IMG/VR virus record: IMGVR_UViG_3300025102_000050
Span: 1 to 50,368 of that record
DNA from: a virus
Direction: 5' to 3' (one strand)
Length of the DNA stretch: 50,368 nt
Shown here: positions 1 through 50,368 of the stretch, one piece after another
Layout of the letters: every line of letters starts with the position of its first letter
Position numbering within the stretch: position 1 is the stretch's first letter
The notes under the pieces: model-generated
Databases searched by the model: none
The model's input: the letters and a program-made list of their open reading frames with translations, nothing else
Told to the model about the DNA's origin: nothing
Position numbers and translations under genes: made by a program

Positions 1-20
1 ACACTAAATAAAAAAAACAC

Positions 21-28
21 TATCTTTG
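21..28 (+). promoter_or_regulatory. Bacteroidetes -7 promoter box (TATCTTTG)
   Basis: TATCTTTG is an exact match to the Bacteroidetes sigma-A -7 consensus TAnnTTTG and lies 21 bases before the first ATG. The -33 part would fall at or beyond the window edge, so it cannot be judged. Confidence 0.65.
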
Positions 29-49
29 TAGTAACAAAAAAAAATAAAA

Positions 50-661
50 ATGGCAACACCATCAAGTAACGAACAATTTGTCGGAATTGCTCCGAAAGTA
101 GACCTAACTGAGAGAGGGTCAAATTTAACAAACGACAAGAGACAGATATATACATACGCTGAACTGTTAGCAGGAGCAAGAGGGGCAACCAACTTGGAAG
201 AATCTACTACAACACCGGGCTTGTTTGCAGGCGTTTCAAAGATGACTCCTATGACCGTAGGGACTTTTGAATATGACGTATACAACCTAAAGGCTATCGC
301 ACAATTAAGACCTCAAGCTAGTTCCTTTGTTTTGCAGATTGGGGATATAGAGGTGTCACTTGGACAAAACATATTTTTCATCGCAAACAGAACAAACATA
401 GAGGCTGTAGATTTTGCAGGAACAGGAGGATATGCCAATAACCCAATAAATTTTGGTGCAATGGTAGATGATAATACTGACGTAGCACGACCTATAGACA
501 CTTTATGCTATGTAAATCAAGACAACAACTATGGTTTGCCACCCGAAAATAACGGAATGTTTATTGTTGCAGAGGATAGTAATCCATTCGAGTGCGACGT
601 GTACGTGGACATGGACTTTATTATTCCTGTAGGAAGTTCCGTAGAATTTACAATATCTTAA
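50..661 (+). CDS. Hypothetical virion protein (203 aa)
   Basis: I do not recognise a family. The ATG follows an A-rich leader (AAAATAAAAATG) typical of Bacteroidetes starts and a TATCTTTG box at 21-28. The product is mildly acidic, lacks a signal peptide or membrane segment, and is rich in small and beta-forming residues. It ends in a hydrophobic strand-like stretch (FIIPVGSSVEFTIS), as many phage decoration, spike or fibre-associated proteins do. It is first in a tight + strand series (gaps of about 10 bases) with the next two small genes, followed by lysis and tail-fibre genes. A structural or tail-tip accessory role is inferred from position only. Confidence 0.75.
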   Translation: MATPSSNEQFVGIAPKVDLTERGSNLTNDKRQIYTYAELLAGARGATNLEESTTTPGLFAGVSKMTPMTVGTFEYDVYNLKAIAQLRPQASSFVLQIGDIEVSLGQNIFFIANRTNIEAVDFAGTGGYANNPINFGAMVDDNTDVARPIDTLCYVNQDNNYGLPPENNGMFIVAEDSNPFECDVYVDMDFIIPVGSSVEFTIS

Positions 662-671
662 AAAATAAAAA

Positions 672-1112
672 ATGCCAACAACAAACGAACAAGTATTAAT
701 ATCAGTAAAAGACGAGCAAGGAACACTTCTTAGACCTGTTGAAGCAACATTTGCTGTAGAGTATAAATACAAAGATGAAGCAACTGCTGAGGTAGTTATG
801 GAAGGAGACGTAAGAAGAGGAACGGTTTTAAGAACCACTGATTTTCCGTCTGCATCTGCTGAAAAAGAGTTAGAATTTTCTGAAATAAAGGTAACACCTA
901 AAGCAGCTCCTTTTGAATTTTACAGTGCTAAAATCCGTAGGTTTGACTTTCAAATCCCTGTTAAAGATTCTGAAAAGGCAGGAGTGGATATGAAACTTGA
1001 TTTTACAGGAATTAACAAGCCTAATAAAGAACAGATTCGTGCAACACTCGCTGATGCTGCACAAACTAAATTAAACGCAATACAAGCTAAAGCAAAAGGA
1101 AAAACCGCATAA
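672..1112 (+). CDS. Hypothetical protein (146 aa), probable virion-associated
   Basis: Not recognised. It starts 10 bases after the previous stop with an AATAAAAAATG leader, so it is probably co-transcribed. The N-terminal part (residues 6-60: VLISVKDEQGTLLRPVEATFAVEY region) looks like alternating beta strands. The middle holds the sequence AKIRRFDFQIPV, and the C-terminus (110-146) is a Lys/Ala-rich helix ending KAKGKTA. No membrane segment or catalytic motif is visible. Its place between two other small unknown proteins upstream of the lysis cassette suggests a structural accessory protein. This is an inference. Confidence 0.72.
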   Translation: MPTTNEQVLISVKDEQGTLLRPVEATFAVEYKYKDEATAEVVMEGDVRRGTVLRTTDFPSASAEKELEFSEIKVTPKAAPFEFYSAKIRRFDFQIPVKDSEKAGVDMKLDFTGINKPNKEQIRATLADAAQTKLNAIQAKAKGKTA

Positions 1113-1121
1113 ATAAAAAAC

Positions 1122-1586
1122 ATGGCGTACCAAAAATTACAACCAAGCAGAGCATTAGCTGTCATTAAGAGCGATGATGTAGATATTCCAAATCCCGCAA
1201 TGTTAATTGTGAGTAGCACCACAACAGGTGCGTCTGCAGGAAAGCTTATAGATTCCGCAGGAGATTTTGTTAATAAAGGGGTAAAGGTTGGTGATATTGT
1301 TTATGGAGGGACAACTGTTGCAGCAACAGTTACAGGTGTAGATAGTGATACTCAGCTAAGCGTTAGCACAGCGGTAGGCACTACAACAGCATATAAGATA
1401 TTTAGCAATGAGACCCCTAACAATGGATGCGTATTATATGTAGGAACAGGAGGGGATTTAGAAATAACCACAGCCGCAGGAGATACGGTTGAGTTTGCCA
1501 ATATGGCGAATGGTACATTTTTACCTGTTCAAGTATTAAGGGTTTTAGCCTCCGGAGCCACTGCTGATATTGTTGCACTTTGGTAA
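1122..1586 (+). CDS. Hypothetical protein (154 aa), beta-rich, probable virion-associated
   Basis: Not recognised. It starts 9 bases after the previous stop. The sequence is rich in Thr, Gly, Ala and Val, with many short strand-forming blocks (GVKVGDIVYGGTTVAATVTGV, split by turns). The motif 'VGDIV..GTT.A.V' recurs in the capsid protein and the 315-residue neck protein of this phage (VGQTVMI; IGDVVVNS...PISATVTSI). That suggests a shared small beta domain used several times in the virion. The C-terminus (VLRVLASGATADIVALW) resembles the ends of phage head-decoration or spike proteins. Role inferred, not shown. Confidence 0.72.
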   Translation: MAYQKLQPSRALAVIKSDDVDIPNPAMLIVSSTTTGASAGKLIDSAGDFVNKGVKVGDIVYGGTTVAATVTGVDSDTQLSVSTAVGTTTAYKIFSNETPNNGCVLYVGTGGDLEITTAAGDTVEFANMANGTFLPVQVLRVLASGATADIVALW

Positions 1587-1594
1587 ACTTCTAT

Positions 1595-1611
1595 TCTACC
1601 GTATCGGTAGA
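1595..1611. other. Small intergenic hairpin
   Basis: TCTACCG-TAT-CGGTAGA is a perfect 7-bp inverted repeat with a 3-base loop, lying 9 bases after the stop of the 154-residue protein gene. No T-tract follows directly, so it is more likely an mRNA-processing or stability hairpin than a strong terminator. Confidence 0.5.
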
Positions 1612-1640
1612 TGTAAAAATAAATTATGAAATAATTAGCG

Positions 1641-1907
1641 ATGGAAACGATTAGTGAAGACACAAAAATAAACCTTTCACCAAGGAACTTTATTTTTATG
1701 GCAGGGTTAATAGGAACCTTTGTAAGTATGTACTTCACTCTCCAAGCTCAGATTGAGGAAGCTAAGACATTACCTGCCCAAGACCAAGAGGTAAAAGAGG
1801 CAGTAATAAAAACCTCCAATGAACTTACATTCATTAAGGAGGAAATCACAGAGATTAAGGGACAACTTCAGATTATGGAAGAGCGTCTCTACGAACTTCA
1901 GAAATAA
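1641..1907 (+). CDS. Small membrane-anchored coiled-coil protein, possible spanin/lysis accessory
   Basis: 88 residues. A single hydrophobic segment lies near residues 12-32 (FIFMAGLIGTFVSMYFTL), followed by a predicted periplasmic-side coiled coil rich in Glu, Lys, Ile and Leu (residues 35-88, ending EERLYELQK). It sits 3 bases upstream of the endolysin and two genes before the holin, so a lysis role is likely. Single-TM plus coiled-coil proteins next to an endolysin are often i-spanin-like, but no o-spanin lipobox is seen nearby. The ATG at 1641 is chosen because the ATG at 1626 opens only a two-codon frame. Confidence 0.72.
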   Translation: METISEDTKINLSPRNFIFMAGLIGTFVSMYFTLQAQIEEAKTLPAQDQEVKEAVIKTSNELTFIKEEITEIKGQLQIMEERLYELQK

Positions 1908-1910
1908 ATT

Positions 1911-2585
1911 ATGGCAAAGGTATGTAGATGCTGTGGTCAAGAAATCAAGAGCAATTCAAAATACCTATGGATTCTTGACAATGGTCACGGTGGAATAATC
2001 GACGGAATTTATCAGACAGCAGGAAAACGTAGTCCTATTTGGGCAGATGGAACTCAGCTATTCGAAGGTGAGTTTAATCGTTCTATAGTAAAACGTATTG
2101 CCAAGTATTGTGATGATAATAATATTGATTACATAAACTTGGTTAATACCAATGAAGATGTTCCATTATCCACAAGAGTCAAGATGGCAAACGAGGTGTA
2201 TCGTGAGTCAGACAAGCCTTGTATATATGTTAGCATACACGCAAATGGATTTAGTGATGAGTCTGCAAACGGTTGGGAAGTGTTTACGTCTCCGGGAGAA
2301 ACCAAATCAGACCATATAGCAACAGTTCTGTACGAAGAGGTAGAGAAAGAGTTTCCGGATTCTTATAACGAAAGCATTAAGTTGCGAAAAGACACAAGCG
2401 ATGGTGATGTAGACAAGGAGTCGAACTTCTATGTGCTTATACACACTGCTATGCCTGCTATATTATCAGAGAACTTTTTTATGACAAATGAAAAAGAATG
2501 TAAGACATATCTCTTGAGCGAGGAAGGTAGAGACCGTATTGCAAAGGCCCACATTGAAATGATAAATAAAATCGAGAACGAATGA
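1911..2585 (+). CDS. Endolysin: N-acetylmuramoyl-L-alanine amidase (Amidase_3 fold)
   Basis: Cuts the amide bond between muramic acid and L-alanine in peptidoglycan at the end of infection. The 224-residue protein has the Amidase_3 zinc ligands in order: H26 in LDNGHGG, E54 in FEGEFN and H110 in YVSIHANGF, with the likely catalytic Glu at 187 in PAILSENFFM. A short N-terminal cysteine cluster (C5, C7, C8 in CRCCGQ) precedes the domain and may bind metal. There is no signal peptide, so export depends on a holin. The holin gene overlaps the stop codon by 4 bases (ATGA), giving a translationally coupled lysis pair. The family assignment is firm from the motifs. Confidence 0.93.
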   Translation: MAKVCRCCGQEIKSNSKYLWILDNGHGGIIDGIYQTAGKRSPIWADGTQLFEGEFNRSIVKRIAKYCDDNNIDYINLVNTNEDVPLSTRVKMANEVYRESDKPCIYVSIHANGFSDESANGWEVFTSPGETKSDHIATVLYEEVEKEFPDSYNESIKLRKDTSDGDVDKESNFYVLIHTAMPAILSENFFMTNEKECKTYLLSEEGRDRIAKAHIEMINKIENE

Positions 2586-2977
2586 AAGAAATATTGACTA
2601 GACTATTTGGAAAGGGTTCGGGGGTTGTTGAGCAGGTCGGAGGGGTTGTAGACAAATTCATTAGAACCAAAGATGAGAAGGCTCAGTTCGAGAAGGAGAT
2701 GGCAGAGATACTTATCAATGCTGAGGCTGATATGCAAAAGAACGTCACCGAGAGGTGGAGGGCAGATATGACCTCAGACTCTTGGCTGTCAAAGAACGTA
2801 CGGCCATTGGTTTTGATGTTCTTGGTTTTGTGCACGATGCTATTGATATTTATTGATGCAGGTCGGCTTGATTTTAAGGTTGAAGCAAATTGGGTAGACC
2901 TACTACAGATTCTTTTACTCACTGTTATAGCAGCATATTTTGGTGGAAGAACGGTTGAGAAGACAAGAAAGAAATAA
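2582..2977 (+). CDS. Holin (GTA/3TM holin family-like)
   Basis: 131 residues. An N-terminal amphipathic part (FGKGSGVVEQVGGVVDKF) and a charged helix are followed by the typical segment SDSWLSKNVRPLVL. Two clear membrane helices then follow, near 76-96 (PLVLMFLVLCTMLLIFIDAG) and 103-122 (WVDLLQILLLTVIAAYFGG), and a basic tail (RTVEKTRKK). The 'SW.SKN.RPL' element before the first helix is characteristic of the family named holin of 3TMs for gene-transfer release. It would form pores that let the amidase reach the wall. It overlaps the endolysin by ATGA, supporting the lysis role. Confidence 0.87.
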   Translation: MKEILTRLFGKGSGVVEQVGGVVDKFIRTKDEKAQFEKEMAEILINAEADMQKNVTERWRADMTSDSWLSKNVRPLVLMFLVLCTMLLIFIDAGRLDFKVEANWVDLLQILLLTVIAAYFGGRTVEKTRKK

Positions 2978-2981
2978 TTCC

Positions 2982-2989
2982 TATCTTTG
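2982..2989 (+). promoter_or_regulatory. Bacteroidetes -7 promoter box (TATCTTTG)
   Basis: Exact TATCTTTG just downstream of the holin gene and 21 bases before the ATG at 3011. A TTG lies at 2955-2957, a rather long 24 bases upstream, so only the -7 box is convincing. It probably starts the small coiled-coil/tail-fibre transcript. Confidence 0.65.
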
Positions 2990-3010
2990 TGAGTAATAAA
3001 ATTTAATACA

Positions 3011-3238
3011 ATGAAACTTGATAAAAAAGAACTAGAGACTATCCGAGAAATGCAAGGAGAGTTTCAAAAAGCAAAAATTGCTTTAGCAGATTTAGAGCTA
3101 AACAAGTACAAACTTCTAAAGACTATTGATGTCTTGAAGGTAGACTTTGGCAAGCATGAACAAAAGCTTATAGACAAATATGGAGCCGACTCCGTTATAA
3201 ATGTTCAAACGGGAAAGGTAACTAAAGAAAAAAAATAA
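3011..3238 (+). CDS. Small coiled-coil protein (75 aa)
   Basis: Not recognised. Almost wholly helical, rich in Lys, Glu and Leu, with heptad-like spacing (residues 3-60), ending in a basic tail (GKVTKEKK). There is no membrane segment. It is the first gene after the promoter box at 2982 and is followed after 2 bases by the tail-fibre gene. A chaperone or adaptor for the fibre is possible from position, but nothing in the sequence proves it. Confidence 0.7.
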   Translation: MKLDKKELETIREMQGEFQKAKIALADLELNKYKLLKTIDVLKVDFGKHEQKLIDKYGADSVINVQTGKVTKEKK

Positions 3239-3240
3239 AA

Positions 3241-4302
3241 ATGGGAAAGATAAGTACGTATGGTAATGTAAATCCGGTTAATTTAACGGATAAAGTTATA
3301 GGAACAAATGTTACGGGAACACCTAACAACGTCACTAAGAATTTTTTAATTAGCGACTTGTTGGCATTGTTTCAAGAAAACATAACTCTTCAAAACGTAC
3401 TTGATGCAGGAAACACAGCCACAGAAGACATTAACCTTACAGGTAATATTTCTCTTGATGGAGGAAACTTTACTTTAGACCCTACCGCTTCTTTATATGT
3501 GGGTGGTCTTTTGATAGACTCTACAGGGGCAGTAGGAGCCTTGGGGCAAACTCTTACTTCTGACGCGAGTGGTAATCCTGTTTGGGGGTCCGGTGGAGGT
3601 GGAAGTCAAAACTTAGAACAGCTTCTTGCTGTTGGTAATACAGCAACAAACGACATTAATCTTACAGGTGATTTAAACCTTACAGGTAATATTGTAGAAA
3701 CAGGAAATTTAGAACTTACGGGTAATATTACGCAAGTAGGAGATTATGACCTTACGGGTAATATGACTCATCTAGGAGATTACGAACTTACGGGTAATAT
3801 AACTATGATAGGTGACCCCGATATAACAGGCGATGTAACACATTCGGGAAATTACTTGTTTGAGGTTGGTCAGTTTTCATTTGAAGGAACTTCTACAGTT
3901 CTTTTAGAGGGTGCAGTTAAAGACTCAACGGGTACTTTAGGTTCAGATGGTGAGGTTCTTGTTTCTGATGCAAGCGGTAAATTTAATTGGCAATCTTTAT
4001 CTCAGTCACCAACTACCACTACAGTTAATGCTTTTGATGACCCTGTAGCAAATGCAGATATAATATTTTATAGTGCAAGTGGAGCAGGTGGTACGATTAA
4101 TTTAAACGCTGCATTAGTTGAAGCAGGCAAAAAGGTTGTTCTAGTTAGAACATCTACCACTGCTGCTGCAAATATAAGCTCTAATGGCGGAGCATTAATT
4201 AATGGAGCTGCTGCAAAAGCATTACCAACGACACTTTATTCCGGAGTCACCTGTATATGTGATGGTACTGATTGGTACTGCAGTGCCGGACAGCCTTTAT
4301 AA
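3241..4302 (+). CDS. Tail fibre-like protein with LTGN repeats (353 aa)
   Basis: The N-terminal 40 residues (GKISTYGNVNPVNLTDKVIGTN...) resemble the virion-attachment start seen in many Bacteroidetes phage fibres. The centre (about residues 58-205) carries at least eight short repeats of the form [D/E]-[x]-LTGNI/M/D separated by 6-10 residues, with two 'LGQTL/DGEVLVSDASG' blocks. Such repeats build triple beta-helical fibre shafts. The C-terminal part (residues 255-353) is a Ser/Thr/Ala-rich domain ending CDGTDWYCSAGQPL, a common head domain in fibre proteins. It probably contacts the host surface. No chaperone cleavage site is visible. The repeats make this gene prone to expansion or loss by recombination. 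Confidence 0.82.
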   Translation: MGKISTYGNVNPVNLTDKVIGTNVTGTPNNVTKNFLISDLLALFQENITLQNVLDAGNTATEDINLTGNISLDGGNFTLDPTASLYVGGLLIDSTGAVGALGQTLTSDASGNPVWGSGGGGSQNLEQLLAVGNTATNDINLTGDLNLTGNIVETGNLELTGNITQVGDYDLTGNMTHLGDYELTGNITMIGDPDITGDVTHSGNYLFEVGQFSFEGTSTVLLEGAVKDSTGTLGSDGEVLVSDASGKFNWQSLSQSPTTTTVNAFDDPVANADIIFYSASGAGGTINLNAALVEAGKKVVLVRTSTTAAANISSNGGALINGAAAKALPTTLYSGVTCICDGTDWYCSAGQPL

Positions 4303-4312
4303 ATTTAATTTA

Positions 4313-4540
4313 ATGGACGTTAGAAAAATATCAATAGGGACAGATTTTAAATCTTCAATGAACTACATAGTAGGTCAAGAGGTTTTAAATGGAAACTATG
4401 TGATACACCTAATAAAGTTCAATTCAAAAAATTCTTCATACAAGCTTTATATAGAAGAAGTAAATGGAGACGTAGTTGTTCTTTGGAAGGAGTTTAACTC
4501 TAACCTTCCTATAACAATAGAATACAATATAAACTTTTGA
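4313..4540 (+). CDS. Hypothetical protein (75 aa)
   Basis: Not recognised. The start is taken at 4313, 10 bases after the fibre stop and behind an A/T-rich leader. A longer open frame reaching back to 4202 would run 100 bases inside the fibre gene and is not supported. The protein has beta-strand patterning (NYVIHLIKF; SYKLYIEEVNGDVVVLWKEF), no Cys, and no membrane segment. It overlaps the next gene by 4 bases (TTGA), so the two are likely coupled. It may assist the fibre or be a small virion protein. Confidence 0.68.
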   Translation: MDVRKISIGTDFKSSMNYIVGQEVLNGNYVIHLIKFNSKNSSYKLYIEEVNGDVVVLWKEFNSNLPITIEYNINF

Positions 4541-5100
4541 AATCACCAACTCAATTTATAGTTACACCATTTAAGGGGAAACGCTACGAAAATACCAAAG
4601 ACATAGGAGGTCTTGATTTAATAATAAGCACATCAGAAGAAGACCATAGGTTCTCAAATAGGTATGCTGAGGTATTGTCAACGCCACTTTACTACAATGG
4701 AGAAATAAAAAAAGGAGATACTCTTTTAGTTCATCACAATGTATTTAAGTTCTACAACGACATGAAGGGTAGAAGGCAAAGCGGAAAGAGTTTTTTAAAG
4801 GATGACATGTTTCTTGTAGACCCGGACCAATTTTATATGTACAAAAATGAAAATGGTTGGAACTCATACGATAGATATTGTTTTGTAAAGCCTGTTCCTA
4901 CAAAAGAATCTTACATATTTAAACCTTTTACTGAAGAGCCATTGGTGGGGGAAATGAAATATCCAAATGATTACCTTTTAAGTAAAGGAGTAAAGGCAGG
5001 TGATAGGATTAGTTTTAAGCCGGAAAGCGAGTATGAGTTTACTGTAGATGGAGAAAAACTTTATAGGATGTATGACCATCAAATAACAATGCTAGTATGA
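4537..5100 (+). CDS. Tandem GroES-like (co-chaperonin-like) protein (187 aa), TTG start
   Basis: The protein looks like two GroES-type beta barrels in a row. Repeat 1 (about residues 6-68) has the GroES pattern 'GGLDLIIS...RYAEVLSTP....IKKGDTLLVH'. Repeat 2 (about 117-187) has 'PLVGEM...GVKAGDRISF.....YEFTVDGEKLYRMYDHQITMLV', matching the GroES C-terminal half (VGDRV.F......V.DGE.Y.......ILA.). A phage co-chaperonin would work with host GroEL in capsid folding, as T4 gp31 does (established for T4; inferred here). The start is TTG overlapping the previous stop (TTGA), and the next gene overlaps by ATGA. No upstream ATG exists in frame. The fold assignment rests on pattern only. Confidence 0.6.
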   Translation: MKSPTQFIVTPFKGKRYENTKDIGGLDLIISTSEEDHRFSNRYAEVLSTPLYYNGEIKKGDTLLVHHNVFKFYNDMKGRRQSGKSFLKDDMFLVDPDQFYMYKNENGWNSYDRYCFVKPVPTKESYIFKPFTEEPLVGEMKYPNDYLLSKGVKAGDRISFKPESEYEFTVDGEKLYRMYDHQITMLV

Positions 5101-5378
5101 CACCTACTGAACTAAAAGAAGATATTATAAAGGCAGGACGTATAGCTGTTCAACAGCTCATCAAGGTAGCCAAGGAAGAAATCATCAGACACGACCCCGA
5201 AGACGAACTTGCAGCGGATAGGTTAAAAAATGCTGCAGCCACAAAGAAGCTTGCTATCTTTGATGCTTTTGAAATCCTAAATAGAATAGAGACGGAGAAA
5301 GAAGCGTTAGAGCTTAGTAAGAGTGGTAAGAATAATACGGATTCAAAACAAGGGTTTGCAGAAAGACACGCAGAATAA
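5097..5378 (+). CDS. Probable small terminase subunit (93 aa)
   Basis: A short helical protein with an early helix (TPTELKEDIIKAGRIAVQQLIKVAKEEI) and a second helix pair. It is placed directly before the large terminase, with which it overlaps by 56 bases, and overlaps the previous gene by ATGA. Small terminases recognise packaging sites and are usually helical and poorly conserved, so the assignment rests mostly on position. No clear helix-turn-helix signature is visible. It could also be an unrelated small protein. Confidence 0.5.
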   Translation: MTPTELKEDIIKAGRIAVQQLIKVAKEEIIRHDPEDELAADRLKNAAATKKLAIFDAFEILNRIETEKEALELSKSGKNNTDSKQGFAERHAE

Positions 5379-7602
5379 TCTATACAGGGTCTTAGAAGAT
5401 TATATCCCAAAGACTGTAATCACCAACAAAAACAATAGTGGAAGTTGGAAGTATGGTTATGACTCAAAATACGATGTGGTCGTAATATCAAAGACCGGTC
5501 AGATAGGAGAGGTGGTAAGCATACAGGGTCTACCTATTGCTTTACCTAAAGCACCTAAAGAGTGTCGTCAGCGACACTCAAAAAAATCAGAACAATATTG
5601 GGAGCGAATTAATACACCTAAAGAACTAAATAAGATTCAATCTATATTTCAGTGGAATGAGCAACACGCTACCTTTAAGAACAGATGGGTTGACTACATA
5701 GAAGAGGAGTTCAACAGAAGGGAAGAAGGGCATTGGTTTATGAACAATGGCAAGAAGACATATATAACAGGAGGGCACTATATGTATCTTCAATGGACCA
5801 AGATTGATGTTGGATATCCGGACTACAGAGAAGCGAATAGAATACTATATATATTTTGGGAAGCATGTAAAGCAGATAGCCGAAGCTTTGGAATGGACTA
5901 CCTTAAGATACGTCGTTCCGGTTTTTCTTATATGGGCTCAGAGGAATGTGCAAACATAGGAACAATATCCAAAGATTCAAGGATAGGTATACTTTCTAAA
6001 ACAGGAGCAGATGCTAAAAAAATGTTTACGGATAAGGTTGTTCCTGTCGTAAACAACTACCCATTTTTCTTTAAGCCCATTCAAGATGGTATGGATAAAC
6101 CTAAAACAGAATTAGCGTTTAGGATTCCTGCCTCTAAGATTACAAAAAAGAATATGTATGATGTCTCTGATGATGAGATGCAGGGTCTTGATACCACAAT
6201 AGATTGGAAGAATACAGATGACAACAGTTATGATGGTGAGAAGTTGTTGTTGTTGATACACGATGAAAGCGGTAAATGGATTAAACCAAACAACATACTT
6301 AATAATTGGCGTGTAACAAAAACTTGTTTGCGTTTGGGTAGTAAGATTATAGGCAAGTGTATGATGGGCTCCACTTCAAATGCTTTAGCGAAAGGTGGTG
6401 GTAACTTTAAAAAGCTTTACGAAGACTCAATGCTTACGACACGAAACGCCAATGGTCAGACAAAGAGTGGAATGTATTCTTTGTTTATTCCTATGGAATG
6501 GAATATGGAAGGGTTTATTGACAGATACGGTATGCCGGTATTTAGGAAGCCTCCTGTTTCTGTGTTAGGGGTAGACGGAGAGATGATTTCAAACGGGGCT
6601 ATTGATTATTGGGAAGCTGAGGTTGAGTCATTAAAAAATGATGCAGATGCTCTTAACGAGTTTTATCGTCAGTTTCCACGCACAGAGTCACACGCATTTA
6701 GAGACGAGAGTAAAGAGTCTTTGTTTAACTTAACAAAAATATATCAACAAATAGACTATAATGACTCCATGATAAAAGAGCATCATATAACAAGGGGTTC
6801 TTTTCATTGGAGAGACGGCATAAAAGATAGCGATGTAATATTTAGCCCGGATTCGAGAGGAAGATTTAAGGTTTCTTGGACACCGCGTAAAGGACTTAAT
6901 AATCGAGTTGAGGTTAAGAATGGAGTTAAGTATCCGGGGAATGAACATATTGGCGCATTCGGATGTGACTCCTATGACATATCCGGAGTAGTAGGCGGAG
7001 GAGGTTCTAATGGTGCTCTTCACGGCCTAACTAAGTTTAGTATGGAAGACGCTCCTTCTAATGAGTTTTTTCTTGAATACGTAGCACGACCACAGACTGC
7101 AGAAATATTTTATGAAGAAGTTCTAATGGCATGTGTATTTTACGGTATGCCTATACTTATAGAAAATAACAAGCCTAGACTTTTATATCATTTTAAAAAC
7201 AGAGGGTATAGAGGCTTTTGCATGAACAGGCCCGACAAAACGTATAACAAGCTGTCTAAGACAGAAAGAGAGCTAGGGGGTATACCTAACACAAGTGAAG
7301 ATGTAAAACAAGCACACGCGGCTGCTATTGAGTCTTACATAGAAAAATATGTCGGTATGGATATGGATGGAACTTTCAGAGAAAATGACGTAATGGGTAC
7401 TATGCCGTTTGTTAGAACCCTTGAAGATTGGGCTAAATTTGATATAAACAATAGAACTAAGTATGATGCCTCTATTAGTTCGGGGCTTGCAATAATGGCG
7501 TGTCAGAAACATCTATACACCCCACAGAAAAAAGAGTCAAAAATAAAGATTAACTTTGCAAGGTATAGTAACACAGGAACATTAAGTGAGATAATCAGAT
7601 GA
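5323..7602 (+). CDS. terL: Large terminase subunit (packaging ATPase/nuclease)
   Basis: The 759-residue motor protein pumps DNA into the prohead. The ATPase part has a degenerate Walker A (KIRRSGFSYMG, near residues 194-204), as in other Bacteroidetes phage terminases. A Walker B with catalytic Glu follows (LLLLIHDESGKW, about 307-318). The C-terminal RNase H-like nuclease starts near 546 with GCDSYDISG, the Asp being a metal ligand, and continues with ILIENNKPRLLYHFKN. The given start is GTG at 5323, inside the preceding frame; TTG at 5356 is an alternative. A palindromic repeat at 5560-5579 is read through in frame as ECRQRHS. The portal gene overlaps the end by ATGA. Confidence 0.92.
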   Translation: MVRIIRIQNKGLQKDTQNNLYRVLEDYIPKTVITNKNNSGSWKYGYDSKYDVVVISKTGQIGEVVSIQGLPIALPKAPKECRQRHSKKSEQYWERINTPKELNKIQSIFQWNEQHATFKNRWVDYIEEEFNRREEGHWFMNNGKKTYITGGHYMYLQWTKIDVGYPDYREANRILYIFWEACKADSRSFGMDYLKIRRSGFSYMGSEECANIGTISKDSRIGILSKTGADAKKMFTDKVVPVVNNYPFFFKPIQDGMDKPKTELAFRIPASKITKKNMYDVSDDEMQGLDTTIDWKNTDDNSYDGEKLLLLIHDESGKWIKPNNILNNWRVTKTCLRLGSKIIGKCMMGSTSNALAKGGGNFKKLYEDSMLTTRNANGQTKSGMYSLFIPMEWNMEGFIDRYGMPVFRKPPVSVLGVDGEMISNGAIDYWEAEVESLKNDADALNEFYRQFPRTESHAFRDESKESLFNLTKIYQQIDYNDSMIKEHHITRGSFHWRDGIKDSDVIFSPDSRGRFKVSWTPRKGLNNRVEVKNGVKYPGNEHIGAFGCDSYDISGVVGGGGSNGALHGLTKFSMEDAPSNEFFLEYVARPQTAEIFYEEVLMACVFYGMPILIENNKPRLLYHFKNRGYRGFCMNRPDKTYNKLSKTERELGGIPNTSEDVKQAHAAAIESYIEKYVGMDMDGTFRENDVMGTMPFVRTLEDWAKFDINNRTKYDASISSGLAIMACQKHLYTPQKKESKIKINFARYSNTGTLSEIIR
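5560..5579. repeat. Dispersed palindrome copy 1, inside terL
   Basis: Perfect 8-bp arms GAGTGTCG/CGACACTC around TCAG. It is translated as ECRQRHS with the GTGTC core in phase G|TGT|C, a different phase from the copies in other genes. Confidence 0.85.
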
Positions 7603-10034
7603 GAGACGTAAAAATAAACATTTCATCTGCAGGTTTCCCAAGTCAGTTTGTATCGGATGCCGAAAAGGCTACGGACGAATTTGGATTACAGATTGGACAG
7701 GCCATTCAATATGAATGGTTTAAGAAAGACGGGCAACAATGCAGATTCTACAGTCAATGGAGAGACTTCAATAAATTAAGACTATACGCAAGAGGCGAGC
7801 AGTCTGTTGCAAAATACAAAAATGAACTTGCTATAGATGGTGACCTATCTTATCTTAATTTAGATTGGACACCTGTACCTGTTATACCAAAATTTGTTGA
7901 CATTGTTGTTAATGGAATGTCAGACAGATTATTCAAGGTAAAGGCTTACGCTCAAGATGCGCTTTCTCAAGCAAAGCGTAGCAAATATCAAGACATGGTT
8001 GAGGGGCAAATGGTGGCTAAAGATACACTTAACATTATAAAGGATAAGACAGGAGCTAATCCTTTTATAATAGACCCCGAGGAGCTTCCAAACACAGATG
8101 AAGAGCTTTCGTTGTACATGCAACTTAACTACAAGCCGGCGATTGAAATAGCTGAAGAAGAAGCCATAAACACTTTGCTCGAAGAAAATCATTATGAAGA
8201 CATAAGAAAAAGATGTGATTATGACTTGGCCACTTTGGGTGTAAGCATGGCAAAACACAACTTTCTGAAAGGAGCAGGAGTAGAAGTGGAGTATGTAGAC
8301 CCTGCTAATGTCGTTTATAGTTATACAGAAGACCCATATTTTAAAGATTGCTTTTATTGGGGAGAAATTAAAGTATTGCCTATTGTTGAGCTTTTAAAGA
8401 TAGACCCTTCATTAACAAGAGAGGATTTAGAGGAGATAGGTAAATACAGTCAAAGTTGGTACAACTATTACAATGTTGCTCAGTACTATGAGAACGATAT
8501 TTTTTATAGAGACACAGTTACTGTTATGTACTTCAACTACAAGACCACAAAGAAAATGGTCTACAAGAAGAAAATTCTTGAGACAGGTGGTTCTAAAGTT
8601 TTAGAAAAGGATGATACTTTCAATCCTCCACAAGAGATGATGGATGAAGGTAGGTTTGAAAGATTTGAAAAAACTATTGATGTTTGGTACGATGGAGTTA
8701 TGGTTATGGGAACTAACATTTTGCTAAAATGGGAGTTGGCTCATAACATGGTTCGTCCAAAATCATCAAGTCAACATGCGTTGCCAAACTATGTAGCAGT
8801 TGCTCCAAGAATGTACAAAGGTGTTATTGAATCATTGGTTAGAAGAATGATTCCTTTTGCTGATTTGATTCAAATAACTCACTTAAAACTTCAGCAAGTA
8901 ATATCTAAAGTTGTCCCCGATGGTGTGTATATAGATGCTGATGGATTAAACGAAGTGGATTTAGGAACAGGACAAGCATATAACCCCGAAGACGCTTTAC
9001 GTATGTACTTTCAAACGGGTAGTGTTATTGGAAGGAGTTACACTCAAGACGGTGACTTTAATCAAGGGAAGGTTCCTATTAAAGAGCTTCAGTCTTCGTC
9101 CGGAGCAAGTAAAACTCAGATGCTTTTAACAAACTACAATCATTATCTAAATATGATTAGAACTGTTACAGGTCTTAATGAAGCTCGTGACGCATCTACA
9201 CCGGACCCTAATTCATTAGTTGGTCTTCAAAAACTTGCAGCATTAAATTCAAACACTGCAACTCGACATATACTTGACGGCAGTCTTTATATATTCAGAA
9301 GCCTGTCTGAAGCATTAACATACCGAGTAGCGGATATATTAGAATATTCAGACTTCAAGGATGACTTTGTAAATAAAATAGGTAAGTACAATGTGAGTAT
9401 ACTTGGTGATATATCTGACCTGTATATATATGATTTCGGAATATTTATTGAAGTTAGTCCGGATGAAGAAGAGCAAGCACAGCTTGAACAAAATATTCAG
9501 ATGGCTTTACAGAAGCAAGACATAAATCTTGAAGATGCTATTGATATTAGAGAGCTTAAAAATATAAAGCTTGCAAATCAATTACTCAAAGTAAAGCGAG
9601 TTCAAAAGGAAGAAAAAGAAATAAAAAAGCAAAAAGAGTTACAACAAAACCAAGCGCAACTCAATATGCAGTCACAGCAAATGGCGGCTCAAACTGCTAT
9701 GGAAAAACAGCAAGTAGAGATTCAAGGCAAAATGCAGCTTAAACAAGCTGAAGTGGCATTTGAGATTGAGAAGCTTAAGAACGAAGCACAGCTCAAAAGA
9801 GAGCTTATGCAGACTGAGTTTGATTTTAACATGCAGCTTAGAGATATAAGTGAAAATGCTTTGCAGAGCAGAGAGACACAAAGAGAAGATGCTAAATCAC
9901 AACGTATAAGTCAACAAAATACTCAGCAGTCTAAACTGATAGACCAAAGGAAAAATAATTTACCTCCAATGAAGTTTGAATCTAACGAGGACAGTCTTGA
10001 CGGATTTGATATGGCAGAATTTGAGCCTAGATAG
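7599..10034 (+). CDS. Portal protein (811 aa)
   Basis: The dodecameric ring at the packaging vertex, through which DNA enters and leaves. Supporting signs are its position directly after terL with an ATGA overlap, its length, and the portal-like central part. That part includes WTPVPVIPKFVDIVVNGMSD (about 89-108) and ALPNYVAVAPRMYKGVIESLVRR (split). The C-terminal 150 residues are a long Gln/Lys/Glu coiled coil (about 625-770: QKQDINLEDAIDI to NFNMQLRDISENALQSRE), like the barrel or internal tunnel helices of podovirus portals. No palindrome occurs inside this gene. The call is strong by synteny and by similarity to crAss-like portals, though no single catalytic motif exists. Confidence 0.87.
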   Translation: MRDVKINISSAGFPSQFVSDAEKATDEFGLQIGQAIQYEWFKKDGQQCRFYSQWRDFNKLRLYARGEQSVAKYKNELAIDGDLSYLNLDWTPVPVIPKFVDIVVNGMSDRLFKVKAYAQDALSQAKRSKYQDMVEGQMVAKDTLNIIKDKTGANPFIIDPEELPNTDEELSLYMQLNYKPAIEIAEEEAINTLLEENHYEDIRKRCDYDLATLGVSMAKHNFLKGAGVEVEYVDPANVVYSYTEDPYFKDCFYWGEIKVLPIVELLKIDPSLTREDLEEIGKYSQSWYNYYNVAQYYENDIFYRDTVTVMYFNYKTTKKMVYKKKILETGGSKVLEKDDTFNPPQEMMDEGRFERFEKTIDVWYDGVMVMGTNILLKWELAHNMVRPKSSSQHALPNYVAVAPRMYKGVIESLVRRMIPFADLIQITHLKLQQVISKVVPDGVYIDADGLNEVDLGTGQAYNPEDALRMYFQTGSVIGRSYTQDGDFNQGKVPIKELQSSSGASKTQMLLTNYNHYLNMIRTVTGLNEARDASTPDPNSLVGLQKLAALNSNTATRHILDGSLYIFRSLSEALTYRVADILEYSDFKDDFVNKIGKYNVSILGDISDLYIYDFGIFIEVSPDEEEQAQLEQNIQMALQKQDINLEDAIDIRELKNIKLANQLLKVKRVQKEEKEIKKQKELQQNQAQLNMQSQQMAAQTAMEKQQVEIQGKMQLKQAEVAFEIEKLKNEAQLKRELMQTEFDFNMQLRDISENALQSRETQREDAKSQRISQQNTQQSKLIDQRKNNLPPMKFESNEDSLDGFDMAEFEPR

Positions 10035-10062
10035 TTAAATAAATTACAAAAAAAATTATTAC

Positions 10063-10070
10063 TAAATTTG
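10063..10070 (+). promoter_or_regulatory. Bacteroidetes -7 promoter box (TAAATTTG)
   Basis: TAAATTTG fits TAnnTTTG and is 15 bases before the ATG of the scaffold-like gene, in an AT-rich gap of 51 bases after the portal stop. It would give separate transcription of the scaffold and capsid genes. No clear -33 element is seen. Confidence 0.55.
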
Positions 10071-10085
10071 TAAAAATTAAATTAA

Positions 10086-11222
10086 ATGGAAATTAAAGTA
10101 AGAGAAGTTGGTGGTTCTGAAGAGAAATCACGAGCTGAAGTTGAGCAAGAATTATTAGACAAGGCTGAAAAAGATAATTTTGGAGAAGACAACGCTAACA
10201 CTGATGGAGTGGAAACAAGCACTGAGAGTGCCACCACCACGGAAGAGCAAGAAGACTTACAGCCGAAAGAAGAAACACAAACTCAATCCTCAGAGTTAAA
10301 TGAGGAGGACGTTCTTTTATATATTAAAAATAGGTACGATAAGCAGATAGACTCTGTGGGGCAGTTGTTTGATGAGAAAGAATCAAACCAAGAACTCCCC
10401 GAAGATGTTGCTGCTTATTTTGAGTACAAGAAAAAAACAGGACGTGGAATTGAAGACTATGTTAAATTGAACCAAGACTTCGATTCTATGGACGAAAACA
10501 CTTTGCTAAAGAACTACCTTCTATCTACGGAGGAAGGTTTAGATTCTGATGATGTTGATGTTTTGTTGGATGACTACACGTATGACGAAGAAGTTGATGA
10601 CGAAACGGATATTAAGAAAATAAAGTTAGCAAAGAAAAAAGCGATTGGAAGAGCCAAGAAATATTTCAATGAGCAAAAAGAGATGTATAAACAACCCCTT
10701 GAGTCAAGCACGGTTGATGTCTCTGAAAGTGAAAAGGAAGAACGCGAGGCATATAACCAATATTTAGAACAGGCAAAGAGCTTTGAAGAGGAACAAAAAC
10801 GGAGACGTGATTGGTTCGTGGAAAAGACAAACGAGGTATTCTCAGATTTCAAAGGTTTTGATTTCAAAGTAGGAGAAGACCAAGTGTTGACTTACATTCC
10901 CACAAACGCAGAAGAGCTGAAAAAACGAAACTTAGACACGAACAATTTTATGAAAAGGTTCGTTGACGAGAATGGTTTGATTAGTGATGCTGCAGGATTT
11001 CACAGAGCTTTAGCTATAGCATCAAATCCCGAAAGATATGCCAAGTTCTTTTATGAACAAGGTTTATCAGCAGGCACTGAGGATGTTACGAGAAAGATGA
11101 AAAACATAAATATGTCTGAACGTAAAGCACCCGAAGTGAGCACAAAAGGAGGCGTGCAAGTAAGGTCTTTGAACCCCGACAATGGTCGAGGCTTGAAGAT
11201 AAAAAAAATAAAAAGAGTATAA
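10086..11222 (+). CDS. Scaffolding-like head protein (378 aa)
   Basis: Placed between portal and major capsid protein, where scaffolds are found. The N-terminal 80 residues are very acidic and Thr/Gln/Glu-rich (low complexity). The rest is highly charged and helical with coiled-coil character (about residues 165-265), and the C-terminus is strongly basic (GRGLKIKKIKRV). Acidic, helical, with a basic tail that contacts the capsid is the usual build of scaffolds. It also resembles the conserved structural gene upstream of the capsid gene in crAss-like phages. No protease motif is visible. Function inferred from position and composition. Confidence 0.7.
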   Translation: MEIKVREVGGSEEKSRAEVEQELLDKAEKDNFGEDNANTDGVETSTESATTTEEQEDLQPKEETQTQSSELNEEDVLLYIKNRYDKQIDSVGQLFDEKESNQELPEDVAAYFEYKKKTGRGIEDYVKLNQDFDSMDENTLLKNYLLSTEEGLDSDDVDVLLDDYTYDEEVDDETDIKKIKLAKKKAIGRAKKYFNEQKEMYKQPLESSTVDVSESEKEEREAYNQYLEQAKSFEEEQKRRRDWFVEKTNEVFSDFKGFDFKVGEDQVLTYIPTNAEELKKRNLDTNNFMKRFVDENGLISDAAGFHRALAIASNPERYAKFFYEQGLSAGTEDVTRKMKNINMSERKAPEVSTKGGVQVRSLNPDNGRGLKIKKIKRV

Positions 11223-11244
11223 ACAATTTTAAAAATTAGAAATT

Positions 11245-12681
11245 ATGGCAGTAGATGCTACTCCCGGTTTTGATTTGCAGCCGTCGGCACAACAAGTACC
11301 AACGTCAACAAATTATATAACGAATTTTGATTTCTTGAATCAGTATCTTCCGGATACTTACGAGAAAGAATTTGAGCGATATGGGAATCGCACAATTAGT
11401 TCATTCCTAAGATTAGTTGGAGCAGAGATGCCTTCTAACTCTGACTTAGTAAAATGGGCAGAACAAGGAAGACTTCATACTAAGTATGTAGATTGTAATT
11501 CCGGTGGTGGAGCAACAGACTCTACTGCAACTATAACTGTTAACGATACAGGTGTACCCGGATTTACGGCTACTAACGGTATCGCAGTTCGTGTAGGACA
11601 AACAGTTATGATTACGGACAATGCAGGTGGTGGATTCAATAAAGCCATCATTACAGATGTTGACCTTGGAGCTAACGAGTTTGATGTTGCTTACTATGAG
11701 AGTGCAGGTCAAGCGTTTGCAGGTGGTCCCGGAACCTCTTGTACTGTGTTTATCTATGGTTCTGAGTTCAAGAAAGGAACAGAGGGAATGGTTGGTTCTT
11801 TAGAGGCTGACGATATCTTCTTTGAGAACTCTCCAATTATCTTGAAAGACAAGTATGCAGTATCGGGTTCTGATATGGCACAGATTGGATGGGTTGAAGT
11901 AACAACTGAGAATGGTGCAACAGGATACCTATGGTACTTGAAGTCTGAGCACGAAACTCGTTTACGTTTCGATGACTACTTGGAAACTTCAATGATTGAA
12001 GCAGTTCCTGCTGAAGCAACAGACGGTGTGAATCCGGATTCCGGAGCTTTAACTGAAGGATTTAAAGGTTCTGAAGGTATCTTCTATTCAGTTCAAACCC
12101 GTGGTAACGTATGGTCCGGTGGTAACCCTGTTGCTCTTGCTGACTTTGATGCTGTTATCTCAAGATTGGACAAGCAAGGAGCTATCGAGGAGAATGTTAT
12201 TTTCCTTGACAGAGACTTTGGATTTGATGTTGACGATATGTTAGCGGCTCAAAACTCTTACGGAGCAGGTGGTACATCTTACGGATTGTTTGACAATGAC
12301 GAAGAGATGGCACTAAATCTTGGATTCACAGGATTCCGTAGAGGTTATGACTTCTACAAGTCTGATTGGAAATACCTAAACGACCCAACAATGCGAGGTG
12401 GTTTGCCTACAGGTGCAGGTTCGGGACAGGTAAATGGATTAATGGTTCCTGCAGGTTCTACATCTGTATATGACCAAATCCTTGGAAAGAACGCAAAGCG
12501 TCCATTCCTTCACGTTCGTTACCGAGCTTCAGAAACTGAAGACCGTAGATACAAAACGTGGATTACAGGTTCAGCCGGTGGTGCAATGACATCTTCTTTA
12601 GATGCAATGGAAGTTCACTTCCTTTCTGAAAGATGCGTATGTACTATGGGTGCAAACAACTTCTTCATTTTTGAGGACTAA
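11245..12681 (+). CDS. Major capsid protein
   Basis: 478 residues, following the scaffold gene by 22 bases and ending at a strong terminator, as expected for the most abundant virion protein. The start FDFLNQYLPDTYEKEFERYG... followed by TISSFLRLVGAEMPSNSDLV is typical of the N-terminal arm of crAss-like/Bacteroidetes podovirus capsid proteins. Long Gly- and Ala-rich beta regions follow, with an extended charged segment near KSEHETRLRFDDYLETS that could be part of the HK97-type spine/P domain. Codon use is cleaner (more GGT, CGT, AAC) than in neighbouring genes, as in highly expressed genes. No separate decoration domain is obvious. Confidence 0.85.
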   Translation: MAVDATPGFDLQPSAQQVPTSTNYITNFDFLNQYLPDTYEKEFERYGNRTISSFLRLVGAEMPSNSDLVKWAEQGRLHTKYVDCNSGGGATDSTATITVNDTGVPGFTATNGIAVRVGQTVMITDNAGGGFNKAIITDVDLGANEFDVAYYESAGQAFAGGPGTSCTVFIYGSEFKKGTEGMVGSLEADDIFFENSPIILKDKYAVSGSDMAQIGWVEVTTENGATGYLWYLKSEHETRLRFDDYLETSMIEAVPAEATDGVNPDSGALTEGFKGSEGIFYSVQTRGNVWSGGNPVALADFDAVISRLDKQGAIEENVIFLDRDFGFDVDDMLAAQNSYGAGGTSYGLFDNDEEMALNLGFTGFRRGYDFYKSDWKYLNDPTMRGGLPTGAGSGQVNGLMVPAGSTSVYDQILGKNAKRPFLHVRYRASETEDRRYKTWITGSAGGAMTSSLDAMEVHFLSERCVCTMGANNFFIFED

Positions 12682-12696
12682 GAGTTGATACAACAC

Positions 12697-12728
12697 AAGG
12701 GAGTGTCTTTGACGACACTCCCTTTTTT
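12697..12728 (+). terminator. Intrinsic terminator after the capsid gene (palindrome copy 2)
   Basis: The arms AAGGGAGTGTC and GACACTCCCTT enclose the 6-base loop TTTGAC and are followed by a run of six T. This is the dispersed palindrome (12699-12722) put to use as a Rho-independent terminator, 15 bases after the capsid stop. Confidence 0.85.
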
Positions 12729-12751
12729 AAGATTAAATTAAATTCAATACA

Positions 12752-13501
12752 ATGAAAAAAGAAAAACAATACGTTGATAAGACGTACAGATTAATGAGGG
12801 ATGAAGCACCCCTATCTTTTATGCTTCCCGTCCGAAACTCAAGAAGAAGTCCACTTCTACATTTTGACGAGGACAAAGGAATTAACAGAGCACTTCGCTA
12901 CGCAGTAAACCAAAAGTCACCTTTTGAAGATGAGCAAGATGGCAATGCTATAGTAGAGCCTATTATTTTTGAAGATGGTATGTTAAGAGTTCCAAGAGCT
13001 AACCAAGTTTTGCAAGAGTTTTTACATTATCATCCTTTAAATGGAAAAAGATTTGAAGAGGTAAATGATGAGAAAGATGCTCAAGAGCAAGTTGATAATC
13101 TTAATGCGGAAGTCGATGCTTTAGTTGAGGCAAGAAAACTTACCGTAGAGCAACTTGAAACTATGGGTAGAGTTATGATTGGTTCGGGAGCGGCAAACAT
13201 GACTACTTCTGAGCTTCGTAGAGACATGTTAATCTATGCAAAACGAGACCCAAAGGGATTCATCAGCGCAGTATCAGACCCGCAAATAAAATTGCAATCT
13301 AATGTTCAGAGATTTTTTGATGAAAGCTTATTGGGTTTTAGAAATCAAAAGAAAGAAGTATATTTTAATCTTCCCGGAAATAAAAAAAGAATGATGACAA
13401 TTCCTTTTGGAGAAGACCCGATGTATGTGGTTACATCTTACTTTCAAACCGATGAAGGTGTAGAAATACTTGAGCATCTTGAGAAACATTTGGAAGAATA
13501 G
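12752..13501 (+). CDS. Hypothetical head protein (249 aa)
   Basis: Not assigned to a named family, but crAss-like phages commonly have an unknown structural gene just after the capsid gene, and this is in that place. The protein is soluble and rich in charged residues. It has a long helical segment (about residues 108-150, 'DEKDAQEQVDNLNAEVDALVEARKL' region) and a C-terminal part with a strand-rich block (KKEVYFNLPGNKKRMMTIPFG). The gene lies between two terminators, with the one at 13521 following 19 bases after the stop, so its mRNA is probably short. No promoter box matching TAnnTTTG is seen just upstream, so some read-through from the capsid transcript may feed it. Confidence 0.75.
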   Translation: MKKEKQYVDKTYRLMRDEAPLSFMLPVRNSRRSPLLHFDEDKGINRALRYAVNQKSPFEDEQDGNAIVEPIIFEDGMLRVPRANQVLQEFLHYHPLNGKRFEEVNDEKDAQEQVDNLNAEVDALVEARKLTVEQLETMGRVMIGSGAANMTTSELRRDMLIYAKRDPKGFISAVSDPQIKLQSNVQRFFDESLLGFRNQKKEVYFNLPGNKKRMMTIPFGEDPMYVVTSYFQTDEGVEILEHLEKHLEE

Positions 13502-13520
13502 TTTTTATATCTTTATTGAA

Positions 13521-13550
13521 AGAGGGCTTTTAAGAGGCCCTCTTTTTTTT
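13521..13550 (+). terminator. Intrinsic terminator
   Basis: AGAGGGC and GCCCTCT form a 7-bp stem around a 9-base loop, followed by a run of T. It is unrelated in sequence to the dispersed palindrome and ends the head-gene segment just before the next promoter box. Confidence 0.88.
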
Positions 13551-13554
13551 TACT

Positions 13555-13562
13555 TATCTTTG
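13555..13562 (+). promoter_or_regulatory. Bacteroidetes -7 promoter box (TATCTTTG)
   Basis: Exact TATCTTTG immediately after the terminator T-run and 17 bases before the next ATG. Terminator followed at once by promoter marks a transcription unit boundary between head and neck/tail genes. Confidence 0.72.
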
Positions 13563-13579
13563 TGTAAAGAAGATAACGA

Positions 13580-14527
13580 ATGATTAACTCAGTAAGAAAT
13601 ACAGTTCTATCTATACTGAACAAGAACAATTACGGATACATATCTCCATCAGATTTTAATCTATTTGCCAAACAAGCGCAGATGGATATATTTGAGGACT
13701 ACTTTTATCAGTACAACTATCAAATACAAAAGGAAAACGCTAGACAATCCGGTACGGGGTACGCGGACATCAAGAAAGGATACGAAGAGGTTATTGAAAT
13801 GTTTTCAGAAACAAAATATCTTACATCAAATTCCAACAATATATTCTTTTTGCCTGCTCCCCTATATACAGGAGACGATTATTATTTAATAAACAAGGTT
13901 TTAGGTTTTGAGACAGAGGTTACAACAGGTGCTGCAACATTGGTATCAGCAGGACAGCTTGTAGATGCTGTTGCTTCTTTTTTATCTGAAGTTCAAATTG
14001 GCGATGTGGTTGTAAACTCAAGACCTACGCCACCTATTTCTGCCACAGTTACATCTATAGTAGACAATACTACTTTAAATTTATCTGCAGGTATATTCGA
14101 CGATGTTTTAGACCTTGGAGCCGAGTACAGCATATTTAAACCAAAGCAAAACGAACTTGAAAAAGTTACGTTAAGTAAGATAACAATGCTAAACAATTCT
14201 ATGTTGACTGCACCATCTAAAATGTTTCCCGCATATACACAAGAGATAGACAAGCTTACAGCCTATCCATCTGCGATAAACTCGGGTGTTCTGTGTCAAT
14301 ATTTTAGATACCCCAAAGACCCTAAATGGACATTTGTTCAGCTTACCGATGGTGAACCGTCATTCGACTCAAGTCAACCGGACTTTCAAGATTTTGAACT
14401 CCCTAATGACGATGAACCTTCTTTAATTATGAAGATACTTCAATACGCAGGTATGTCCATAAGAGAGATTCAAGCAGTACAATTTGGACAAGCACAAGAC
14501 CAAGAGGATTCACAAGAAGAAAGATAA
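13580..14527 (+). CDS. Head-tail connector/neck-type protein (315 aa)
   Basis: First gene of the tail unit, driven by the box at 13555. The N-terminus (NSVRNTVLSILNKNNYGYISPSDFNLFAKQAQMDIFEDYF) is helical and matches the pattern of an unknown structural protein that follows the capsid region in crAss-like phages. A central beta-rich insertion (about 113-190, 'TLVSAGQLVDAVASF...IGDVVVNS...ATVTSIV') resembles the small beta module in the capsid protein and the 154-residue protein. The C-terminus is acidic and Gln-rich (QAQDQEDSQEER). Position between capsid and tail proteins suggests a connector or tail tubular role. Confidence 0.72.
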   Translation: MINSVRNTVLSILNKNNYGYISPSDFNLFAKQAQMDIFEDYFYQYNYQIQKENARQSGTGYADIKKGYEEVIEMFSETKYLTSNSNNIFFLPAPLYTGDDYYLINKVLGFETEVTTGAATLVSAGQLVDAVASFLSEVQIGDVVVNSRPTPPISATVTSIVDNTTLNLSAGIFDDVLDLGAEYSIFKPKQNELEKVTLSKITMLNNSMLTAPSKMFPAYTQEIDKLTAYPSAINSGVLCQYFRYPKDPKWTFVQLTDGEPSFDSSQPDFQDFELPNDDEPSLIMKILQYAGMSIREIQAVQFGQAQDQEDSQEER

Positions 14528-14530
14528 ACT

Positions 14531-15454
14531 ATGGCATATATTACAGCATATCAATACTACGAGAACAACGGAAACAATCCGGAAAATGCAAATTGGGGCT
14601 CCTATCAGTACGTTAGTCTATATGACATTGTAAACAATTTTATGTTGATGTATAGTGGTAACCATAGCCTCGTGAATAATGAAGAAAGATACAAGGTTTT
14701 ATTTCACGCTAAGCGAGGTATACAAGAACTTAACTACGATGCTTTCAAAGAAATAAAGATATTAGAGCTTGACGTGTGTGATAGTTTGAGATTTGTTTTA
14801 CCTCCCGACTTTGTTAATTGGGTAAGAATATCTATATATCAAAATGGAGTTCTTAGACCATTGACGGAAAACATTCAGACTAACTACAGTGATGCTTATC
14901 TTCAAGATAACAACTGTAGAATTTTGTTTGACGAAGATGGAAATATCCTCAAGCCGGAAAATTCTAATTTAGATTTCGATAGAATAATGGGTAGCAAAAG
15001 GTCAATCTATCTAAATCAAAACAGTGTATACAACAACTATGAAGGTTGGAATATTGATGGGACTTGGTATTTTGACTACAGCATTGGAGCAAGGTTTGGA
15101 TTAAACACGGAAACGGCAAATATAAATCCCACATTTAAAATAGATAAAAAGGGCGGTGTGATTAATTTCAGCTCTGATATGGCTAATCAACAATGTGTAC
15201 TTGAGTATGTGTCTGATGGCATGGAAGGTGGTGATGATACATTGGTTAGTGTTAATAAGTTGTTTGAAGACTACATATATGCCTACATTGAGTACAATAT
15301 TCTTAGCTCAAAAATTGGTACACCCGAATATATCATTGCAAGGCTTAGAAAAAAATCTACAGCTTTGTTGAGAAATGCTAAAATTAGAATAAGCAACATC
15401 CATCCCGGAAGACTATTAATGAATCTTCGAGGAAGAGACAAGATGATTAAATAG
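14531..15454 (+). CDS. Tail tubular-like/neck protein (307 aa)
   Basis: Starts 3 bases after the previous stop. It shows the pattern of a podovirus tubular/connector protein: an aromatic-rich N-terminus (AYITAYQYYENNGNNPENAN), then 'RYKVLFHAKRGIQELNYDAFKEIKILELDV..SLRFVLPPDFVNWVRI'. This is a common module in which a helix pair is followed by 'LPPDFV.WVRI'. The C-terminus is basic (GRLLMNLRGRDKMIK). The same order (tubular protein, then very large stabilization protein) is found in crAss-like phages. It would sit between the portal and the tail hub. Confidence 0.78.
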   Translation: MAYITAYQYYENNGNNPENANWGSYQYVSLYDIVNNFMLMYSGNHSLVNNEERYKVLFHAKRGIQELNYDAFKEIKILELDVCDSLRFVLPPDFVNWVRISIYQNGVLRPLTENIQTNYSDAYLQDNNCRILFDEDGNILKPENSNLDFDRIMGSKRSIYLNQNSVYNNYEGWNIDGTWYFDYSIGARFGLNTETANINPTFKIDKKGGVINFSSDMANQQCVLEYVSDGMEGGDDTLVSVNKLFEDYIYAYIEYNILSSKIGTPEYIIARLRKKSTALLRNAKIRISNIHPGRLLMNLRGRDKMIK

Positions 15455-15457
15455 AAT

Positions 15458-18400
15458 ATGGCAAATTTAAAAAGGAACTTTATAGCAGGCAGAATGAATA
15501 AGGCTGTCGATGAAAGGCTTGTACCTAACGGACAGTATATTGATGCAATGAATGTTAGGCTTGGCTCTACGGAGGCATCAGAAATAGGTTCAGTTGAAAA
15601 CTCAAAGGGAAACACTCAGATTACAGAACTTAAATACAACGGCACAGCTTTAAGCTCTGATGCAAAATGTATAGGAGCGTATGAAGATAGTGCCAACGAA
15701 ACTATATATTGGTTTGTACATGACTCTTCTTTTACAGGGGCAGGTGCGGGAGCCACGGGGAAACTTGACATGATTGTCTCCATGAATGTAAACACAGAGG
15801 TAATTACCTATCACGTCATTAGTGTAAAAAATGGTTCAACAAACAACACCACCTTAAATTTTAACCCTGCATATTTAGTTAATGGCGTTAATATGGCAGG
15901 TCAAGATTTGTTAATTTTTACTGACAATATAAATCCACCAAGGATGATTAATGTTAGAAAAAATTATGAAGACCCTACGGGAGCACCTTTAATAGACCAA
16001 TTTACTGAAGAGGAAATACTTGTAATAAAAAAACCACCTGTCACATCACCTTCTATTCAAACGAATGTAATACCCGGTAATGATGATTTTATAAAAGAAA
16101 GGTTTCTTTGCTTTTCCTATAGATACAGATATGCTGACAATCAATATTCAGCTACTTCTCAGTTCAGTGAGCCCGCTTTTGTACCCGATGTATTTAATGT
16201 AACTATAGCCACTTTTCTAAACGAAGGGATGCAGAATGAAGATAACAATGTAATCATCACTATGGACACCGGTGGCCCGTTAGTCGTTGGTTTTGACTTG
16301 TTATATAAAGAGTCTACCAACTCTGTTGTTAGAGTAGTTCAAAAGTTTAACAAACTTGTAGATGGTATAGCTGACAATACAACGTTTACCTATGACTTTA
16401 GTAATTACAAAGTGTTTACGGTTCTACCGGATTCTGAAATCCTAAGAACCTATGACAACGTTCCATTACTAGCAAGGGCTCAGACCCTTATGGGGAATCG
16501 TCTTGTTTATGGAAACTATGTGGAGGGTTATGACTTGAAAGATAAAAATGGTAACAATGTAAATTTTGATTTCTCCACATCCCTTACTACAAGCGAAGTT
16601 TCTTCTGTTAACTTGGGAACTATATTTGGAAACCGAATATACACTGCAGACCCGTTAGTTGGACCACAGACAATAACCAATTCTACAATGAGGATTTTTT
16701 TGGGACCAACTGCAGGAATAGATTTAACTGAAGGCTCCACACTGTCTTTTGATTTTACAATAAGTCACGCAGCTTTTTCAAGCAGCCCCGGTATGAATAA
16801 TCAGCAACCTCCTGTTACTATTAACTTTGAATACACATTAATTGAAACCTTTTTAACGGATGGCACATCAACTGCTGCATATAAACTAGCGACCTCTGCA
16901 GACTTTTTAAACAAGCTTGGCACATCGCTTCCGGGGGGTACTATGAAGCCTGTATATGACGCTGCAAATCCAACTTCTTGTAGTGGGTTTACACTTTCAG
17001 ACATTATTAACTGTGCTATTCAGAACACATTAGATGCAGGAACGGCGACAGAAAGGACAAAGTTTGAGTCGGGGTATGATGATATCCCCGCTAATGGTAA
17101 CCAAGGTGTAGGTAGTTTGGGTGTATACCCTACTGTTGCAAGTGGTGATGTAACTAACGAATTTATTTTTATTAGTCTTCCTGCAATGCGAAGGGTAGAT
17201 AATGTGTCGTCTCCCACAATAGATACATACGAATATTTTCAGTTTTCAAATCCCATAAATACATTCAGCACTACCAACAATCCGCGCAGTCTACATAGTA
17301 ACAGAAACTATGAAGTAGGTATTATATATATGGATGAGTTTAATAGGTCAACCACCGCTTTGGTAAGTACGAACAACTCTGTTCAAGTGCCTTGTGAAAA
17401 CTCTATATTTAAAAACTCAATTAAAGTAGAAATACCACCATCACAACTTGCACCATCTTTTGCTACAAGATATAAGTTTTGTGTTAAGCCGGACCGAAAA
17501 GATTACGAAACTGTTTTCTCTAACTTTTATGTACAGGACCCCACTAATGGAGATACATATATACTTTTGGAGGGGGAGAATACAAGAAAAGTAGAAGAAG
17601 GTGATACTTTAAATGTAAAAAGAGATTCTGTCGGACCTGTCTTAAATTGTGCAGAGATAGTAGTATTAGAGAAAAAAGCGCAATTAGCAGATTTTATGTC
17701 GGCAAATCCACCGGTGGACTCTACAGGTACACCGATTCCTGTTCCTTCGGGGACATATATTAAAATAGGCGTTGGTAATATCAACACAATAATGCCCGAC
17801 GATGCTACAGTAAACCCCGGTCAAAAAAAGGTAAGCAACAATTCTTCTTCCGGAGACCAACCTCTCATGGCTTATGGTGGACTTGGAGGATTTGATATTC
17901 CCACAAGAGCAAGAATAGTTTTAAAGTTTACCTTTGAAAGACTTGGGACAGGACAGGGAACAAATAACTGCGAGAGAAGAATCTACACCTATGAGCGTGT
18001 TTTCTTTTCAAGCCAAAACTACCCGGACATAGTTGATTGGTTCTTGGGTGATTCTATAGCAAACACTTTGAATAGTGGAGACGCATTTACAGGAAATGGT
18101 AGCACTATTACCAATACATTTGACCCTACTGTTACGTCTTCTCCGGCATCGGACTACGGACTACCGACAGGTAGTTTCACAAACTATTATAGGTGGTTTC
18201 GAAATGGAAGCGACATTAGGTTTGTCATGTTAGGCCCACCAAAATGCGGTAACAGTGAAAAGAAAAGGTCATCTATTCGTTGCGAGTGGCAGATATTTCG
18301 CTCAGAGCAGCTTCTTGTTTTTGAAACACAGCCTGCAGATGCAGCTCCCGACCTGTGGTATGAAGACTCAGACTCTTATGCCATAGACCAATCGACAGGA

Positions 18401-19948
18401 TTCCATAGTGGTTCACCCTCCTTGGGAGGGGGTCAAGACCAAACAGCCACCGACCCCGCTATTATAAACACCACCTTTGGAAACTGCTATTCTTTTGGAA
18501 ACGGTGTTGAAAGCTATAAAATATTAGACTCCATAGTAGGTAAACCGATGGAGCTTGGAGAAAGATTCTTCTCTACTTCTGCTGAAGAGTATGAAAGAGT
18601 ACACAGGTTTGCAGACCTAACGTACAGCGGCATATTTAACGATGAGACAAATGTAAACAAGCTTAATGAGTTCAACCTTGGGCTTGCTAATTTTAAGCCG
18701 CTAGAGGACTCCTTTGGCTCTATAGAACTAATTGACGGAAGAGAGACAGATATACTTACGCTACAAGAAGACAAAATATCTTATGTTCTTGCAGGTAAAA
18801 ACTTACTTAGCGATTCTACAGGAGGTGGCTCTATAGCTTCTGTACCCGAAGTATTAGGAACGCAGATAGCGAGAGTAGAAAAGTATGGTATCAGTAGCAA
18901 TCCGGAGAGCTATGTGAAGTGGGGATTCTATAAGTTTTTTACTGATGCTAAAAGAGGAGCTTTAATACAGCTTAAAGGCTCGGGACAATCAGAACAACTA
19001 ACTGTAATTTCAGAAATGGGTATGCGTTCGTGGTTTAGAGATTTGTTTATTGGTAGTGGAGACACTCAGAAGCTTGGTGCTTTTGACCCGTATATGAATG
19101 AGTATGTATTGTCATCTAATGAGGTCAAAATACCACAGGAACAACAAGCACAAAACTGTGGGGTTAGACGCACGATTACCGTTACACAAGACGACCCTCT
19201 TACCTTTATAGTCAACCTTGGGGAAACCATAGGTGTATCTACAATATCTTACGACATCTTATCTATTGCTTCAGATGCAGGTGCAACAGGAGGCATAACT
19301 ATAGCAGAAGACTACCAAGGAACATCAACATTTGTTAACACTCTTGGTGCAGGGACTATTAATTTTGACAAAGACAGTGTTGGAGATGATGAAGTTGCTA
19401 TTACATTAACTGCTTCATCCGGAGCAGGGAAACAAGTAGTTGAGCTTGAAATTACAATAGGATGTCCACAAGCGCAAGAGATAACTCTTACCACTTTTTG
19501 TGTTAGTGATGCTGCTGATGCAGGAAAATTCATTCACAATCAATATCAGTGGACAGATGGTTCATTCACATCTGCATTGCAAAGTGAGCAAGTTGAGTTT
19601 GCTCCGGGTAAACCAACAATATCCTCACCTATTTTGTCATCTACAACTGTTGTTACGGCACTTCAAGGAGGAGGAATTATTCCTAACAATGGAGACGTAT
19701 TGTCGGTGATAAGTAATGCTATACCACCATCTGATGATTACAAATTTAAACCAAGCAATAGATTGTTATTTTGCAGGAGTACAACTTTGTACCCGCCTAC
19801 TTTTTTAGGGTACAACTCTTTACTTACAGACCCCGGTTTGCAGGTTCTCCCACAGACAGGAGCCATACCAACGATTACAGGTACATACACATTGCCGGCA
19901 GGAGGAACAGAGGAATATATGTATATTATTTTTGACTATTTTACTTAG
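15458..19948 (+). CDS. Large tail/stabilization protein (1496 aa), crAss-like
   Basis: A very large tail protein. The N-terminus (RNFIAGRMNKAVDERLVPNGQYIDAMNVRL followed by GSVENSKGN, quoted in parts) is the signature of the P22 gp10/crAss-like stabilization or tail-needle-knob assembly family: 'D.R..P.G.Y.DA.N.R......GS.EN..GN'. The body is Asn/Thr/Ser/Gly-rich and mostly beta. It includes 'RNYEVGIIYMDEFNRST' near residue 625, a pattern typical of these proteins. Near the C-terminus are Ig-like or fibronectin-like stretches (about 1230-1340, TVTQDDPLTFIVNL and later). It presumably forms the tail hub with the next gene. No internal palindrome was found in this long gene. Confidence 0.82.
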   Translation: MANLKRNFIAGRMNKAVDERLVPNGQYIDAMNVRLGSTEASEIGSVENSKGNTQITELKYNGTALSSDAKCIGAYEDSANETIYWFVHDSSFTGAGAGATGKLDMIVSMNVNTEVITYHVISVKNGSTNNTTLNFNPAYLVNGVNMAGQDLLIFTDNINPPRMINVRKNYEDPTGAPLIDQFTEEEILVIKKPPVTSPSIQTNVIPGNDDFIKERFLCFSYRYRYADNQYSATSQFSEPAFVPDVFNVTIATFLNEGMQNEDNNVIITMDTGGPLVVGFDLLYKESTNSVVRVVQKFNKLVDGIADNTTFTYDFSNYKVFTVLPDSEILRTYDNVPLLARAQTLMGNRLVYGNYVEGYDLKDKNGNNVNFDFSTSLTTSEVSSVNLGTIFGNRIYTADPLVGPQTITNSTMRIFLGPTAGIDLTEGSTLSFDFTISHAAFSSSPGMNNQQPPVTINFEYTLIETFLTDGTSTAAYKLATSADFLNKLGTSLPGGTMKPVYDAANPTSCSGFTLSDIINCAIQNTLDAGTATERTKFESGYDDIPANGNQGVGSLGVYPTVASGDVTNEFIFISLPAMRRVDNVSSPTIDTYEYFQFSNPINTFSTTNNPRSLHSNRNYEVGIIYMDEFNRSTTALVSTNNSVQVPCENSIFKNSIKVEIPPSQLAPSFATRYKFCVKPDRKDYETVFSNFYVQDPTNGDTYILLEGENTRKVEEGDTLNVKRDSVGPVLNCAEIVVLEKKAQLADFMSANPPVDSTGTPIPVPSGTYIKIGVGNINTIMPDDATVNPGQKKVSNNSSSGDQPLMAYGGLGGFDIPTRARIVLKFTFERLGTGQGTNNCERRIYTYERVFFSSQNYPDIVDWFLGDSIANTLNSGDAFTGNGSTITNTFDPTVTSSPASDYGLPTGSFTNYYRWFRNGSDIRFVMLGPPKCGNSEKKRSSIRCEWQIFRSEQLLVFETQPADAAPDLWYEDSDSYAIDQSTGFHSGSPSLGGGQDQTATDPAIINTTFGNCYSFGNGVESYKILDSIVGKPMELGERFFSTSAEEYERVHRFADLTYSGIFNDETNVNKLNEFNLGLANFKPLEDSFGSIELIDGRETDILTLQEDKISYVLAGKNLLSDSTGGGSIASVPEVLGTQIARVEKYGISSNPESYVKWGFYKFFTDAKRGALIQLKGSGQSEQLTVISEMGMRSWFRDLFIGSGDTQKLGAFDPYMNEYVLSSNEVKIPQEQQAQNCGVRRTITVTQDDPLTFIVNLGETIGVSTISYDILSIASDAGATGGITIAEDYQGTSTFVNTLGAGTINFDKDSVGDDEVAITLTASSGAGKQVVELEITIGCPQAQEITLTTFCVSDAADAGKFIHNQYQWTDGSFTSALQSEQVEFAPGKPTISSPILSSTTVVTALQGGGIIPNNGDVLSVISNAIPPSDDYKFKPSNRLLFCRSTTLYPPTFLGYNSLLTDPGLQVLPQTGAIPTITGTYTLPAGGTEEYMYIIFDYFT

Positions 19949-19952
19949 AGAC

Positions 19953-20765
19953 ATGGCAGGAAGGACAGGAAACTACACATTAACGTACAGCGAATCTTCA
20001 AAGGGCTTTCCATCTTTTTATTCGTATTTTCCGGATATGATGATAGGTATGAACAACTACCTATACTCGTTCAAAGGAGGAAACCTTTACAGGCACAACA
20101 CCAACGAAAAAAGAAATACATATTATGATGTGTTTGAACCATCAATGATAAAGAGTGTCTTTAACGACACTCCATTAGAAAACAAATTATTCAAGACGAT
20201 TAACCTTGAATCTGATTCAGCTTGGACAGGAGAGTTTAGTTCAGACCAACAATCGGGTGGAAATATAGATGCTTCTTACTTCGTTCAAAAGGAAGGGGAT
20301 TGGTTTGCTTTTATAAGAAACACAGGCACTACCCCCGCAGATTCAGCAGAATATCCATTGAGGTCTTTAAATGGTATTAGTTCGTCTCAGACTGTAAATT
20401 CAGTAGTACCTGCAGCAGTAGAAATAAATTTTAATGTAAACACCTATATAGGTAGCATACTTAGTGTTGGAGATACTTTATATTTTATTCCCACACCTGT
20501 TGCCGCAGGGTCAACACCTACTCTTTGTGGAACTGTTACAGAAATAAATATTGACCTTCCTTCGGGAATAAATCAAATTGTAGTAGACACATCGGCAGGA
20601 GCTATACCCCCGGGACAGACTGATTATTTTTTATTTATAAAGAATCAAGTTGCAGAGTCACACGGCATACTAGGGCACTATTGTGAGTTCACTCTTACAA
20701 ATGATGATGAAACAGCAACAGAGTTGTTCTCTGTTAAATCAGAGGTGATGAAAAGTTTTCCTTAA
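19953..20765 (+). CDS. Tail protein paired with the stabilization protein (270 aa)
   Basis: The start is set at the ATG at 19953, 4 bases after the previous stop; a frame from 19932 would overlap it needlessly. The N-terminus contains GFPSFYSYFPDMMIGMNNYL, YSFKGGNLYRHN and later RNTYYD, closely matching the 'SF.S..PDWMIG.NN..YSFK.G.L..HN' motif found in crAss-like stabilization proteins. The hub protein therefore seems split into two genes here, this being the C-terminal part of the arrangement seen as one protein elsewhere (inference). A dispersed palindrome is translated in frame as KSVFNDTP at residues 67-74. A promoter box follows the gene. Confidence 0.78.
   Translation: MAGRTGNYTLTYSESSKGFPSFYSYFPDMMIGMNNYLYSFKGGNLYRHNTNEKRNTYYDVFEPSMIKSVFNDTPLENKLFKTINLESDSAWTGEFSSDQQSGGNIDASYFVQKEGDWFAFIRNTGTTPADSAEYPLRSLNGISSSQTVNSVVPAAVEINFNVNTYIGSILSVGDTLYFIPTPVAAGSTPTLCGTVTEINIDLPSGINQIVVDTSAGAIPPGQTDYFLFIKNQVAESHGILGHYCEFTLTNDDETATELFSVKSEVMKSFP
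20153..20172. repeat. Dispersed palindrome copy 3, inside a tail gene
   Basis: Arms GAGTGTC/GACACTC around TTTAAC. It is translated as SVFNDT, the same hexapeptide as copies 8 and 10, which lie in two unrelated genes. Confidence 0.85.
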
Positions 20766-20771
20766 AATTTC

Positions 20772-20779
20772 TATCTTTG
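20772..20779 (+). promoter_or_regulatory. Bacteroidetes -7 promoter box (TATCTTTG)
   Basis: Exact TATCTTTG in the 21-base gap between the tail gene and the cupin-like gene, only 7 bases before its ATG. The leader would be almost leaderless, so a later start or a purely downstream role is possible. No TTG is seen at the -33 spacing. Confidence 0.55.
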
Positions 20780-20786
20780 TAGGAGT

Positions 20787-21326
20787 ATGGAGATATCAGA
20801 AGTTTCTACAACAGAAGATTACCGGCCCGAACAGATTCTTGAATACGTTCAAGAAAGTAGAGGTCTTATTTGGGATAGAATAGAAGACTTTCAAAATCAA
20901 TTAAAAAAAATTGAAGGTTTCTTAGAGCATAAGGCAGGTACACCTCAGTCAAAAGAAATGGCAGAAATGTATCCACTAAAGCAGCATATTGAAGGTGGTC
21001 TTTACACAAGAGAATTGTTTATGCCCAAGGGCTCTCTTGTTGTTAGTATGATTCATAAGCAACAGCATCCGTCATTTTTATTGAAGGGTAAAGTCTCTTA
21101 TTTGACTGACAGTGGAGAACTTAAAACGATAGTTGGCCCCCATACTATTTTTACGCAGACAGGAACTCAAAGGGTTCTTTATATTCACGAAGACACGGAG
21201 TGGTGCTGTGTATATAAAACGGATGCAAAGACTTTTGAAGAAGCAGAGGCGGATGTTTATACAAATAACTATAAAGAGTTGCCTCAAGAAACTATAAACA
21301 AAATTAAAGGATTATGTCGGGAATAG
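20787..21326 (+). CDS. Cupin-like protein (179 aa)
   Basis: The C-terminal half (about residues 68-150) has the look of a double-stranded beta helix: 'LYTRELFMPKGSLVVSMIH', then 'PSFLLKGKVSYLTDSGELKT', then 'VGPHTIFTQTGTQRVLYIHEDT' and 'WCCVYKTD'. This matches the cupin order of strand pairs with Gly turns, though only one His of the usual metal set is clearly placed. The N-terminal 60 residues are helical (EQILEYVQESRGLIWDRIEDF). It precedes the ejection-protein genes and overlaps the next start by 13 bases. Similar small cupin-like proteins occur among podovirus tail genes; the role is unknown. Confidence 0.72.
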   Translation: MEISEVSTTEDYRPEQILEYVQESRGLIWDRIEDFQNQLKKIEGFLEHKAGTPQSKEMAEMYPLKQHIEGGLYTRELFMPKGSLVVSMIHKQQHPSFLLKGKVSYLTDSGELKTIVGPHTIFTQTGTQRVLYIHEDTEWCCVYKTDAKTFEEAEADVYTNNYKELPQETINKIKGLCRE

Positions 21327-22168
21327 CGATAGCAGGATTAGCAATAACAGTGGGAACAACCACCGCTTCATTTATACAAGCAAACAAACAAAAGAATTTG
21401 CAAGAGAATGCTGAAAAAAAAGCAGAACAAGCTATGAAAGATGCTCGTGCGGCTTTGGGCGTTAACTACTTTGAGGACCTTGCTATCAACAAAGAGGCTT
21501 ATGAGTTGGAGCGTGATGCCACCTTACAGGCACAGGCAGGAGCTTTACAGGCACTCCAAGAATCCGGGCAGCGTGGTGTCGCAGGCGGAGTTGGAAGACT
21601 TGCAATAGCAGGACAACAACAGCAGGCAAAAACACGTACAGCTATGGCAAAAGAGCTTGGAGACCTTGAGAAGCTTACGGCCCAAGAGGAGTCACGACTA
21701 CGTGACTTAGGTGTTCAGTTAGACTTAGAGGAGGTTGCAGGGGCACAGCAGGCTGCAGCACAGGCACAAGAGATGCGTGCCGCTAAGATAGGCGAAGGAA
21801 TACAGGGTATTGGAAGCATAGCTCAGCAAGGAATGTCTATGGTCCCATTGTATCAACAAGACCAAGCGGCTCAAGCAGCAGCATTTGGGAAAATGGCACA
21901 AACAACAGAAGGAAGTTCTTTAATTAATCAAACTTTAGGGATTCAAAATATACCTCCGGCTTTACGTTCGCAAATGGAAGCAGCCGAGCTCCCTGTGGGA
22001 GCTTCGCCTGTAAATCCATTTATGACACCAAAACAATTTAGAGGATTCAAAAGAAATCTTACTCCTCAGCAAAGACAAACATTAATGATGAATCCAATGT
22101 TTGCAGACGCATACGGAACTGCTATACAAACCCCGATGCTTGGATATAATCAGCTTAAAACAGACTAA
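21314..22168 (+). CDS. Internal virion/ejection protein, gp14-like (284 aa)
   Basis: The N-terminus is one hydrophobic Gly/Ala-rich helix (GIAIAGLAITVGTTTASFI) followed by a long Ala/Gln/Glu coiled coil (about 25-165). The coiled coil contains the Ala/Gly stretch 'ALQESGQRGVAGGVGRLA', common to T7 gp14-like internal core proteins ('SGV...G.....G.....A'). Such proteins are ejected with DNA and line a channel across the cell envelope. The start overlaps the previous gene by 13 bases and the next gene begins 4 bases on. It forms a plausible trio with the 660- and 3269-residue proteins, as gp14/15/16 do in T7. Confidence 0.78.
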   Translation: MSGIAIAGLAITVGTTTASFIQANKQKNLQENAEKKAEQAMKDARAALGVNYFEDLAINKEAYELERDATLQAQAGALQALQESGQRGVAGGVGRLAIAGQQQQAKTRTAMAKELGDLEKLTAQEESRLRDLGVQLDLEEVAGAQQAAAQAQEMRAAKIGEGIQGIGSIAQQGMSMVPLYQQDQAAQAAAFGKMAQTTEGSSLINQTLGIQNIPPALRSQMEAAELPVGASPVNPFMTPKQFRGFKRNLTPQQRQTLMMNPMFADAYGTAIQTPMLGYNQLKTD

Positions 22169-22172
22169 ATAA

Positions 22173-24155
22173 ATGGCTACTTATTACAAATACGCAGAGA
22201 GGAGCGCAGACTCAACAATAAATTGGGCAAAGGTCGGACAGGGGATGACCGATATGCTTCAAGAAGAAGCACGCATCCGAGAGGAAAAGAAAGCGGCTAT
22301 CGATGAAGCATCAAGAGAGTATGCAAAAACATTACAAGACTTACCCTCCGGTGATTTTCAAACTGCAAATGAGTTTGCAATTAAGTTTGGTGGTAAGGCG
22401 CAGGAGCAGTTATTAATTCAAGATAGACTTTTAAAGGCAGGCATACTAAAGCCAAATGACTATGCTGTCCTAAGACAGAACCTCAACGACGGAACGACTC
22501 AGATGTTTGACTTAGCAAGAGAGTACGAGGCTGAGTATCAAGAGAAGATGGAAAGAATAAATAACGTAGACCCTGCTAAAAGAAGTCAGCAATTAGAATC
22601 TGCTTTGATGGCTCAGATAGAAGGACTCAGCAACCTTTCAAATGTAGATGCTGTTATTAATCCAAACACAGGAGTAGTTAGCTTAGGTAAGTACGTTACA
22701 AAAACCATTGATGGAAAAGAGGTTAGGGTCCTTAGCGATAGCCCTAACGACGTTGCTACGGTTGGTGAGCTTAGAAATAGAATTAAAGCTAAGTACGATT
22801 ACTTTGATGTTGCTAAAGCAACAACCCAAGCAGCCGATGGTCTTGGAGAGGTAAAGACACAGATGATTATAGCGGCTGAAGCCGGTGGAGACCTAAATAA
22901 AATATATGCACTTTCAGATAAGAAAGAAGGAGTGTATTTAACCAAAGCTGAGATGTCAAAACTTCAAAACCAATTAGATAATGACGAAATATCTCAAGTA
23001 GAATTTGATGAGATAATGGCGGCTAACTCTTATTCGGGTTCAGAGAAGCTTCTTATTGAGGAGATGTTGGTTAATAAATTTAATGTAACCTCAATACTCA
23101 CAGAGAATCTATCCGGAACTTTTACTGAAGAGTTTGATGAAGAGAAGGCTAAAGCAGCGCACGCAAGAGGAGACCAATCTGTTATCTTCTATAAGATGAC
23201 ACCAACGGGTCTTGAGGCACAGCCTACAGAGGAGCAAGAGAAGATGGCTTATGATTATTTAAAGACTCAGATACGTAGCAAGATATCTGTAAGCGAAGAA
23301 GCGAAATCAGCAGGAGCTAAACAATATTACAGACCAACTGAGTTTGAAATGAAAAGAGGAGCCGACAAACAGAACCAAGAAAAACTTAGTAATTTATGGA
23401 AAGACTTAGGTACAGAGACTGACCCTGCTAAGAAAAAACAGCTTGCAGCCGCTGTTATTAGTGCTGCCAACTACGGGAAAGGAGAGAAAGATGACAGGAT
23501 AATGGACCTTATATTCAATGAGAATGATGGCAGCATTACTTTTGTACACTCAGATGAATCTTTAAACTTTACCACACCTCCTATTGGAGATGATGCTGTA
23601 GCTTGGATGGAGTCCGGAGCAGAACTTCTAGGTCCTCAGTCACGGCAGGCTATAAAAGAAATTCTTGGAGGAACAACAAAGATAAACTCAGAAGGTCTGA
23701 GGGGTATATCTGTAGGAAGAGAAGGAGACCCGGAGTTTGATGAAACAGAAGAAGAAGCTTATGTAAGAAATAAGAAAAAAAAGAATCCTACTTTGTTTAG
23801 CGTAGACCAAATCATAGAAGATAATGAAGATGATACCGCTGTAAATATTCGAGCAATGATATCGGAATTAGGATTGGAAGGAGTACTTTCGGTAGACTAT
23901 TTCACCGACGGGTCTGATGAAATCGTAATTAATGACGCAAATGGAAAAGAAGTAGATAGGCTTAATATGGATGATAATAACCCTACTGAGTTTGGTTCCT
24001 TTATTGATAGGATGATAAAAAGAGGAGCACAGGCAGAAGAAGACCTATATAACGAAACATACGATTACAGAAAAAGAAAAGGAAAAGTGTCGTCAACGAC
24101 ACCACAAAAAACTACATCAAGCAGCGCGTCAGCTAGTGGTGGAAGACCAAGATAA
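22173..24155 (+). CDS. Probable internal virion/ejection protein (660 aa)
   Basis: Soluble, mostly helical, without membrane segments, lying between the gp14-like protein and the giant protein. That is the place of the T7 gp15-type core protein. The N-terminus (ATYYKYAERSADSTINWAKV) and a long helical coil (about 30-140, with MTDMLQEEARIREEKKAA) resemble Bacteroidetes phage proteins found in this slot. The C-terminus is Ser/Thr-rich (TTPQKTTSSSASASGGRPR). A palindrome copy encodes VSSTTP close to the C-terminal end, in a disordered tail where an insertion would be tolerated. No enzyme motif was recognised. Confidence 0.75.
   Translation: MATYYKYAERSADSTINWAKVGQGMTDMLQEEARIREEKKAAIDEASREYAKTLQDLPSGDFQTANEFAIKFGGKAQEQLLIQDRLLKAGILKPNDYAVLRQNLNDGTTQMFDLAREYEAEYQEKMERINNVDPAKRSQQLESALMAQIEGLSNLSNVDAVINPNTGVVSLGKYVTKTIDGKEVRVLSDSPNDVATVGELRNRIKAKYDYFDVAKATTQAADGLGEVKTQMIIAAEAGGDLNKIYALSDKKEGVYLTKAEMSKLQNQLDNDEISQVEFDEIMAANSYSGSEKLLIEEMLVNKFNVTSILTENLSGTFTEEFDEEKAKAAHARGDQSVIFYKMTPTGLEAQPTEEQEKMAYDYLKTQIRSKISVSEEAKSAGAKQYYRPTEFEMKRGADKQNQEKLSNLWKDLGTETDPAKKKQLAAAVISAANYGKGEKDDRIMDLIFNENDGSITFVHSDESLNFTTPPIGDDAVAWMESGAELLGPQSRQAIKEILGGTTKINSEGLRGISVGREGDPEFDETEEEAYVRNKKKKNPTLFSVDQIIEDNEDDTAVNIRAMISELGLEGVLSVDYFTDGSDEIVINDANGKEVDRLNMDDNNPTEFGSFIDRMIKRGAQAEEDLYNETYDYRKRKGKVSSTTPQKTTSSSASASGGRPR
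24087..24102. repeat. Dispersed palindrome copy 4, at the 3' end of an ejection-protein gene
   Basis: Arms GTGTCG/CGACAC around TCAA, a perfect 16-base palindrome apart from the loop. It is read as VSSTTP, with the core in phase GTG|TC. Confidence 0.82.
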
Positions 24156-24163
24156 AAAAAAAT

Positions 24164-27100
24164 ATGGACGAACAAGGATTTAATTCAGATAATATATCTC
24201 AAGTATTAAAAGACCTTATAGCCACAGCACAAGCTAATGGATATAATTGGGGTGAAACAATATCTAAATTTCCGGAGCTACAAGATTTTGACATTCAACT
24301 GTTAAAAGATTACGTAGCCACAGCGGAGAATGAAAACTATAACTACGAAGTTATAAATGCAAAGTTCCCCGAATTTGGGTTTTCGAATGTTGATGATAGA
24401 AACCTTGTCGTAAAAAAAAAAGACGTTGGAGAAGACTCGGCCGATACCTCAACTCCTTTCTTAGAAAGAATAAAAGAAAAAATTCAAGATACTACGGTAT
24501 CCACATCGGCAGATGGTTCATCGGAATCAGTAGAAACTGAGGAGGTAACAGAAGACCTTACTCCCGAACAAATAACAGAACGTCAGCTTAGTGGTTTCAC
24601 CTTTGAAGAAGATAGTGAAAAAGGATTAAGCGAAAGGGGATTAGTCGGCTTGAGAGGCGTGGGCAGATTGGAGCAATCTGAGAAGCTTATGGGTGCTGTA
24701 GAAAGAGCAGAAAAAGAGAAACTTGACGAAATATTAAACAATGCTGCAAGAGCAGAATTAGCAGGAGATTTATACCACGCAGAGGCAGGATTTAAGGAAG
24801 CACTTAAGTATGAGGGTGGCCAAAAAATAAAAGAGAGATTAGAAAATCTTCAGCTAAGAATTAAGCGAGAAAAGGCTACAGAAAAATTACGCGAAAGAGA
24901 AGAAAGGGAAAGAGCGGAAAGAGAAAAAGAGTCGGAGGAATACCGAAACCTTCCTCAGAATGCCGAGCTTGATGGCAAGATTAATGGCATATCCAAGAAC
25001 ACTATACAACAGAACGAAGAGGATGCACAGGAATCCCTAAATAAGGAGTTCGGCATGTTTGGGTTTAACTTCAGACAAATAGGTTGGGGAGATGCACTTG
25101 AGGTGATGGCGGCTGACGGAGAGAAGATGGAGATAGACCTAGATACTTGGTTTGATTCATCGGCAGGTGAAGAAGCTTTTAAATTGAAAAAGTTTTTAAG
25201 AGACCATGCAGAACCACCGAATAATTTTAAGAAAGGACTTGAGGATGACGAGATTGTAAACGCTATGCGTGTACGAGATATGCGTACCGGCGTAAGAGAC
25301 AATGGAGATGGTACAGAGTCTACAGTCTTAATGACGTATGCTGAAGTTGACGGTCAGTATGTGGCTTACCCAACTTTATTTCCAAAGAATCCAAACCTTA
25401 GATACTACGGTAGTGGCGCAGATGAATGGCTTGAGCTTGATGCAGATGCTGCGCTTGATGAGGCAGAAAAAAGAAACGAACTTACGTGGTTTGAGAATGA
25501 GGAAGATGCAGCAAGATTTGCAGCAGGTTCTTGGAAGGATGTCAATACCTTTGATTATGAAGCCAATAGATTTTTTGGGAAAAGAGGAATAGATTACAAA
25601 TCATATAGAGACGCACTAGAGAAGTACGATGAGCTAAAAGAGGCTGAAATGTTCCTTGAGAAAAGAGGGGCAATGCAACTTAAAGACCTACCAAAAGAGG
25701 AACAAGAAAAGTATGCAGATTTTTATGCGGCAGGTAGAATAAGAACTGACATTGATGAGGTAAAAGAAAAACTTGCACGTGATGCAGACAATCTTATGGA
25801 ATTTGTCAACTCAGATGAACTTAGAACAGTACGTGAAGACTTTGATTTATACGCGCAAGATAAGTTCAATAAAGCCGCTAAGGATGCTGCCGCTACAAAT
25901 CAAGTGGCAAAAGAACAGCGAATGGAATTAGATGCAGAATCTATAAACAAGTTCGGTGTTAGAATAAAAGACTTACCTAAGTATGAGCCCAAGAGTAAAT
26001 ATGAGTTTGAGGAAATAAATAATATTCTTACTAATTATGATGTCTCAATCGCAGAGTCTCAATATGCGGCATCGCAGTATGAGATGGCTAAGACTTGGTT
26101 CGACGGAAAGTTTGATAAGAATGTGCGTAGAGCATTTGATGAAAATTGGAAGGCAGTTTACAACAGTGCAAGAAATGGTTTTGATAATGGACAGGCGGCA
26201 CAAGAAATTCTTTACATGTCATTAGGACTTACCGACGTTGATGACAATGCCTCATTAGAAGAAGCTGCAGAGATAATAGTGGCTCAGCTTGAGCAAGGGC
26301 AGTCTCGTGCCCCGGGAAGGGCTGAGTCCCGTTGGAACTCTGCGCGTGATTTTAGAGAGGGTTGGGATGCTTTTAAGGATGACCCCCTTGAAATGACAGC
26401 AACCTTTGTGGCAGGAAGTTTGTCTCAGATTGTACCTTACGGTTTTAAGATTGTTCCAACTACATTAGCTGTGGGTACGGGTACAGGAGCGGCGGTTGGT
26501 AGTGTTGTTCCGGTATACGGTACAGCAGCAGGTGCTGTAGCCGGTTTTTCACAAGGTCTTAGGATGGGTATGGGTGCTACAATGTATGCTATGGAGTATA
26601 CCAATTCTATACTCGACGTTGCAAGAGAGAAGGGATACGATATGATGAATCCCTCAGAGGTTGTAAAGGCACTACAAGATGAAGAAGTTTGGGAAGAAGG
26701 AGGAGAAAGAGGTCATAAAAGAGGTATACCGATTGCAGTGGTAGATTATTTATCAGCAGGTCTTGCGGGTAGATTATTTAAAACAAGCAGTCTGTCTTCA
26801 AAAGGTGCAAGAGTAAGCGCAATGGTGGCAGAGCGTGCTGTGGCTGACCCGATAGCTGAGGCAACAGGTGAGTATCTTGCACAAGTAAATGCAGGACAGG
26901 AAGTTTCAGCTAAAGAAATATTTGCAGAGGCAGTAGGTGGATTTGGTAACAACACGGGGGCAATGGTTGTTAACCTATACAGAGATTATCGTAACACTAA
27001 CAATGTAGACCTTGCAAATAAGCTATCTACAATAAACGGAATGTTAAGTGAGAACGTTTCTGAGACCCGTATGCTTGCTTGGGCCAACAACATGGAGAAC

Positions 27101-30100
27101 TTAGGCAAGATTAACGCAGAACAAGCTCAAAGAATACGCGAAAACCTAGGCTTAAAAAGAGACGCTAAGAACGTCTTAGACATAAACAAGGACACAAAGT
27201 CCAACAAGAAGACTCAAGCCCGTGTAATGGAGCTATTGGCTGCTGAGAAGGAGCTTACGAGCACAACTAACAGAAAGGCTGCGTTTGCTCCAAAAATAAA
27301 AGAGATAAAAGCTGAGATTTCTGAGATTGCTGAGACAGGTAACGTTAGAGAAGCAGGGAAAGAGACCAATCTAAATGTTCTTGGTACAGCCCAAGCGACA
27401 GAAACTGATGTCCGTAAGGATGTAGCCAAGTATACAATAAACAATGTATCCTACACCAAGGATGAGTTTATGAAGCGTATAGAGAAGATGTCTAAGAGAA
27501 AGATTCTTAAGACAAGAGCTAGCGTTAAGAACGACGAAGAAGTAAGTACATTTTTAAAAAATAAAGTAGATGCCATTCAAGAGCAAGAAGCAGGAACTGT
27601 ACCTGCAAATCAACAAACCGGAGATATACAAACGGTGGAAGAGACGGTACGGGAAGTCCCAAGCGAAACCGAACAATCTGAGACCACCGAAACGGAACGG
27701 GTAGAAGAAAAGCAACCAACATTTGAGGACCTATCAGAAGTAGACCAACAGGAATATCTTAAAAAAGCAGAAAAGAATTTAAAACAAAAACAAAGAGTAA
27801 CCCTCGGTCAAAGACTCAGAAGGTTTGGAGCCAAAACTTTTAGAGGAGCTAAAGTCAAGTACGCAAAGAAGACGGAGCTGACACAGGAGCAGATTAAAGA
27901 AGAGGCTGTTAAGATGTTTGAGCTTGACAATAAGCCTCAAGTAGAGGAGACCACAACAACACAAGAGACGGTAGCAACAGAGGAAGTGTCGTCAGAGACA
28001 CCGAACAAAGAGGCCGTAGAAGAGCTCGGTAGAATAGTTGACGAGGAGTTTGGAACACAGCCCGTAGAGACAACGACCCAAGAGGAAGTGGTACAGGAGA
28101 AAGTGTCGCCAACGACACCGACTGAGACAGTGGTTGAGCAGGAGGTTCAAGAAGAAGCTGCACCTGTAGTTGAGGAAGAAGTGACTACCGAAGAGGGGCC
28201 TATAGATGAGGGAGATGTTATGCTTACCCAAGAGCAGATTGATGAACAAGTCGCTGAGGAAGCTGCACCTGTATCTGAGGAAACTCAATCCAAGAGAGAA
28301 GAGATTGAGGCTGAAATAGCAGATATTGAAAACAATGAGCTTGAGGATTTAGAAATGAACCTTGAAAACATTCAAGAAGAAATTCAAAACGAAAAGGAGA
28401 ATTATAAAGAAGAGGCTCAAAGAATAAAAGAAGAGAAGGCTAAGGTTAGAAAGGATAAGACCTTATCTAAACAAAAGAAACAGGATAAGCTTGATGACCT
28501 CGAAGCTGAAAGAGATGGCTTTATGAACGATAGGGATGCCGCCATAGAGAACTATCAGTTTGATTTGTCAGAAGCGAAAAGAGAGGCAAGGAAAGCTAAG
28601 TCAAGAATCGCTAAGCTAAAAAAGAAACTTGATTCGGGCTTGGATTTTAAAAGAAAAACAGTAAATTTAAAAGATGAAGTACAAGACAAGAGAAGAACTG
28701 ATAGAAGCTCCGAGAGAGGAACTGACAGTGCACGAACAAGTAGCACAAGAGACGTTAAAGGAAAATCCCGATATGACGTTGGAGAGAGCAATAGAGTTGT
28801 TAGAGATGATACCGTAGTAAACACAGTATCTCTTAGTGAGAATGAGGCTCAAGCTTTATCTGAGAATATGGAGGGTAAAGCTGTAGTAGATACAGAGTTC
28901 TACGAAACCAATGATGCCAACCTATTTCATAAATCAATAACAGAATCTACAAAGAATAATAAATATGCAGCAAGTGTATTTGTTTACCCTGTATCTGATT
29001 ACAAAAATTCAAGATTATTTTTAACAGCAGACGGAAAGGCAGGTCTTGCTATTACAGAGGATGGTGATATAATTTCTGTATTCTCTTATGGAGAAGGTAA
29101 AGGAAGGGTTCCTCAGCTAATAGTTAATGCAATAAAAGAAGGAGCTGTTTCTTTAGACCACTACGACACTGTTCTTACAAAGTATTATGCTAAGTTTGGT
29201 TTTGTTCCTGTGGCTAAGGTTGCTTGGAACAATGACTTTTCACCGGATAATTGGAGTAAAGAAACATTCAAAGATTTTAATAATGGAGAGCCCGATGTTG
29301 TTGCAATGGTTTACGATGGAGGCAACAGACAAACTATAGCTGAAAGAGTAGGTAAATTTGAAGAGGTCAAGACTAAACTACAGGAAGCACCCTATGTAGT
29401 GGAATGGGATGAGGCAAAAGCCTTACAGGCTAAGCGAAACGAAGAGTTACAAAAGCCTATAACATTAAAAGAAGAAGCTAAAAGTGTGGACAATCTTAAT
29501 CAGATGACCGACTTTATGAATAAAGCTTTTCCGAATGTAGAAATGTCTACAGACCAACAGACTTTTGACACTGTAATAAATTCAGATAGAGTACGTACAT
29601 ACCTTCGTAAAGGAGATATAGTGTATGGTGTTACGGTAGACGGTGATGTGTATATCAACCCCGACGTACACAATAGTCAGTCTGAAATGTTTGATACTGC
29701 AATCCACGAGGTAGGTCACGTGTGGCAGAACTATCTACAGACCACAAAGAAAGGTAAGCAACTGTACCGTAAAGGAGTAGAGCTTGTTCAACAAACAGAA
29801 GAGTTTCAGAAACAACTTAAAGAGTTTGATGGAGATATAGAAGCTGCAGCTCGTGAAGCTATGGCAATCCTTATTGGAAACAAGGGAGAGAAGATAGCAA
29901 GTCAATCTTTGAAGGCGCAGTTTAAAGAATGGTTGAATACTATGTGGGAGTTTATACGTTCTCAATTCAAACTTTCTGAAGACCTTACGGTAGAGGAGAT
30001 ACAAGACTTAACAATAGACTCTTTCCTTGGTACAGCCTTGGCTGATATTTTTAGTGGTAAAGAACTAAAAATTACAGAGGTAGCACAAAAGCAAATGAAA

Positions 30101-33100
30101 AACCCCGAAGTGGTTTTCAGCAGAACAGCTCCTATATTTGATGTAATCGACAGGGGTAGAAGGCTTGGATTTACAGATGCAGAAATCAGAGAGGTACTAA
30201 AAGAGAGAGGGTTTTCAACAGGTAATATTAACGAGGCTCTTACAGTTGGTATCGTAAACGAAACACGTCCGATGCCACGAGCTTTTGAGAAAGTAGAAGG
30301 TGGTATTGACGAGGCACGTCAGTTATTTGATGAGACGCAAGAAACTGTTCGTCAGTTTTCTATAATGGGACCAAGAGGAGGCGTGTCGGGTAGAAGAGCA
30401 CGTAACAAAACTTTCTCTCAGATAAGACAGAAAGCACAGGAAACATTAAAAGCTAATCCAATATTCCAAAGACAACCCGAACAAGTACAGCAGGAAATTC
30501 TTTTAGGGTATGACCAATCGCTATACAGAGATTTTGATGCACAAGGTCCTATACGTTCTAACAGAAGAGTGGAGGCTGAGATGGCTAAGATTAGAGAGAC
30601 ACTCAAGCAAAGAAAGATTGGAAAGAAAAATCTAAAAGAAGCTCAGATAAGGTTAAAGAACTACATCAGACAGAGCCTTCCGGATACTCCTTATACACGT
30701 GGTGCTATACAAAGAATCAATAAGCTTCTTGTAGATTCAACCGTAGATAATTTTGAGGCTAAGATTGAGAAAGTAGAGATTGAAATACGAAACGCACGGG
30801 CACGTATGAAAGCGGAGACCGTAACGGGTATCCTTGACATACTTAAAAAGAAATCCAAAGTAAAGATAACAAAAAGTGGAAAGCGTAGAGGTGCAGGAGT
30901 TAACGCAGCAACACAGTTATACTTTAAAGCTGTGCTTCCCATAGTAGAAGACATCGTTGACCTTGCAAGAGCACGAGCGGGAATGCAGTCTCTTCAGTCT
31001 AAAATTGACCAAAGAGTTTTTGACATTAACAATCAGATAGACAAGGTAAATGAGAATCCAAGACTTTCAGCAGAAGAGAAAGCCGCTAAAATACAGGAGC
31101 TTGAAGCTAAGAAACGTAGTACAAAAGCAGAGGCTAAATCTATCAGCAACACGCAGACTCGTATTGAGGAAGCAGAGAGTAAGATTCAGAAGCTCCGAGA
31201 CAAACTAAATGACCCGGAGGTAAAGCAACAGATTGATGAGGCACTTCTTATACAGGAACAGAACCCTCTGACAGCAGATAAGATTCTTACCACCAAACAA
31301 CAGAAGCTTCTTGCTGAGGTACAGGCTCTTGACAACTTCTCTCCTATACAGGGTATGACCCTCGAAGAGACCAATGCTCTATTAAATACTCTTAAAGATA
31401 TGAGCAGTCAATCAATCGCACAGCTCAAGGCTGAGAACACTGTTAGAAGACAGCGTAGAGCAGATAAGGCTAAGAAAGTAAGGGCTCAGATACAGGAAAC
31501 AAATCCCGAATTGTTTGACGAGAATGGAAACCCATTAGATACAAATGAACTGAATGCTAAGAAGGATGAGGTGCGTACCGTGTTACAAGAAAAAGGATTC
31601 TTTGCAGCATCATTAGAGTGGGTGAAATCTACATTTAAGTTTGACACTTTTAAGGACTACATAAGAAGTGCAAAGAACACTGTAAGTAATATTCAAACAC
31701 TAACAAACATAGCGGATAGAATAACAGAAGGTAAATCTGTATTCACGGACAACATCTACAAGGCGTTCAACAGAATGGATGAGAACAACAACCGAGGGCT
31801 GTTAGAGACACGCAAGAAGATAGACCGAATAGCTACGTCTGCAGGTATTGTTGGGGGTATCAAGGGAGTTAAAAGAAGATTGGCTACAGGTGTTCATAGA
31901 ATGAAACTTATATCAAATAAAAAAGGAAAGCAAACCACATATACCAAAGCCTTTAATGCTGACCAACTAATGCGTATATATGCGCTTAGTCTTAACGATG
32001 TTCAGAGAGCTAAGCTTGAGAACCAAGGCATAGGAAAAGAACAGCTACAGGAGATAAAGAATATTCTCGGACCGGATGTGGTACAGTTCACCGAGGGCAT
32101 TGTAAACTTCTTAAGTAACGAATACTACGAGCAGGTTAATAGTGTATACGCACAGGTGAACAATGTTAACTTAGGGTTCATAGAAAACTATTTTCCAACA
32201 CAAACCATTAGTCCTAAAGTGGACGGAGGTATGTTAGAGAATGGTGATTTCAGCGGTATATTTAATAGCGAAACAGCACCTGCATTCAAACAGCGTGAAG
32301 ATTTAAAATCAGACATCAACCTTACAGAAGCTTCGTTTATGGAGACGCTTGAGAACCACACGCAGACAATGGAAAAGTTTATGGCTTATGCTGAGGGTGT
32401 ACGTGAGATGAATGACTTCTTTAGCATACCGGAAGTAAATCTTTTACTTAAGGAAGCTAAAATTTCGAGGATGTTAAAGCACCTTATTAATCAAGCTATA
32501 AACCCTGCTTCTTTAAACGGTGGACCAAGCAACAAGCTACTGAGTGCATTTCAAAGCAAGTTCACCTCGTTTGCATTATCCTTTAAGGTGATACAAATAT
32601 TAAAGCAGGCATCATCATTTATAAACGCTTTTGAAGACTACAGCTACCGAGGCAACGGAAAAAGATATATCCCCGGAATGGATACGCTTGGGTTTATGTT
32701 TGATGCGGCGACTACAATATTATCACTGCCATTAGATTTATTCGGAATGAATGGACCCATACATCAAGCTATGGAGATGTCAGCGACATTCAAGCGAAGA
32801 GTTGAGCAGGGTATTGAGGGTGATGTATATGGATTGGAATCGGGTTCTAAAACTTTTAAGAATGTAAACAAAGAGTCATCAAGGTTTAAGAAAGCAAGAG
32901 CATTAATCAGAACAGCCGCCGCATCACCAACGGTATTGGGAGATATCTTAGGTGTGATGGGATATATGATTAACTACAAGCGTAATATTAAGAACGGTAT
33001 GAGTAAGGCTGAAGCTGTTGAGGCTTTCAATGAGTACAACGCCACACAGCAGTCGCGTAGAGGCTCAGACAAAATCGCTCTTCAGTTTTCTAACAACGCA

Positions 33101-33973
33101 CTTGTCCGGTCGTTTACAATGTTTGGAAGTGTATTGTTCTTACAAATGAATAGAGTGATGCAGTCAAGTACAAATATGAGAAGAGATGCCGCAAGGTCAG
33201 TAGCACTATCTGCGGAGGCGGCGAAACTTGCTGCACAAGGAAAAATGAAAGAGGCTAATCAAAAAAGAAAAGAAGCAGCCAAGGCCGCACCAAAGAGAAA
33301 GGACATCAGAGCATTTGCACTTAATGCTTCACTAGCAAATGGTTTGTTCGTAGCAACAGCCAACCTCGCTAAGTTTATACAGGGAGATAGCGACGACAGG
33401 GATGAGGCTCTTAAGAAAATAAAAGAGGCAATGTTGGGTCTTAATCTTATATATCAGATTCCATTATTAGGTAGTGTTGTAGAGAGACAGATGGGAAATA
33501 GGTTTGCAGGTGATGTTACTAATCCATTTATGAGTATATACTATAAGGTTAATCAAAACTTTGATAAGTATGGATGGACCGGTGTAGCTAAACCTCTTGT
33601 TGAGGTGGTTTTAGGTATGCAGACGGACCCGTTCATAGGGCTTTATAAGATGTTCGGTACTGATGGGGCGGAGTTTGACCAAGCTACCTTAGATGCTTTG
33701 GGTATCAGCAAATCATACGCGCCGAGTGGAGAGACAGCCGCAGAGAAGAAGGCAAGAGAGTCAGAGGGTAAAAGAACCAAGACAGAACAGAAGCAGTATG
33801 AAAGAGACTTGAAGAAGTATAACCTTAGAGAGTACAACAGAAAATACGGAGCGAGAGATAAACGTCTGAAAGAAATAGAAGACCGAAAGAAAAAAAGAAA
33901 TAAAAGTAGAGATAAGCAGAAGAAGAAAAGAGAAGAAGAAATGAAAAGAAGAAAGTTTAGAAGGATTAGATAG
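24164..33973 (+). CDS. Giant polyvalent virion protein (3269 aa) with HExxH protease and GNAT-like domains
   Basis: The largest gene here, in the T7 gp16-like slot. Domains visible in order: a duplicated N-terminal helical motif (LIATAQANGYNW / YVATAENENYNYEVI, 1-65); a conserved phage domain at about 376-460 (VRDNGDGTESTVLM...PTLFPKN...FAAGSWKDV); a Gly/Ala-rich hydrophobic region at about 743-830 that could span membranes; a Glu/Thr-rich low-complexity linker at about 1140-1370 with two palindromes; a coiled coil at about 1370-1500; and an acetyltransferase-like fold at about 1570-1730 (YYAKFGFVPVAKVAW). A zinc-protease motif HEVGH lies at 1848-1852. Long helical arms and a very basic tail follow. 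This fits the large polyvalent proteins injected with DNA; substrates are unknown. It may be processed by its own protease (inference). Confidence 0.85.
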   Translation: MDEQGFNSDNISQVLKDLIATAQANGYNWGETISKFPELQDFDIQLLKDYVATAENENYNYEVINAKFPEFGFSNVDDRNLVVKKKDVGEDSADTSTPFLERIKEKIQDTTVSTSADGSSESVETEEVTEDLTPEQITERQLSGFTFEEDSEKGLSERGLVGLRGVGRLEQSEKLMGAVERAEKEKLDEILNNAARAELAGDLYHAEAGFKEALKYEGGQKIKERLENLQLRIKREKATEKLREREERERAEREKESEEYRNLPQNAELDGKINGISKNTIQQNEEDAQESLNKEFGMFGFNFRQIGWGDALEVMAADGEKMEIDLDTWFDSSAGEEAFKLKKFLRDHAEPPNNFKKGLEDDEIVNAMRVRDMRTGVRDNGDGTESTVLMTYAEVDGQYVAYPTLFPKNPNLRYYGSGADEWLELDADAALDEAEKRNELTWFENEEDAARFAAGSWKDVNTFDYEANRFFGKRGIDYKSYRDALEKYDELKEAEMFLEKRGAMQLKDLPKEEQEKYADFYAAGRIRTDIDEVKEKLARDADNLMEFVNSDELRTVREDFDLYAQDKFNKAAKDAAATNQVAKEQRMELDAESINKFGVRIKDLPKYEPKSKYEFEEINNILTNYDVSIAESQYAASQYEMAKTWFDGKFDKNVRRAFDENWKAVYNSARNGFDNGQAAQEILYMSLGLTDVDDNASLEEAAEIIVAQLEQGQSRAPGRAESRWNSARDFREGWDAFKDDPLEMTATFVAGSLSQIVPYGFKIVPTTLAVGTGTGAAVGSVVPVYGTAAGAVAGFSQGLRMGMGATMYAMEYTNSILDVAREKGYDMMNPSEVVKALQDEEVWEEGGERGHKRGIPIAVVDYLSAGLAGRLFKTSSLSSKGARVSAMVAERAVADPIAEATGEYLAQVNAGQEVSAKEIFAEAVGGFGNNTGAMVVNLYRDYRNTNNVDLANKLSTINGMLSENVSETRMLAWANNMENLGKINAEQAQRIRENLGLKRDAKNVLDINKDTKSNKKTQARVMELLAAEKELTSTTNRKAAFAPKIKEIKAEISEIAETGNVREAGKETNLNVLGTAQATETDVRKDVAKYTINNVSYTKDEFMKRIEKMSKRKILKTRASVKNDEEVSTFLKNKVDAIQEQEAGTVPANQQTGDIQTVEETVREVPSETEQSETTETERVEEKQPTFEDLSEVDQQEYLKKAEKNLKQKQRVTLGQRLRRFGAKTFRGAKVKYAKKTELTQEQIKEEAVKMFELDNKPQVEETTTTQETVATEEVSSETPNKEAVEELGRIVDEEFGTQPVETTTQEEVVQEKVSPTTPTETVVEQEVQEEAAPVVEEEVTTEEGPIDEGDVMLTQEQIDEQVAEEAAPVSEETQSKREEIEAEIADIENNELEDLEMNLENIQEEIQNEKENYKEEAQRIKEEKAKVRKDKTLSKQKKQDKLDDLEAERDGFMNDRDAAIENYQFDLSEAKREARKAKSRIAKLKKKLDSGLDFKRKTVNLKDEVQDKRRTDRSSERGTDSARTSSTRDVKGKSRYDVGESNRVVRDDTVVNTVSLSENEAQALSENMEGKAVVDTEFYETNDANLFHKSITESTKNNKYAASVFVYPVSDYKNSRLFLTADGKAGLAITEDGDIISVFSYGEGKGRVPQLIVNAIKEGAVSLDHYDTVLTKYYAKFGFVPVAKVAWNNDFSPDNWSKETFKDFNNGEPDVVAMVYDGGNRQTIAERVGKFEEVKTKLQEAPYVVEWDEAKALQAKRNEELQKPITLKEEAKSVDNLNQMTDFMNKAFPNVEMSTDQQTFDTVINSDRVRTYLRKGDIVYGVTVDGDVYINPDVHNSQSEMFDTAIHEVGHVWQNYLQTTKKGKQLYRKGVELVQQTEEFQKQLKEFDGDIEAAAREAMAILIGNKGEKIASQSLKAQFKEWLNTMWEFIRSQFKLSEDLTVEEIQDLTIDSFLGTALADIFSGKELKITEVAQKQMKNPEVVFSRTAPIFDVIDRGRRLGFTDAEIREVLKERGFSTGNINEALTVGIVNETRPMPRAFEKVEGGIDEARQLFDETQETVRQFSIMGPRGGVSGRRARNKTFSQIRQKAQETLKANPIFQRQPEQVQQEILLGYDQSLYRDFDAQGPIRSNRRVEAEMAKIRETLKQRKIGKKNLKEAQIRLKNYIRQSLPDTPYTRGAIQRINKLLVDSTVDNFEAKIEKVEIEIRNARARMKAETVTGILDILKKKSKVKITKSGKRRGAGVNAATQLYFKAVLPIVEDIVDLARARAGMQSLQSKIDQRVFDINNQIDKVNENPRLSAEEKAAKIQELEAKKRSTKAEAKSISNTQTRIEEAESKIQKLRDKLNDPEVKQQIDEALLIQEQNPLTADKILTTKQQKLLAEVQALDNFSPIQGMTLEETNALLNTLKDMSSQSIAQLKAENTVRRQRRADKAKKVRAQIQETNPELFDENGNPLDTNELNAKKDEVRTVLQEKGFFAASLEWVKSTFKFDTFKDYIRSAKNTVSNIQTLTNIADRITEGKSVFTDNIYKAFNRMDENNNRGLLETRKKIDRIATSAGIVGGIKGVKRRLATGVHRMKLISNKKGKQTTYTKAFNADQLMRIYALSLNDVQRAKLENQGIGKEQLQEIKNILGPDVVQFTEGIVNFLSNEYYEQVNSVYAQVNNVNLGFIENYFPTQTISPKVDGGMLENGDFSGIFNSETAPAFKQREDLKSDINLTEASFMETLENHTQTMEKFMAYAEGVREMNDFFSIPEVNLLLKEAKISRMLKHLINQAINPASLNGGPSNKLLSAFQSKFTSFALSFKVIQILKQASSFINAFEDYSYRGNGKRYIPGMDTLGFMFDAATTILSLPLDLFGMNGPIHQAMEMSATFKRRVEQGIEGDVYGLESGSKTFKNVNKESSRFKKARALIRTAAASPTVLGDILGVMGYMINYKRNIKNGMSKAEAVEAFNEYNATQQSRRGSDKIALQFSNNALVRSFTMFGSVLFLQMNRVMQSSTNMRRDAARSVALSAEAAKLAAQGKMKEANQKRKEAAKAAPKRKDIRAFALNASLANGLFVATANLAKFIQGDSDDRDEALKKIKEAMLGLNLIYQIPLLGSVVERQMGNRFAGDVTNPFMSIYYKVNQNFDKYGWTGVAKPLVEVVLGMQTDPFIGLYKMFGTDGAEFDQATLDALGISKSYAPSGETAAEKKARESEGKRTKTEQKQYERDLKKYNLREYNRKYGARDKRLKEIEDRKKKRNKSRDKQKKKREEEMKRRKFRRIR
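27986..28001. repeat. Dispersed palindrome copy 5 (imperfect), inside the giant gene
   Basis: Arms GTGTC/GACAC around GTCAGA; the inner pair is mismatched. It encodes VSSETP in the Glu/Thr-rich linker, with the core in phase GTG|TC. Confidence 0.7.
28103..28118. repeat. Dispersed palindrome copy 6, inside the giant gene
   Basis: Arms GTGTCG/CGACAC around CCAA. It encodes VSPTTP in the same linker, 117 bases after copy 5 and in the same phase. A local duplication of linker plus palindrome is possible. Confidence 0.8.
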
Positions 33974-33990
33974 TGTCCTCAACGACACTA
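33971..33990. repeat. Dispersed palindrome copy 7, joining two convergent stop codons
   Basis: Arms TAGTGTC/GACACTA around CTCAAC. The first three bases are the TAG stop of the + strand giant gene. The last three are the TAG stop of the - strand nuclease-like gene. One symmetric 20-mer therefore ends both convergent operons and may act as a two-way terminator. Confidence 0.88.
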
Positions 33991-34407
33991 ATAATACTTT
34001 GCGTACTTGAATGTTTTTTGTTTGGAATAGTATAGCATCAGCTCTTCATCGGAGTAGGCATCTTCACGTGGCTCACGACCTCCCCATCTTACCTTACCCA
34101 CAATCTCTTTCACCTTACCGTAGATAATTCCATCTTCACATGCCCATACCAATACGGGATTCAATCTCTTGGCGCATAGCTTAGTTACTTTGGTTGCAGA
34201 TATAGGAAGAGGATAAGCATTAGACATTTCTCTGAGCCTACCTTTTACCTCCACGTAAGCTATAAGATTTCCTTTGTCGTTATACACCCTATAGTCTACG
34301 TCAAATGGGTCAAGTTTTTTGAACGAGCCATTGAATCTCTCAACAAATTTTGTTATGGCTTTTAGTTCTCTTTCCCTGTCCTTCTCTGTTTCAAAAAGTG
34401 GGCTCAT
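33988..34407 (-). CDS. PD-(D/E)XK-like nuclease-fold protein (139 aa)
   Basis: Last gene of the - strand block. Residues 36-56 (DVDYRVYNDKGNLIAYVEVKG, cut at the ends) carry an Asp followed by E53-x-K55 in a strand, the core of a PD-(D/E)XK nuclease fold as in VRR/Holliday-type small nucleases. The rest is basic and helical, and the C-terminus is aromatic/basic (KTFKYAKYY). It may process phage DNA or be a Bacteroidetes phage protein of unknown substrate. It overlaps the next upstream gene by ATGA, and its stop lies in palindrome copy 7. The family call rests on the short motif only. Confidence 0.7.
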   Translation of the reverse strand: MSPLFETEKDRERELKAITKFVERFNGSFKKLDPFDVDYRVYNDKGNLIAYVEVKGRLREMSNAYPLPISATKVTKLCAKRLNPVLVWACEDGIIYGKVKEIVGKVRWGGREPREDAYSDEELMLYYSKQKTFKYAKYY

Positions 34408-34670
34408 TCTTCTTCGGGTATGTAGACGTATATAGGAAACCCATCACCACCTGCACCTGCAATGTTGTAATCGAAATGTTCTATAGCGTCGGTTTCACTC
34501 AACCCGTCTTCCACTATTATTTTGTTGATGATTTTATTTGAATCCATAACAAGCACGTTGCTTGCGTACATCAATCCCACCACACAGTCTTCAAATCCTG
34601 TGGGGTATAAGAATGTTTCATCCGGAAAGTCTTCTGTTATTTGCTGTAAAATTGTTTTTGATTCTGACAT
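34404..34670 (-). CDS. Hypothetical acidic protein (88 aa)
   Basis: Not recognised. The protein is acidic, with a central strand-loop (FLYPTGFEDCVVGLMYASNVLVMDSNKII, in parts), and ends with PIYVYIPEEE. The segment 'GFEDCVVG' and the later 'SETDAIEHFDYNIAGA' look like a family common in phages of Bacteroidetes and Vibrio, but no function is known to me. It is coupled to the nuclease-like gene by a 4-base overlap and follows the HNH gene by a short AT-rich gap. Confidence 0.75.
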   Translation of the reverse strand: MSESKTILQQITEDFPDETFLYPTGFEDCVVGLMYASNVLVMDSNKIINKIIVEDGLSETDAIEHFDYNIAGAGGDGFPIYVYIPEEE

Positions 34671-34674
34671 ATAT

Positions 34675-35064
34675 TTAATTTAATTTATCGTGTTCTTCTG
34701 CGTGACACCTAGCGCATAGCACTCTGCACTTTTTTATTTCTTCTACAATTTTTTTTCTTGAATATCCTGTGTTAATTGCATCTCCTACACTGAAACTTTT
34801 ATCATCGTTGTAATGATGAAACTGCAGTGCATGAGGGCTAAAGTCATCGTGAGTTAAATCTGAGTAGCCACATTTCTCACAGTTCAAATTCTTTTTTAGA
34901 TTATTGTACCATTCTTTTTTTCTTTCTTTGTATCCTTTTTTTACTTTTCTGTAGCAATCAACACAGGTTCTTCTCTTGTGATTCTTTCTGTTCTTTATTC
35001 CCGCTGACCAATATTCTGATGACGGTTTTTTTTCTTGACACCTAACACATACTTTATACTCCAT
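34675..35064 (-). CDS. HNH endonuclease-like protein with zinc fingers (129 aa)
   Basis: An N-terminal zinc-binding knuckle (C6-x2-C9, C34-x2-C37) is followed by an HNH-type domain. That domain has C62-x2-C65 (NCEKCGYSDL), H83-H84 in LQFHHYND and a C-terminal C117-x2-C120-H121 with H125 (CARCHAEEH). This order is the common phage HNH nuclease of the 'C..CG......LQ.HH......C..CH' type. It may be a free-standing homing enzyme or a phage DNA-processing nuclease. It overlaps the next gene's 3' end by 11 bases. The very A/T-rich codons resemble its neighbours, so recent arrival is not obvious. Confidence 0.85.
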   Translation of the reverse strand: MEYKVCVRCQEKKPSSEYWSAGIKNRKNHKRRTCVDCYRKVKKGYKERKKEWYNNLKKNLNCEKCGYSDLTHDDFSPHALQFHHYNDDKSFSVGDAINTGYSRKKIVEEIKKCRVLCARCHAEEHDKLN

Positions 35065-35242
35065 CAGATAATGATTGCCTCAAGTCTTTTAGTTTGGCCA
35101 AACTCTCATCTACCTCATTTAAACATTCTGATATTTCTCTGTCTACAAGATACTCATATACGTTGTCCATGTGGTCGTGAAGCTCGTTCATAATTAAGTT
35201 AATATGATTAAGTCTTTTGGCATCAATGGACGGGATTGACAT
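35054..35242 (-). CDS. Small helical protein (62 aa)
   Basis: Not recognised. It is predicted all-helical and acidic (DAKRLNHINLIMNELHDHMDN then DREISECLNEVDESLAKLKDL), which suggests a small oligomerising protein. It overlaps the HNH gene at its 3' end by 11 bases and follows the DnaA-like gene with a 16-base gap, so it belongs to the same transcript. No DNA-binding motif is apparent. Confidence 0.65.
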   Translation of the reverse strand: MSIPSIDAKRLNHINLIMNELHDHMDNVYEYLVDREISECLNEVDESLAKLKDLRQSLSDGV

Positions 35243-35258
35243 TGCTTATATGTTTATT

Positions 35259-35786
35259 TTATACACCATTTGCAATCATATAAAGTTTTCTTCTAAACGC
35301 TTCAACATTGTTTTTATGTACCCTGTCTTTTATTATTCTAATCAAGGGGGCATATTGTCCAAACTCTCTTATCTCCGAATGTAAAGAATTTATTTCTTTT
35401 TTCAAAGCATCGTTCTCAATTTTCAAGGTTACCATTTTACTTCTAAGTATGTCCTCGTGTGTAAGTTTGTTTAACTTGTCGGCGTCATATATTTCTTTTG
35501 AATGATAATCAAAATCCTCTTTGCACATATTATACCTTTGCATTAAAAGAGGATTGTTTTTTAAATGATAGTCTACGTCCTTTAAACTATGTATGATAGT
35601 TGCGTGGTGCATGCGAAGACACGCAGCGATATCAGTTTTACTATACCCAAAGTCATGTAGTATTTTAAAGAACACTCGCCTTGCATTTACGACTTCCTCT
35701 TTTCTGTTTCTTTTTTGAATGTCTACATTAAATATAGAGTTGACAATGTTAATCAGTAGGTTTTCTATTTTCAAATTTCTTATCAT
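35259..35786 (-). CDS. DnaA domain IV-like DNA-binding protein with coiled coil (175 aa)
   Basis: Residues 34-75 (ARRVFFKILHDFGYSKTDIA, then LRMHHATIIHSL) match the helix-turn-helix of DnaA domain IV. In DnaA the signature 'IG..F..RDHTTV.HA' contacts the DnaA box; here HHATIIHS replaces it. There is no AAA+ domain. The rest (about 110-150) is a coiled coil (KIENDALKKEINSLHSEI), so it may act as a dimer. A role in origin recognition, or interference with host DnaA, is an inference. Its start overlaps the upstream gene by 38 bases. A second protein with this domain is encoded at 42900-43181. Confidence 0.75.
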   Translation of the reverse strand: MIRNLKIENLLINIVNSIFNVDIQKRNRKEEVVNARRVFFKILHDFGYSKTDIAACLRMHHATIIHSLKDVDYHLKNNPLLMQRYNMCKEDFDYHSKEIYDADKLNKLTHEDILRSKMVTLKIENDALKKEINSLHSEIREFGQYAPLIRIIKDRVHKNNVEAFRRKLYMIANGV

Positions 35787-36111
35787 GTTTATTAAATTTT
35801 AGTGTTTGATTTTCATTTATATAATCCAAGAAGGTATCCACATCTACCTCCTCTACCCCAAGAAACAAGCATAACTCCTCTTCTTGGTTTAGGTATTCTA
35901 GTCTAAAAAAGAATGGCTTCTCAAGTGCATGTGACACTCCTGCCACATACTGAGTCCATCCATTCTTTACAGGCAAATCATTGACTTGTTCTGTAATCTG
36001 TGAAGCAATATCAAAAGCATAGTCCATTGGTATCTCTCTTATTTGTTCGATAAACCAATCGTCAATATCATATTGGATATTACCCACCTTTGTATATCTC
36101 TGTTCTACCAT
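35749..36111 (-). CDS. Hypothetical protein (120 aa)
   Basis: Not recognised. Soluble and acidic, with a helical N-terminal half (DWFIEQIREIPMDYAFDIAS) and a strand-rich C-terminal half (KPFFFRLEYLNQEEELCLFL). It overlaps the VRR-NUC gene at its 5' end by 32 bases and the DnaA-like gene at its 3' end by 38 bases. This is denser packing than elsewhere in the window and suggests translational coupling across the replication genes. Confidence 0.7.
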   Translation of the reverse strand: MVEQRYTKVGNIQYDIDDWFIEQIREIPMDYAFDIASQITEQVNDLPVKNGWTQYVAGVSHALEKPFFFRLEYLNQEEELCLFLGVEEVDVDTFLDYINENQTLKFNKHDKKFENRKPTD

Positions 36112-36319
36112 AGTCTTTTAGTTCTTTTAGTCTGTATTCCTGCAGTTTGGACAGTTTCCCTCCGGGTTTTTTTACCTCGCTGAATATAACATCAGAGTCG
36201 GGAGGTATAGCAATAAGGTCGGGTATTCCATTCTTATTTGTCTTGATAAGCTTTATAACATAGTATCCTTGCTGCTCAAGTTCCTGTATCCTTTTCGTCT
36301 GTATTTGCTGTTCCGTCAC
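36080..36319 (-). CDS. VRR-NUC domain nuclease (79 aa)
   Basis: A minimal VRR-NUC protein. D34 in GIPDLIAI, E48-x-K50 in FSEVKKPGGKLS and Q60 form the conserved catalytic set (D, E-x-K, Q) of this PD-(D/E)XK family, thought to cut branched DNA. The start is GTG at 36319, lying 44 bases inside the helicase gene that precedes it. Helicase plus VRR-NUC pairs are common in phage replication modules, and the overlap implies co-production. The length of 79 residues is normal for stand-alone phage VRR-NUC proteins. Confidence 0.88.
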   Translation of the reverse strand: MTEQQIQTKRIQELEQQGYYVIKLIKTNKNGIPDLIAIPPDSDVIFSEVKKPGGKLSKLQEYRLKELKDYGRTEIYKGG

Positions 36320-37769
36320 CTATCAAAGATAGCAAATCTCTTTTGAAGTGACGAATCGTATAATCCTTCTTCTTTGATACCGCTTTATATATCTCATGCT
36401 CTATACCTCCTTTAGAGAACACCCAATACACATCGCTTTTTAGTCTATCCTTGGTTGTCATTCTATCTCTGCTCTGCCAATATGAGGTAGCACTAAAGTC
36501 TATATTATAGTATACCAAGGCATCGGCATTTCGCAAAGATATTCCCTCTCGTCCCGATACAATTTGTAGCGCGATAGACTTGTTAGTGTCGTTAAAGACA
36601 CTCAAGTCTGTGGTCAAATAGTCTGTTCCGTAGACACCCATTAAAACCTTTAGTTCCTGTTTAAACTTATAGAATATTCCTATTTTCTTGTCCTTAAATG
36701 TATCTCTAATATACTCTGCTTTACTATCATCCAATGTCATAGTCTTACCGCTCTCAAACTTTACGGTTCCGGAGTGTATCTGATGTATTTTAGACATTAG
36801 TTTTACAGGTGTATCTGCAAGTATAACCTCATCTTTACCTTCAACAACAAGATTTTGTTTAAGGTTTTTAGCAATAGTATGAATAATAGGTTTCATCTCT
36901 ACAAGCAGTATGTGCTCTTTAGTTTCCACTTTGAAACCTGCCTCAGATTGCGTGTAATTTATTGTATAAGGACTCACTGCCTGCACTATAGTATCATACC
37001 CCTTGGAGTAATCTCTAATTGTCATAGAATTGATTCTTCTTTCTGTTACATTTACATAGTCATCACAGAATCTGTAGAAGTTCTTGTACTGACTGAACGG
37101 ATTTGTTGGTATCCCATACACTTGGTGGTACATCTGCGAGTATGACTCCGGTGTTGGTGTTCCCGACAGTAGGATAACTTTACTTCTGTTCTTTCGTATC
37201 AATTCTTTCACAGCCTTGGCCCTATTACTTGGCTTTGGGAATGCGCCCATTGAATGTGCCTCGTCACATACAATCACGTCCCATTTCAAATCGGGAATCT
37301 TATGTATAGACTCGTAGTTAATTGTGAACAAAGCAAAGTTGGTGGGGCACATTTTGGTATAATCATCACTGATAGAGCCTATGGCTTTCTTCTTTGTGAG
37401 AAACAATACGTTATCAACATTCAGTTGTTGACATATTCCTAGACTCGTGAGCGTCTTACCTGTCCTCACTTCCATAGCAAGATACAAGAATCCCTTCTGT
37501 TTTACTATCTCAGTTCCTTTGTGTATGATTTCTTTTTGGTAATCTCTAAGTTCTATCACGTCTTGCTTTTTGTAATATTCTAAACTATTTTTAATTCTCT
37601 GCTTGACCTCATCTGAAACTTTATGAAGAGGCACGTCAACCATAACCGCTGACTTGCCTCGTCCTCTTTTTACTTGATGTGTTTTAGATACTACCTTGTC
37701 AATAATTCTGCAGTATTTCAACATCATCTCATTGCTGTACGAAGGTCTTCTCTTTATGATATCGTTCAT
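36276..37769 (-). CDS. SNF2/DEAD-like superfamily 2 helicase (497 aa)
   Basis: ATP-driven DNA translocase. Motifs: ELRDYQKEII (Q-like, about 73-82), Walker A MEVRTGKTL (99-107), DEAH box VIVCDEAHS (169-172), motif III ILLSGTPTP (199-207), and a C-terminal lobe with SGREGISLRNADALVYYN. That lobe continues with the arginine-finger region YWQSRDRM. This is the phage SNF2-type replication or recombination helicase that goes with VRR-NUC. A dispersed palindrome is translated in frame as SVFNDT near residue 390, between the two lobes' conserved blocks, where a loop is likely. It ends overlapping the VRR-NUC gene. Confidence 0.9.
   Translation of the reverse strand: MNDIIKRRPSYSNEMMLKYCRIIDKVVSKTHQVKRGRGKSAVMVDVPLHKVSDEVKQRIKNSLEYYKKQDVIELRDYQKEIIHKGTEIVKQKGFLYLAMEVRTGKTLTSLGICQQLNVDNVLFLTKKKAIGSISDDYTKMCPTNFALFTINYESIHKIPDLKWDVIVCDEAHSMGAFPKPSNRAKAVKELIRKNRSKVILLSGTPTPESYSQMYHQVYGIPTNPFSQYKNFYRFCDDYVNVTERRINSMTIRDYSKGYDTIVQAVSPYTINYTQSEAGFKVETKEHILLVEMKPIIHTIAKNLKQNLVVEGKDEVILADTPVKLMSKIHQIHSGTVKFESGKTMTLDDSKAEYIRDTFKDKKIGIFYKFKQELKVLMGVYGTDYLTTDLSVFNDTNKSIALQIVSGREGISLRNADALVYYNIDFSATSYWQSRDRMTTKDRLKSDVYWVFSKGGIEHEIYKAVSKKKDYTIRHFKRDLLSLIGDGTANTDEKDTGT
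36585..36602. repeat. Dispersed palindrome copy 8, inside the helicase gene
   Basis: Arms AGTGTC/GACACT around GTTAAA. On the coding strand it reads AGT GTC TTT AAC GAC ACT, giving SVFNDT as in copies 3 and 10. Confidence 0.85.
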
Positions 37770-37811
37770 ACTTTTTTGTATATTCTAAACTTATATCCAA
37801 AAAGATTTAGT

Positions 37812-38075
37812 TTAAATATTCTTTTCCACATCTTCTTTGTTTTGGTTTAATAATTTAAGACCTTCATCAATCTTGCTTACCAAATAATCTTTAGCACCCT
37901 GCGTTAGTTCATCTGCAAACGTGCAGTCTTTTGCTAGCCTTAGTGCGTTTCCGATTGTAATAATTGTGTCCTCATCAAAGGCTTGGATTTTGTTTTCTGC
38001 AAGCAAAATCTTTGCATCTTTAACGCTTTTTAAATTGTTTCTGTACTCTTGAAATATTTGATTATCTATTACCAT
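37812..38075 (-). CDS. Hypothetical helical protein (87 aa)
   Basis: Not recognised. Predicted helical and acidic, with repeated Leu/Ile spacing (KSVKDAKILLAENKIQAF, then NALRLAKDCTFADELTQGAKD). It lies between the primase-helicase and the SNF2 helicase with short gaps (12 and 42 bases), so it is part of the replication transcript. A replication accessory protein is possible from context only. Confidence 0.7.
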   Translation of the reverse strand: MVIDNQIFQEYRNNLKSVKDAKILLAENKIQAFDEDTIITIGNALRLAKDCTFADELTQGAKDYLVSKIDEGLKLLNQNKEDVEKNI

Positions 38076-38087
38076 TTTATTTTGTTT

Positions 38088-40511
38088 TTAACTGTTTATA
38101 CTTCTTTGATTATTTAACTCTTCCGGTCTCTTCATTCTCATCCATCTACCCGAAGCATCTCTACCCTCTTGTGGTGAGCCTCCTGTAGCGTATACCGCGT
38201 ATGCAACCAACCACTTATTGAATCTTATACGGCTGATTGTCATACGACTCTTAGGCCCATAGTCCGGATACTCCTGTATGAAATCGTAGTAACAATCCTG
38301 CATTACAATCCTTTCATCTACCACTAAGTTTTCATTTGGCTGTGCTCCGTTTATCAACCCACACCATTCTATAAAATCGTGACTCGTCTCTGCTGAAAGT
38401 TGTCGCACCTTTAGGTTTACAAACTGACTTTCAAGTAATCCTGTTTCCAAGTAAGACTGAAGACATCCCACCATATAGTTGTCAAACTCACACCATTCAG
38501 AATCGTTCCAATCACCAAACATTAGTTTGCCAAATTCATCTAGCGGCGTAAAGTTTTTGGTATAATATTGGTGTAGTTCAAGTTCCCATTTACGTCTCGC
38601 AAAACTATTACCTGCTCCCTTGATTGCGTAGTTGGTAGTTATTGCAATCTTGGGAGACTTACTAAATGGTATCTTGATAGCATCCTTGTTTTTCTTTTCT
38701 AATGTCAACCCCTCTGTAACCACACTAAACAACCTCTCGAAGTCGAATTGTTTTTTAACATCATCGAAGACAAGTATCTGTGTGTCTGCACTCACAAGTT
38801 GGTATGCAAATGACCGCTCGAATGCAAATGACTTTCCGTCAATGGTTACTACCTTCTTCATCTTTGATAGTGCATTCATAAACAACCCCTTGCCTGTACC
38901 ACCTTCCGGATTGTCTGATATCACCTCATCATTGAGAATGATTGCAGGACAGTAAGACAGGTTCTTATATCCGTGCATCATAAATCCTATCGTGGATTCC
39001 ATTGATGCTATTCTGCTCTCGTTGTTTTTGCATATATTTCCTATAAACTTTCTGTAACTAAAATCTTCTGTTGTTACACACACGGAGAAGTTCCTGTCTA
39101 TCACGTGGTCTTTCCAAACGTACCCACCCAAGTCCAAGTAGTCAAGAGTTGTAATCTCGTTCTTAGTAATCTTGACAGCGCAGTTTCTGTAGTACAGATA
39201 AGAGGTGTCTTTGGTGTCCTCAATGAAGTAGATATCAATCGTTGACAACAAGGTAAGAAACTCCTCTCTAAAGAATCTTGTTTGGTCTGCGAAGTAGTTA
39301 TATATAGATATGTCGTCAAGTTCTATTAGATAGTTTAATATGAAGTCTTTGATGCTCTTTTCATCTGTGTGGTCGATGAGGTTATTGGTGACTTTTACAA
39401 ACACATAGTTCTTGCCACCCTCCGGACAATACTTGTAGAATCCATTGTCTTCTAAAAATTGTTTGAATAGTATGTGGGTAATCTTTATTACTCCCTTGTC
39501 AGTCTTTGACCAAAACTGCTGTTCTTTATTCTCCTCATCTACCCTCTGTAATACTGAGTCTATTGTATCGGAATCCAAGTCCGACTCTGCTAACTGATTC
39601 CGGATTTCTTTTTTTGATGTACCCCTCCTTAACTTTACTTTGATTGAAGTTAGTCTGTCCTCATCCTCGTAGTATTTGGTTCCGAAGTTTTGAGTATTGG
39701 AGTATGCTGATTCAATAGTTCTTATTATCTCACGCTCCGTGAAGTCTGAAGATATGTATTTGTTTAGTACATACTTAGCAAGGCTCCTGTTGATACCGAA
39801 GTCATTGAACGCAGCGGCGAGTACATAGCAGTTATGGTTTCTCTGTCCCTCTGACATCGGGTATTTCTTTTCCCACCATCTCTGCAGTATGTCTACGATT
39901 TTATTCTCGTCCGTTATTGGTATCGTGGGCGCATCTCTGTATGTGTTCTTCTCTTGATATTCTCTCTCGTCAATCTTATCCCAAACTGATGAGTTTTCAT
40001 TGAAATATATAAGTGCATCGTAAGACTCATAGCATACACGAGATAAATTCTTACACGTGATATCGAAGTGAGGATTGTCGAAGTGATTCTTTAGAGAGTT
40101 GAAATAGTTCACGTGGTTGTCTGTGTCCTGTGGTATCTTTACAAGAACCTTTAGCCCTCTTCCGGACGGAGATATAAACACTGAGTAAACAAAGTTGTCT
40201 CTCGTCATCTGCTCCTTGTCCTGTAGCATATCCTTTTTCTTTTCGTATCCGTCGAAGTCCAAGCATATCAATCCGCTGTGTTCCTGTATTGAAGAGTCGC
40301 TTCTCTTTGTGAAGATACCGCTGAAACAAATGGCAGGTAACTGCTTCTTCAATTCATTTCGCTCTGCCTTCCTTGTCTCTTTCCTTATTTTCTTTACAAG
40401 TTCTTTGTTGGCCCCATTCTTTATCCTATCTAGGATTGCTAAGATAGGCCGGTGAAATGGAGTGTCTGTTTCCCTAATGTTTTTAAATATTGTAATATTA
40501 TAGTCTGTCAT
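38088..40511 (-). CDS. Primase-helicase with VirE/BT4734-like N-terminal domain (807 aa)
   Basis: Main replication protein. The N-terminal domain (1-180) is of the BT4734/VirE type common in Bacteroidetes elements: LICLDFDGYE (acidic metal site D85-D87), FISPSGRGLKVLVKI (112-126), then HFDITCKNLSRVCY. This pattern is shared with archaeo-eukaryotic-type primases. A primase C-terminal-like helical part follows (IIRTIESAYSNTQ). The SF3-type helicase/ATPase has Walker A NPEGGTGKGLFMNAL (about 532-546), Walker B LVFDDVKK (near 580) and a KIAITTNYAIKG sensor. It would both prime and unwind. The gene begins at the AT-rich putative origin and leads the replication transcript. Confidence 0.9.
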   Translation of the reverse strand: MTDYNITIFKNIRETDTPFHRPILAILDRIKNGANKELVKKIRKETRKAERNELKKQLPAICFSGIFTKRSDSSIQEHSGLICLDFDGYEKKKDMLQDKEQMTRDNFVYSVFISPSGRGLKVLVKIPQDTDNHVNYFNSLKNHFDNPHFDITCKNLSRVCYESYDALIYFNENSSVWDKIDEREYQEKNTYRDAPTIPITDENKIVDILQRWWEKKYPMSEGQRNHNCYVLAAAFNDFGINRSLAKYVLNKYISSDFTEREIIRTIESAYSNTQNFGTKYYEDEDRLTSIKVKLRRGTSKKEIRNQLAESDLDSDTIDSVLQRVDEENKEQQFWSKTDKGVIKITHILFKQFLEDNGFYKYCPEGGKNYVFVKVTNNLIDHTDEKSIKDFILNYLIELDDISIYNYFADQTRFFREEFLTLLSTIDIYFIEDTKDTSYLYYRNCAVKITKNEITTLDYLDLGGYVWKDHVIDRNFSVCVTTEDFSYRKFIGNICKNNESRIASMESTIGFMMHGYKNLSYCPAIILNDEVISDNPEGGTGKGLFMNALSKMKKVVTIDGKSFAFERSFAYQLVSADTQILVFDDVKKQFDFERLFSVVTEGLTLEKKNKDAIKIPFSKSPKIAITTNYAIKGAGNSFARRKWELELHQYYTKNFTPLDEFGKLMFGDWNDSEWCEFDNYMVGCLQSYLETGLLESQFVNLKVRQLSAETSHDFIEWCGLINGAQPNENLVVDERIVMQDCYYDFIQEYPDYGPKSRMTISRIRFNKWLVAYAVYATGGSPQEGRDASGRWMRMKRPEELNNQRSINS

Positions 40512-40734
40512 TATTATTGTTGTTAGTGTTGAGTTGATGTTGACTTTGTGTAAAGTTTCTCTCTGATTATCAGTGAGTTGTATACTTTGTTAACTTTTTT
40601 CTCTTGTATTAAAGAATAATAATAATAAAAGAAAAGAAATAATAAAAGATATACTGATAAAAACTTTACATCTTAACGTTGAAAAAAAGAGTGTCGCTGA
40701 CGACACTCCCTTTTTTAAACTAAAATCGACCAAT
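40512..40734. other. AT-rich inverted-repeat region, candidate replication origin
   Basis: A gene-free gap of 223 bases. TGTAAAGTTT at 40549-40558 is repeated inverted at 40661-40670, and TTATCAGT at 40565-40572 is repeated inverted at 40653-40660. The two arms are therefore nearly identical apart from an 8-base insertion. Between them lie runs of A/T-only trinucleotides (TAATAATAATAATAAAA). The gap sits between SSB-like and primase-helicase genes and ends at terminator palindrome copy 9. Long inverted repeats around an easily melted core suggest an origin, but they could also be primase operators. Confidence 0.5.
40682..40716. terminator. Bidirectional terminator with palindrome copy 9
   Basis: Arms GAGTGTCG/CGACACTC around CTGA at 40689-40708, preceded by seven A and followed by six T. 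It can therefore form a hairpin plus U-tract on either strand. On the - strand it ends the recombination transcript 27 bases after the SSB-like gene. Confidence 0.85.
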
Positions 40735-41046
40735 TTAAAACGGTAGGTCATCCGCAGGTAAATCCTTTACAGCAGGTTCCCTTTTGGTTTTCACCACTGA
40801 CTTATCCGGTTCCCATGTATCTAAATCACAATAGAAGTTTCCTCCTCTTGACTTTTTGATATTGATACTTACCCAACCTTCTTTGTTGGTATGTTCTTTC
40901 AGCCAAGCTACAGCATCTTCTGTCTTGATGCTTAGTCTTCCTAATACAAACTTATTGGATTCTGTTGAATCCAACGGTATCAAGGCTGTGTTTTGTTCTT
41001 GTCTCTTAAAGACAAAACCGTCTGCAAAAATTTTTTCTTCTGCCAT
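40735..41046 (-). CDS. Single-stranded DNA-binding protein-like (103 aa)
   Basis: The start is taken at the ATG at 41046 (MAEEKIFADGFVFKR), because a longer frame to 41106 adds an implausible hydrophobic leader in the intergenic gap. The body is beta-rich (SNKFVLGRLSIKTEDAVAWL, then WVSINIKKSRGGNFYCDLDTW), as in OB-fold proteins. The tail ends in the acidic/hydrophobic tip ADDLPF, which resembles the bacterial SSB tip (DDDIPF) that recruits partner enzymes. It is followed downstream by a terminator and preceded by RecE/annealing genes. The short OB-type phage SSB assignment is good but not certain. Confidence 0.75.
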   Translation of the reverse strand: MAEEKIFADGFVFKRQEQNTALIPLDSTESNKFVLGRLSIKTEDAVAWLKEHTNKEGWVSINIKKSRGGNFYCDLDTWEPDKSVVKTKREPAVKDLPADDLPF

Positions 41047-41124
41047 ATTATAGTATTTGATTCCGATGATTAAAAAATAAACCCACACACAATACATCGG
41101 ATACACCGCGTGTGAGTTGTAAAA

Positions 41125-41868
41125 TTATATCTCGTCTTTGACGTAGTAATTATTTATGTCAAGAATTTTTTCTTCAGAAAAGAATTTTTGGTACACCTCT
41201 ATTGCTCTGTGCATCTTTTCTTGTCCTCTTATATAGAAGTCCTCATTACCTGTGAACATTCCCATTCTGCCTGTTTGCTTCTCAATGACTAAGAACATCA
41301 TCGGCTTACCGAATAATCTTCTGTAAATGAATGCTTGACTATCGTAGTTGTACTTTCTTGCATTCCACTTGAAGTCATCAATGTTTGATGTAGTCTTTAG
41401 GTCTATGACATAATCTTTCCCAACAATGTCTGCCTTACCCTTCCACTGAGTAACTGAATCGTGGCCATAGTATGTCATAATATTAGGCATCTCAAAGTTG
41501 TTTCCCTTTTCGTATATGAGTTCGAAAAAATCAAGGTTGCCTGTCATTCTTGAAGCAAGATTCTCAATGTGTTCTGCTTCTTTTTTTAGTAGCAATACCT
41601 CAAGGTTCATATCAAGACAGGCTTCTTTGTATCCCTTCGTGTTACGACTTGCGAAGTCTACGATGTGAGTTTCTTTTGCCTTCTCCGGTTCAAGAATTAG
41701 TTGGTGAAAGTATCTGCCTTCAGCAAAGTTCTTGTTGTCGGGACGGGATACCCCGAAGTCTTCGGGATTCTTTAGCAGTGTTCCTATGTCTGAGTTGGAT
41801 AGGTACTGCTTACCTACCCCTCCGTAATACTCTTGGTCATCACGGAGTTTTTCTATAACCCCGCTCAT
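41125..41868 (-). CDS. RecE-like PD-(D/E)XK exonuclease (247 aa)
   Basis: Phage recombination exonuclease that resects double-strand ends. Conserved parts: GRYFHQLILEPEK (H55 in the helix before the core), D147 in WKGKADIV, D156-x-K158 in YVIDLKTTS, and Y175/Q178 in KYNYDSQAFIYRR. This is the YqaJ/RecE order 'GKAD...IDLKTT......Y..Q...Y'. The next upstream gene, an annealing protein, overlaps it by one base. The two would work as an exonuclease-annealase pair in DNA repair and concatemer formation. Confidence 0.9.
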   Translation of the reverse strand: MSGVIEKLRDDQEYYGGVGKQYLSNSDIGTLLKNPEDFGVSRPDNKNFAEGRYFHQLILEPEKAKETHIVDFASRNTKGYKEACLDMNLEVLLLKKEAEHIENLASRMTGNLDFFELIYEKGNNFEMPNIMTYYGHDSVTQWKGKADIVGKDYVIDLKTTSNIDDFKWNARKYNYDSQAFIYRRLFGKPMMFLVIEKQTGRMGMFTGNEDFYIRGQEKMHRAIEVYQKFFSEEKILDINNYYVKDEI

Positions 41869-42503
41869 TATCCTGTAATCTTTTTGATTTCCTTAAGTTG
41901 AGTCTTAGTCATGGTATACTTTGCCTCTATGTTTGCAACGAGTTGTTCGTACCCCATCTGCTTATTGGCTGTCACGTACATAACAAAGTCCTCCCATTTC
42001 CCTTTTGGTATACCGGGCATCTTCGCTGTTGCTGACGGATTTTTGGTCTCTGTCTTTGCAGTTTCTTTCTTTACAGGAGCCTTCTTAGGTTGCTCCTTCT
42101 CCACTGATGGAAGGTCTTCTCCTGCATACACATACAGCCCAAGTCCGTGACGAGCAAGTGCCTTGGTAAGGCTACGTTGTATTGCCTTGTTCACATCAGT
42201 AGACTTTATCTTCACAAGTTCTATTGAGTTGTTACGGAAGTCCATTACAGGCAGGTACTCTATGTGCTCGATTCCCTCGATTGAGACTCCTGTCTTTACC
42301 CACGCAGAGTTATGGTCTCTGTGATAGAACACACCGTCTGCATCCTCATAGATTGTATACGTCGCTTCCGGATAGTGTTCTTTTGCTGTTGCCCAAGCCC
42401 AAGCCCAAGACAAATATGTCAGTCCATTCTTTGTTTCTGTACGTCCGTTGACGTTGATTGCGTTCAGTGTCTCGAACACTGATTTCTTTTTAGCGTTTGC
42501 CAT
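41868..42503 (-). CDS. Sak/DUF1071-type single-strand annealing protein (211 aa)
   Basis: The N-terminal 140 residues match the DUF1071/Sak annealing family: KKSVFETLNAINVNGRTE, LTYLSWAWAWATAKEHYPEA, VKTGVSIEGIEHIEYLPV, and KSTDVNKAIQRSLTKALARHGLGLYVYAGEDLP (given in parts). The last block is highly diagnostic. A Lys/Pro/Thr linker (about 142-170) leads to a C-terminal helical domain (WEDFVMYVTANKQMGYEQL) that may bind partners such as SSB. It anneals complementary single strands after resection by the neighbouring exonuclease. Confidence 0.9.
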   Translation of the reverse strand: MANAKKKSVFETLNAINVNGRTETKNGLTYLSWAWAWATAKEHYPEATYTIYEDADGVFYHRDHNSAWVKTGVSIEGIEHIEYLPVMDFRNNSIELVKIKSTDVNKAIQRSLTKALARHGLGLYVYAGEDLPSVEKEQPKKAPVKKETAKTETKNPSATAKMPGIPKGKWEDFVMYVTANKQMGYEQLVANIEAKYTMTKTQLKEIKKITG

Positions 42504-42900
42504 TTGATTTTAATTTATTTAGTTTAACCATTAATTCTGCGTACTTATTTAGCACACTCTCTCTTTGAGTTTTGTAAGACTGAATCTGTTTTGGATTTTT
42601 TTTACCATTCATTTCAGACTTAATTAATTTTTCTATTCTGTCGAGTCTATCTCTGTAGTTATCCAAAGACACCTCATAACATCCATATCTCCAACCGTTA
42701 TTTAGAAATACATTTACGTCATGTACCTTCTTGTAGTAGTCTCCTCCCTTTCCGGTATTGTATATCTGTACCTCACCTGTAACGTCTTCCCGCACAATCC
42801 TGCATCCGTATACAATTCTCGCTTGATATCCTGCTCCGTCAAGATTAGATGCAAATGTGTCTTCTTTTGCCTGTTTCCATATTTGTTCTATGGTATACAT
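42490..42900 (-). CDS. Hypothetical protein (136 aa)
   Basis: Not recognised. The first half is mixed alpha/beta with repeated Gly/Tyr (YQARIVYGCRIVRED, then EVQIYNTGKGGDYYKKV), and the second half is a basic coiled coil (NYRDRLDRIEKLIKSEMNGK). 'GCRIVRE...GEVQIYNT..GGDYYK' is reminiscent of small phage proteins of unknown function. The start overlaps the upstream DnaA-like gene by one base, and the 3' end overlaps the annealing gene by 14. Confidence 0.7.
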   Translation of the reverse strand: MYTIEQIWKQAKEDTFASNLDGAGYQARIVYGCRIVREDVTGEVQIYNTGKGGDYYKKVHDVNVFLNNGWRYGCYEVSLDNYRDRLDRIEKLIKSEMNGKKNPKQIQSYKTQRESVLNKYAELMVKLNKLKSNGKR

Positions 42901-43181
42901 TATCTTAAAAAATTTATAAACTCCTTAAAAGACTCATCTTCCTGCATTCTCTTTTTAGTTTGAGAGATTCCATACTGCACTGACGAGTGTGCCACATCGT
43001 ATCCATTCTGTTTCATGTGGTCTCTAATGTATGCCATTGTCATAGGCTTTGAGTGACATAAATAGTATAGAGATTGTCTTGCATCTGACACTCTCTTGAC
43101 TTTTGTCTTTGTAAATATTCTTTCTTTTGGCACGTCGAATGCCTCTGATACTTTTTCTGCGTAGTTGTTAAATGTTGCCAT
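42900..43181 (-). CDS. Second DnaA domain IV-like small DNA-binding protein (93 aa)
   Basis: Residues 31-80 (VSDARQSLYYLCHSKPMTMA, then HMKQNGYDVAHSSVQYGISQ) follow the DnaA domain IV order: a helix 'AR....YL', a middle helix, and the recognition helix signature 'HSSV.YGI' in place of 'DHTTVLHA'. The N-terminus (KVSEAFDVPKERIFTKTK) is like the linker preceding that domain in DnaA. No ATPase is attached. Together with the 175-residue protein it makes two stand-alone domain IV proteins in one phage, probably regulators or origin-binding factors. Confidence 0.75.
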   Translation of the reverse strand: MATFNNYAEKVSEAFDVPKERIFTKTKVKRVSDARQSLYYLCHSKPMTMAYIRDHMKQNGYDVAHSSVQYGISQTKKRMQEDESFKEFINFLR

Positions 43182-43182
43182 G

Positions 43183-43530
43183 TTATTTTATTTTTGATTT
43201 GAAATTGTTCCATAGTTCTTCCTCCACAATTTTGAAGTTTCTGTCCTTAAAAGGTAGCCCATCTATAGTGGTTATCCATTCTCCTGTTTTCAAAGACTCT
43301 ATGTAGTTTCCATCTAAGTACACCATTACGGTTTGAGAATTATCGTTTATAGAGCCAATGTAGTTCTTTCTGAAGTAATCAGAAGTCACTAAGTAAGCAG
43401 TGTCGTTGAAGACACTACGGTCAATAGCCTGCTCTTTATCCTGTAACTGCTGTAGTTTTTGAATCAAACTTGCGTTTACATTCTTACGTAACTTTTCTTC
43501 AATAATTTGGTTTTCGTATATTGATTTCAT
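43183..43530 (-). CDS. Hypothetical protein (115 aa) with an in-frame palindrome
   Basis: Not recognised. It has an N-terminal coiled coil (NQIIEEKLRKNVNASLIQKL) followed by a strand-rich half (NSQTVMVYLDGNYIESLKTG) and a basic end. The palindrome copy at 43399-43416 is read as SVFNDT (residues 39-44) just after the coiled coil, the same hexapeptide as in the helicase and a tail protein. It follows directly behind the second DnaA-like gene in genome order, with a 1-base gap. Confidence 0.7.
   Translation of the reverse strand: MKSIYENQIIEEKLRKNVNASLIQKLQQLQDKEQAIDRSVFNDTAYLVTSDYFRKNYIGSINDNSQTVMVYLDGNYIESLKTGEWITTIDGLPFKDRNFKIVEEELWNNFKSKIK
43399..43416. repeat. Dispersed palindrome copy 10, inside a small gene
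   Basis: Arms AGTGTC/GACACT around GTTGAA. The coding strand reads AGT GTC TTC AAC GAC ACT, giving SVFNDT. Copies 16 and 17 nearby have the same or a similar spacer (GTTGAA and GGCGAA). Confidence 0.85.
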
Positions 43531-43541
43531 TTGATTTGATT

Positions 43542-43796
43542 TTAGTTTAAAAAATTTTGGTAGTCTTTTCTATCTAAGCAGATGACATCACCAACGATAT
43601 CGAAGCCTGCAATCTCTGAAGCCTTGTTGTTTTTCTTCAGACCTTTCATACGCCCCTCCTCGTTTACGATGAGCACCTTGCCCGTGCGTGTGGCGACCAC
43701 CTCTATGTATCCACCTACCGCATCTTGTTTTTCTTTTAGTGTGTCTGCTGTAAAGTTGTCAGTGACATCACCATTTACTTTGATTAGTTGTATCAT
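43542..43796 (-). CDS. DUF3846-like protein (84 aa)
   Basis: The start is taken at 43796 (MIQLIKVNGDVTDNF). A longer frame to 43841 would run through the promoter box. The pattern 'LKEKQDAVGGYIEVVATRTG.VLIVNEEG', then 'KGLKKNNKASEIAGFDIVGDVI', matches the DUF3846 family found in phages and plasmids (LQ..VGG.IE......NEEG...GLP.N..AS.L....I.G..). The function of that family is not established. It is the first gene after a palindrome and promoter box. Confidence 0.8.
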   Translation of the reverse strand: MIQLIKVNGDVTDNFTADTLKEKQDAVGGYIEVVATRTGKVLIVNEEGRMKGLKKNNKASEIAGFDIVGDVICLDRKDYQNFLN

Positions 43797-43816
43797 TGAA
43801 TTGTGTTTGAATAAAA

Positions 43817-43824
43817 CAAATATA
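43817..43824 (-). promoter_or_regulatory. Bacteroidetes -7 promoter box (TATATTTG) on the - strand
   Basis: Plus-strand CAAATATA reads TATATTTG on the - strand, an exact TAnnTTTG, 20 bases before the DUF3846-like start. It lies just after palindrome copy 11 in the direction of transcription, so the palindrome may end the upstream unit. The nearest TTG is only 14 bases upstream, so the -33 element is uncertain. Confidence 0.6.
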
Positions 43825-43865
43825 AGAAAAGAATTATACAATTCCTAATCTTTTTTGTAATAAAT

Positions 43866-43892
43866 TTATAGTGTCTTTCACGACACTCATAA
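43866..43892. repeat. Dispersed palindrome copy 11 with extended arms
   Basis: Core AGTGTC/GACACT around TTTCAC at 43870-43887. Outside it, TTAT can pair with ATAA past a one-base bulge. It is intergenic, placed after the 86-residue protein gene and before the promoter at 43817, where a terminator is expected; no long U-run is seen. Confidence 0.75.
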
Positions 43893-43900
43893 AGGTAAAC

Positions 43901-44161
43901 CTAAACAAAGAATATATTACCAAGCCCATTCTTTTTTCTTCTCAAAGGTAACCCCGCTAGGTATTTCAAGTGTGAAGGTAATACCGCGTCTTGTATTCTG
44001 TCCCATTCAATGAACATATCGTTACCCTCACCTTCCCAAAGACTTAAGTTGTAATGCTTTAAGTCGTTACCCTCACCGCTTTTTATCGCTTTATTAAGGG
44101 ATGTATTTACCTTCTCTAGTTTGTCAATTACTGACCTCGTGTATTCAATATCTCGTATCAT
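43901..44161 (-). CDS. Hypothetical protein (86 aa)
   Basis: Not recognised. A helical start (IRDIEYTRSVIDKLEKVNTS) carries twice the short block GEGNDL/GEGNDM, followed by 'FIEWDRIQDAVLPSHLKYLAG' and a basic, aromatic tail. No membrane segment. It is the last gene before palindrome copy 11. Its upstream neighbour is the 33-residue ORF, ending 7 bases before this start. Confidence 0.65.
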   Translation of the reverse strand: MIRDIEYTRSVIDKLEKVNTSLNKAIKSGEGNDLKHYNLSLWEGEGNDMFIEWDRIQDAVLPSHLKYLAGLPLRRKKNGLGNIFFV

Positions 44162-44168
44162 ATCTATT

Positions 44169-44270
44169 TTATTTTAAGTTGTTCTTTGCCTGTAGTATTT
44201 TGATGTACAGCCCATAGTTAAAACTATCCCAATACTCTATCCAATCTGCTATGTTAGTTGCCTTAATCAT
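44169..44270 (-). CDS. Very small protein (33 aa)
   Basis: Sequence begins MIKATNIADWIEYWDSF and ends QAKNNLK. The ATG overlaps the stop codon of the upstream 77-residue gene (ATGATTAA arrangement), which supports translation by coupling. It fills what would otherwise be a 100-base gap. It is rich in aromatic residues and probably helical. Too short to assign; it may be a small regulator or inhibitor. Confidence 0.55.
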   Translation of the reverse strand: MIKATNIADWIEYWDSFNYGLYIKILQAKNNLK

Positions 44271-44496
44271 TTACATTGTTATTTATAGATTCCTCCACCT
44301 TCTTAAGTCTTTCCATCTTCTCCTCATCTGATATTTCATCCCAATCAGATGGCTTCTCCCAATGTGGATTAAAACTTTTCATTGTAGAAAATACTATGCG
44401 CTCTTTGTACTCAACCTTTTCTTTTAAGGTATTTTTTTCACTACCCATTTCTCCTATTACTAAGAACATTTTCATTAAATCTATCTTGTTACTCAT
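44263..44496 (-). CDS. Hypothetical protein (77 aa)
   Basis: Not recognised. It starts MSNKIDLMKMFLVIGEMGSE, then carries 'SFNPHWEKPSDWDEISDEEKMERLKKVEES', a charged helical tail. It is one of a string of small acidic proteins (44169-45599) in tight same-strand order, as in the early regions of many phages where host take-over proteins lie. Neighbour gaps are 2 bases or overlaps, so the genes form one unit. Confidence 0.65.
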   Translation of the reverse strand: MSNKIDLMKMFLVIGEMGSEKNTLKEKVEYKERIVFSTMKSFNPHWEKPSDWDEISDEEKMERLKKVEESINNNVND

Positions 44497-44498
44497 CT

Positions 44499-44753
44499 CT
44501 ATTGTTTTTTAATTGTTAGTGATTCCTCTTCGTCTTCCTCATAGTAAGATTCTATGTTGTCCTCTTCTAAGATTTCCATCTCATCAGTCTTCCAACCTGT
44601 TACTATGCACTCCCTTATCGAAACATATTGTGGCTTGTCCTTTTTGGATTCGTTGTAGTGTTTCATTGCCTCTGATTTGTTTGGGTAATAACTTGGATAG
44701 TCCCTGCCGTTCCAATCACTTTCCCATACTGAATATATCTTTGTTGTGCTCAT
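44499..44753 (-). CDS. Hypothetical acidic protein (84 aa)
   Basis: Not recognised. The N-terminal half has aromatic blocks (KIYSVWESDWNGRDYPSYYP), and the last third is extremely acidic (MEILEEDNIESYYEEDEEES). Very acidic tails are seen in DNA-mimic and host-inhibitor proteins, but nothing specific supports that here. There is a 2-base gap to each neighbour. Confidence 0.65.
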   Translation of the reverse strand: MSTTKIYSVWESDWNGRDYPSYYPNKSEAMKHYNESKKDKPQYVSIRECIVTGWKTDEMEILEEDNIESYYEEDEEESLTIKKQ

Positions 44754-44755
44754 CT

Positions 44756-44971
44756 CTATTGGTTTTCGTCTGTTAAAAAATCGTTGTACTCAAACTTACC
44801 TGTCTTTATGTATTGGTAAATCTCTTCCTTGTATACGTGCTCATACTTGAACAGTGTGTCCGGGGTATCAATAGTCAACGTGTAAAGTTTTCTTCCGTCG
44901 TTGGTCTGTTCTCCCATTCTTTCGACCTGTCCTTTCATCAACAGGCATATAAAAATAATTGTCTTAAACAT
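44756..44971 (-). CDS. Hypothetical protein with short hydrophobic N-terminus (71 aa)
   Basis: Not recognised. Starts MFKTIIFICLLMKG, a short hydrophobic stretch that could be a weak membrane anchor or signal, followed by an acidic/aromatic body (FKYEHVYKEEIYQYIKTGKF). An alternative start at the internal Met (RMGEQTNDGRKLYTL) would remove the hydrophobic part. It belongs to the small-protein cluster. Confidence 0.6.
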   Translation of the reverse strand: MFKTIIFICLLMKGQVERMGEQTNDGRKLYTLTIDTPDTLFKYEHVYKEEIYQYIKTGKFEYNDFLTDENQ

Positions 44972-44972
44972 T

Positions 44973-45194
44973 TTATTTGGTTTTAATTGTGTTATAATAA
45001 TTTTGTCCGTGATATAAGATGACTTTCTCTATGGCTTTCTCCACATCATCAACATCCTCGTCTATGTCATCAGCCAAGTTCACGTACACCGTAAGTTGAC
45101 ACTCGCGCATATCATCCAACATGTTTTCTAATCCTGTTGGATTACCACTGCTTCCGTATCTTTTCTCTATGGCTTTTGTAATTTTAGTTTTCAT
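44973..45194 (-). CDS. Hypothetical protein (73 aa)
   Basis: Not recognised. Contains 'QLTVYVNLADDIDEDVDDVEKAIEKVI', which suggests a small alpha/beta fold with an acidic loop, and a basic N-terminus (KTKITKAIEKRYGSSGN). One base separates it from the gene after it and 3 bases from the gene before it. Probably part of the early small-protein operon. Confidence 0.65.
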   Translation of the reverse strand: MKTKITKAIEKRYGSSGNPTGLENMLDDMRECQLTVYVNLADDIDEDVDDVEKAIEKVILYHGQNYYNTIKTK

Positions 45195-45197
45195 AAT

Positions 45198-45599
45198 CTA
45201 TTCCGTTATTAGTTCGTGATTGTCATCGAAGACTCTTGCATCTTCGCCATACCTAACCACAACATCTCCGTTGTATATCCAAGGGCCACCCTTTTTGTCT
45301 TCCTCGCTCAATGTTTCGTGGTGGGCAAGGTCTGACTCACTGAAGTAGGAAACCTCGTTACCATCTTCCATGTTGAGACCTATACAAATTTTGTAGTACC
45401 CCCATCCCGTTGGTATCTCTACACCTATCCAAGTTGGTGATGCTTCGTTGATTATAACCTCGTGCTCATCTGCTACCTCTTGCAGGTAGTTCTCATCAAA
45501 TTCAACCTCTCCTTGCAGGTATCCTATGATTCTTTCTTTTGATTCCATTGGAAGTATATGCTTATCAATAAAATCTTTTTTGTTCATTACCTTTTTCAT
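45198..45599 (-). CDS. Hypothetical protein (133 aa)
   Basis: Not recognised. The start is set at 45599 (MKKVMNKKDFIDKHILPMES) since the longer frame to 45635 would be read through palindrome copy 12. The middle carries 'GVEIPTGWGYYKICIGLNME' and 'ESDLAHHETLSEEDKKGGPW', and the end a strand pair (GDVVVRYGEDARVFDD). Soluble and acidic. First gene after the palindrome in the transcription direction. Confidence 0.68.
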   Translation of the reverse strand: MKKVMNKKDFIDKHILPMESKERIIGYLQGEVEFDENYLQEVADEHEVIINEASPTWIGVEIPTGWGYYKICIGLNMEDGNEVSYFSESDLAHHETLSEEDKKGGPWIYNGDVVVRYGEDARVFDDNHELITE

Positions 45600-45614
45600 T
45601 TTATTTGGTTTGTG

Positions 45615-45640
45615 AACGAGTGTCGCTGACGACACCCGTT
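45615..45640. repeat. Dispersed palindrome copy 12 with extended arms
   Basis: Core GTGTCG/CGACAC around CTGA at 45620-45635. The outer AACG and CGTT also pair after one A-C mismatch. Intergenic, 16 bases upstream of the 133-residue protein start and 14 bases after the upstream gene's stop. Confidence 0.82.
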
Positions 45641-45653
45641 CTGATTTGTAATA

Positions 45654-46403
45654 TTAAAGTGTACCTTCTACACCATCCTCGTCTTCGTATGTGTAGTTGC
45701 TGTTCGATAACTTAAGTTCTGATGTGTCAGCGAATGGAGTGCCCTCTAATGTAGGCATGTCCTGTTGGAAGTCATACACACTTAAGTTAGTTGCAAGATA
45801 TTCTTTTATGTTCACGTCTCCGGGAATCTCAATAGTTCTGCTCTGCTTTCTTGTGAATGTCTCAACAACCGACACCGTAACCTGTTGTGTCTCCGGACGT
45901 ACGAAGTCAATCATAAACTGCTTGACCTTCTCGTCCATTGACAGACCGTGGTATGTCTTGTATTCGAATCGTGAAGGAAGTGTTCTGAAGTTGCCCGAAT
46001 AAACTTTAGCAAACAATTTAGTTGTCTCTGATGTCCATTTAAACTCACTTGTATCAGCCACCTCATTGGTTTCTTCTGCCTGTACTTTCTTCTCTGCCTT
46101 TCTTTTCACGCTCTCCTTGACATAGGCATTTGCATCCTCAAGAAGTAGCCTCACATGTAGTGGGCTTATCTCTGATAGGTCTCTAAACTCCAACACCGCA
46201 GAGCCTCTGCCTCTCTTGTGTGGGTTTTTCTTTACCGGTAATACCCTGCACCATTTTCTGTCGATTGCAAATCTGTCAAGGCCATTGCGTACCCCAAACT
46301 CTTTTGCTAAATCTTTCACCTCAGTTCTTGTGAGGGTTTTCTTTGATAGTTCATTAAAGAACCTTACTGCTCTGTCGAGCGCACCTTCTCTTTTTTGTGC
46401 CAT
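45654..46403 (-). CDS. Hypothetical protein (249 aa), possible DNA-binding N-terminus
   Basis: The start is set at 46403 (MAQKREGALDRAVRFFNELS), behind the leader CAAATAAAATG; the frame to 46430 would run through the upstream hairpin. The N-terminal 60 residues look like a helix-turn-helix (KKTLTRTEVKDLAKEFGVRN), followed by a basic loop (KKNPHKRGRGSAVLEF) and a Lys/Glu-rich helix. The C-terminal half is beta-rich (VTVSVVETFTRKQSRTIEIP). It may be a regulator or nucleoid-type protein. I know no exact family. Confidence 0.65.
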   Translation of the reverse strand: MAQKREGALDRAVRFFNELSKKTLTRTEVKDLAKEFGVRNGLDRFAIDRKWCRVLPVKKNPHKRGRGSAVLEFRDLSEISPLHVRLLLEDANAYVKESVKRKAEKKVQAEETNEVADTSEFKWTSETTKLFAKVYSGNFRTLPSRFEYKTYHGLSMDEKVKQFMIDFVRPETQQVTVSVVETFTRKQSRTIEIPGDVNIKEYLATNLSVYDFQQDMPTLEGTPFADTSELKLSNSNYTYEDEDGVEGTL

Positions 46404-46417
46404 TTTATTTGATTTGT

Positions 46418-46439
46418 GAGGCTCGCTCAAGCAAGCCTC
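46418..46439. other. Intergenic hairpin unlike the dispersed palindrome
   Basis: GAGGCT and AGCCTC pair, with an inner GC/GC pair around TCAA. It occupies the slot between two small genes where the GTGTC/GACAC palindrome is found elsewhere, but has a different sequence. No U-run follows on the - strand, so it looks like an mRNA stability or processing hairpin. Confidence 0.55.
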
Positions 46440-46452
46440 TGATTTATATTCA

Positions 46453-46878
46453 TTATATTACCCAACCTTCTTGAAGATTAAATTTATTTATCTCATAATC
46501 TGATACGTATGCTGATATCAACCACGAGTCATCACATTCAGACATGTGCTTCTTGGATTTTCCGTAGTCTATACTTACGCTTCTACCCAATAGAGAGTTT
46601 AACTCTGATAAAAAATCAGACACCTCTTCTATGTTTCCTTTAAAGAAAGTGCTTATCTGTTTATCATAACCCTCTTCAAATTTATTCTTTGTTAGGTCAA
46701 GTAGATTCATCACGTCTCCTATCGCATACTCCTCCTCACATCCCATATACTTATCCTCTAGGTGCTTACGTCTCTCCTCTAAGATTTCTTTTAGGTAATC
46801 AATTCTACCGATTACATCTTCTTCGCCTTGAATAGCCCCTGCTATTTCTTCTGCTGTTAATTTAATTAATGATTTCAT
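46453..46878 (-). CDS. Hypothetical helical protein (141 aa)
   Basis: Not recognised. Mostly helical, with an acidic N-terminal region (SLIKLTAEEIAGAIQGEEDV), a charged central coil (LKEILEERRKHLEDKYMGCE) and 'RSVSIDYGKSKKHMSECDDS' near the end. It is the first gene downstream of hammerhead element 1, so its mRNA would begin with the ribozyme's 3' product, a leader of about 65 bases. Confidence 0.68.
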   Translation of the reverse strand: MKSLIKLTAEEIAGAIQGEEDVIGRIDYLKEILEERRKHLEDKYMGCEEEYAIGDVMNLLDLTKNKFEEGYDKQISTFFKGNIEEVSDFLSELNSLLGRSVSIDYGKSKKHMSECDDSWLISAYVSDYEINKFNLQEGWVI

Positions 46879-46900
46879 CTTGTTAAGTTTTATTAAATTT

Positions 46901-46949
46901 CCGTTTCATCGTTTTCGAATCATCAGCCGGGACACACATCCCGATACGG
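46901..46949 (-). ncRNA. Hammerhead ribozyme, type III, element 1
   Basis: Read on the - strand: stem III CCGU/ACGG, cleavage triplet GUA, stem I UCGGGA/UCCCGG closed by a UGUGUG loop, core CUGAUGA (46926-46920), stem II UCG/CGA with AAAA loop and a U-U pair at its base, then GAAA. Predicted cut lies between 46945 and 46944. All three stems differ in sequence from the other two elements but keep pairing. It lies between the GATase-GGCT gene and the 141-residue gene, 2 bases after palindrome copy 13 in the RNA. Confidence 0.88.
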
Positions 46950-46951
46950 GA

Positions 46952-46973
46952 GGAGTGTCGTGCACGACACTCC
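46952..46973. repeat. Dispersed palindrome copy 13, next to hammerhead 1
   Basis: Perfect 22-base palindrome: GGAGTGTCGTG and its complement CACGACACTCC. Its flanks ACGGG (46946-46950) and CCCGT (46973-46977) are also complementary, and ACGGG includes the complement of hammerhead stem III. Confidence 0.88.
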
Positions 46974-47008
46974 CCGTTTGAGTCAGACTAAAACTTACTA
47001 AAATCTGA

Positions 47009-48130
47009 CTACGTGTACCATTCTCCACAGGTCTCGCAGTAGTAGTTACCCCAACCGTCGAATGCGAAGTTGTTGGAATTGCACTTTACATTACTGCACT
47101 GCTTCGGGGTACTGAATGCTGTACCTTTGTCGTCTGCGTTGCAGTCGTCGAACAGGTCTGCAATCTTAGTGACCGCAGGCTTTGTAACAGGCTTCCTGTA
47201 TGTTTTAGTGTACGTACTTTTGCTGTTGAATGAATAGCCCTTGTAAGGTCTATACTCCTGCGTGTAGGTCTTTAAGAATTTGTGATGAGGCTTTAGTTCC
47301 ACCGTTGGATTGAAGTACAACCAACATAAAATCTCTTTACCCTTGACCATTACGGTAATCTGCTCGCGCTTGTACCATATCGGGTGACCTTCAAGGCTGT
47401 CAACGTTCTCGAAAGTTTGGTCTGATACCTTGAACACATCCACCTTAATGTTATGACCTATGCCGGGCTTGTTTATCACATACGGCAGGCCGTCTTTGAT
47501 TAGAGGGTATTTGTTTTTGGTCTTACCACCGCCTACATATTTTGAGCCTTTAAGATAGTGGTAGTAGTTGCTGTACCCTTTCTTTAGTGTACCATACACC
47601 GCTATGACGTTTGTTTCCAAGACGTTTGCTTTTGAGAACCATACACCGTCGTGATACGTAAACAATTCCCTGTTGTAGATTTGGAACGAACGATTGCGCG
47701 TGTTTATTGAAACAAACCTGCAATAGTTGAGCGCGTTCGAATCTTGTATTTTAAGGTGCTCTTTCCAATACTTGCGGGGTATATCCCCAAGTTCATTCGC
47801 CAACTCTTGCGAGTCAGTCACCTTGTCGTTTCCATATCCCCAAGCGGTTCCGTTCATCATTAGAAGTTCATCCGTCTTCGCTCCGCATACGAATGGGTGC
47901 GTATTCTCTTTGGATATCTTTCCAACCGTTGCGTATCTGAAGTGCGCTATAAACGGGCGGTGCTTGTTCTCATCTGAGGTCAATACACCATACTCCTTTG
48001 AGTCGTGTCGTGTTACCTCGAACGTGTCTAGCCATACTATGCCTAGTCCATGAGGGTTCTTCCTTGCGCTTGTTTTAGCCACCTCGCGAGATAGTGGTTT
48101 GTCTTTTTGTTTTACGATAATTACACACAT
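47009..48130 (-). CDS. GATase II-GGCT-zinc ribbon fusion protein (373 aa)
   Basis: Three domains. 1-170 is a class II glutamine amidotransferase (Ntn hydrolase): Cys2 becomes the nucleophile after Met removal (MCVIIV), with R65 in IAHFRYATVG and N93-G94 in LMMNGTAWG. About 175-290 is a gamma-glutamyl cyclotransferase/AIG2-like domain: AVYGTLKKG (177-185) and the catalytic Glu E247 in VDSLEGHPIWYKRE. The C-terminus is a zinc ribbon (C345, C350, C365, C368). Families of this type occur with amidoligases in predicted peptide-modification operons, and an amidoligase is encoded at the end of this window. It has its own promoter and a structured leader upstream. Confidence 0.88.
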   Translation of the reverse strand: MCVIIVKQKDKPLSREVAKTSARKNPHGLGIVWLDTFEVTRHDSKEYGVLTSDENKHRPFIAHFRYATVGKISKENTHPFVCGAKTDELLMMNGTAWGYGNDKVTDSQELANELGDIPRKYWKEHLKIQDSNALNYCRFVSINTRNRSFQIYNRELFTYHDGVWFSKANVLETNVIAVYGTLKKGYSNYYHYLKGSKYVGGGKTKNKYPLIKDGLPYVINKPGIGHNIKVDVFKVSDQTFENVDSLEGHPIWYKREQITVMVKGKEILCWLYFNPTVELKPHHKFLKTYTQEYRPYKGYSFNSKSTYTKTYRKPVTKPAVTKIADLFDDCNADDKGTAFSTPKQCSNVKCNSNNFAFDGWGNYYCETCGEWYT

Positions 48131-48146
48131 AATTATTTAGTTTTGT

Positions 48147-48208
48147 GGGCGGTCTCGTTGTCGATACCGAGCCCTGTTGGTGAGCGGTGCTTGTGTAGGT
48201 GACCGCTC
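48147..48208 (-). other. Structured mRNA leader of the GATase-GGCT gene
   Basis: Two hairpins fill the leader between promoter and start. GAGCGGT/ACCGCTC sits at 48182-48208. The second is GGG plus CTCG with CGAG plus CCC at 48147-48174, which can alternatively fold as GGT-TCG/CGA-ACC at 48151-48168. Alternative folds close to a start codon suggest a regulatory leader; no known riboswitch or ribozyme core was recognised. Confidence 0.5.
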
Positions 48209-48237
48209 GTCTACCTGTGTTTTGTTTATGATTTATA

Positions 48238-48268
48238 CAAGTATACGACATAAATTTGACAATTCCAA
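48238..48268 (-). promoter_or_regulatory. - strand promoter of the GATase-GGCT gene
   Basis: On the - strand TTTG (48268-48265) and TATACTTG (48245-48238) are 19 bases apart, the usual Bacteroidetes spacing between -33 TTG and -7 TAnnTTTG. The -7 box has one mismatch. The transcript would start near 48230, giving a leader of about 100 bases. Confidence 0.6.
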
Positions 48269-48291
48269 ATTTTGCAGTATTTTTTTTTTTA

Positions 48292-48309
48292 GTGTCTTTA
48301 AGAAGACAC
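48292..48309. repeat. Dispersed palindrome copy 14 (tandem)
   Basis: Arms GTGTCTT/AAGACAC around TAAG, 2 bases longer than most copies. Next to copy 15, so this gap holds two in tandem, downstream of the 106-residue gene and upstream of the GATase promoter. A run of ten T lies beside it on the + strand. Confidence 0.78.
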
Positions 48310-48311
48310 CT

Positions 48312-48329
48312 AGTGTCTTCAACGACACT
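48312..48329. repeat. Dispersed palindrome copy 15 (tandem)
   Basis: Arms AGTGTC/GACACT around TTCAAC. It lies 6 bases after the stop of the 106-residue gene in transcription direction and 2 bases from copy 14. Confidence 0.85.
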
Positions 48330-48335
48330 CCTTCA

Positions 48336-48656
48336 TTAATACCATACCTCATCCAAGTCGCAGTCTTCCTGCTTACATACTTTGTCTATGTACGCGCGCA
48401 TGTGTTTCCTGTTATCGAATGTTTTATTCACGTACTTGTCTGTCCCGTTCGGCATTCTGAATTTTATCTGCGCCTGTATTGAGTCGGTGCTTTCTTCTCT
48501 CTTTGTCATTAATTTTTTCACGTAATTAATAGTGTCGTATGCCTGTGCTATCTTTCCCTTCAACATTTTTTCGCTGTCGTCAGTGAAATGGTATTCCTCA
48601 TTCAAAACATTCATTGCCTTCTTGAGTCTTTCGATTTTCTCTTTATTGCTTGTCAT
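48336..48656 (-). CDS. Hypothetical protein (106 aa)
   Basis: The start is set at 48656 (MTSNKEKIERLKKAMNVLNE), overlapping the stop of the upstream small gene (TAATG). It has an N-terminal helix pair and then a strand-rich half (SIQAQIKFRMPNGTDKYVNK) ending KQEDCDLDEVWY. Not recognised. It is the last gene before the tandem palindromes, within the amidoligase-GATase stretch, so a link to that system is possible but unproven. Confidence 0.65.
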   Translation of the reverse strand: MTSNKEKIERLKKAMNVLNEEYHFTDDSEKMLKGKIAQAYDTINYVKKLMTKREESTDSIQAQIKFRMPNGTDKYVNKTFDNRKHMRAYIDKVCKQEDCDLDEVWY

Positions 48657-48832
48657 TACTTTAGTTTTTTTATTGTTAGTTCTTTTCTCTGCAGTGTAGG
48701 ATATTCCTGCCGGAGAATTGTAAACGCCTTGTCTATGGCCTCCCATTTGGAGTGACCGGAGAGGGACATCCCTCTCCAATCTCCTAACCTGCGCTTGCAG
48801 GTTATGTGGTAGTAAAATTGTCTTTCTACCAC
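48656..48832 (-). CDS. Small protein (58 aa) overlapping three hairpins
   Basis: GTG start at 48832, overlapping the stop of the 34-residue membrane gene (GTGGTAG). It reads MVERQFYYHITCKRRLG, then DWRGMSLSGHSKWEAIDKAF and a helical, basic end. An inner ATG at 48769 would give 37 residues. Three consecutive hairpins (48758-48777, 48786-48803, 48806-48832) lie within its first 25 codons and include both possible start codons, so translation may be controlled by folding. Not recognised. Confidence 0.5.
   Translation of the reverse strand: MVERQFYYHITCKRRLGDWRGMSLSGHSKWEAIDKAFTILRQEYPTLQRKELTIKKLK
48758..48832 (-). other. Three tandem hairpins around a start codon
   Basis: On the - strand: GTGGTAG pairs with CTACCAC (48832-48806), AACCTGC with GCAGGTT around a 4-base loop (48803-48786), and GGAGAGGG with CCCTCTCC around AUGU (48777-48758). 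The last places an ATG exactly in the 4-base loop with a purine-rich, SD-like stem 5' of it. This looks like an RNA-folding switch, or a separate structured RNA rather than coding. Confidence 0.6.
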
Positions 48833-48930
48833 GTGCCCAAAATTATTTGAGCAATCGTGTACCCTCCGAATCCTACAACGAGGGGTGTAATTGCGATGAG
48901 CGTTAACTCAATCTTTTTAAGTGTCTTCAT
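48826..48930 (-). CDS. Small membrane protein (34 aa)
   Basis: Starts MKTLKKIELTLIAITPLVVG and ends AQIILGTW. One hydrophobic helix with a basic N-terminus. The stop overlaps the next start. It begins 29 bases after hammerhead element 2 and would be the first gene of that ribozyme's 3' product. One of four very small membrane proteins in a row, between the amidoligase and GATase genes. Confidence 0.6.
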   Translation of the reverse strand: MKTLKKIELTLIAITPLVVGFGGYTIAQIILGTW

Positions 48931-48958
48931 GTGTTTGAATTTATGAAGGTTTGTAAAT

Positions 48959-49007
48959 CCGTTTCAACCTTTTGGTATCATCAGTCAGTGCACACACACT
49001 GAAACGG
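48959..49007 (-). ncRNA. Hammerhead ribozyme, type III, element 2
   Basis: - strand reading: stem III CCGU/ACGG, cleavage triplet GUU, stem I UCAGUG/CACUGA with UGUGUG loop (six perfect pairs), core CUGAUGA (48984-48978), stem II ACC/GGU with AAAA loop and a U-U base at the junction, then GAAA. Predicted cut between 49003 and 49002. It lies between the 31- and 34-residue membrane protein genes, 2 bases after palindrome copy 16 in the RNA. Confidence 0.88.
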
Positions 49008-49009
49008 CA

Positions 49010-49031
49010 GGAGTGTCGTTGAAGACACTCC
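49010..49031. repeat. Dispersed palindrome copy 16, next to hammerhead 2
   Basis: Arms GGAGTGTC/GACACTCC around GTTGAA. The outer CGG (49005-49007) can pair with CCG (49031-49033) past a small bulge, so the palindrome stem can be extended by the strand of hammerhead stem III. Confidence 0.85.
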
Positions 49032-49037
49032 CGGTGC

Positions 49038-49133
49038 TTACGTTTTATCCTGCTTGCACATCCATAGGAAAAGACCTATGTTGATTGCAAAGAACGATAT
49101 AACAAACACTATCTTAATGGTTTCTTCGCTCAT
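49038..49133 (-). CDS. Small membrane protein (31 aa)
   Basis: Starts MSEETIKIVFVISFFAIN and ends FLWMCKQDKT. A short acidic N-terminus, one hydrophobic helix and a basic tail. The ATG follows the upstream stop by one base. It is the last gene of the segment before palindrome copy 16 and hammerhead 2. Similar tiny proteins may act as small inhibitors of host envelope functions, but this is only a guess. Confidence 0.6.
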   Translation of the reverse strand: MSEETIKIVFVISFFAINIGLFLWMCKQDKT

Positions 49134-49134
49134 C

Positions 49135-49293
49135 TTAGTGTAGTTTATAGGTTTTAATTATGTTGTCTAATCTTTGTTGCTCTCGCTTTGCAATCTCAAC
49201 TGAATTAAACACTTGTAAAAGCATTCCGAATGCGATTATCAATATCACTACCGCAATTCCGAAGCCTACTTTTGTCTCTGTGTCGTGTCTCAT
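49135..49293 (-). CDS. Small membrane protein (52 aa)
   Basis: Starts MRHDTETKVGFGIAVVILII and ends NIIKTYKLH. One hydrophobic helix (about residues 9-27) followed by a charged helix (SVEIAKREQQRLDN). It overlaps nothing, but has gaps of only 1 and 2 bases to its neighbours and an A-rich leader (ACCAATAGAGATG). A possible holin- or spanin-type shape, but far from the lysis cassette. Confidence 0.65.
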   Translation of the reverse strand: MRHDTETKVGFGIAVVILIIAFGMLLQVFNSVEIAKREQQRLDNIIKTYKLH

Positions 49294-49295
49294 CT

Positions 49296-49490
49296 CTATT
49301 GGTTTTTATTTTGGTTTCTACTTTGCTGTGATGCTTCAAAGATGCACCCCCACATTATCAACGTTGTTAGTCCTGCAACAATTAATAGGCCGTTACAATT
49401 TAGGTGTATCGCCTGCTCTATCGACAGGAGAGAAAATACTCCGCATACTACCGCGAACATACATAGGAAATCAAATTTTAAGTTTTTCAT
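49296..49490 (-). CDS. Small membrane protein with two helices (64 aa)
   Basis: Two hydrophobic segments, about residues 6-24 (FDFLCMFAVVCGVFSLLS) and 34-51 (GLLIVAGLTTLIMWGCIF), joined by a short polar loop and ending in a basic/polar tail (EASQQSRNQNKNQ). It is the first gene downstream of hammerhead element 3 and leads the run of four small membrane proteins. A superinfection-exclusion or envelope-inhibition role is conceivable for such clusters. Confidence 0.7.
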   Translation of the reverse strand: MKNLKFDFLCMFAVVCGVFSLLSIEQAIHLNCNGLLIVAGLTTLIMWGCIFEASQQSRNQNKNQ

Positions 49491-49511
49491 CTTATAAGTT
49501 TTATTAAGTTA

Positions 49512-49562
49512 CCTGTTTCGTCCTTTTGGACTCATCAGCGTAGGCACACACCTACGGACAGG
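49512..49562 (-). ncRNA. Hammerhead ribozyme, type III, element 3 (canonical)
   Basis: The most canonical of the three. - strand reading: stem III CCUGU/ACAGG, cleavage triplet GUC, stem I CGUAGG/CCUACG with UGUGUG loop, core CUGAUGA (49538-49532), stem II GUCC/GGAC with AAAA loop including the usual G-C base at the junction, then GAAA. Every conserved nucleotide is present. Predicted cut between 49557 and 49556. It lies between the amidoligase gene and the first small membrane gene, 3 bases after palindrome copy 17 in the RNA. Confidence 0.93.
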
Positions 49563-49565
49563 AGA

Positions 49566-49587
49566 GGAGTGTCGGCGAAGACACTCC
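49566..49587. repeat. Dispersed palindrome copy 17, next to hammerhead 3
   Basis: Arms GGAGTGTC/GACACTCC around GGCGAA. CCTGTC at 49588-49593 is complementary to GACAGG at 49557-49562, which is the 5' strand of hammerhead stem III plus the cleavage-site base. The RNA end left by cleavage could thus fold back exactly to its last base. Confidence 0.9.
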
Positions 49588-49596
49588 CCTGTCTTA

Positions 49597-50368
49597 TCAA
49601 TTCAACCCTGCGTTATCCTCGTTCGTTCTGTAACGAGTCCCTCGTTCACGCGCTAGTGCTCTAGTGTAAAAACGTTTCATTGAACCCACGGACCGGTGCG
49701 CATACCTAACATTGTCACCTTCAAAGTATTCACGTGTAACCGAACATACTCGATTGTTGTTGATGGCTTTCTGAAAGGCCTTGGCGAGTGTTAGAATGTT
49801 TTCTACCTCTTCAGCGGTGCTGTACATTCTTTTGAGTATTGGGGTGATTCTTTTCAAAAAAGAAGCATGAGTCTTTCCTGCGTGATTCACTCCGTAGTTT
49901 ACTAACTCAAAGAACAATTCGTATCTGCGAATCATGCCTTTCACTGAGGTGATGCGCGCAGGCAATCTAAACTCGATGCCGTGACCGGTGTTCTTCACCA
50001 CGCAATATTTCGTGCCGTACTCAAAATCATTAGAACCCCAACCCTCTGAAGTGTTAAGAAATGGATTACCTAAACAGTAGTAATTAGATAATCTGTATCT
50101 AAACAGTGCGAGAATAATACCGCTGTAAGGTCTTATGGCCTCGAGTAATTGCGTTCCGTTCATCCCATCGACACTTAGGTGCGTATGCGTGGAGCATGTG
50201 GAGTTAGAAGGGCTGTCACTGTCTTCAATGACTCTGCTAGCCTCGTGAAACATATTGAAGACTTTAGACCTCCAATGTGATTTTGGCAATAGCGGTAGTA
50301 CGTGCGTGATTGCCTCTAGGCCACAAGTAGAATCTGTTTCGAAACCCTTAAAGAGCGCGTACTCCTTA
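49597..50368 (-). CDS. Amidoligase-like (Amidoligase_2, COOH-NH2 ligase) enzyme, 5' part beyond the window
   Basis: The open frame continues to the window edge: upstream of the first TTG it reads LFKGFETDSTCGLEAITHVL. The true start therefore lies outside, and the product is longer than the 230 residues from the TTG at 50289. The motifs fit the Amidoligase_2 glutamine synthetase-like fold: DSTCGLEAIT (acidic nucleotide/metal site), CSTHTHLSVDG (His pair) and GHGIEFRLPARI (EFR strand), then a basic helical end. Such enzymes join amino groups to carboxyl groups using ATP and occur with GATase II and GGCT enzymes, as here. Hammerhead element 3 follows the gene. Confidence 0.82.
   Translation of the reverse strand, partial: KEYALFKGFETDSTCGLEAITHVLPLLPKSHWRSKVFNMFHEASRVIEDSDSPSNSTCSTHTHLSVDGMNGTQLLEAIRPYSGIILALFRYRLSNYYCLGNPFLNTSEGWGSNDFEYGTKYCVVKNTGHGIEFRLPARITSVKGMIRRYELFFELVNYGVNHAGKTHASFLKRITPILKRMYSTAEEVENILTLAKAFQKAINNNRVCSVTREYFEGDNVRYAHRSVGSMKRFYTRALARERGTRYRTNEDNAGLN

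Follow-up and report, generated by a model that had tools for sequence, protein, structure and literature searches.

Three type III hammerhead ribozymes (elements A, B and C) lie exactly between genes on the minus strand of a viral DNA of 50,368 nt (IMG/VR record IMGVR_UViG_3300025102_000050; this whole stretch is hereafter the window). We consider it probable that they are genuine hammerheads that cut a polycistronic phage transcript at gene junctions, splitting a long message into single-gene pieces, and their placement is shared by hundreds of relatives. Neither the hammerhead class nor its occurrence in phages is new: a near-identical ribozyme has been known from phage PaP3 since 2011, and an RNA from this phage was reported to self-cleave (Perreault et al. 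2011, PMC3088659). What hammerheads do in bacteria and phages has been called an open question (PMC6155905; PMC7151607).

Structure and detection of the three elements

The initial annotation had placed three such elements on the minus strand, with type III topology, a complete core, GUH cleavage sites and a location between same-strand genes, and all of this is borne out by the sequence (Table 1). Each element runs from CUGAUGA through stem II and its loop to GAAA, with the core C3 U G A N G A9, G12 A A A15.1 and U16.1 intact, loops capping stems I and II, and stem III open. Stem I is UCGGGA/UCCCGG in A, UCAGUG/CACUGA in B and CGUAGG/CCUACG in C, the corresponding stems II are UCG/CGA, ACC/GGU and GUCC/GGAC, and stem III is, as annotated, CCGU/ACGG in A and B and CCUGU/ACAGG in C. 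The cleavage sites GUA, GUU and GUC place the predicted cuts at 46945/46944, 49003/49002 and 49557/49556, respectively, so that the 5′ products would end where the annotation expected.

Table 1. Hammerhead elements, associated hairpins and neighboring genes in the window
Feature	Position	Strand	Remarks
Gene ahead of hammerhead C (frame open at the window edge)	49597..50367	-	Amidoligase-like motifs only
Hairpin GGAGUGUC-UUCGCC-GACACUCC	49566..49587	-	3 nt 5′ of hammerhead C
Hammerhead C, type III	49512..49562	-	Rfam RF00008 45.6 bits; family model 73.6 bits
64-aa ORF	49296..49490	-	ATG 21 nt after hammerhead C
31-aa ORF	49038..49133	-	Stops just ahead of hairpin and hammerhead B
Hairpin GGAGUGUC-UUCAAC-GACACUCC	49010..49031	-	2 nt 5′ of hammerhead B
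Hammerhead B, type III	48959..49007	-	Family model 69.3 bits
34-aa ORF	48826..48930	-	ATG 28 nt after hammerhead B
373-aa protein with a class-II glutamine amidotransferase-like region and a gamma-glutamyl cyclotransferase (GGACT) domain	47009..48130	-	Stops before hairpin and hammerhead A
Hairpin GGAGUGUC-GUGCAC-GACACUCC	46952..46973	-	2 nt 5′ of hammerhead A
Hammerhead A, type III	46901..46949	-	95.7% identity over 47 nt to Pseudomonas Bruynoghevirus hammerhead; family model 70.0 bits
141-aa ORF	46453..46878	-	ATG 22 nt after hammerhead A

The compensatory changes described for stem I are real: partners match in all three elements, and 62 relatives show overwhelming covariation in all three helices (score 0.965 vs. 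0.238 shuffled). For stem II the annotated pairing holds for the inner three pairs, but a U-U mismatch at 10.1/11.1 in A (CUGAUGA-U-UCG..CGA-U-GAAA) and B (CUGAUGA-U-ACC..GGU-U-GAAA) went unnoticed; among the three, only C has a Watson-Crick pair (G-C) there. As this pair is absent from A and B, we file these as a type variant and not as standard members; the pair is highly conserved but not strictly defining, and active natural U-U cases have been published (PMC3088659). The initial annotation had also overlooked the hairpin ahead of each element and the PaP3 ribozyme. Its claim of fixed loops (UGUGUG in loop I and AAAA in loop II of all three) extends to the whole family, in which both are nearly invariant, and weak L1.3-L2.3 and L1.4-L2.3 coupling is consistent with a tertiary contact between them, without proving it.

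The covariance-model search suggested as a check had a divided outcome. A model of the wider family, the training set of which includes the three window elements themselves, matches exactly these three places (in descending order of score, E = 1.5e-21, 2.4e-20 and 4.1e-20), the next place reaching 11.7 bits (E = 0.36). Rfam 15 scored only positions 49510-49564 (RF00008, 45.6 bits, E = 6.7e-7), below the gathering score of 48.5, and elements 46901 and 48959 were absent from its matches in the window; at the gathering threshold it likewise found none in seven hammerhead-bearing relatives. The subthreshold result says more about the limits of the model than about the RNAs, and much of the phage hammerhead family is missed at standard Rfam thresholds. 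Blast comparison of B and C with phage sequences returned no convincing ribozyme. The pattern CTGATGA-N6-20-GAAA occurs in the window at the three elements and one other place (0.70 expected), and the full motif scan had no match in 100 shuffled strands, although this stricter scan itself recovers only 49512 of the three. Judged by sequence, structure, covariation and placement, the elements are genuine representatives of a known ribozyme class that show a new pattern of variation, and are predicted to self-cleave.

Relatives and known systems in the same position

We collected at least 424 distinct relatives (counts that rest on the second viral pattern scan and the TGTGTA scan are lower bounds). 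They occupy same-strand gene gaps a median of 24 nt ahead of a start codon: an ATG opening a frame of at least 30 aa lies within 45 nt downstream of 350 of the 408 testable relatives (vs. 313 of 1,224 random positions), a same-strand ORF stops within 150 nt upstream of 486 of 591 elements, and every copy is on one strand in 144 of 145 multicopy loci. The flanking genes are unrelated, their products falling into 304 distinct protein groups downstream and 217 upstream, a diversity indicating that the ribozyme is not tied to one gene and ruling out a gene-specific role. A hairpin of at least 8 bp is found within 45 nt upstream of 96 of 213 relatives as against 28 of 611 controls, and where hairpins have at least 6 bp, 97 of 149 abut stem III exactly. 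The hammerhead-linked hairpins were rejected as intrinsic terminators because they lack a U-run (at least 5 T of 8 in 1 of 115 GTGTC hairpins). A switch in which sequence 5′ of the hairpin pairs with stem III, apparent in 49512 and 46901, was also discarded (6 of 209 vs. 7.9 in shuffles).

In the window itself, the 373-aa protein matches Pfam PF06094 (7.7e-20) and PF13230 (1.7e-4) together with phrog_2520 and phrog_4736. The family of the gene at 49597-50367 recurs upstream of hammerheads in related phages; its product has no match in Pfam, NCBIfam or PDB, and an amidoligase identity was not accepted, as it rests on motif resemblance and a profile comparison with the PaP3 amidoligase was not significant.

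Related Flavobacteriia phages carry type I hammerheads and pistol ribozymes in the same slot. The pistols (RF02679), between gp046 and gp045 of Cellulophaga phage phi19:3 and between gp005 and gp006 of Tenacibaculum phage Gundel_1, extend as here from a stop codon to ∼20 nt before the next start, although their fold differs from that of the window hammerheads. Three unrelated ribozyme architectures thus share one intergene slot of related phages, suggesting that gene-junction cutting is probably the selected feature, and since the slot is shared by cultured phages with cultured hosts, the idea of mRNA processing is directly testable. Such phages include an Elemovirus of Flavobacterium sp. BAL314, with a hammerhead at 17868-17918 of NC_055853, phi19:3 of Cellulophaga baltica, which has a type I hammerhead as well as a pistol, and the Bruynoghevirus phages of P. 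aeruginosa PAO1. A search for Twister ribozymes gave no match, nor did its positive control. The sequenced relative closest by terminase (MW202828, 77%) has no recognizable ribozyme copy, indicating that the lineage can do without the elements.

The PaP3 hammerhead (45418-45468) has the topology, core, stem I, loop I, U-U 10.1/11.1 and A17 of element A. Like the window elements, it and its Bruynoghevirus counterparts stand immediately ahead of a start codon; however, there the start codon adjoins or enters stem III, each genome has one strong copy and no GTGTC hairpin in place of three copies with hairpins, and phage and host are unrelated to the window phage. The hammerhead of the tobacco ringspot satellite (sTRSV) shares stems III and II with element C and has a similar loop I, with GUGA instead of AAAA in loop II. 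Its derivative RiboJ, placed in a 5′ leader, roughly doubled transcript abundance and increased protein two- to tenfold (PMC6206723). The hairpin follows the ribozyme in RiboJ, whereas in the window it precedes natural, multicopy elements located between genes; by placement only, their position ahead of start codons fits RiboJ-like leader trimming. The triple hammerheads flanking ardA in Agrobacterium tumefaciens resemble the present case in that several of them surround short blocks of genes within phage-related DNA; a part in transcript processing was proposed for them, and cleavage was seen in vitro and in Escherichia coli, but the available excerpt reports neither a hairpin-hammerhead-start codon unit nor the coupling described below (PMC3088659). 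In the same study, phage RNAs with multiple hammerheads cleaved in vitro, and the hammerhead of haloviruses HF1 and HF2 lies 13 nt ahead of a start codon, as in the window, but is a halophile core variant present once per operon; an HF2 transcript begins within 3 nt of its cut (PMC3088659).

Coupling of base 17 with 10.1/11.1

The strongest coupling outside the helices is between base 17, at the cleavage site, and pair 10.1/11.1: C17 goes with G-C, A17 with U-U, and U17 with A-A or U-U. Base 17 is never G among the 424 relatives listed, although the wider scan admitted G. We found no earlier description of this coupling in the literature. Secondary misfolding was rejected as its cause, because native-fold probability shifts only slightly and would favor U17. 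One possibility, which we put forward tentatively, is that natural hammerheads form matched catalytic subtypes with alternative active-site or metal-site arrangements, defined by this three-state set and combined per operon, that tune rate or ion dependence. If physical, the coupling would add a constraint on the most studied small ribozyme and account for a mismatch called surprising in 2011.

Probable gene-junction cutting and its alternatives

We strongly infer that elements A, B and C self-cleave. The upstream mRNA would then end in a strong hairpin plus 6-9 nt with a 2′,3′-cyclic phosphate, and the downstream mRNA would begin with a 5′-OH and the stem I and II hairpins, the ribozyme ending 21-28 nt from the start codon. 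The likely purpose would be separate, defined, end-protected mRNAs from a single transcript, made without terminators, promoters or host RNases, which would make the elements a natural analog of RiboJ, a synthetic insulator. A gain in mRNA stability, translation or insulation would follow, we infer, although the cut ends might hasten decay instead of slowing it. Counting against junction cutting, longer-context RNA folding prefers competing structures for B and C, and the best conserved pair of stem II is missing from two of the three window elements.

That missing pair could instead mark slow or ion-dependent switches, U-U/A17 elements being slow and G-C/C17 elements fast, which would set the balance between full-length and cut mRNA for each gene. 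Both classes occur together in this operon and at many other loci, G10.1 is part of a metal site in standard hammerheads and a natural core variant shifts Mg/Mn preference (PMC7151607), and U10.1-U11.1 is unusual but tolerated (PMC3088659); against this, paired and mismatched classes have no clear association with hairpins, and we regard such conditional cleavage as unlikely. It is less likely still that the elements chiefly mark borders of gene cassettes, their hairpin-hammerhead-leader repeats allowing gene swaps by homologous recombination with cleavage secondary. One relative does have an extra gene, hairpin and hammerhead between homologous hammerhead/leader copies, and flanking genes are unrelated from phage to phage, but single copies are common, and stem I is free to change its letters as long as it still pairs, a pattern that protects RNA structure and not DNA identity.

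Hammerhead ends are substrates for RtcB-type ligases and several ribozymes flank the same genes, so that ligation of the cut RNAs into circular or spliced products, as in retrozymes and viroid-like RNAs, may be envisaged. This is the least probable of the readings considered: circularization by phage ligases was rejected, as 41 hammerhead phage records contained no RtcB or RNA_ligase domain (controls were detected; host ligases are possible), and earlier authors looked for spliced or circular products without finding any (PMC3088659). Hardly more probable is that A and B, with their U-U mismatch, have decayed into inactive remnants and 49512 alone works, as might be supposed from the normally superior conservation of 10.1-11.1 among stem II pairs and from the lack of an Rfam score for 46901 and 48959. 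At least ∼173 distinct U-U relatives retain core and pairing and are nonrandomly matched to A17 or U17, and the only strong hammerhead of PaP3, a phage from which RNA was reported active, is itself U-U/A17 with the stem I of element A.

Hammerhead elements in the window and their precedents

The initial annotation placed three type III hammerheads on the - strand (elements A, B and C in the table). Its coordinates are correct, each element having a type III core, three stems and a valid cleavage triplet (GUA, GUU and GUC), and its cut sites agree with the positions computed from the sequence. The Rfam models it had proposed as a check recovered element C at 45.6 bits, below the gathering score, and left A and B unmatched. 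Simple pattern searches of the window returned the three elements and one further place, with 0.70 expected by chance. A search with R1, a covariance model built on the wider hammerhead family, returned exactly the three elements at 69-74 bits, scores that are partly by construction because the R1 training set includes these copies; the informative part is the gap down to the next best place (11.7 bits). We regard the three elements as type III hammerheads with near certainty, and all three very probably self-cleave. The letters of element C resemble those of sTRSV. A weak Rfam match to HOTAIR_2 at 37602-37672 (-) (22.5 of 60 bits, E 0.32) is almost certainly due to chance.

Over 47 nt, element A (46902-46948) shares 95.7% identity with sequences in a dozen Bruynoghevirus-type records; 54 more records match it at 90-95%. 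Pseudomonas phage PaP3 carries GTCGTATCGGGATGTGTGTCCCGGCTGATGATTCCTAAAGGATGAAACGAC at 45418-45468, with a U-U mismatch at 10.1/11.1 (the first stem II position), A at the cleavage-site base 17 and the orf71 ATG directly after. Perreault et al. 2011 (PMC3088659) count a PaP3 hammerhead as one of the active variants and comment on mismatches of the U10.1-U11.1 type; the RNA tested there is very likely this element. There is thus precedent for the hammerhead class, for its occurrence in phages and position ahead of genes, and for the 10.1/11.1 mismatch, which two of the three window elements share (A and B). In Pseudomonas phage Clew-1 (locus L117, 1012-1063) the hammerhead runs into the first early gene, whose start codon lies within predicted stem III, and stem-loop II holds an AAAGGA motif; PaP4 has the same 3' letters and arrangement. 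Because of this combination, cleavage might expose the start codon in both phages.

Family-wide covariation and coupling at the cleavage site

A pattern in which both loops and the core were fixed, with base 17 and all stems left free, matched 116 stretches in viral contigs, and further scans extended the family to at least 591 hammerheads (at least 424 distinct) in at least 499 loci, with one to five mostly clustered copies per whole record. The covariation of stems claimed for the window holds across 62 diverse copies, where standard pairs make up 96.5% of pair cells and the score is 0.965 vs 0.238 for shuffled and 0.07-0.12 for slid controls; 10.1-11.1 is the only pair that often fails (30/62). 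Same-loop type III hammerheads also occur in contigs assigned to Patescibacteria and other uncultured bacteria; one of these contigs (L227) contains four copies, and AAAGATCTTT or a closely similar sequence follows each. No paper in the open-licence literature searched combines "crAss-like" with "hammerhead ribozyme", and a description may exist elsewhere.

When mutual information is computed for 347 copies of standard layout among the matches listed (effective number 94), all variable Watson-Crick stem pairs rank highest, followed by 17-11.1 and 17-10.1, which exceed all remaining non-helical pairs. Among the matches listed, viral copies with G-C at 10.1/11.1 have C17 in 156, A17 in 34 and U17 in 3, those with U-U have A17 in 146, U17 in 19 and C17 in 5, and those with A-A have C17 and U17 in 13 each and A17 in none. 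Over all 424 distinct copies listed, C17 with U-U is observed 5 times (76 expected), A17 with A-A never (12 expected), and a base 17 complementary to 10.1 in 328 (179 expected). The trend is the same with and without a Shine-Dalgarno-like leader; copies in cellular genome contigs are fewer and more loosely coupled (U17 in 8/20 with G-C).

By a folding check, secondary misfolding fails to account for the coupling. The main alternative to a physical link is common descent of a few sub-lineages. When each cluster contributes a single copy (37-43 sequences), Fisher p values for the coupling range from 1e-4 to 7e-10 in the six samples listed, and in three near-identical pairs (L249/L252, L087/L065 and L184/L336) all three positions have changed together. 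Among close pairs, joint changes are about four to five times as frequent as the product of single changes, but because pairs share members this ratio is no formal test. In standard hammerheads G10.1 belongs to a metal site (PMC7151607), which hints at a possible metal-site explanation. A physical link between 17 and 10.1/11.1 is possible, though less likely than not.

Placement at gene junctions

Among the matches listed, an ATG of a frame of at least 30 aa begins within 45 nt downstream in 350 of 408 distinct testable copies vs 313 of 1224 random positions (median distance 24 nt in an earlier subset), and all copies share one strand in 144 of 145 multi-copy loci. The same-strand upstream gene typically ends 20-40 nt 5' of the ribozyme. 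Flanking genes, which form 304 unrelated groups downstream and 217 upstream (among the matches listed), mostly encode small unknown proteins, besides AAA ATPases, VWA-like proteins, ArdC-type anti-restriction proteins, GGACT and glutamine amidotransferase; a role bound to a single gene function is therefore unlikely. At gene junctions the ribozymes probably serve to separate mRNAs and to protect them. In the window, ribozymes flank a glutamine amidotransferase/GGACT gene (47009-48130) and a gene (49597-50367) of a family recurrent upstream of hammerheads in related phages. GGACT also lies upstream of the hammerhead in several relatives, and amidoligase and GGACT genes occur at other places in the PaP3 genome.

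A perfect hairpin, GGAGUGUC-N6-GACACUCC, stands 2-3 nt before stem III in each window element. Hairpins of at least 8 bp occur in the 45 nt upstream of 96/213 copies vs 28/611 controls, and 97 of 149 hairpins of at least 6 bp touch stem III exactly. After cleavage such a hairpin would lie near the new 3' end. A terminator function was rejected, with a U-run in 1 of 115 hammerhead-linked GTGTC-type hairpins. The palindrome GTGTC-N6-GACAC is found 425 times in 377 hammerhead loci vs 17 in shuffles, scattered within and between genes and mostly lacking a U-run.

Features in the window and in related records
Feature	Location	Strand	Remark
Type III hammerhead, element A	window 46901-46949	-	predicted cut after 46945
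Type III hammerhead, element B	window 48959-49007	-	predicted cut after 49003
Type III hammerhead, element C	window 49512-49562	-	predicted cut after 49557
Palindrome GTGTC-N6-GACAC	window, 17 places, e.g. 5560-5579, 12697-12724, 33971-33990, 40689-40708, 48292-48329		
Same-loop hammerheads, uncultured bacterial contigs	L224, L225, L227, L228, L240, L241, L243, L245, L249, L252, L255, L260, L264, L268, L280, L285, L290		
Type I hammerhead, phi19:3 gp051/gp050 gap	NC_021789 about 21770-21824	-	below Rfam thresholds
Type I hammerhead, phi18:3, similar to that of phi19:3	NC_021794 about 21927-21956	-	below Rfam thresholds
Type I hammerhead directly before ATG	viral record L527 near 1506		below Rfam thresholds
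Pistol ribozyme, Cellulophaga phi19:3 gp046/gp045 gap	NC_021789 20369-20436	-	46.5 bits, above Rfam cut-off
Pistol ribozyme, Tenacibaculum Gundel_1, fills gp005/gp006 gap	NC_062747 2564-2642	+	65.6 bits, above Rfam cut-off

Related phages and other ribozymes in the same slot

By terminase comparison the window is nearest a spring-water podovirus genome (MW202828, 77%), then Flavobacterium Elemovirus isolates (47%), followed by Maribacter, Cellulophaga and Tenacibaculum phages. Among the viral records with ribozymes that were examined, 33 of 38 score above the family cut-off for a crAss-type muzzle protein domain; the three Pseudomonas phages do not. Each of the six Elemovirus genomes searched contains a single type III hammerhead (40.9 bits), shortly upstream of the gene that opens the leftward operon. 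The trait is patchy among relatives, since the search of MW202828 gave no recognisable hammerhead copy. Three ribozyme architectures share one slot, which suggests that selection favours cleavage at gene junctions, and the Elemovirus, Cellulophaga and Tenacibaculum isolates offer a practical test system. The type I hammerheads of phi19:3, phi18:3 and L527 all lie at gene junctions. Stem I of the phi19:3 copy apparently overlaps the final codons of gp051 together with its stop, and the feature tables of the phi19:3 and Gundel_1 records list only CDS at the pistol sites.
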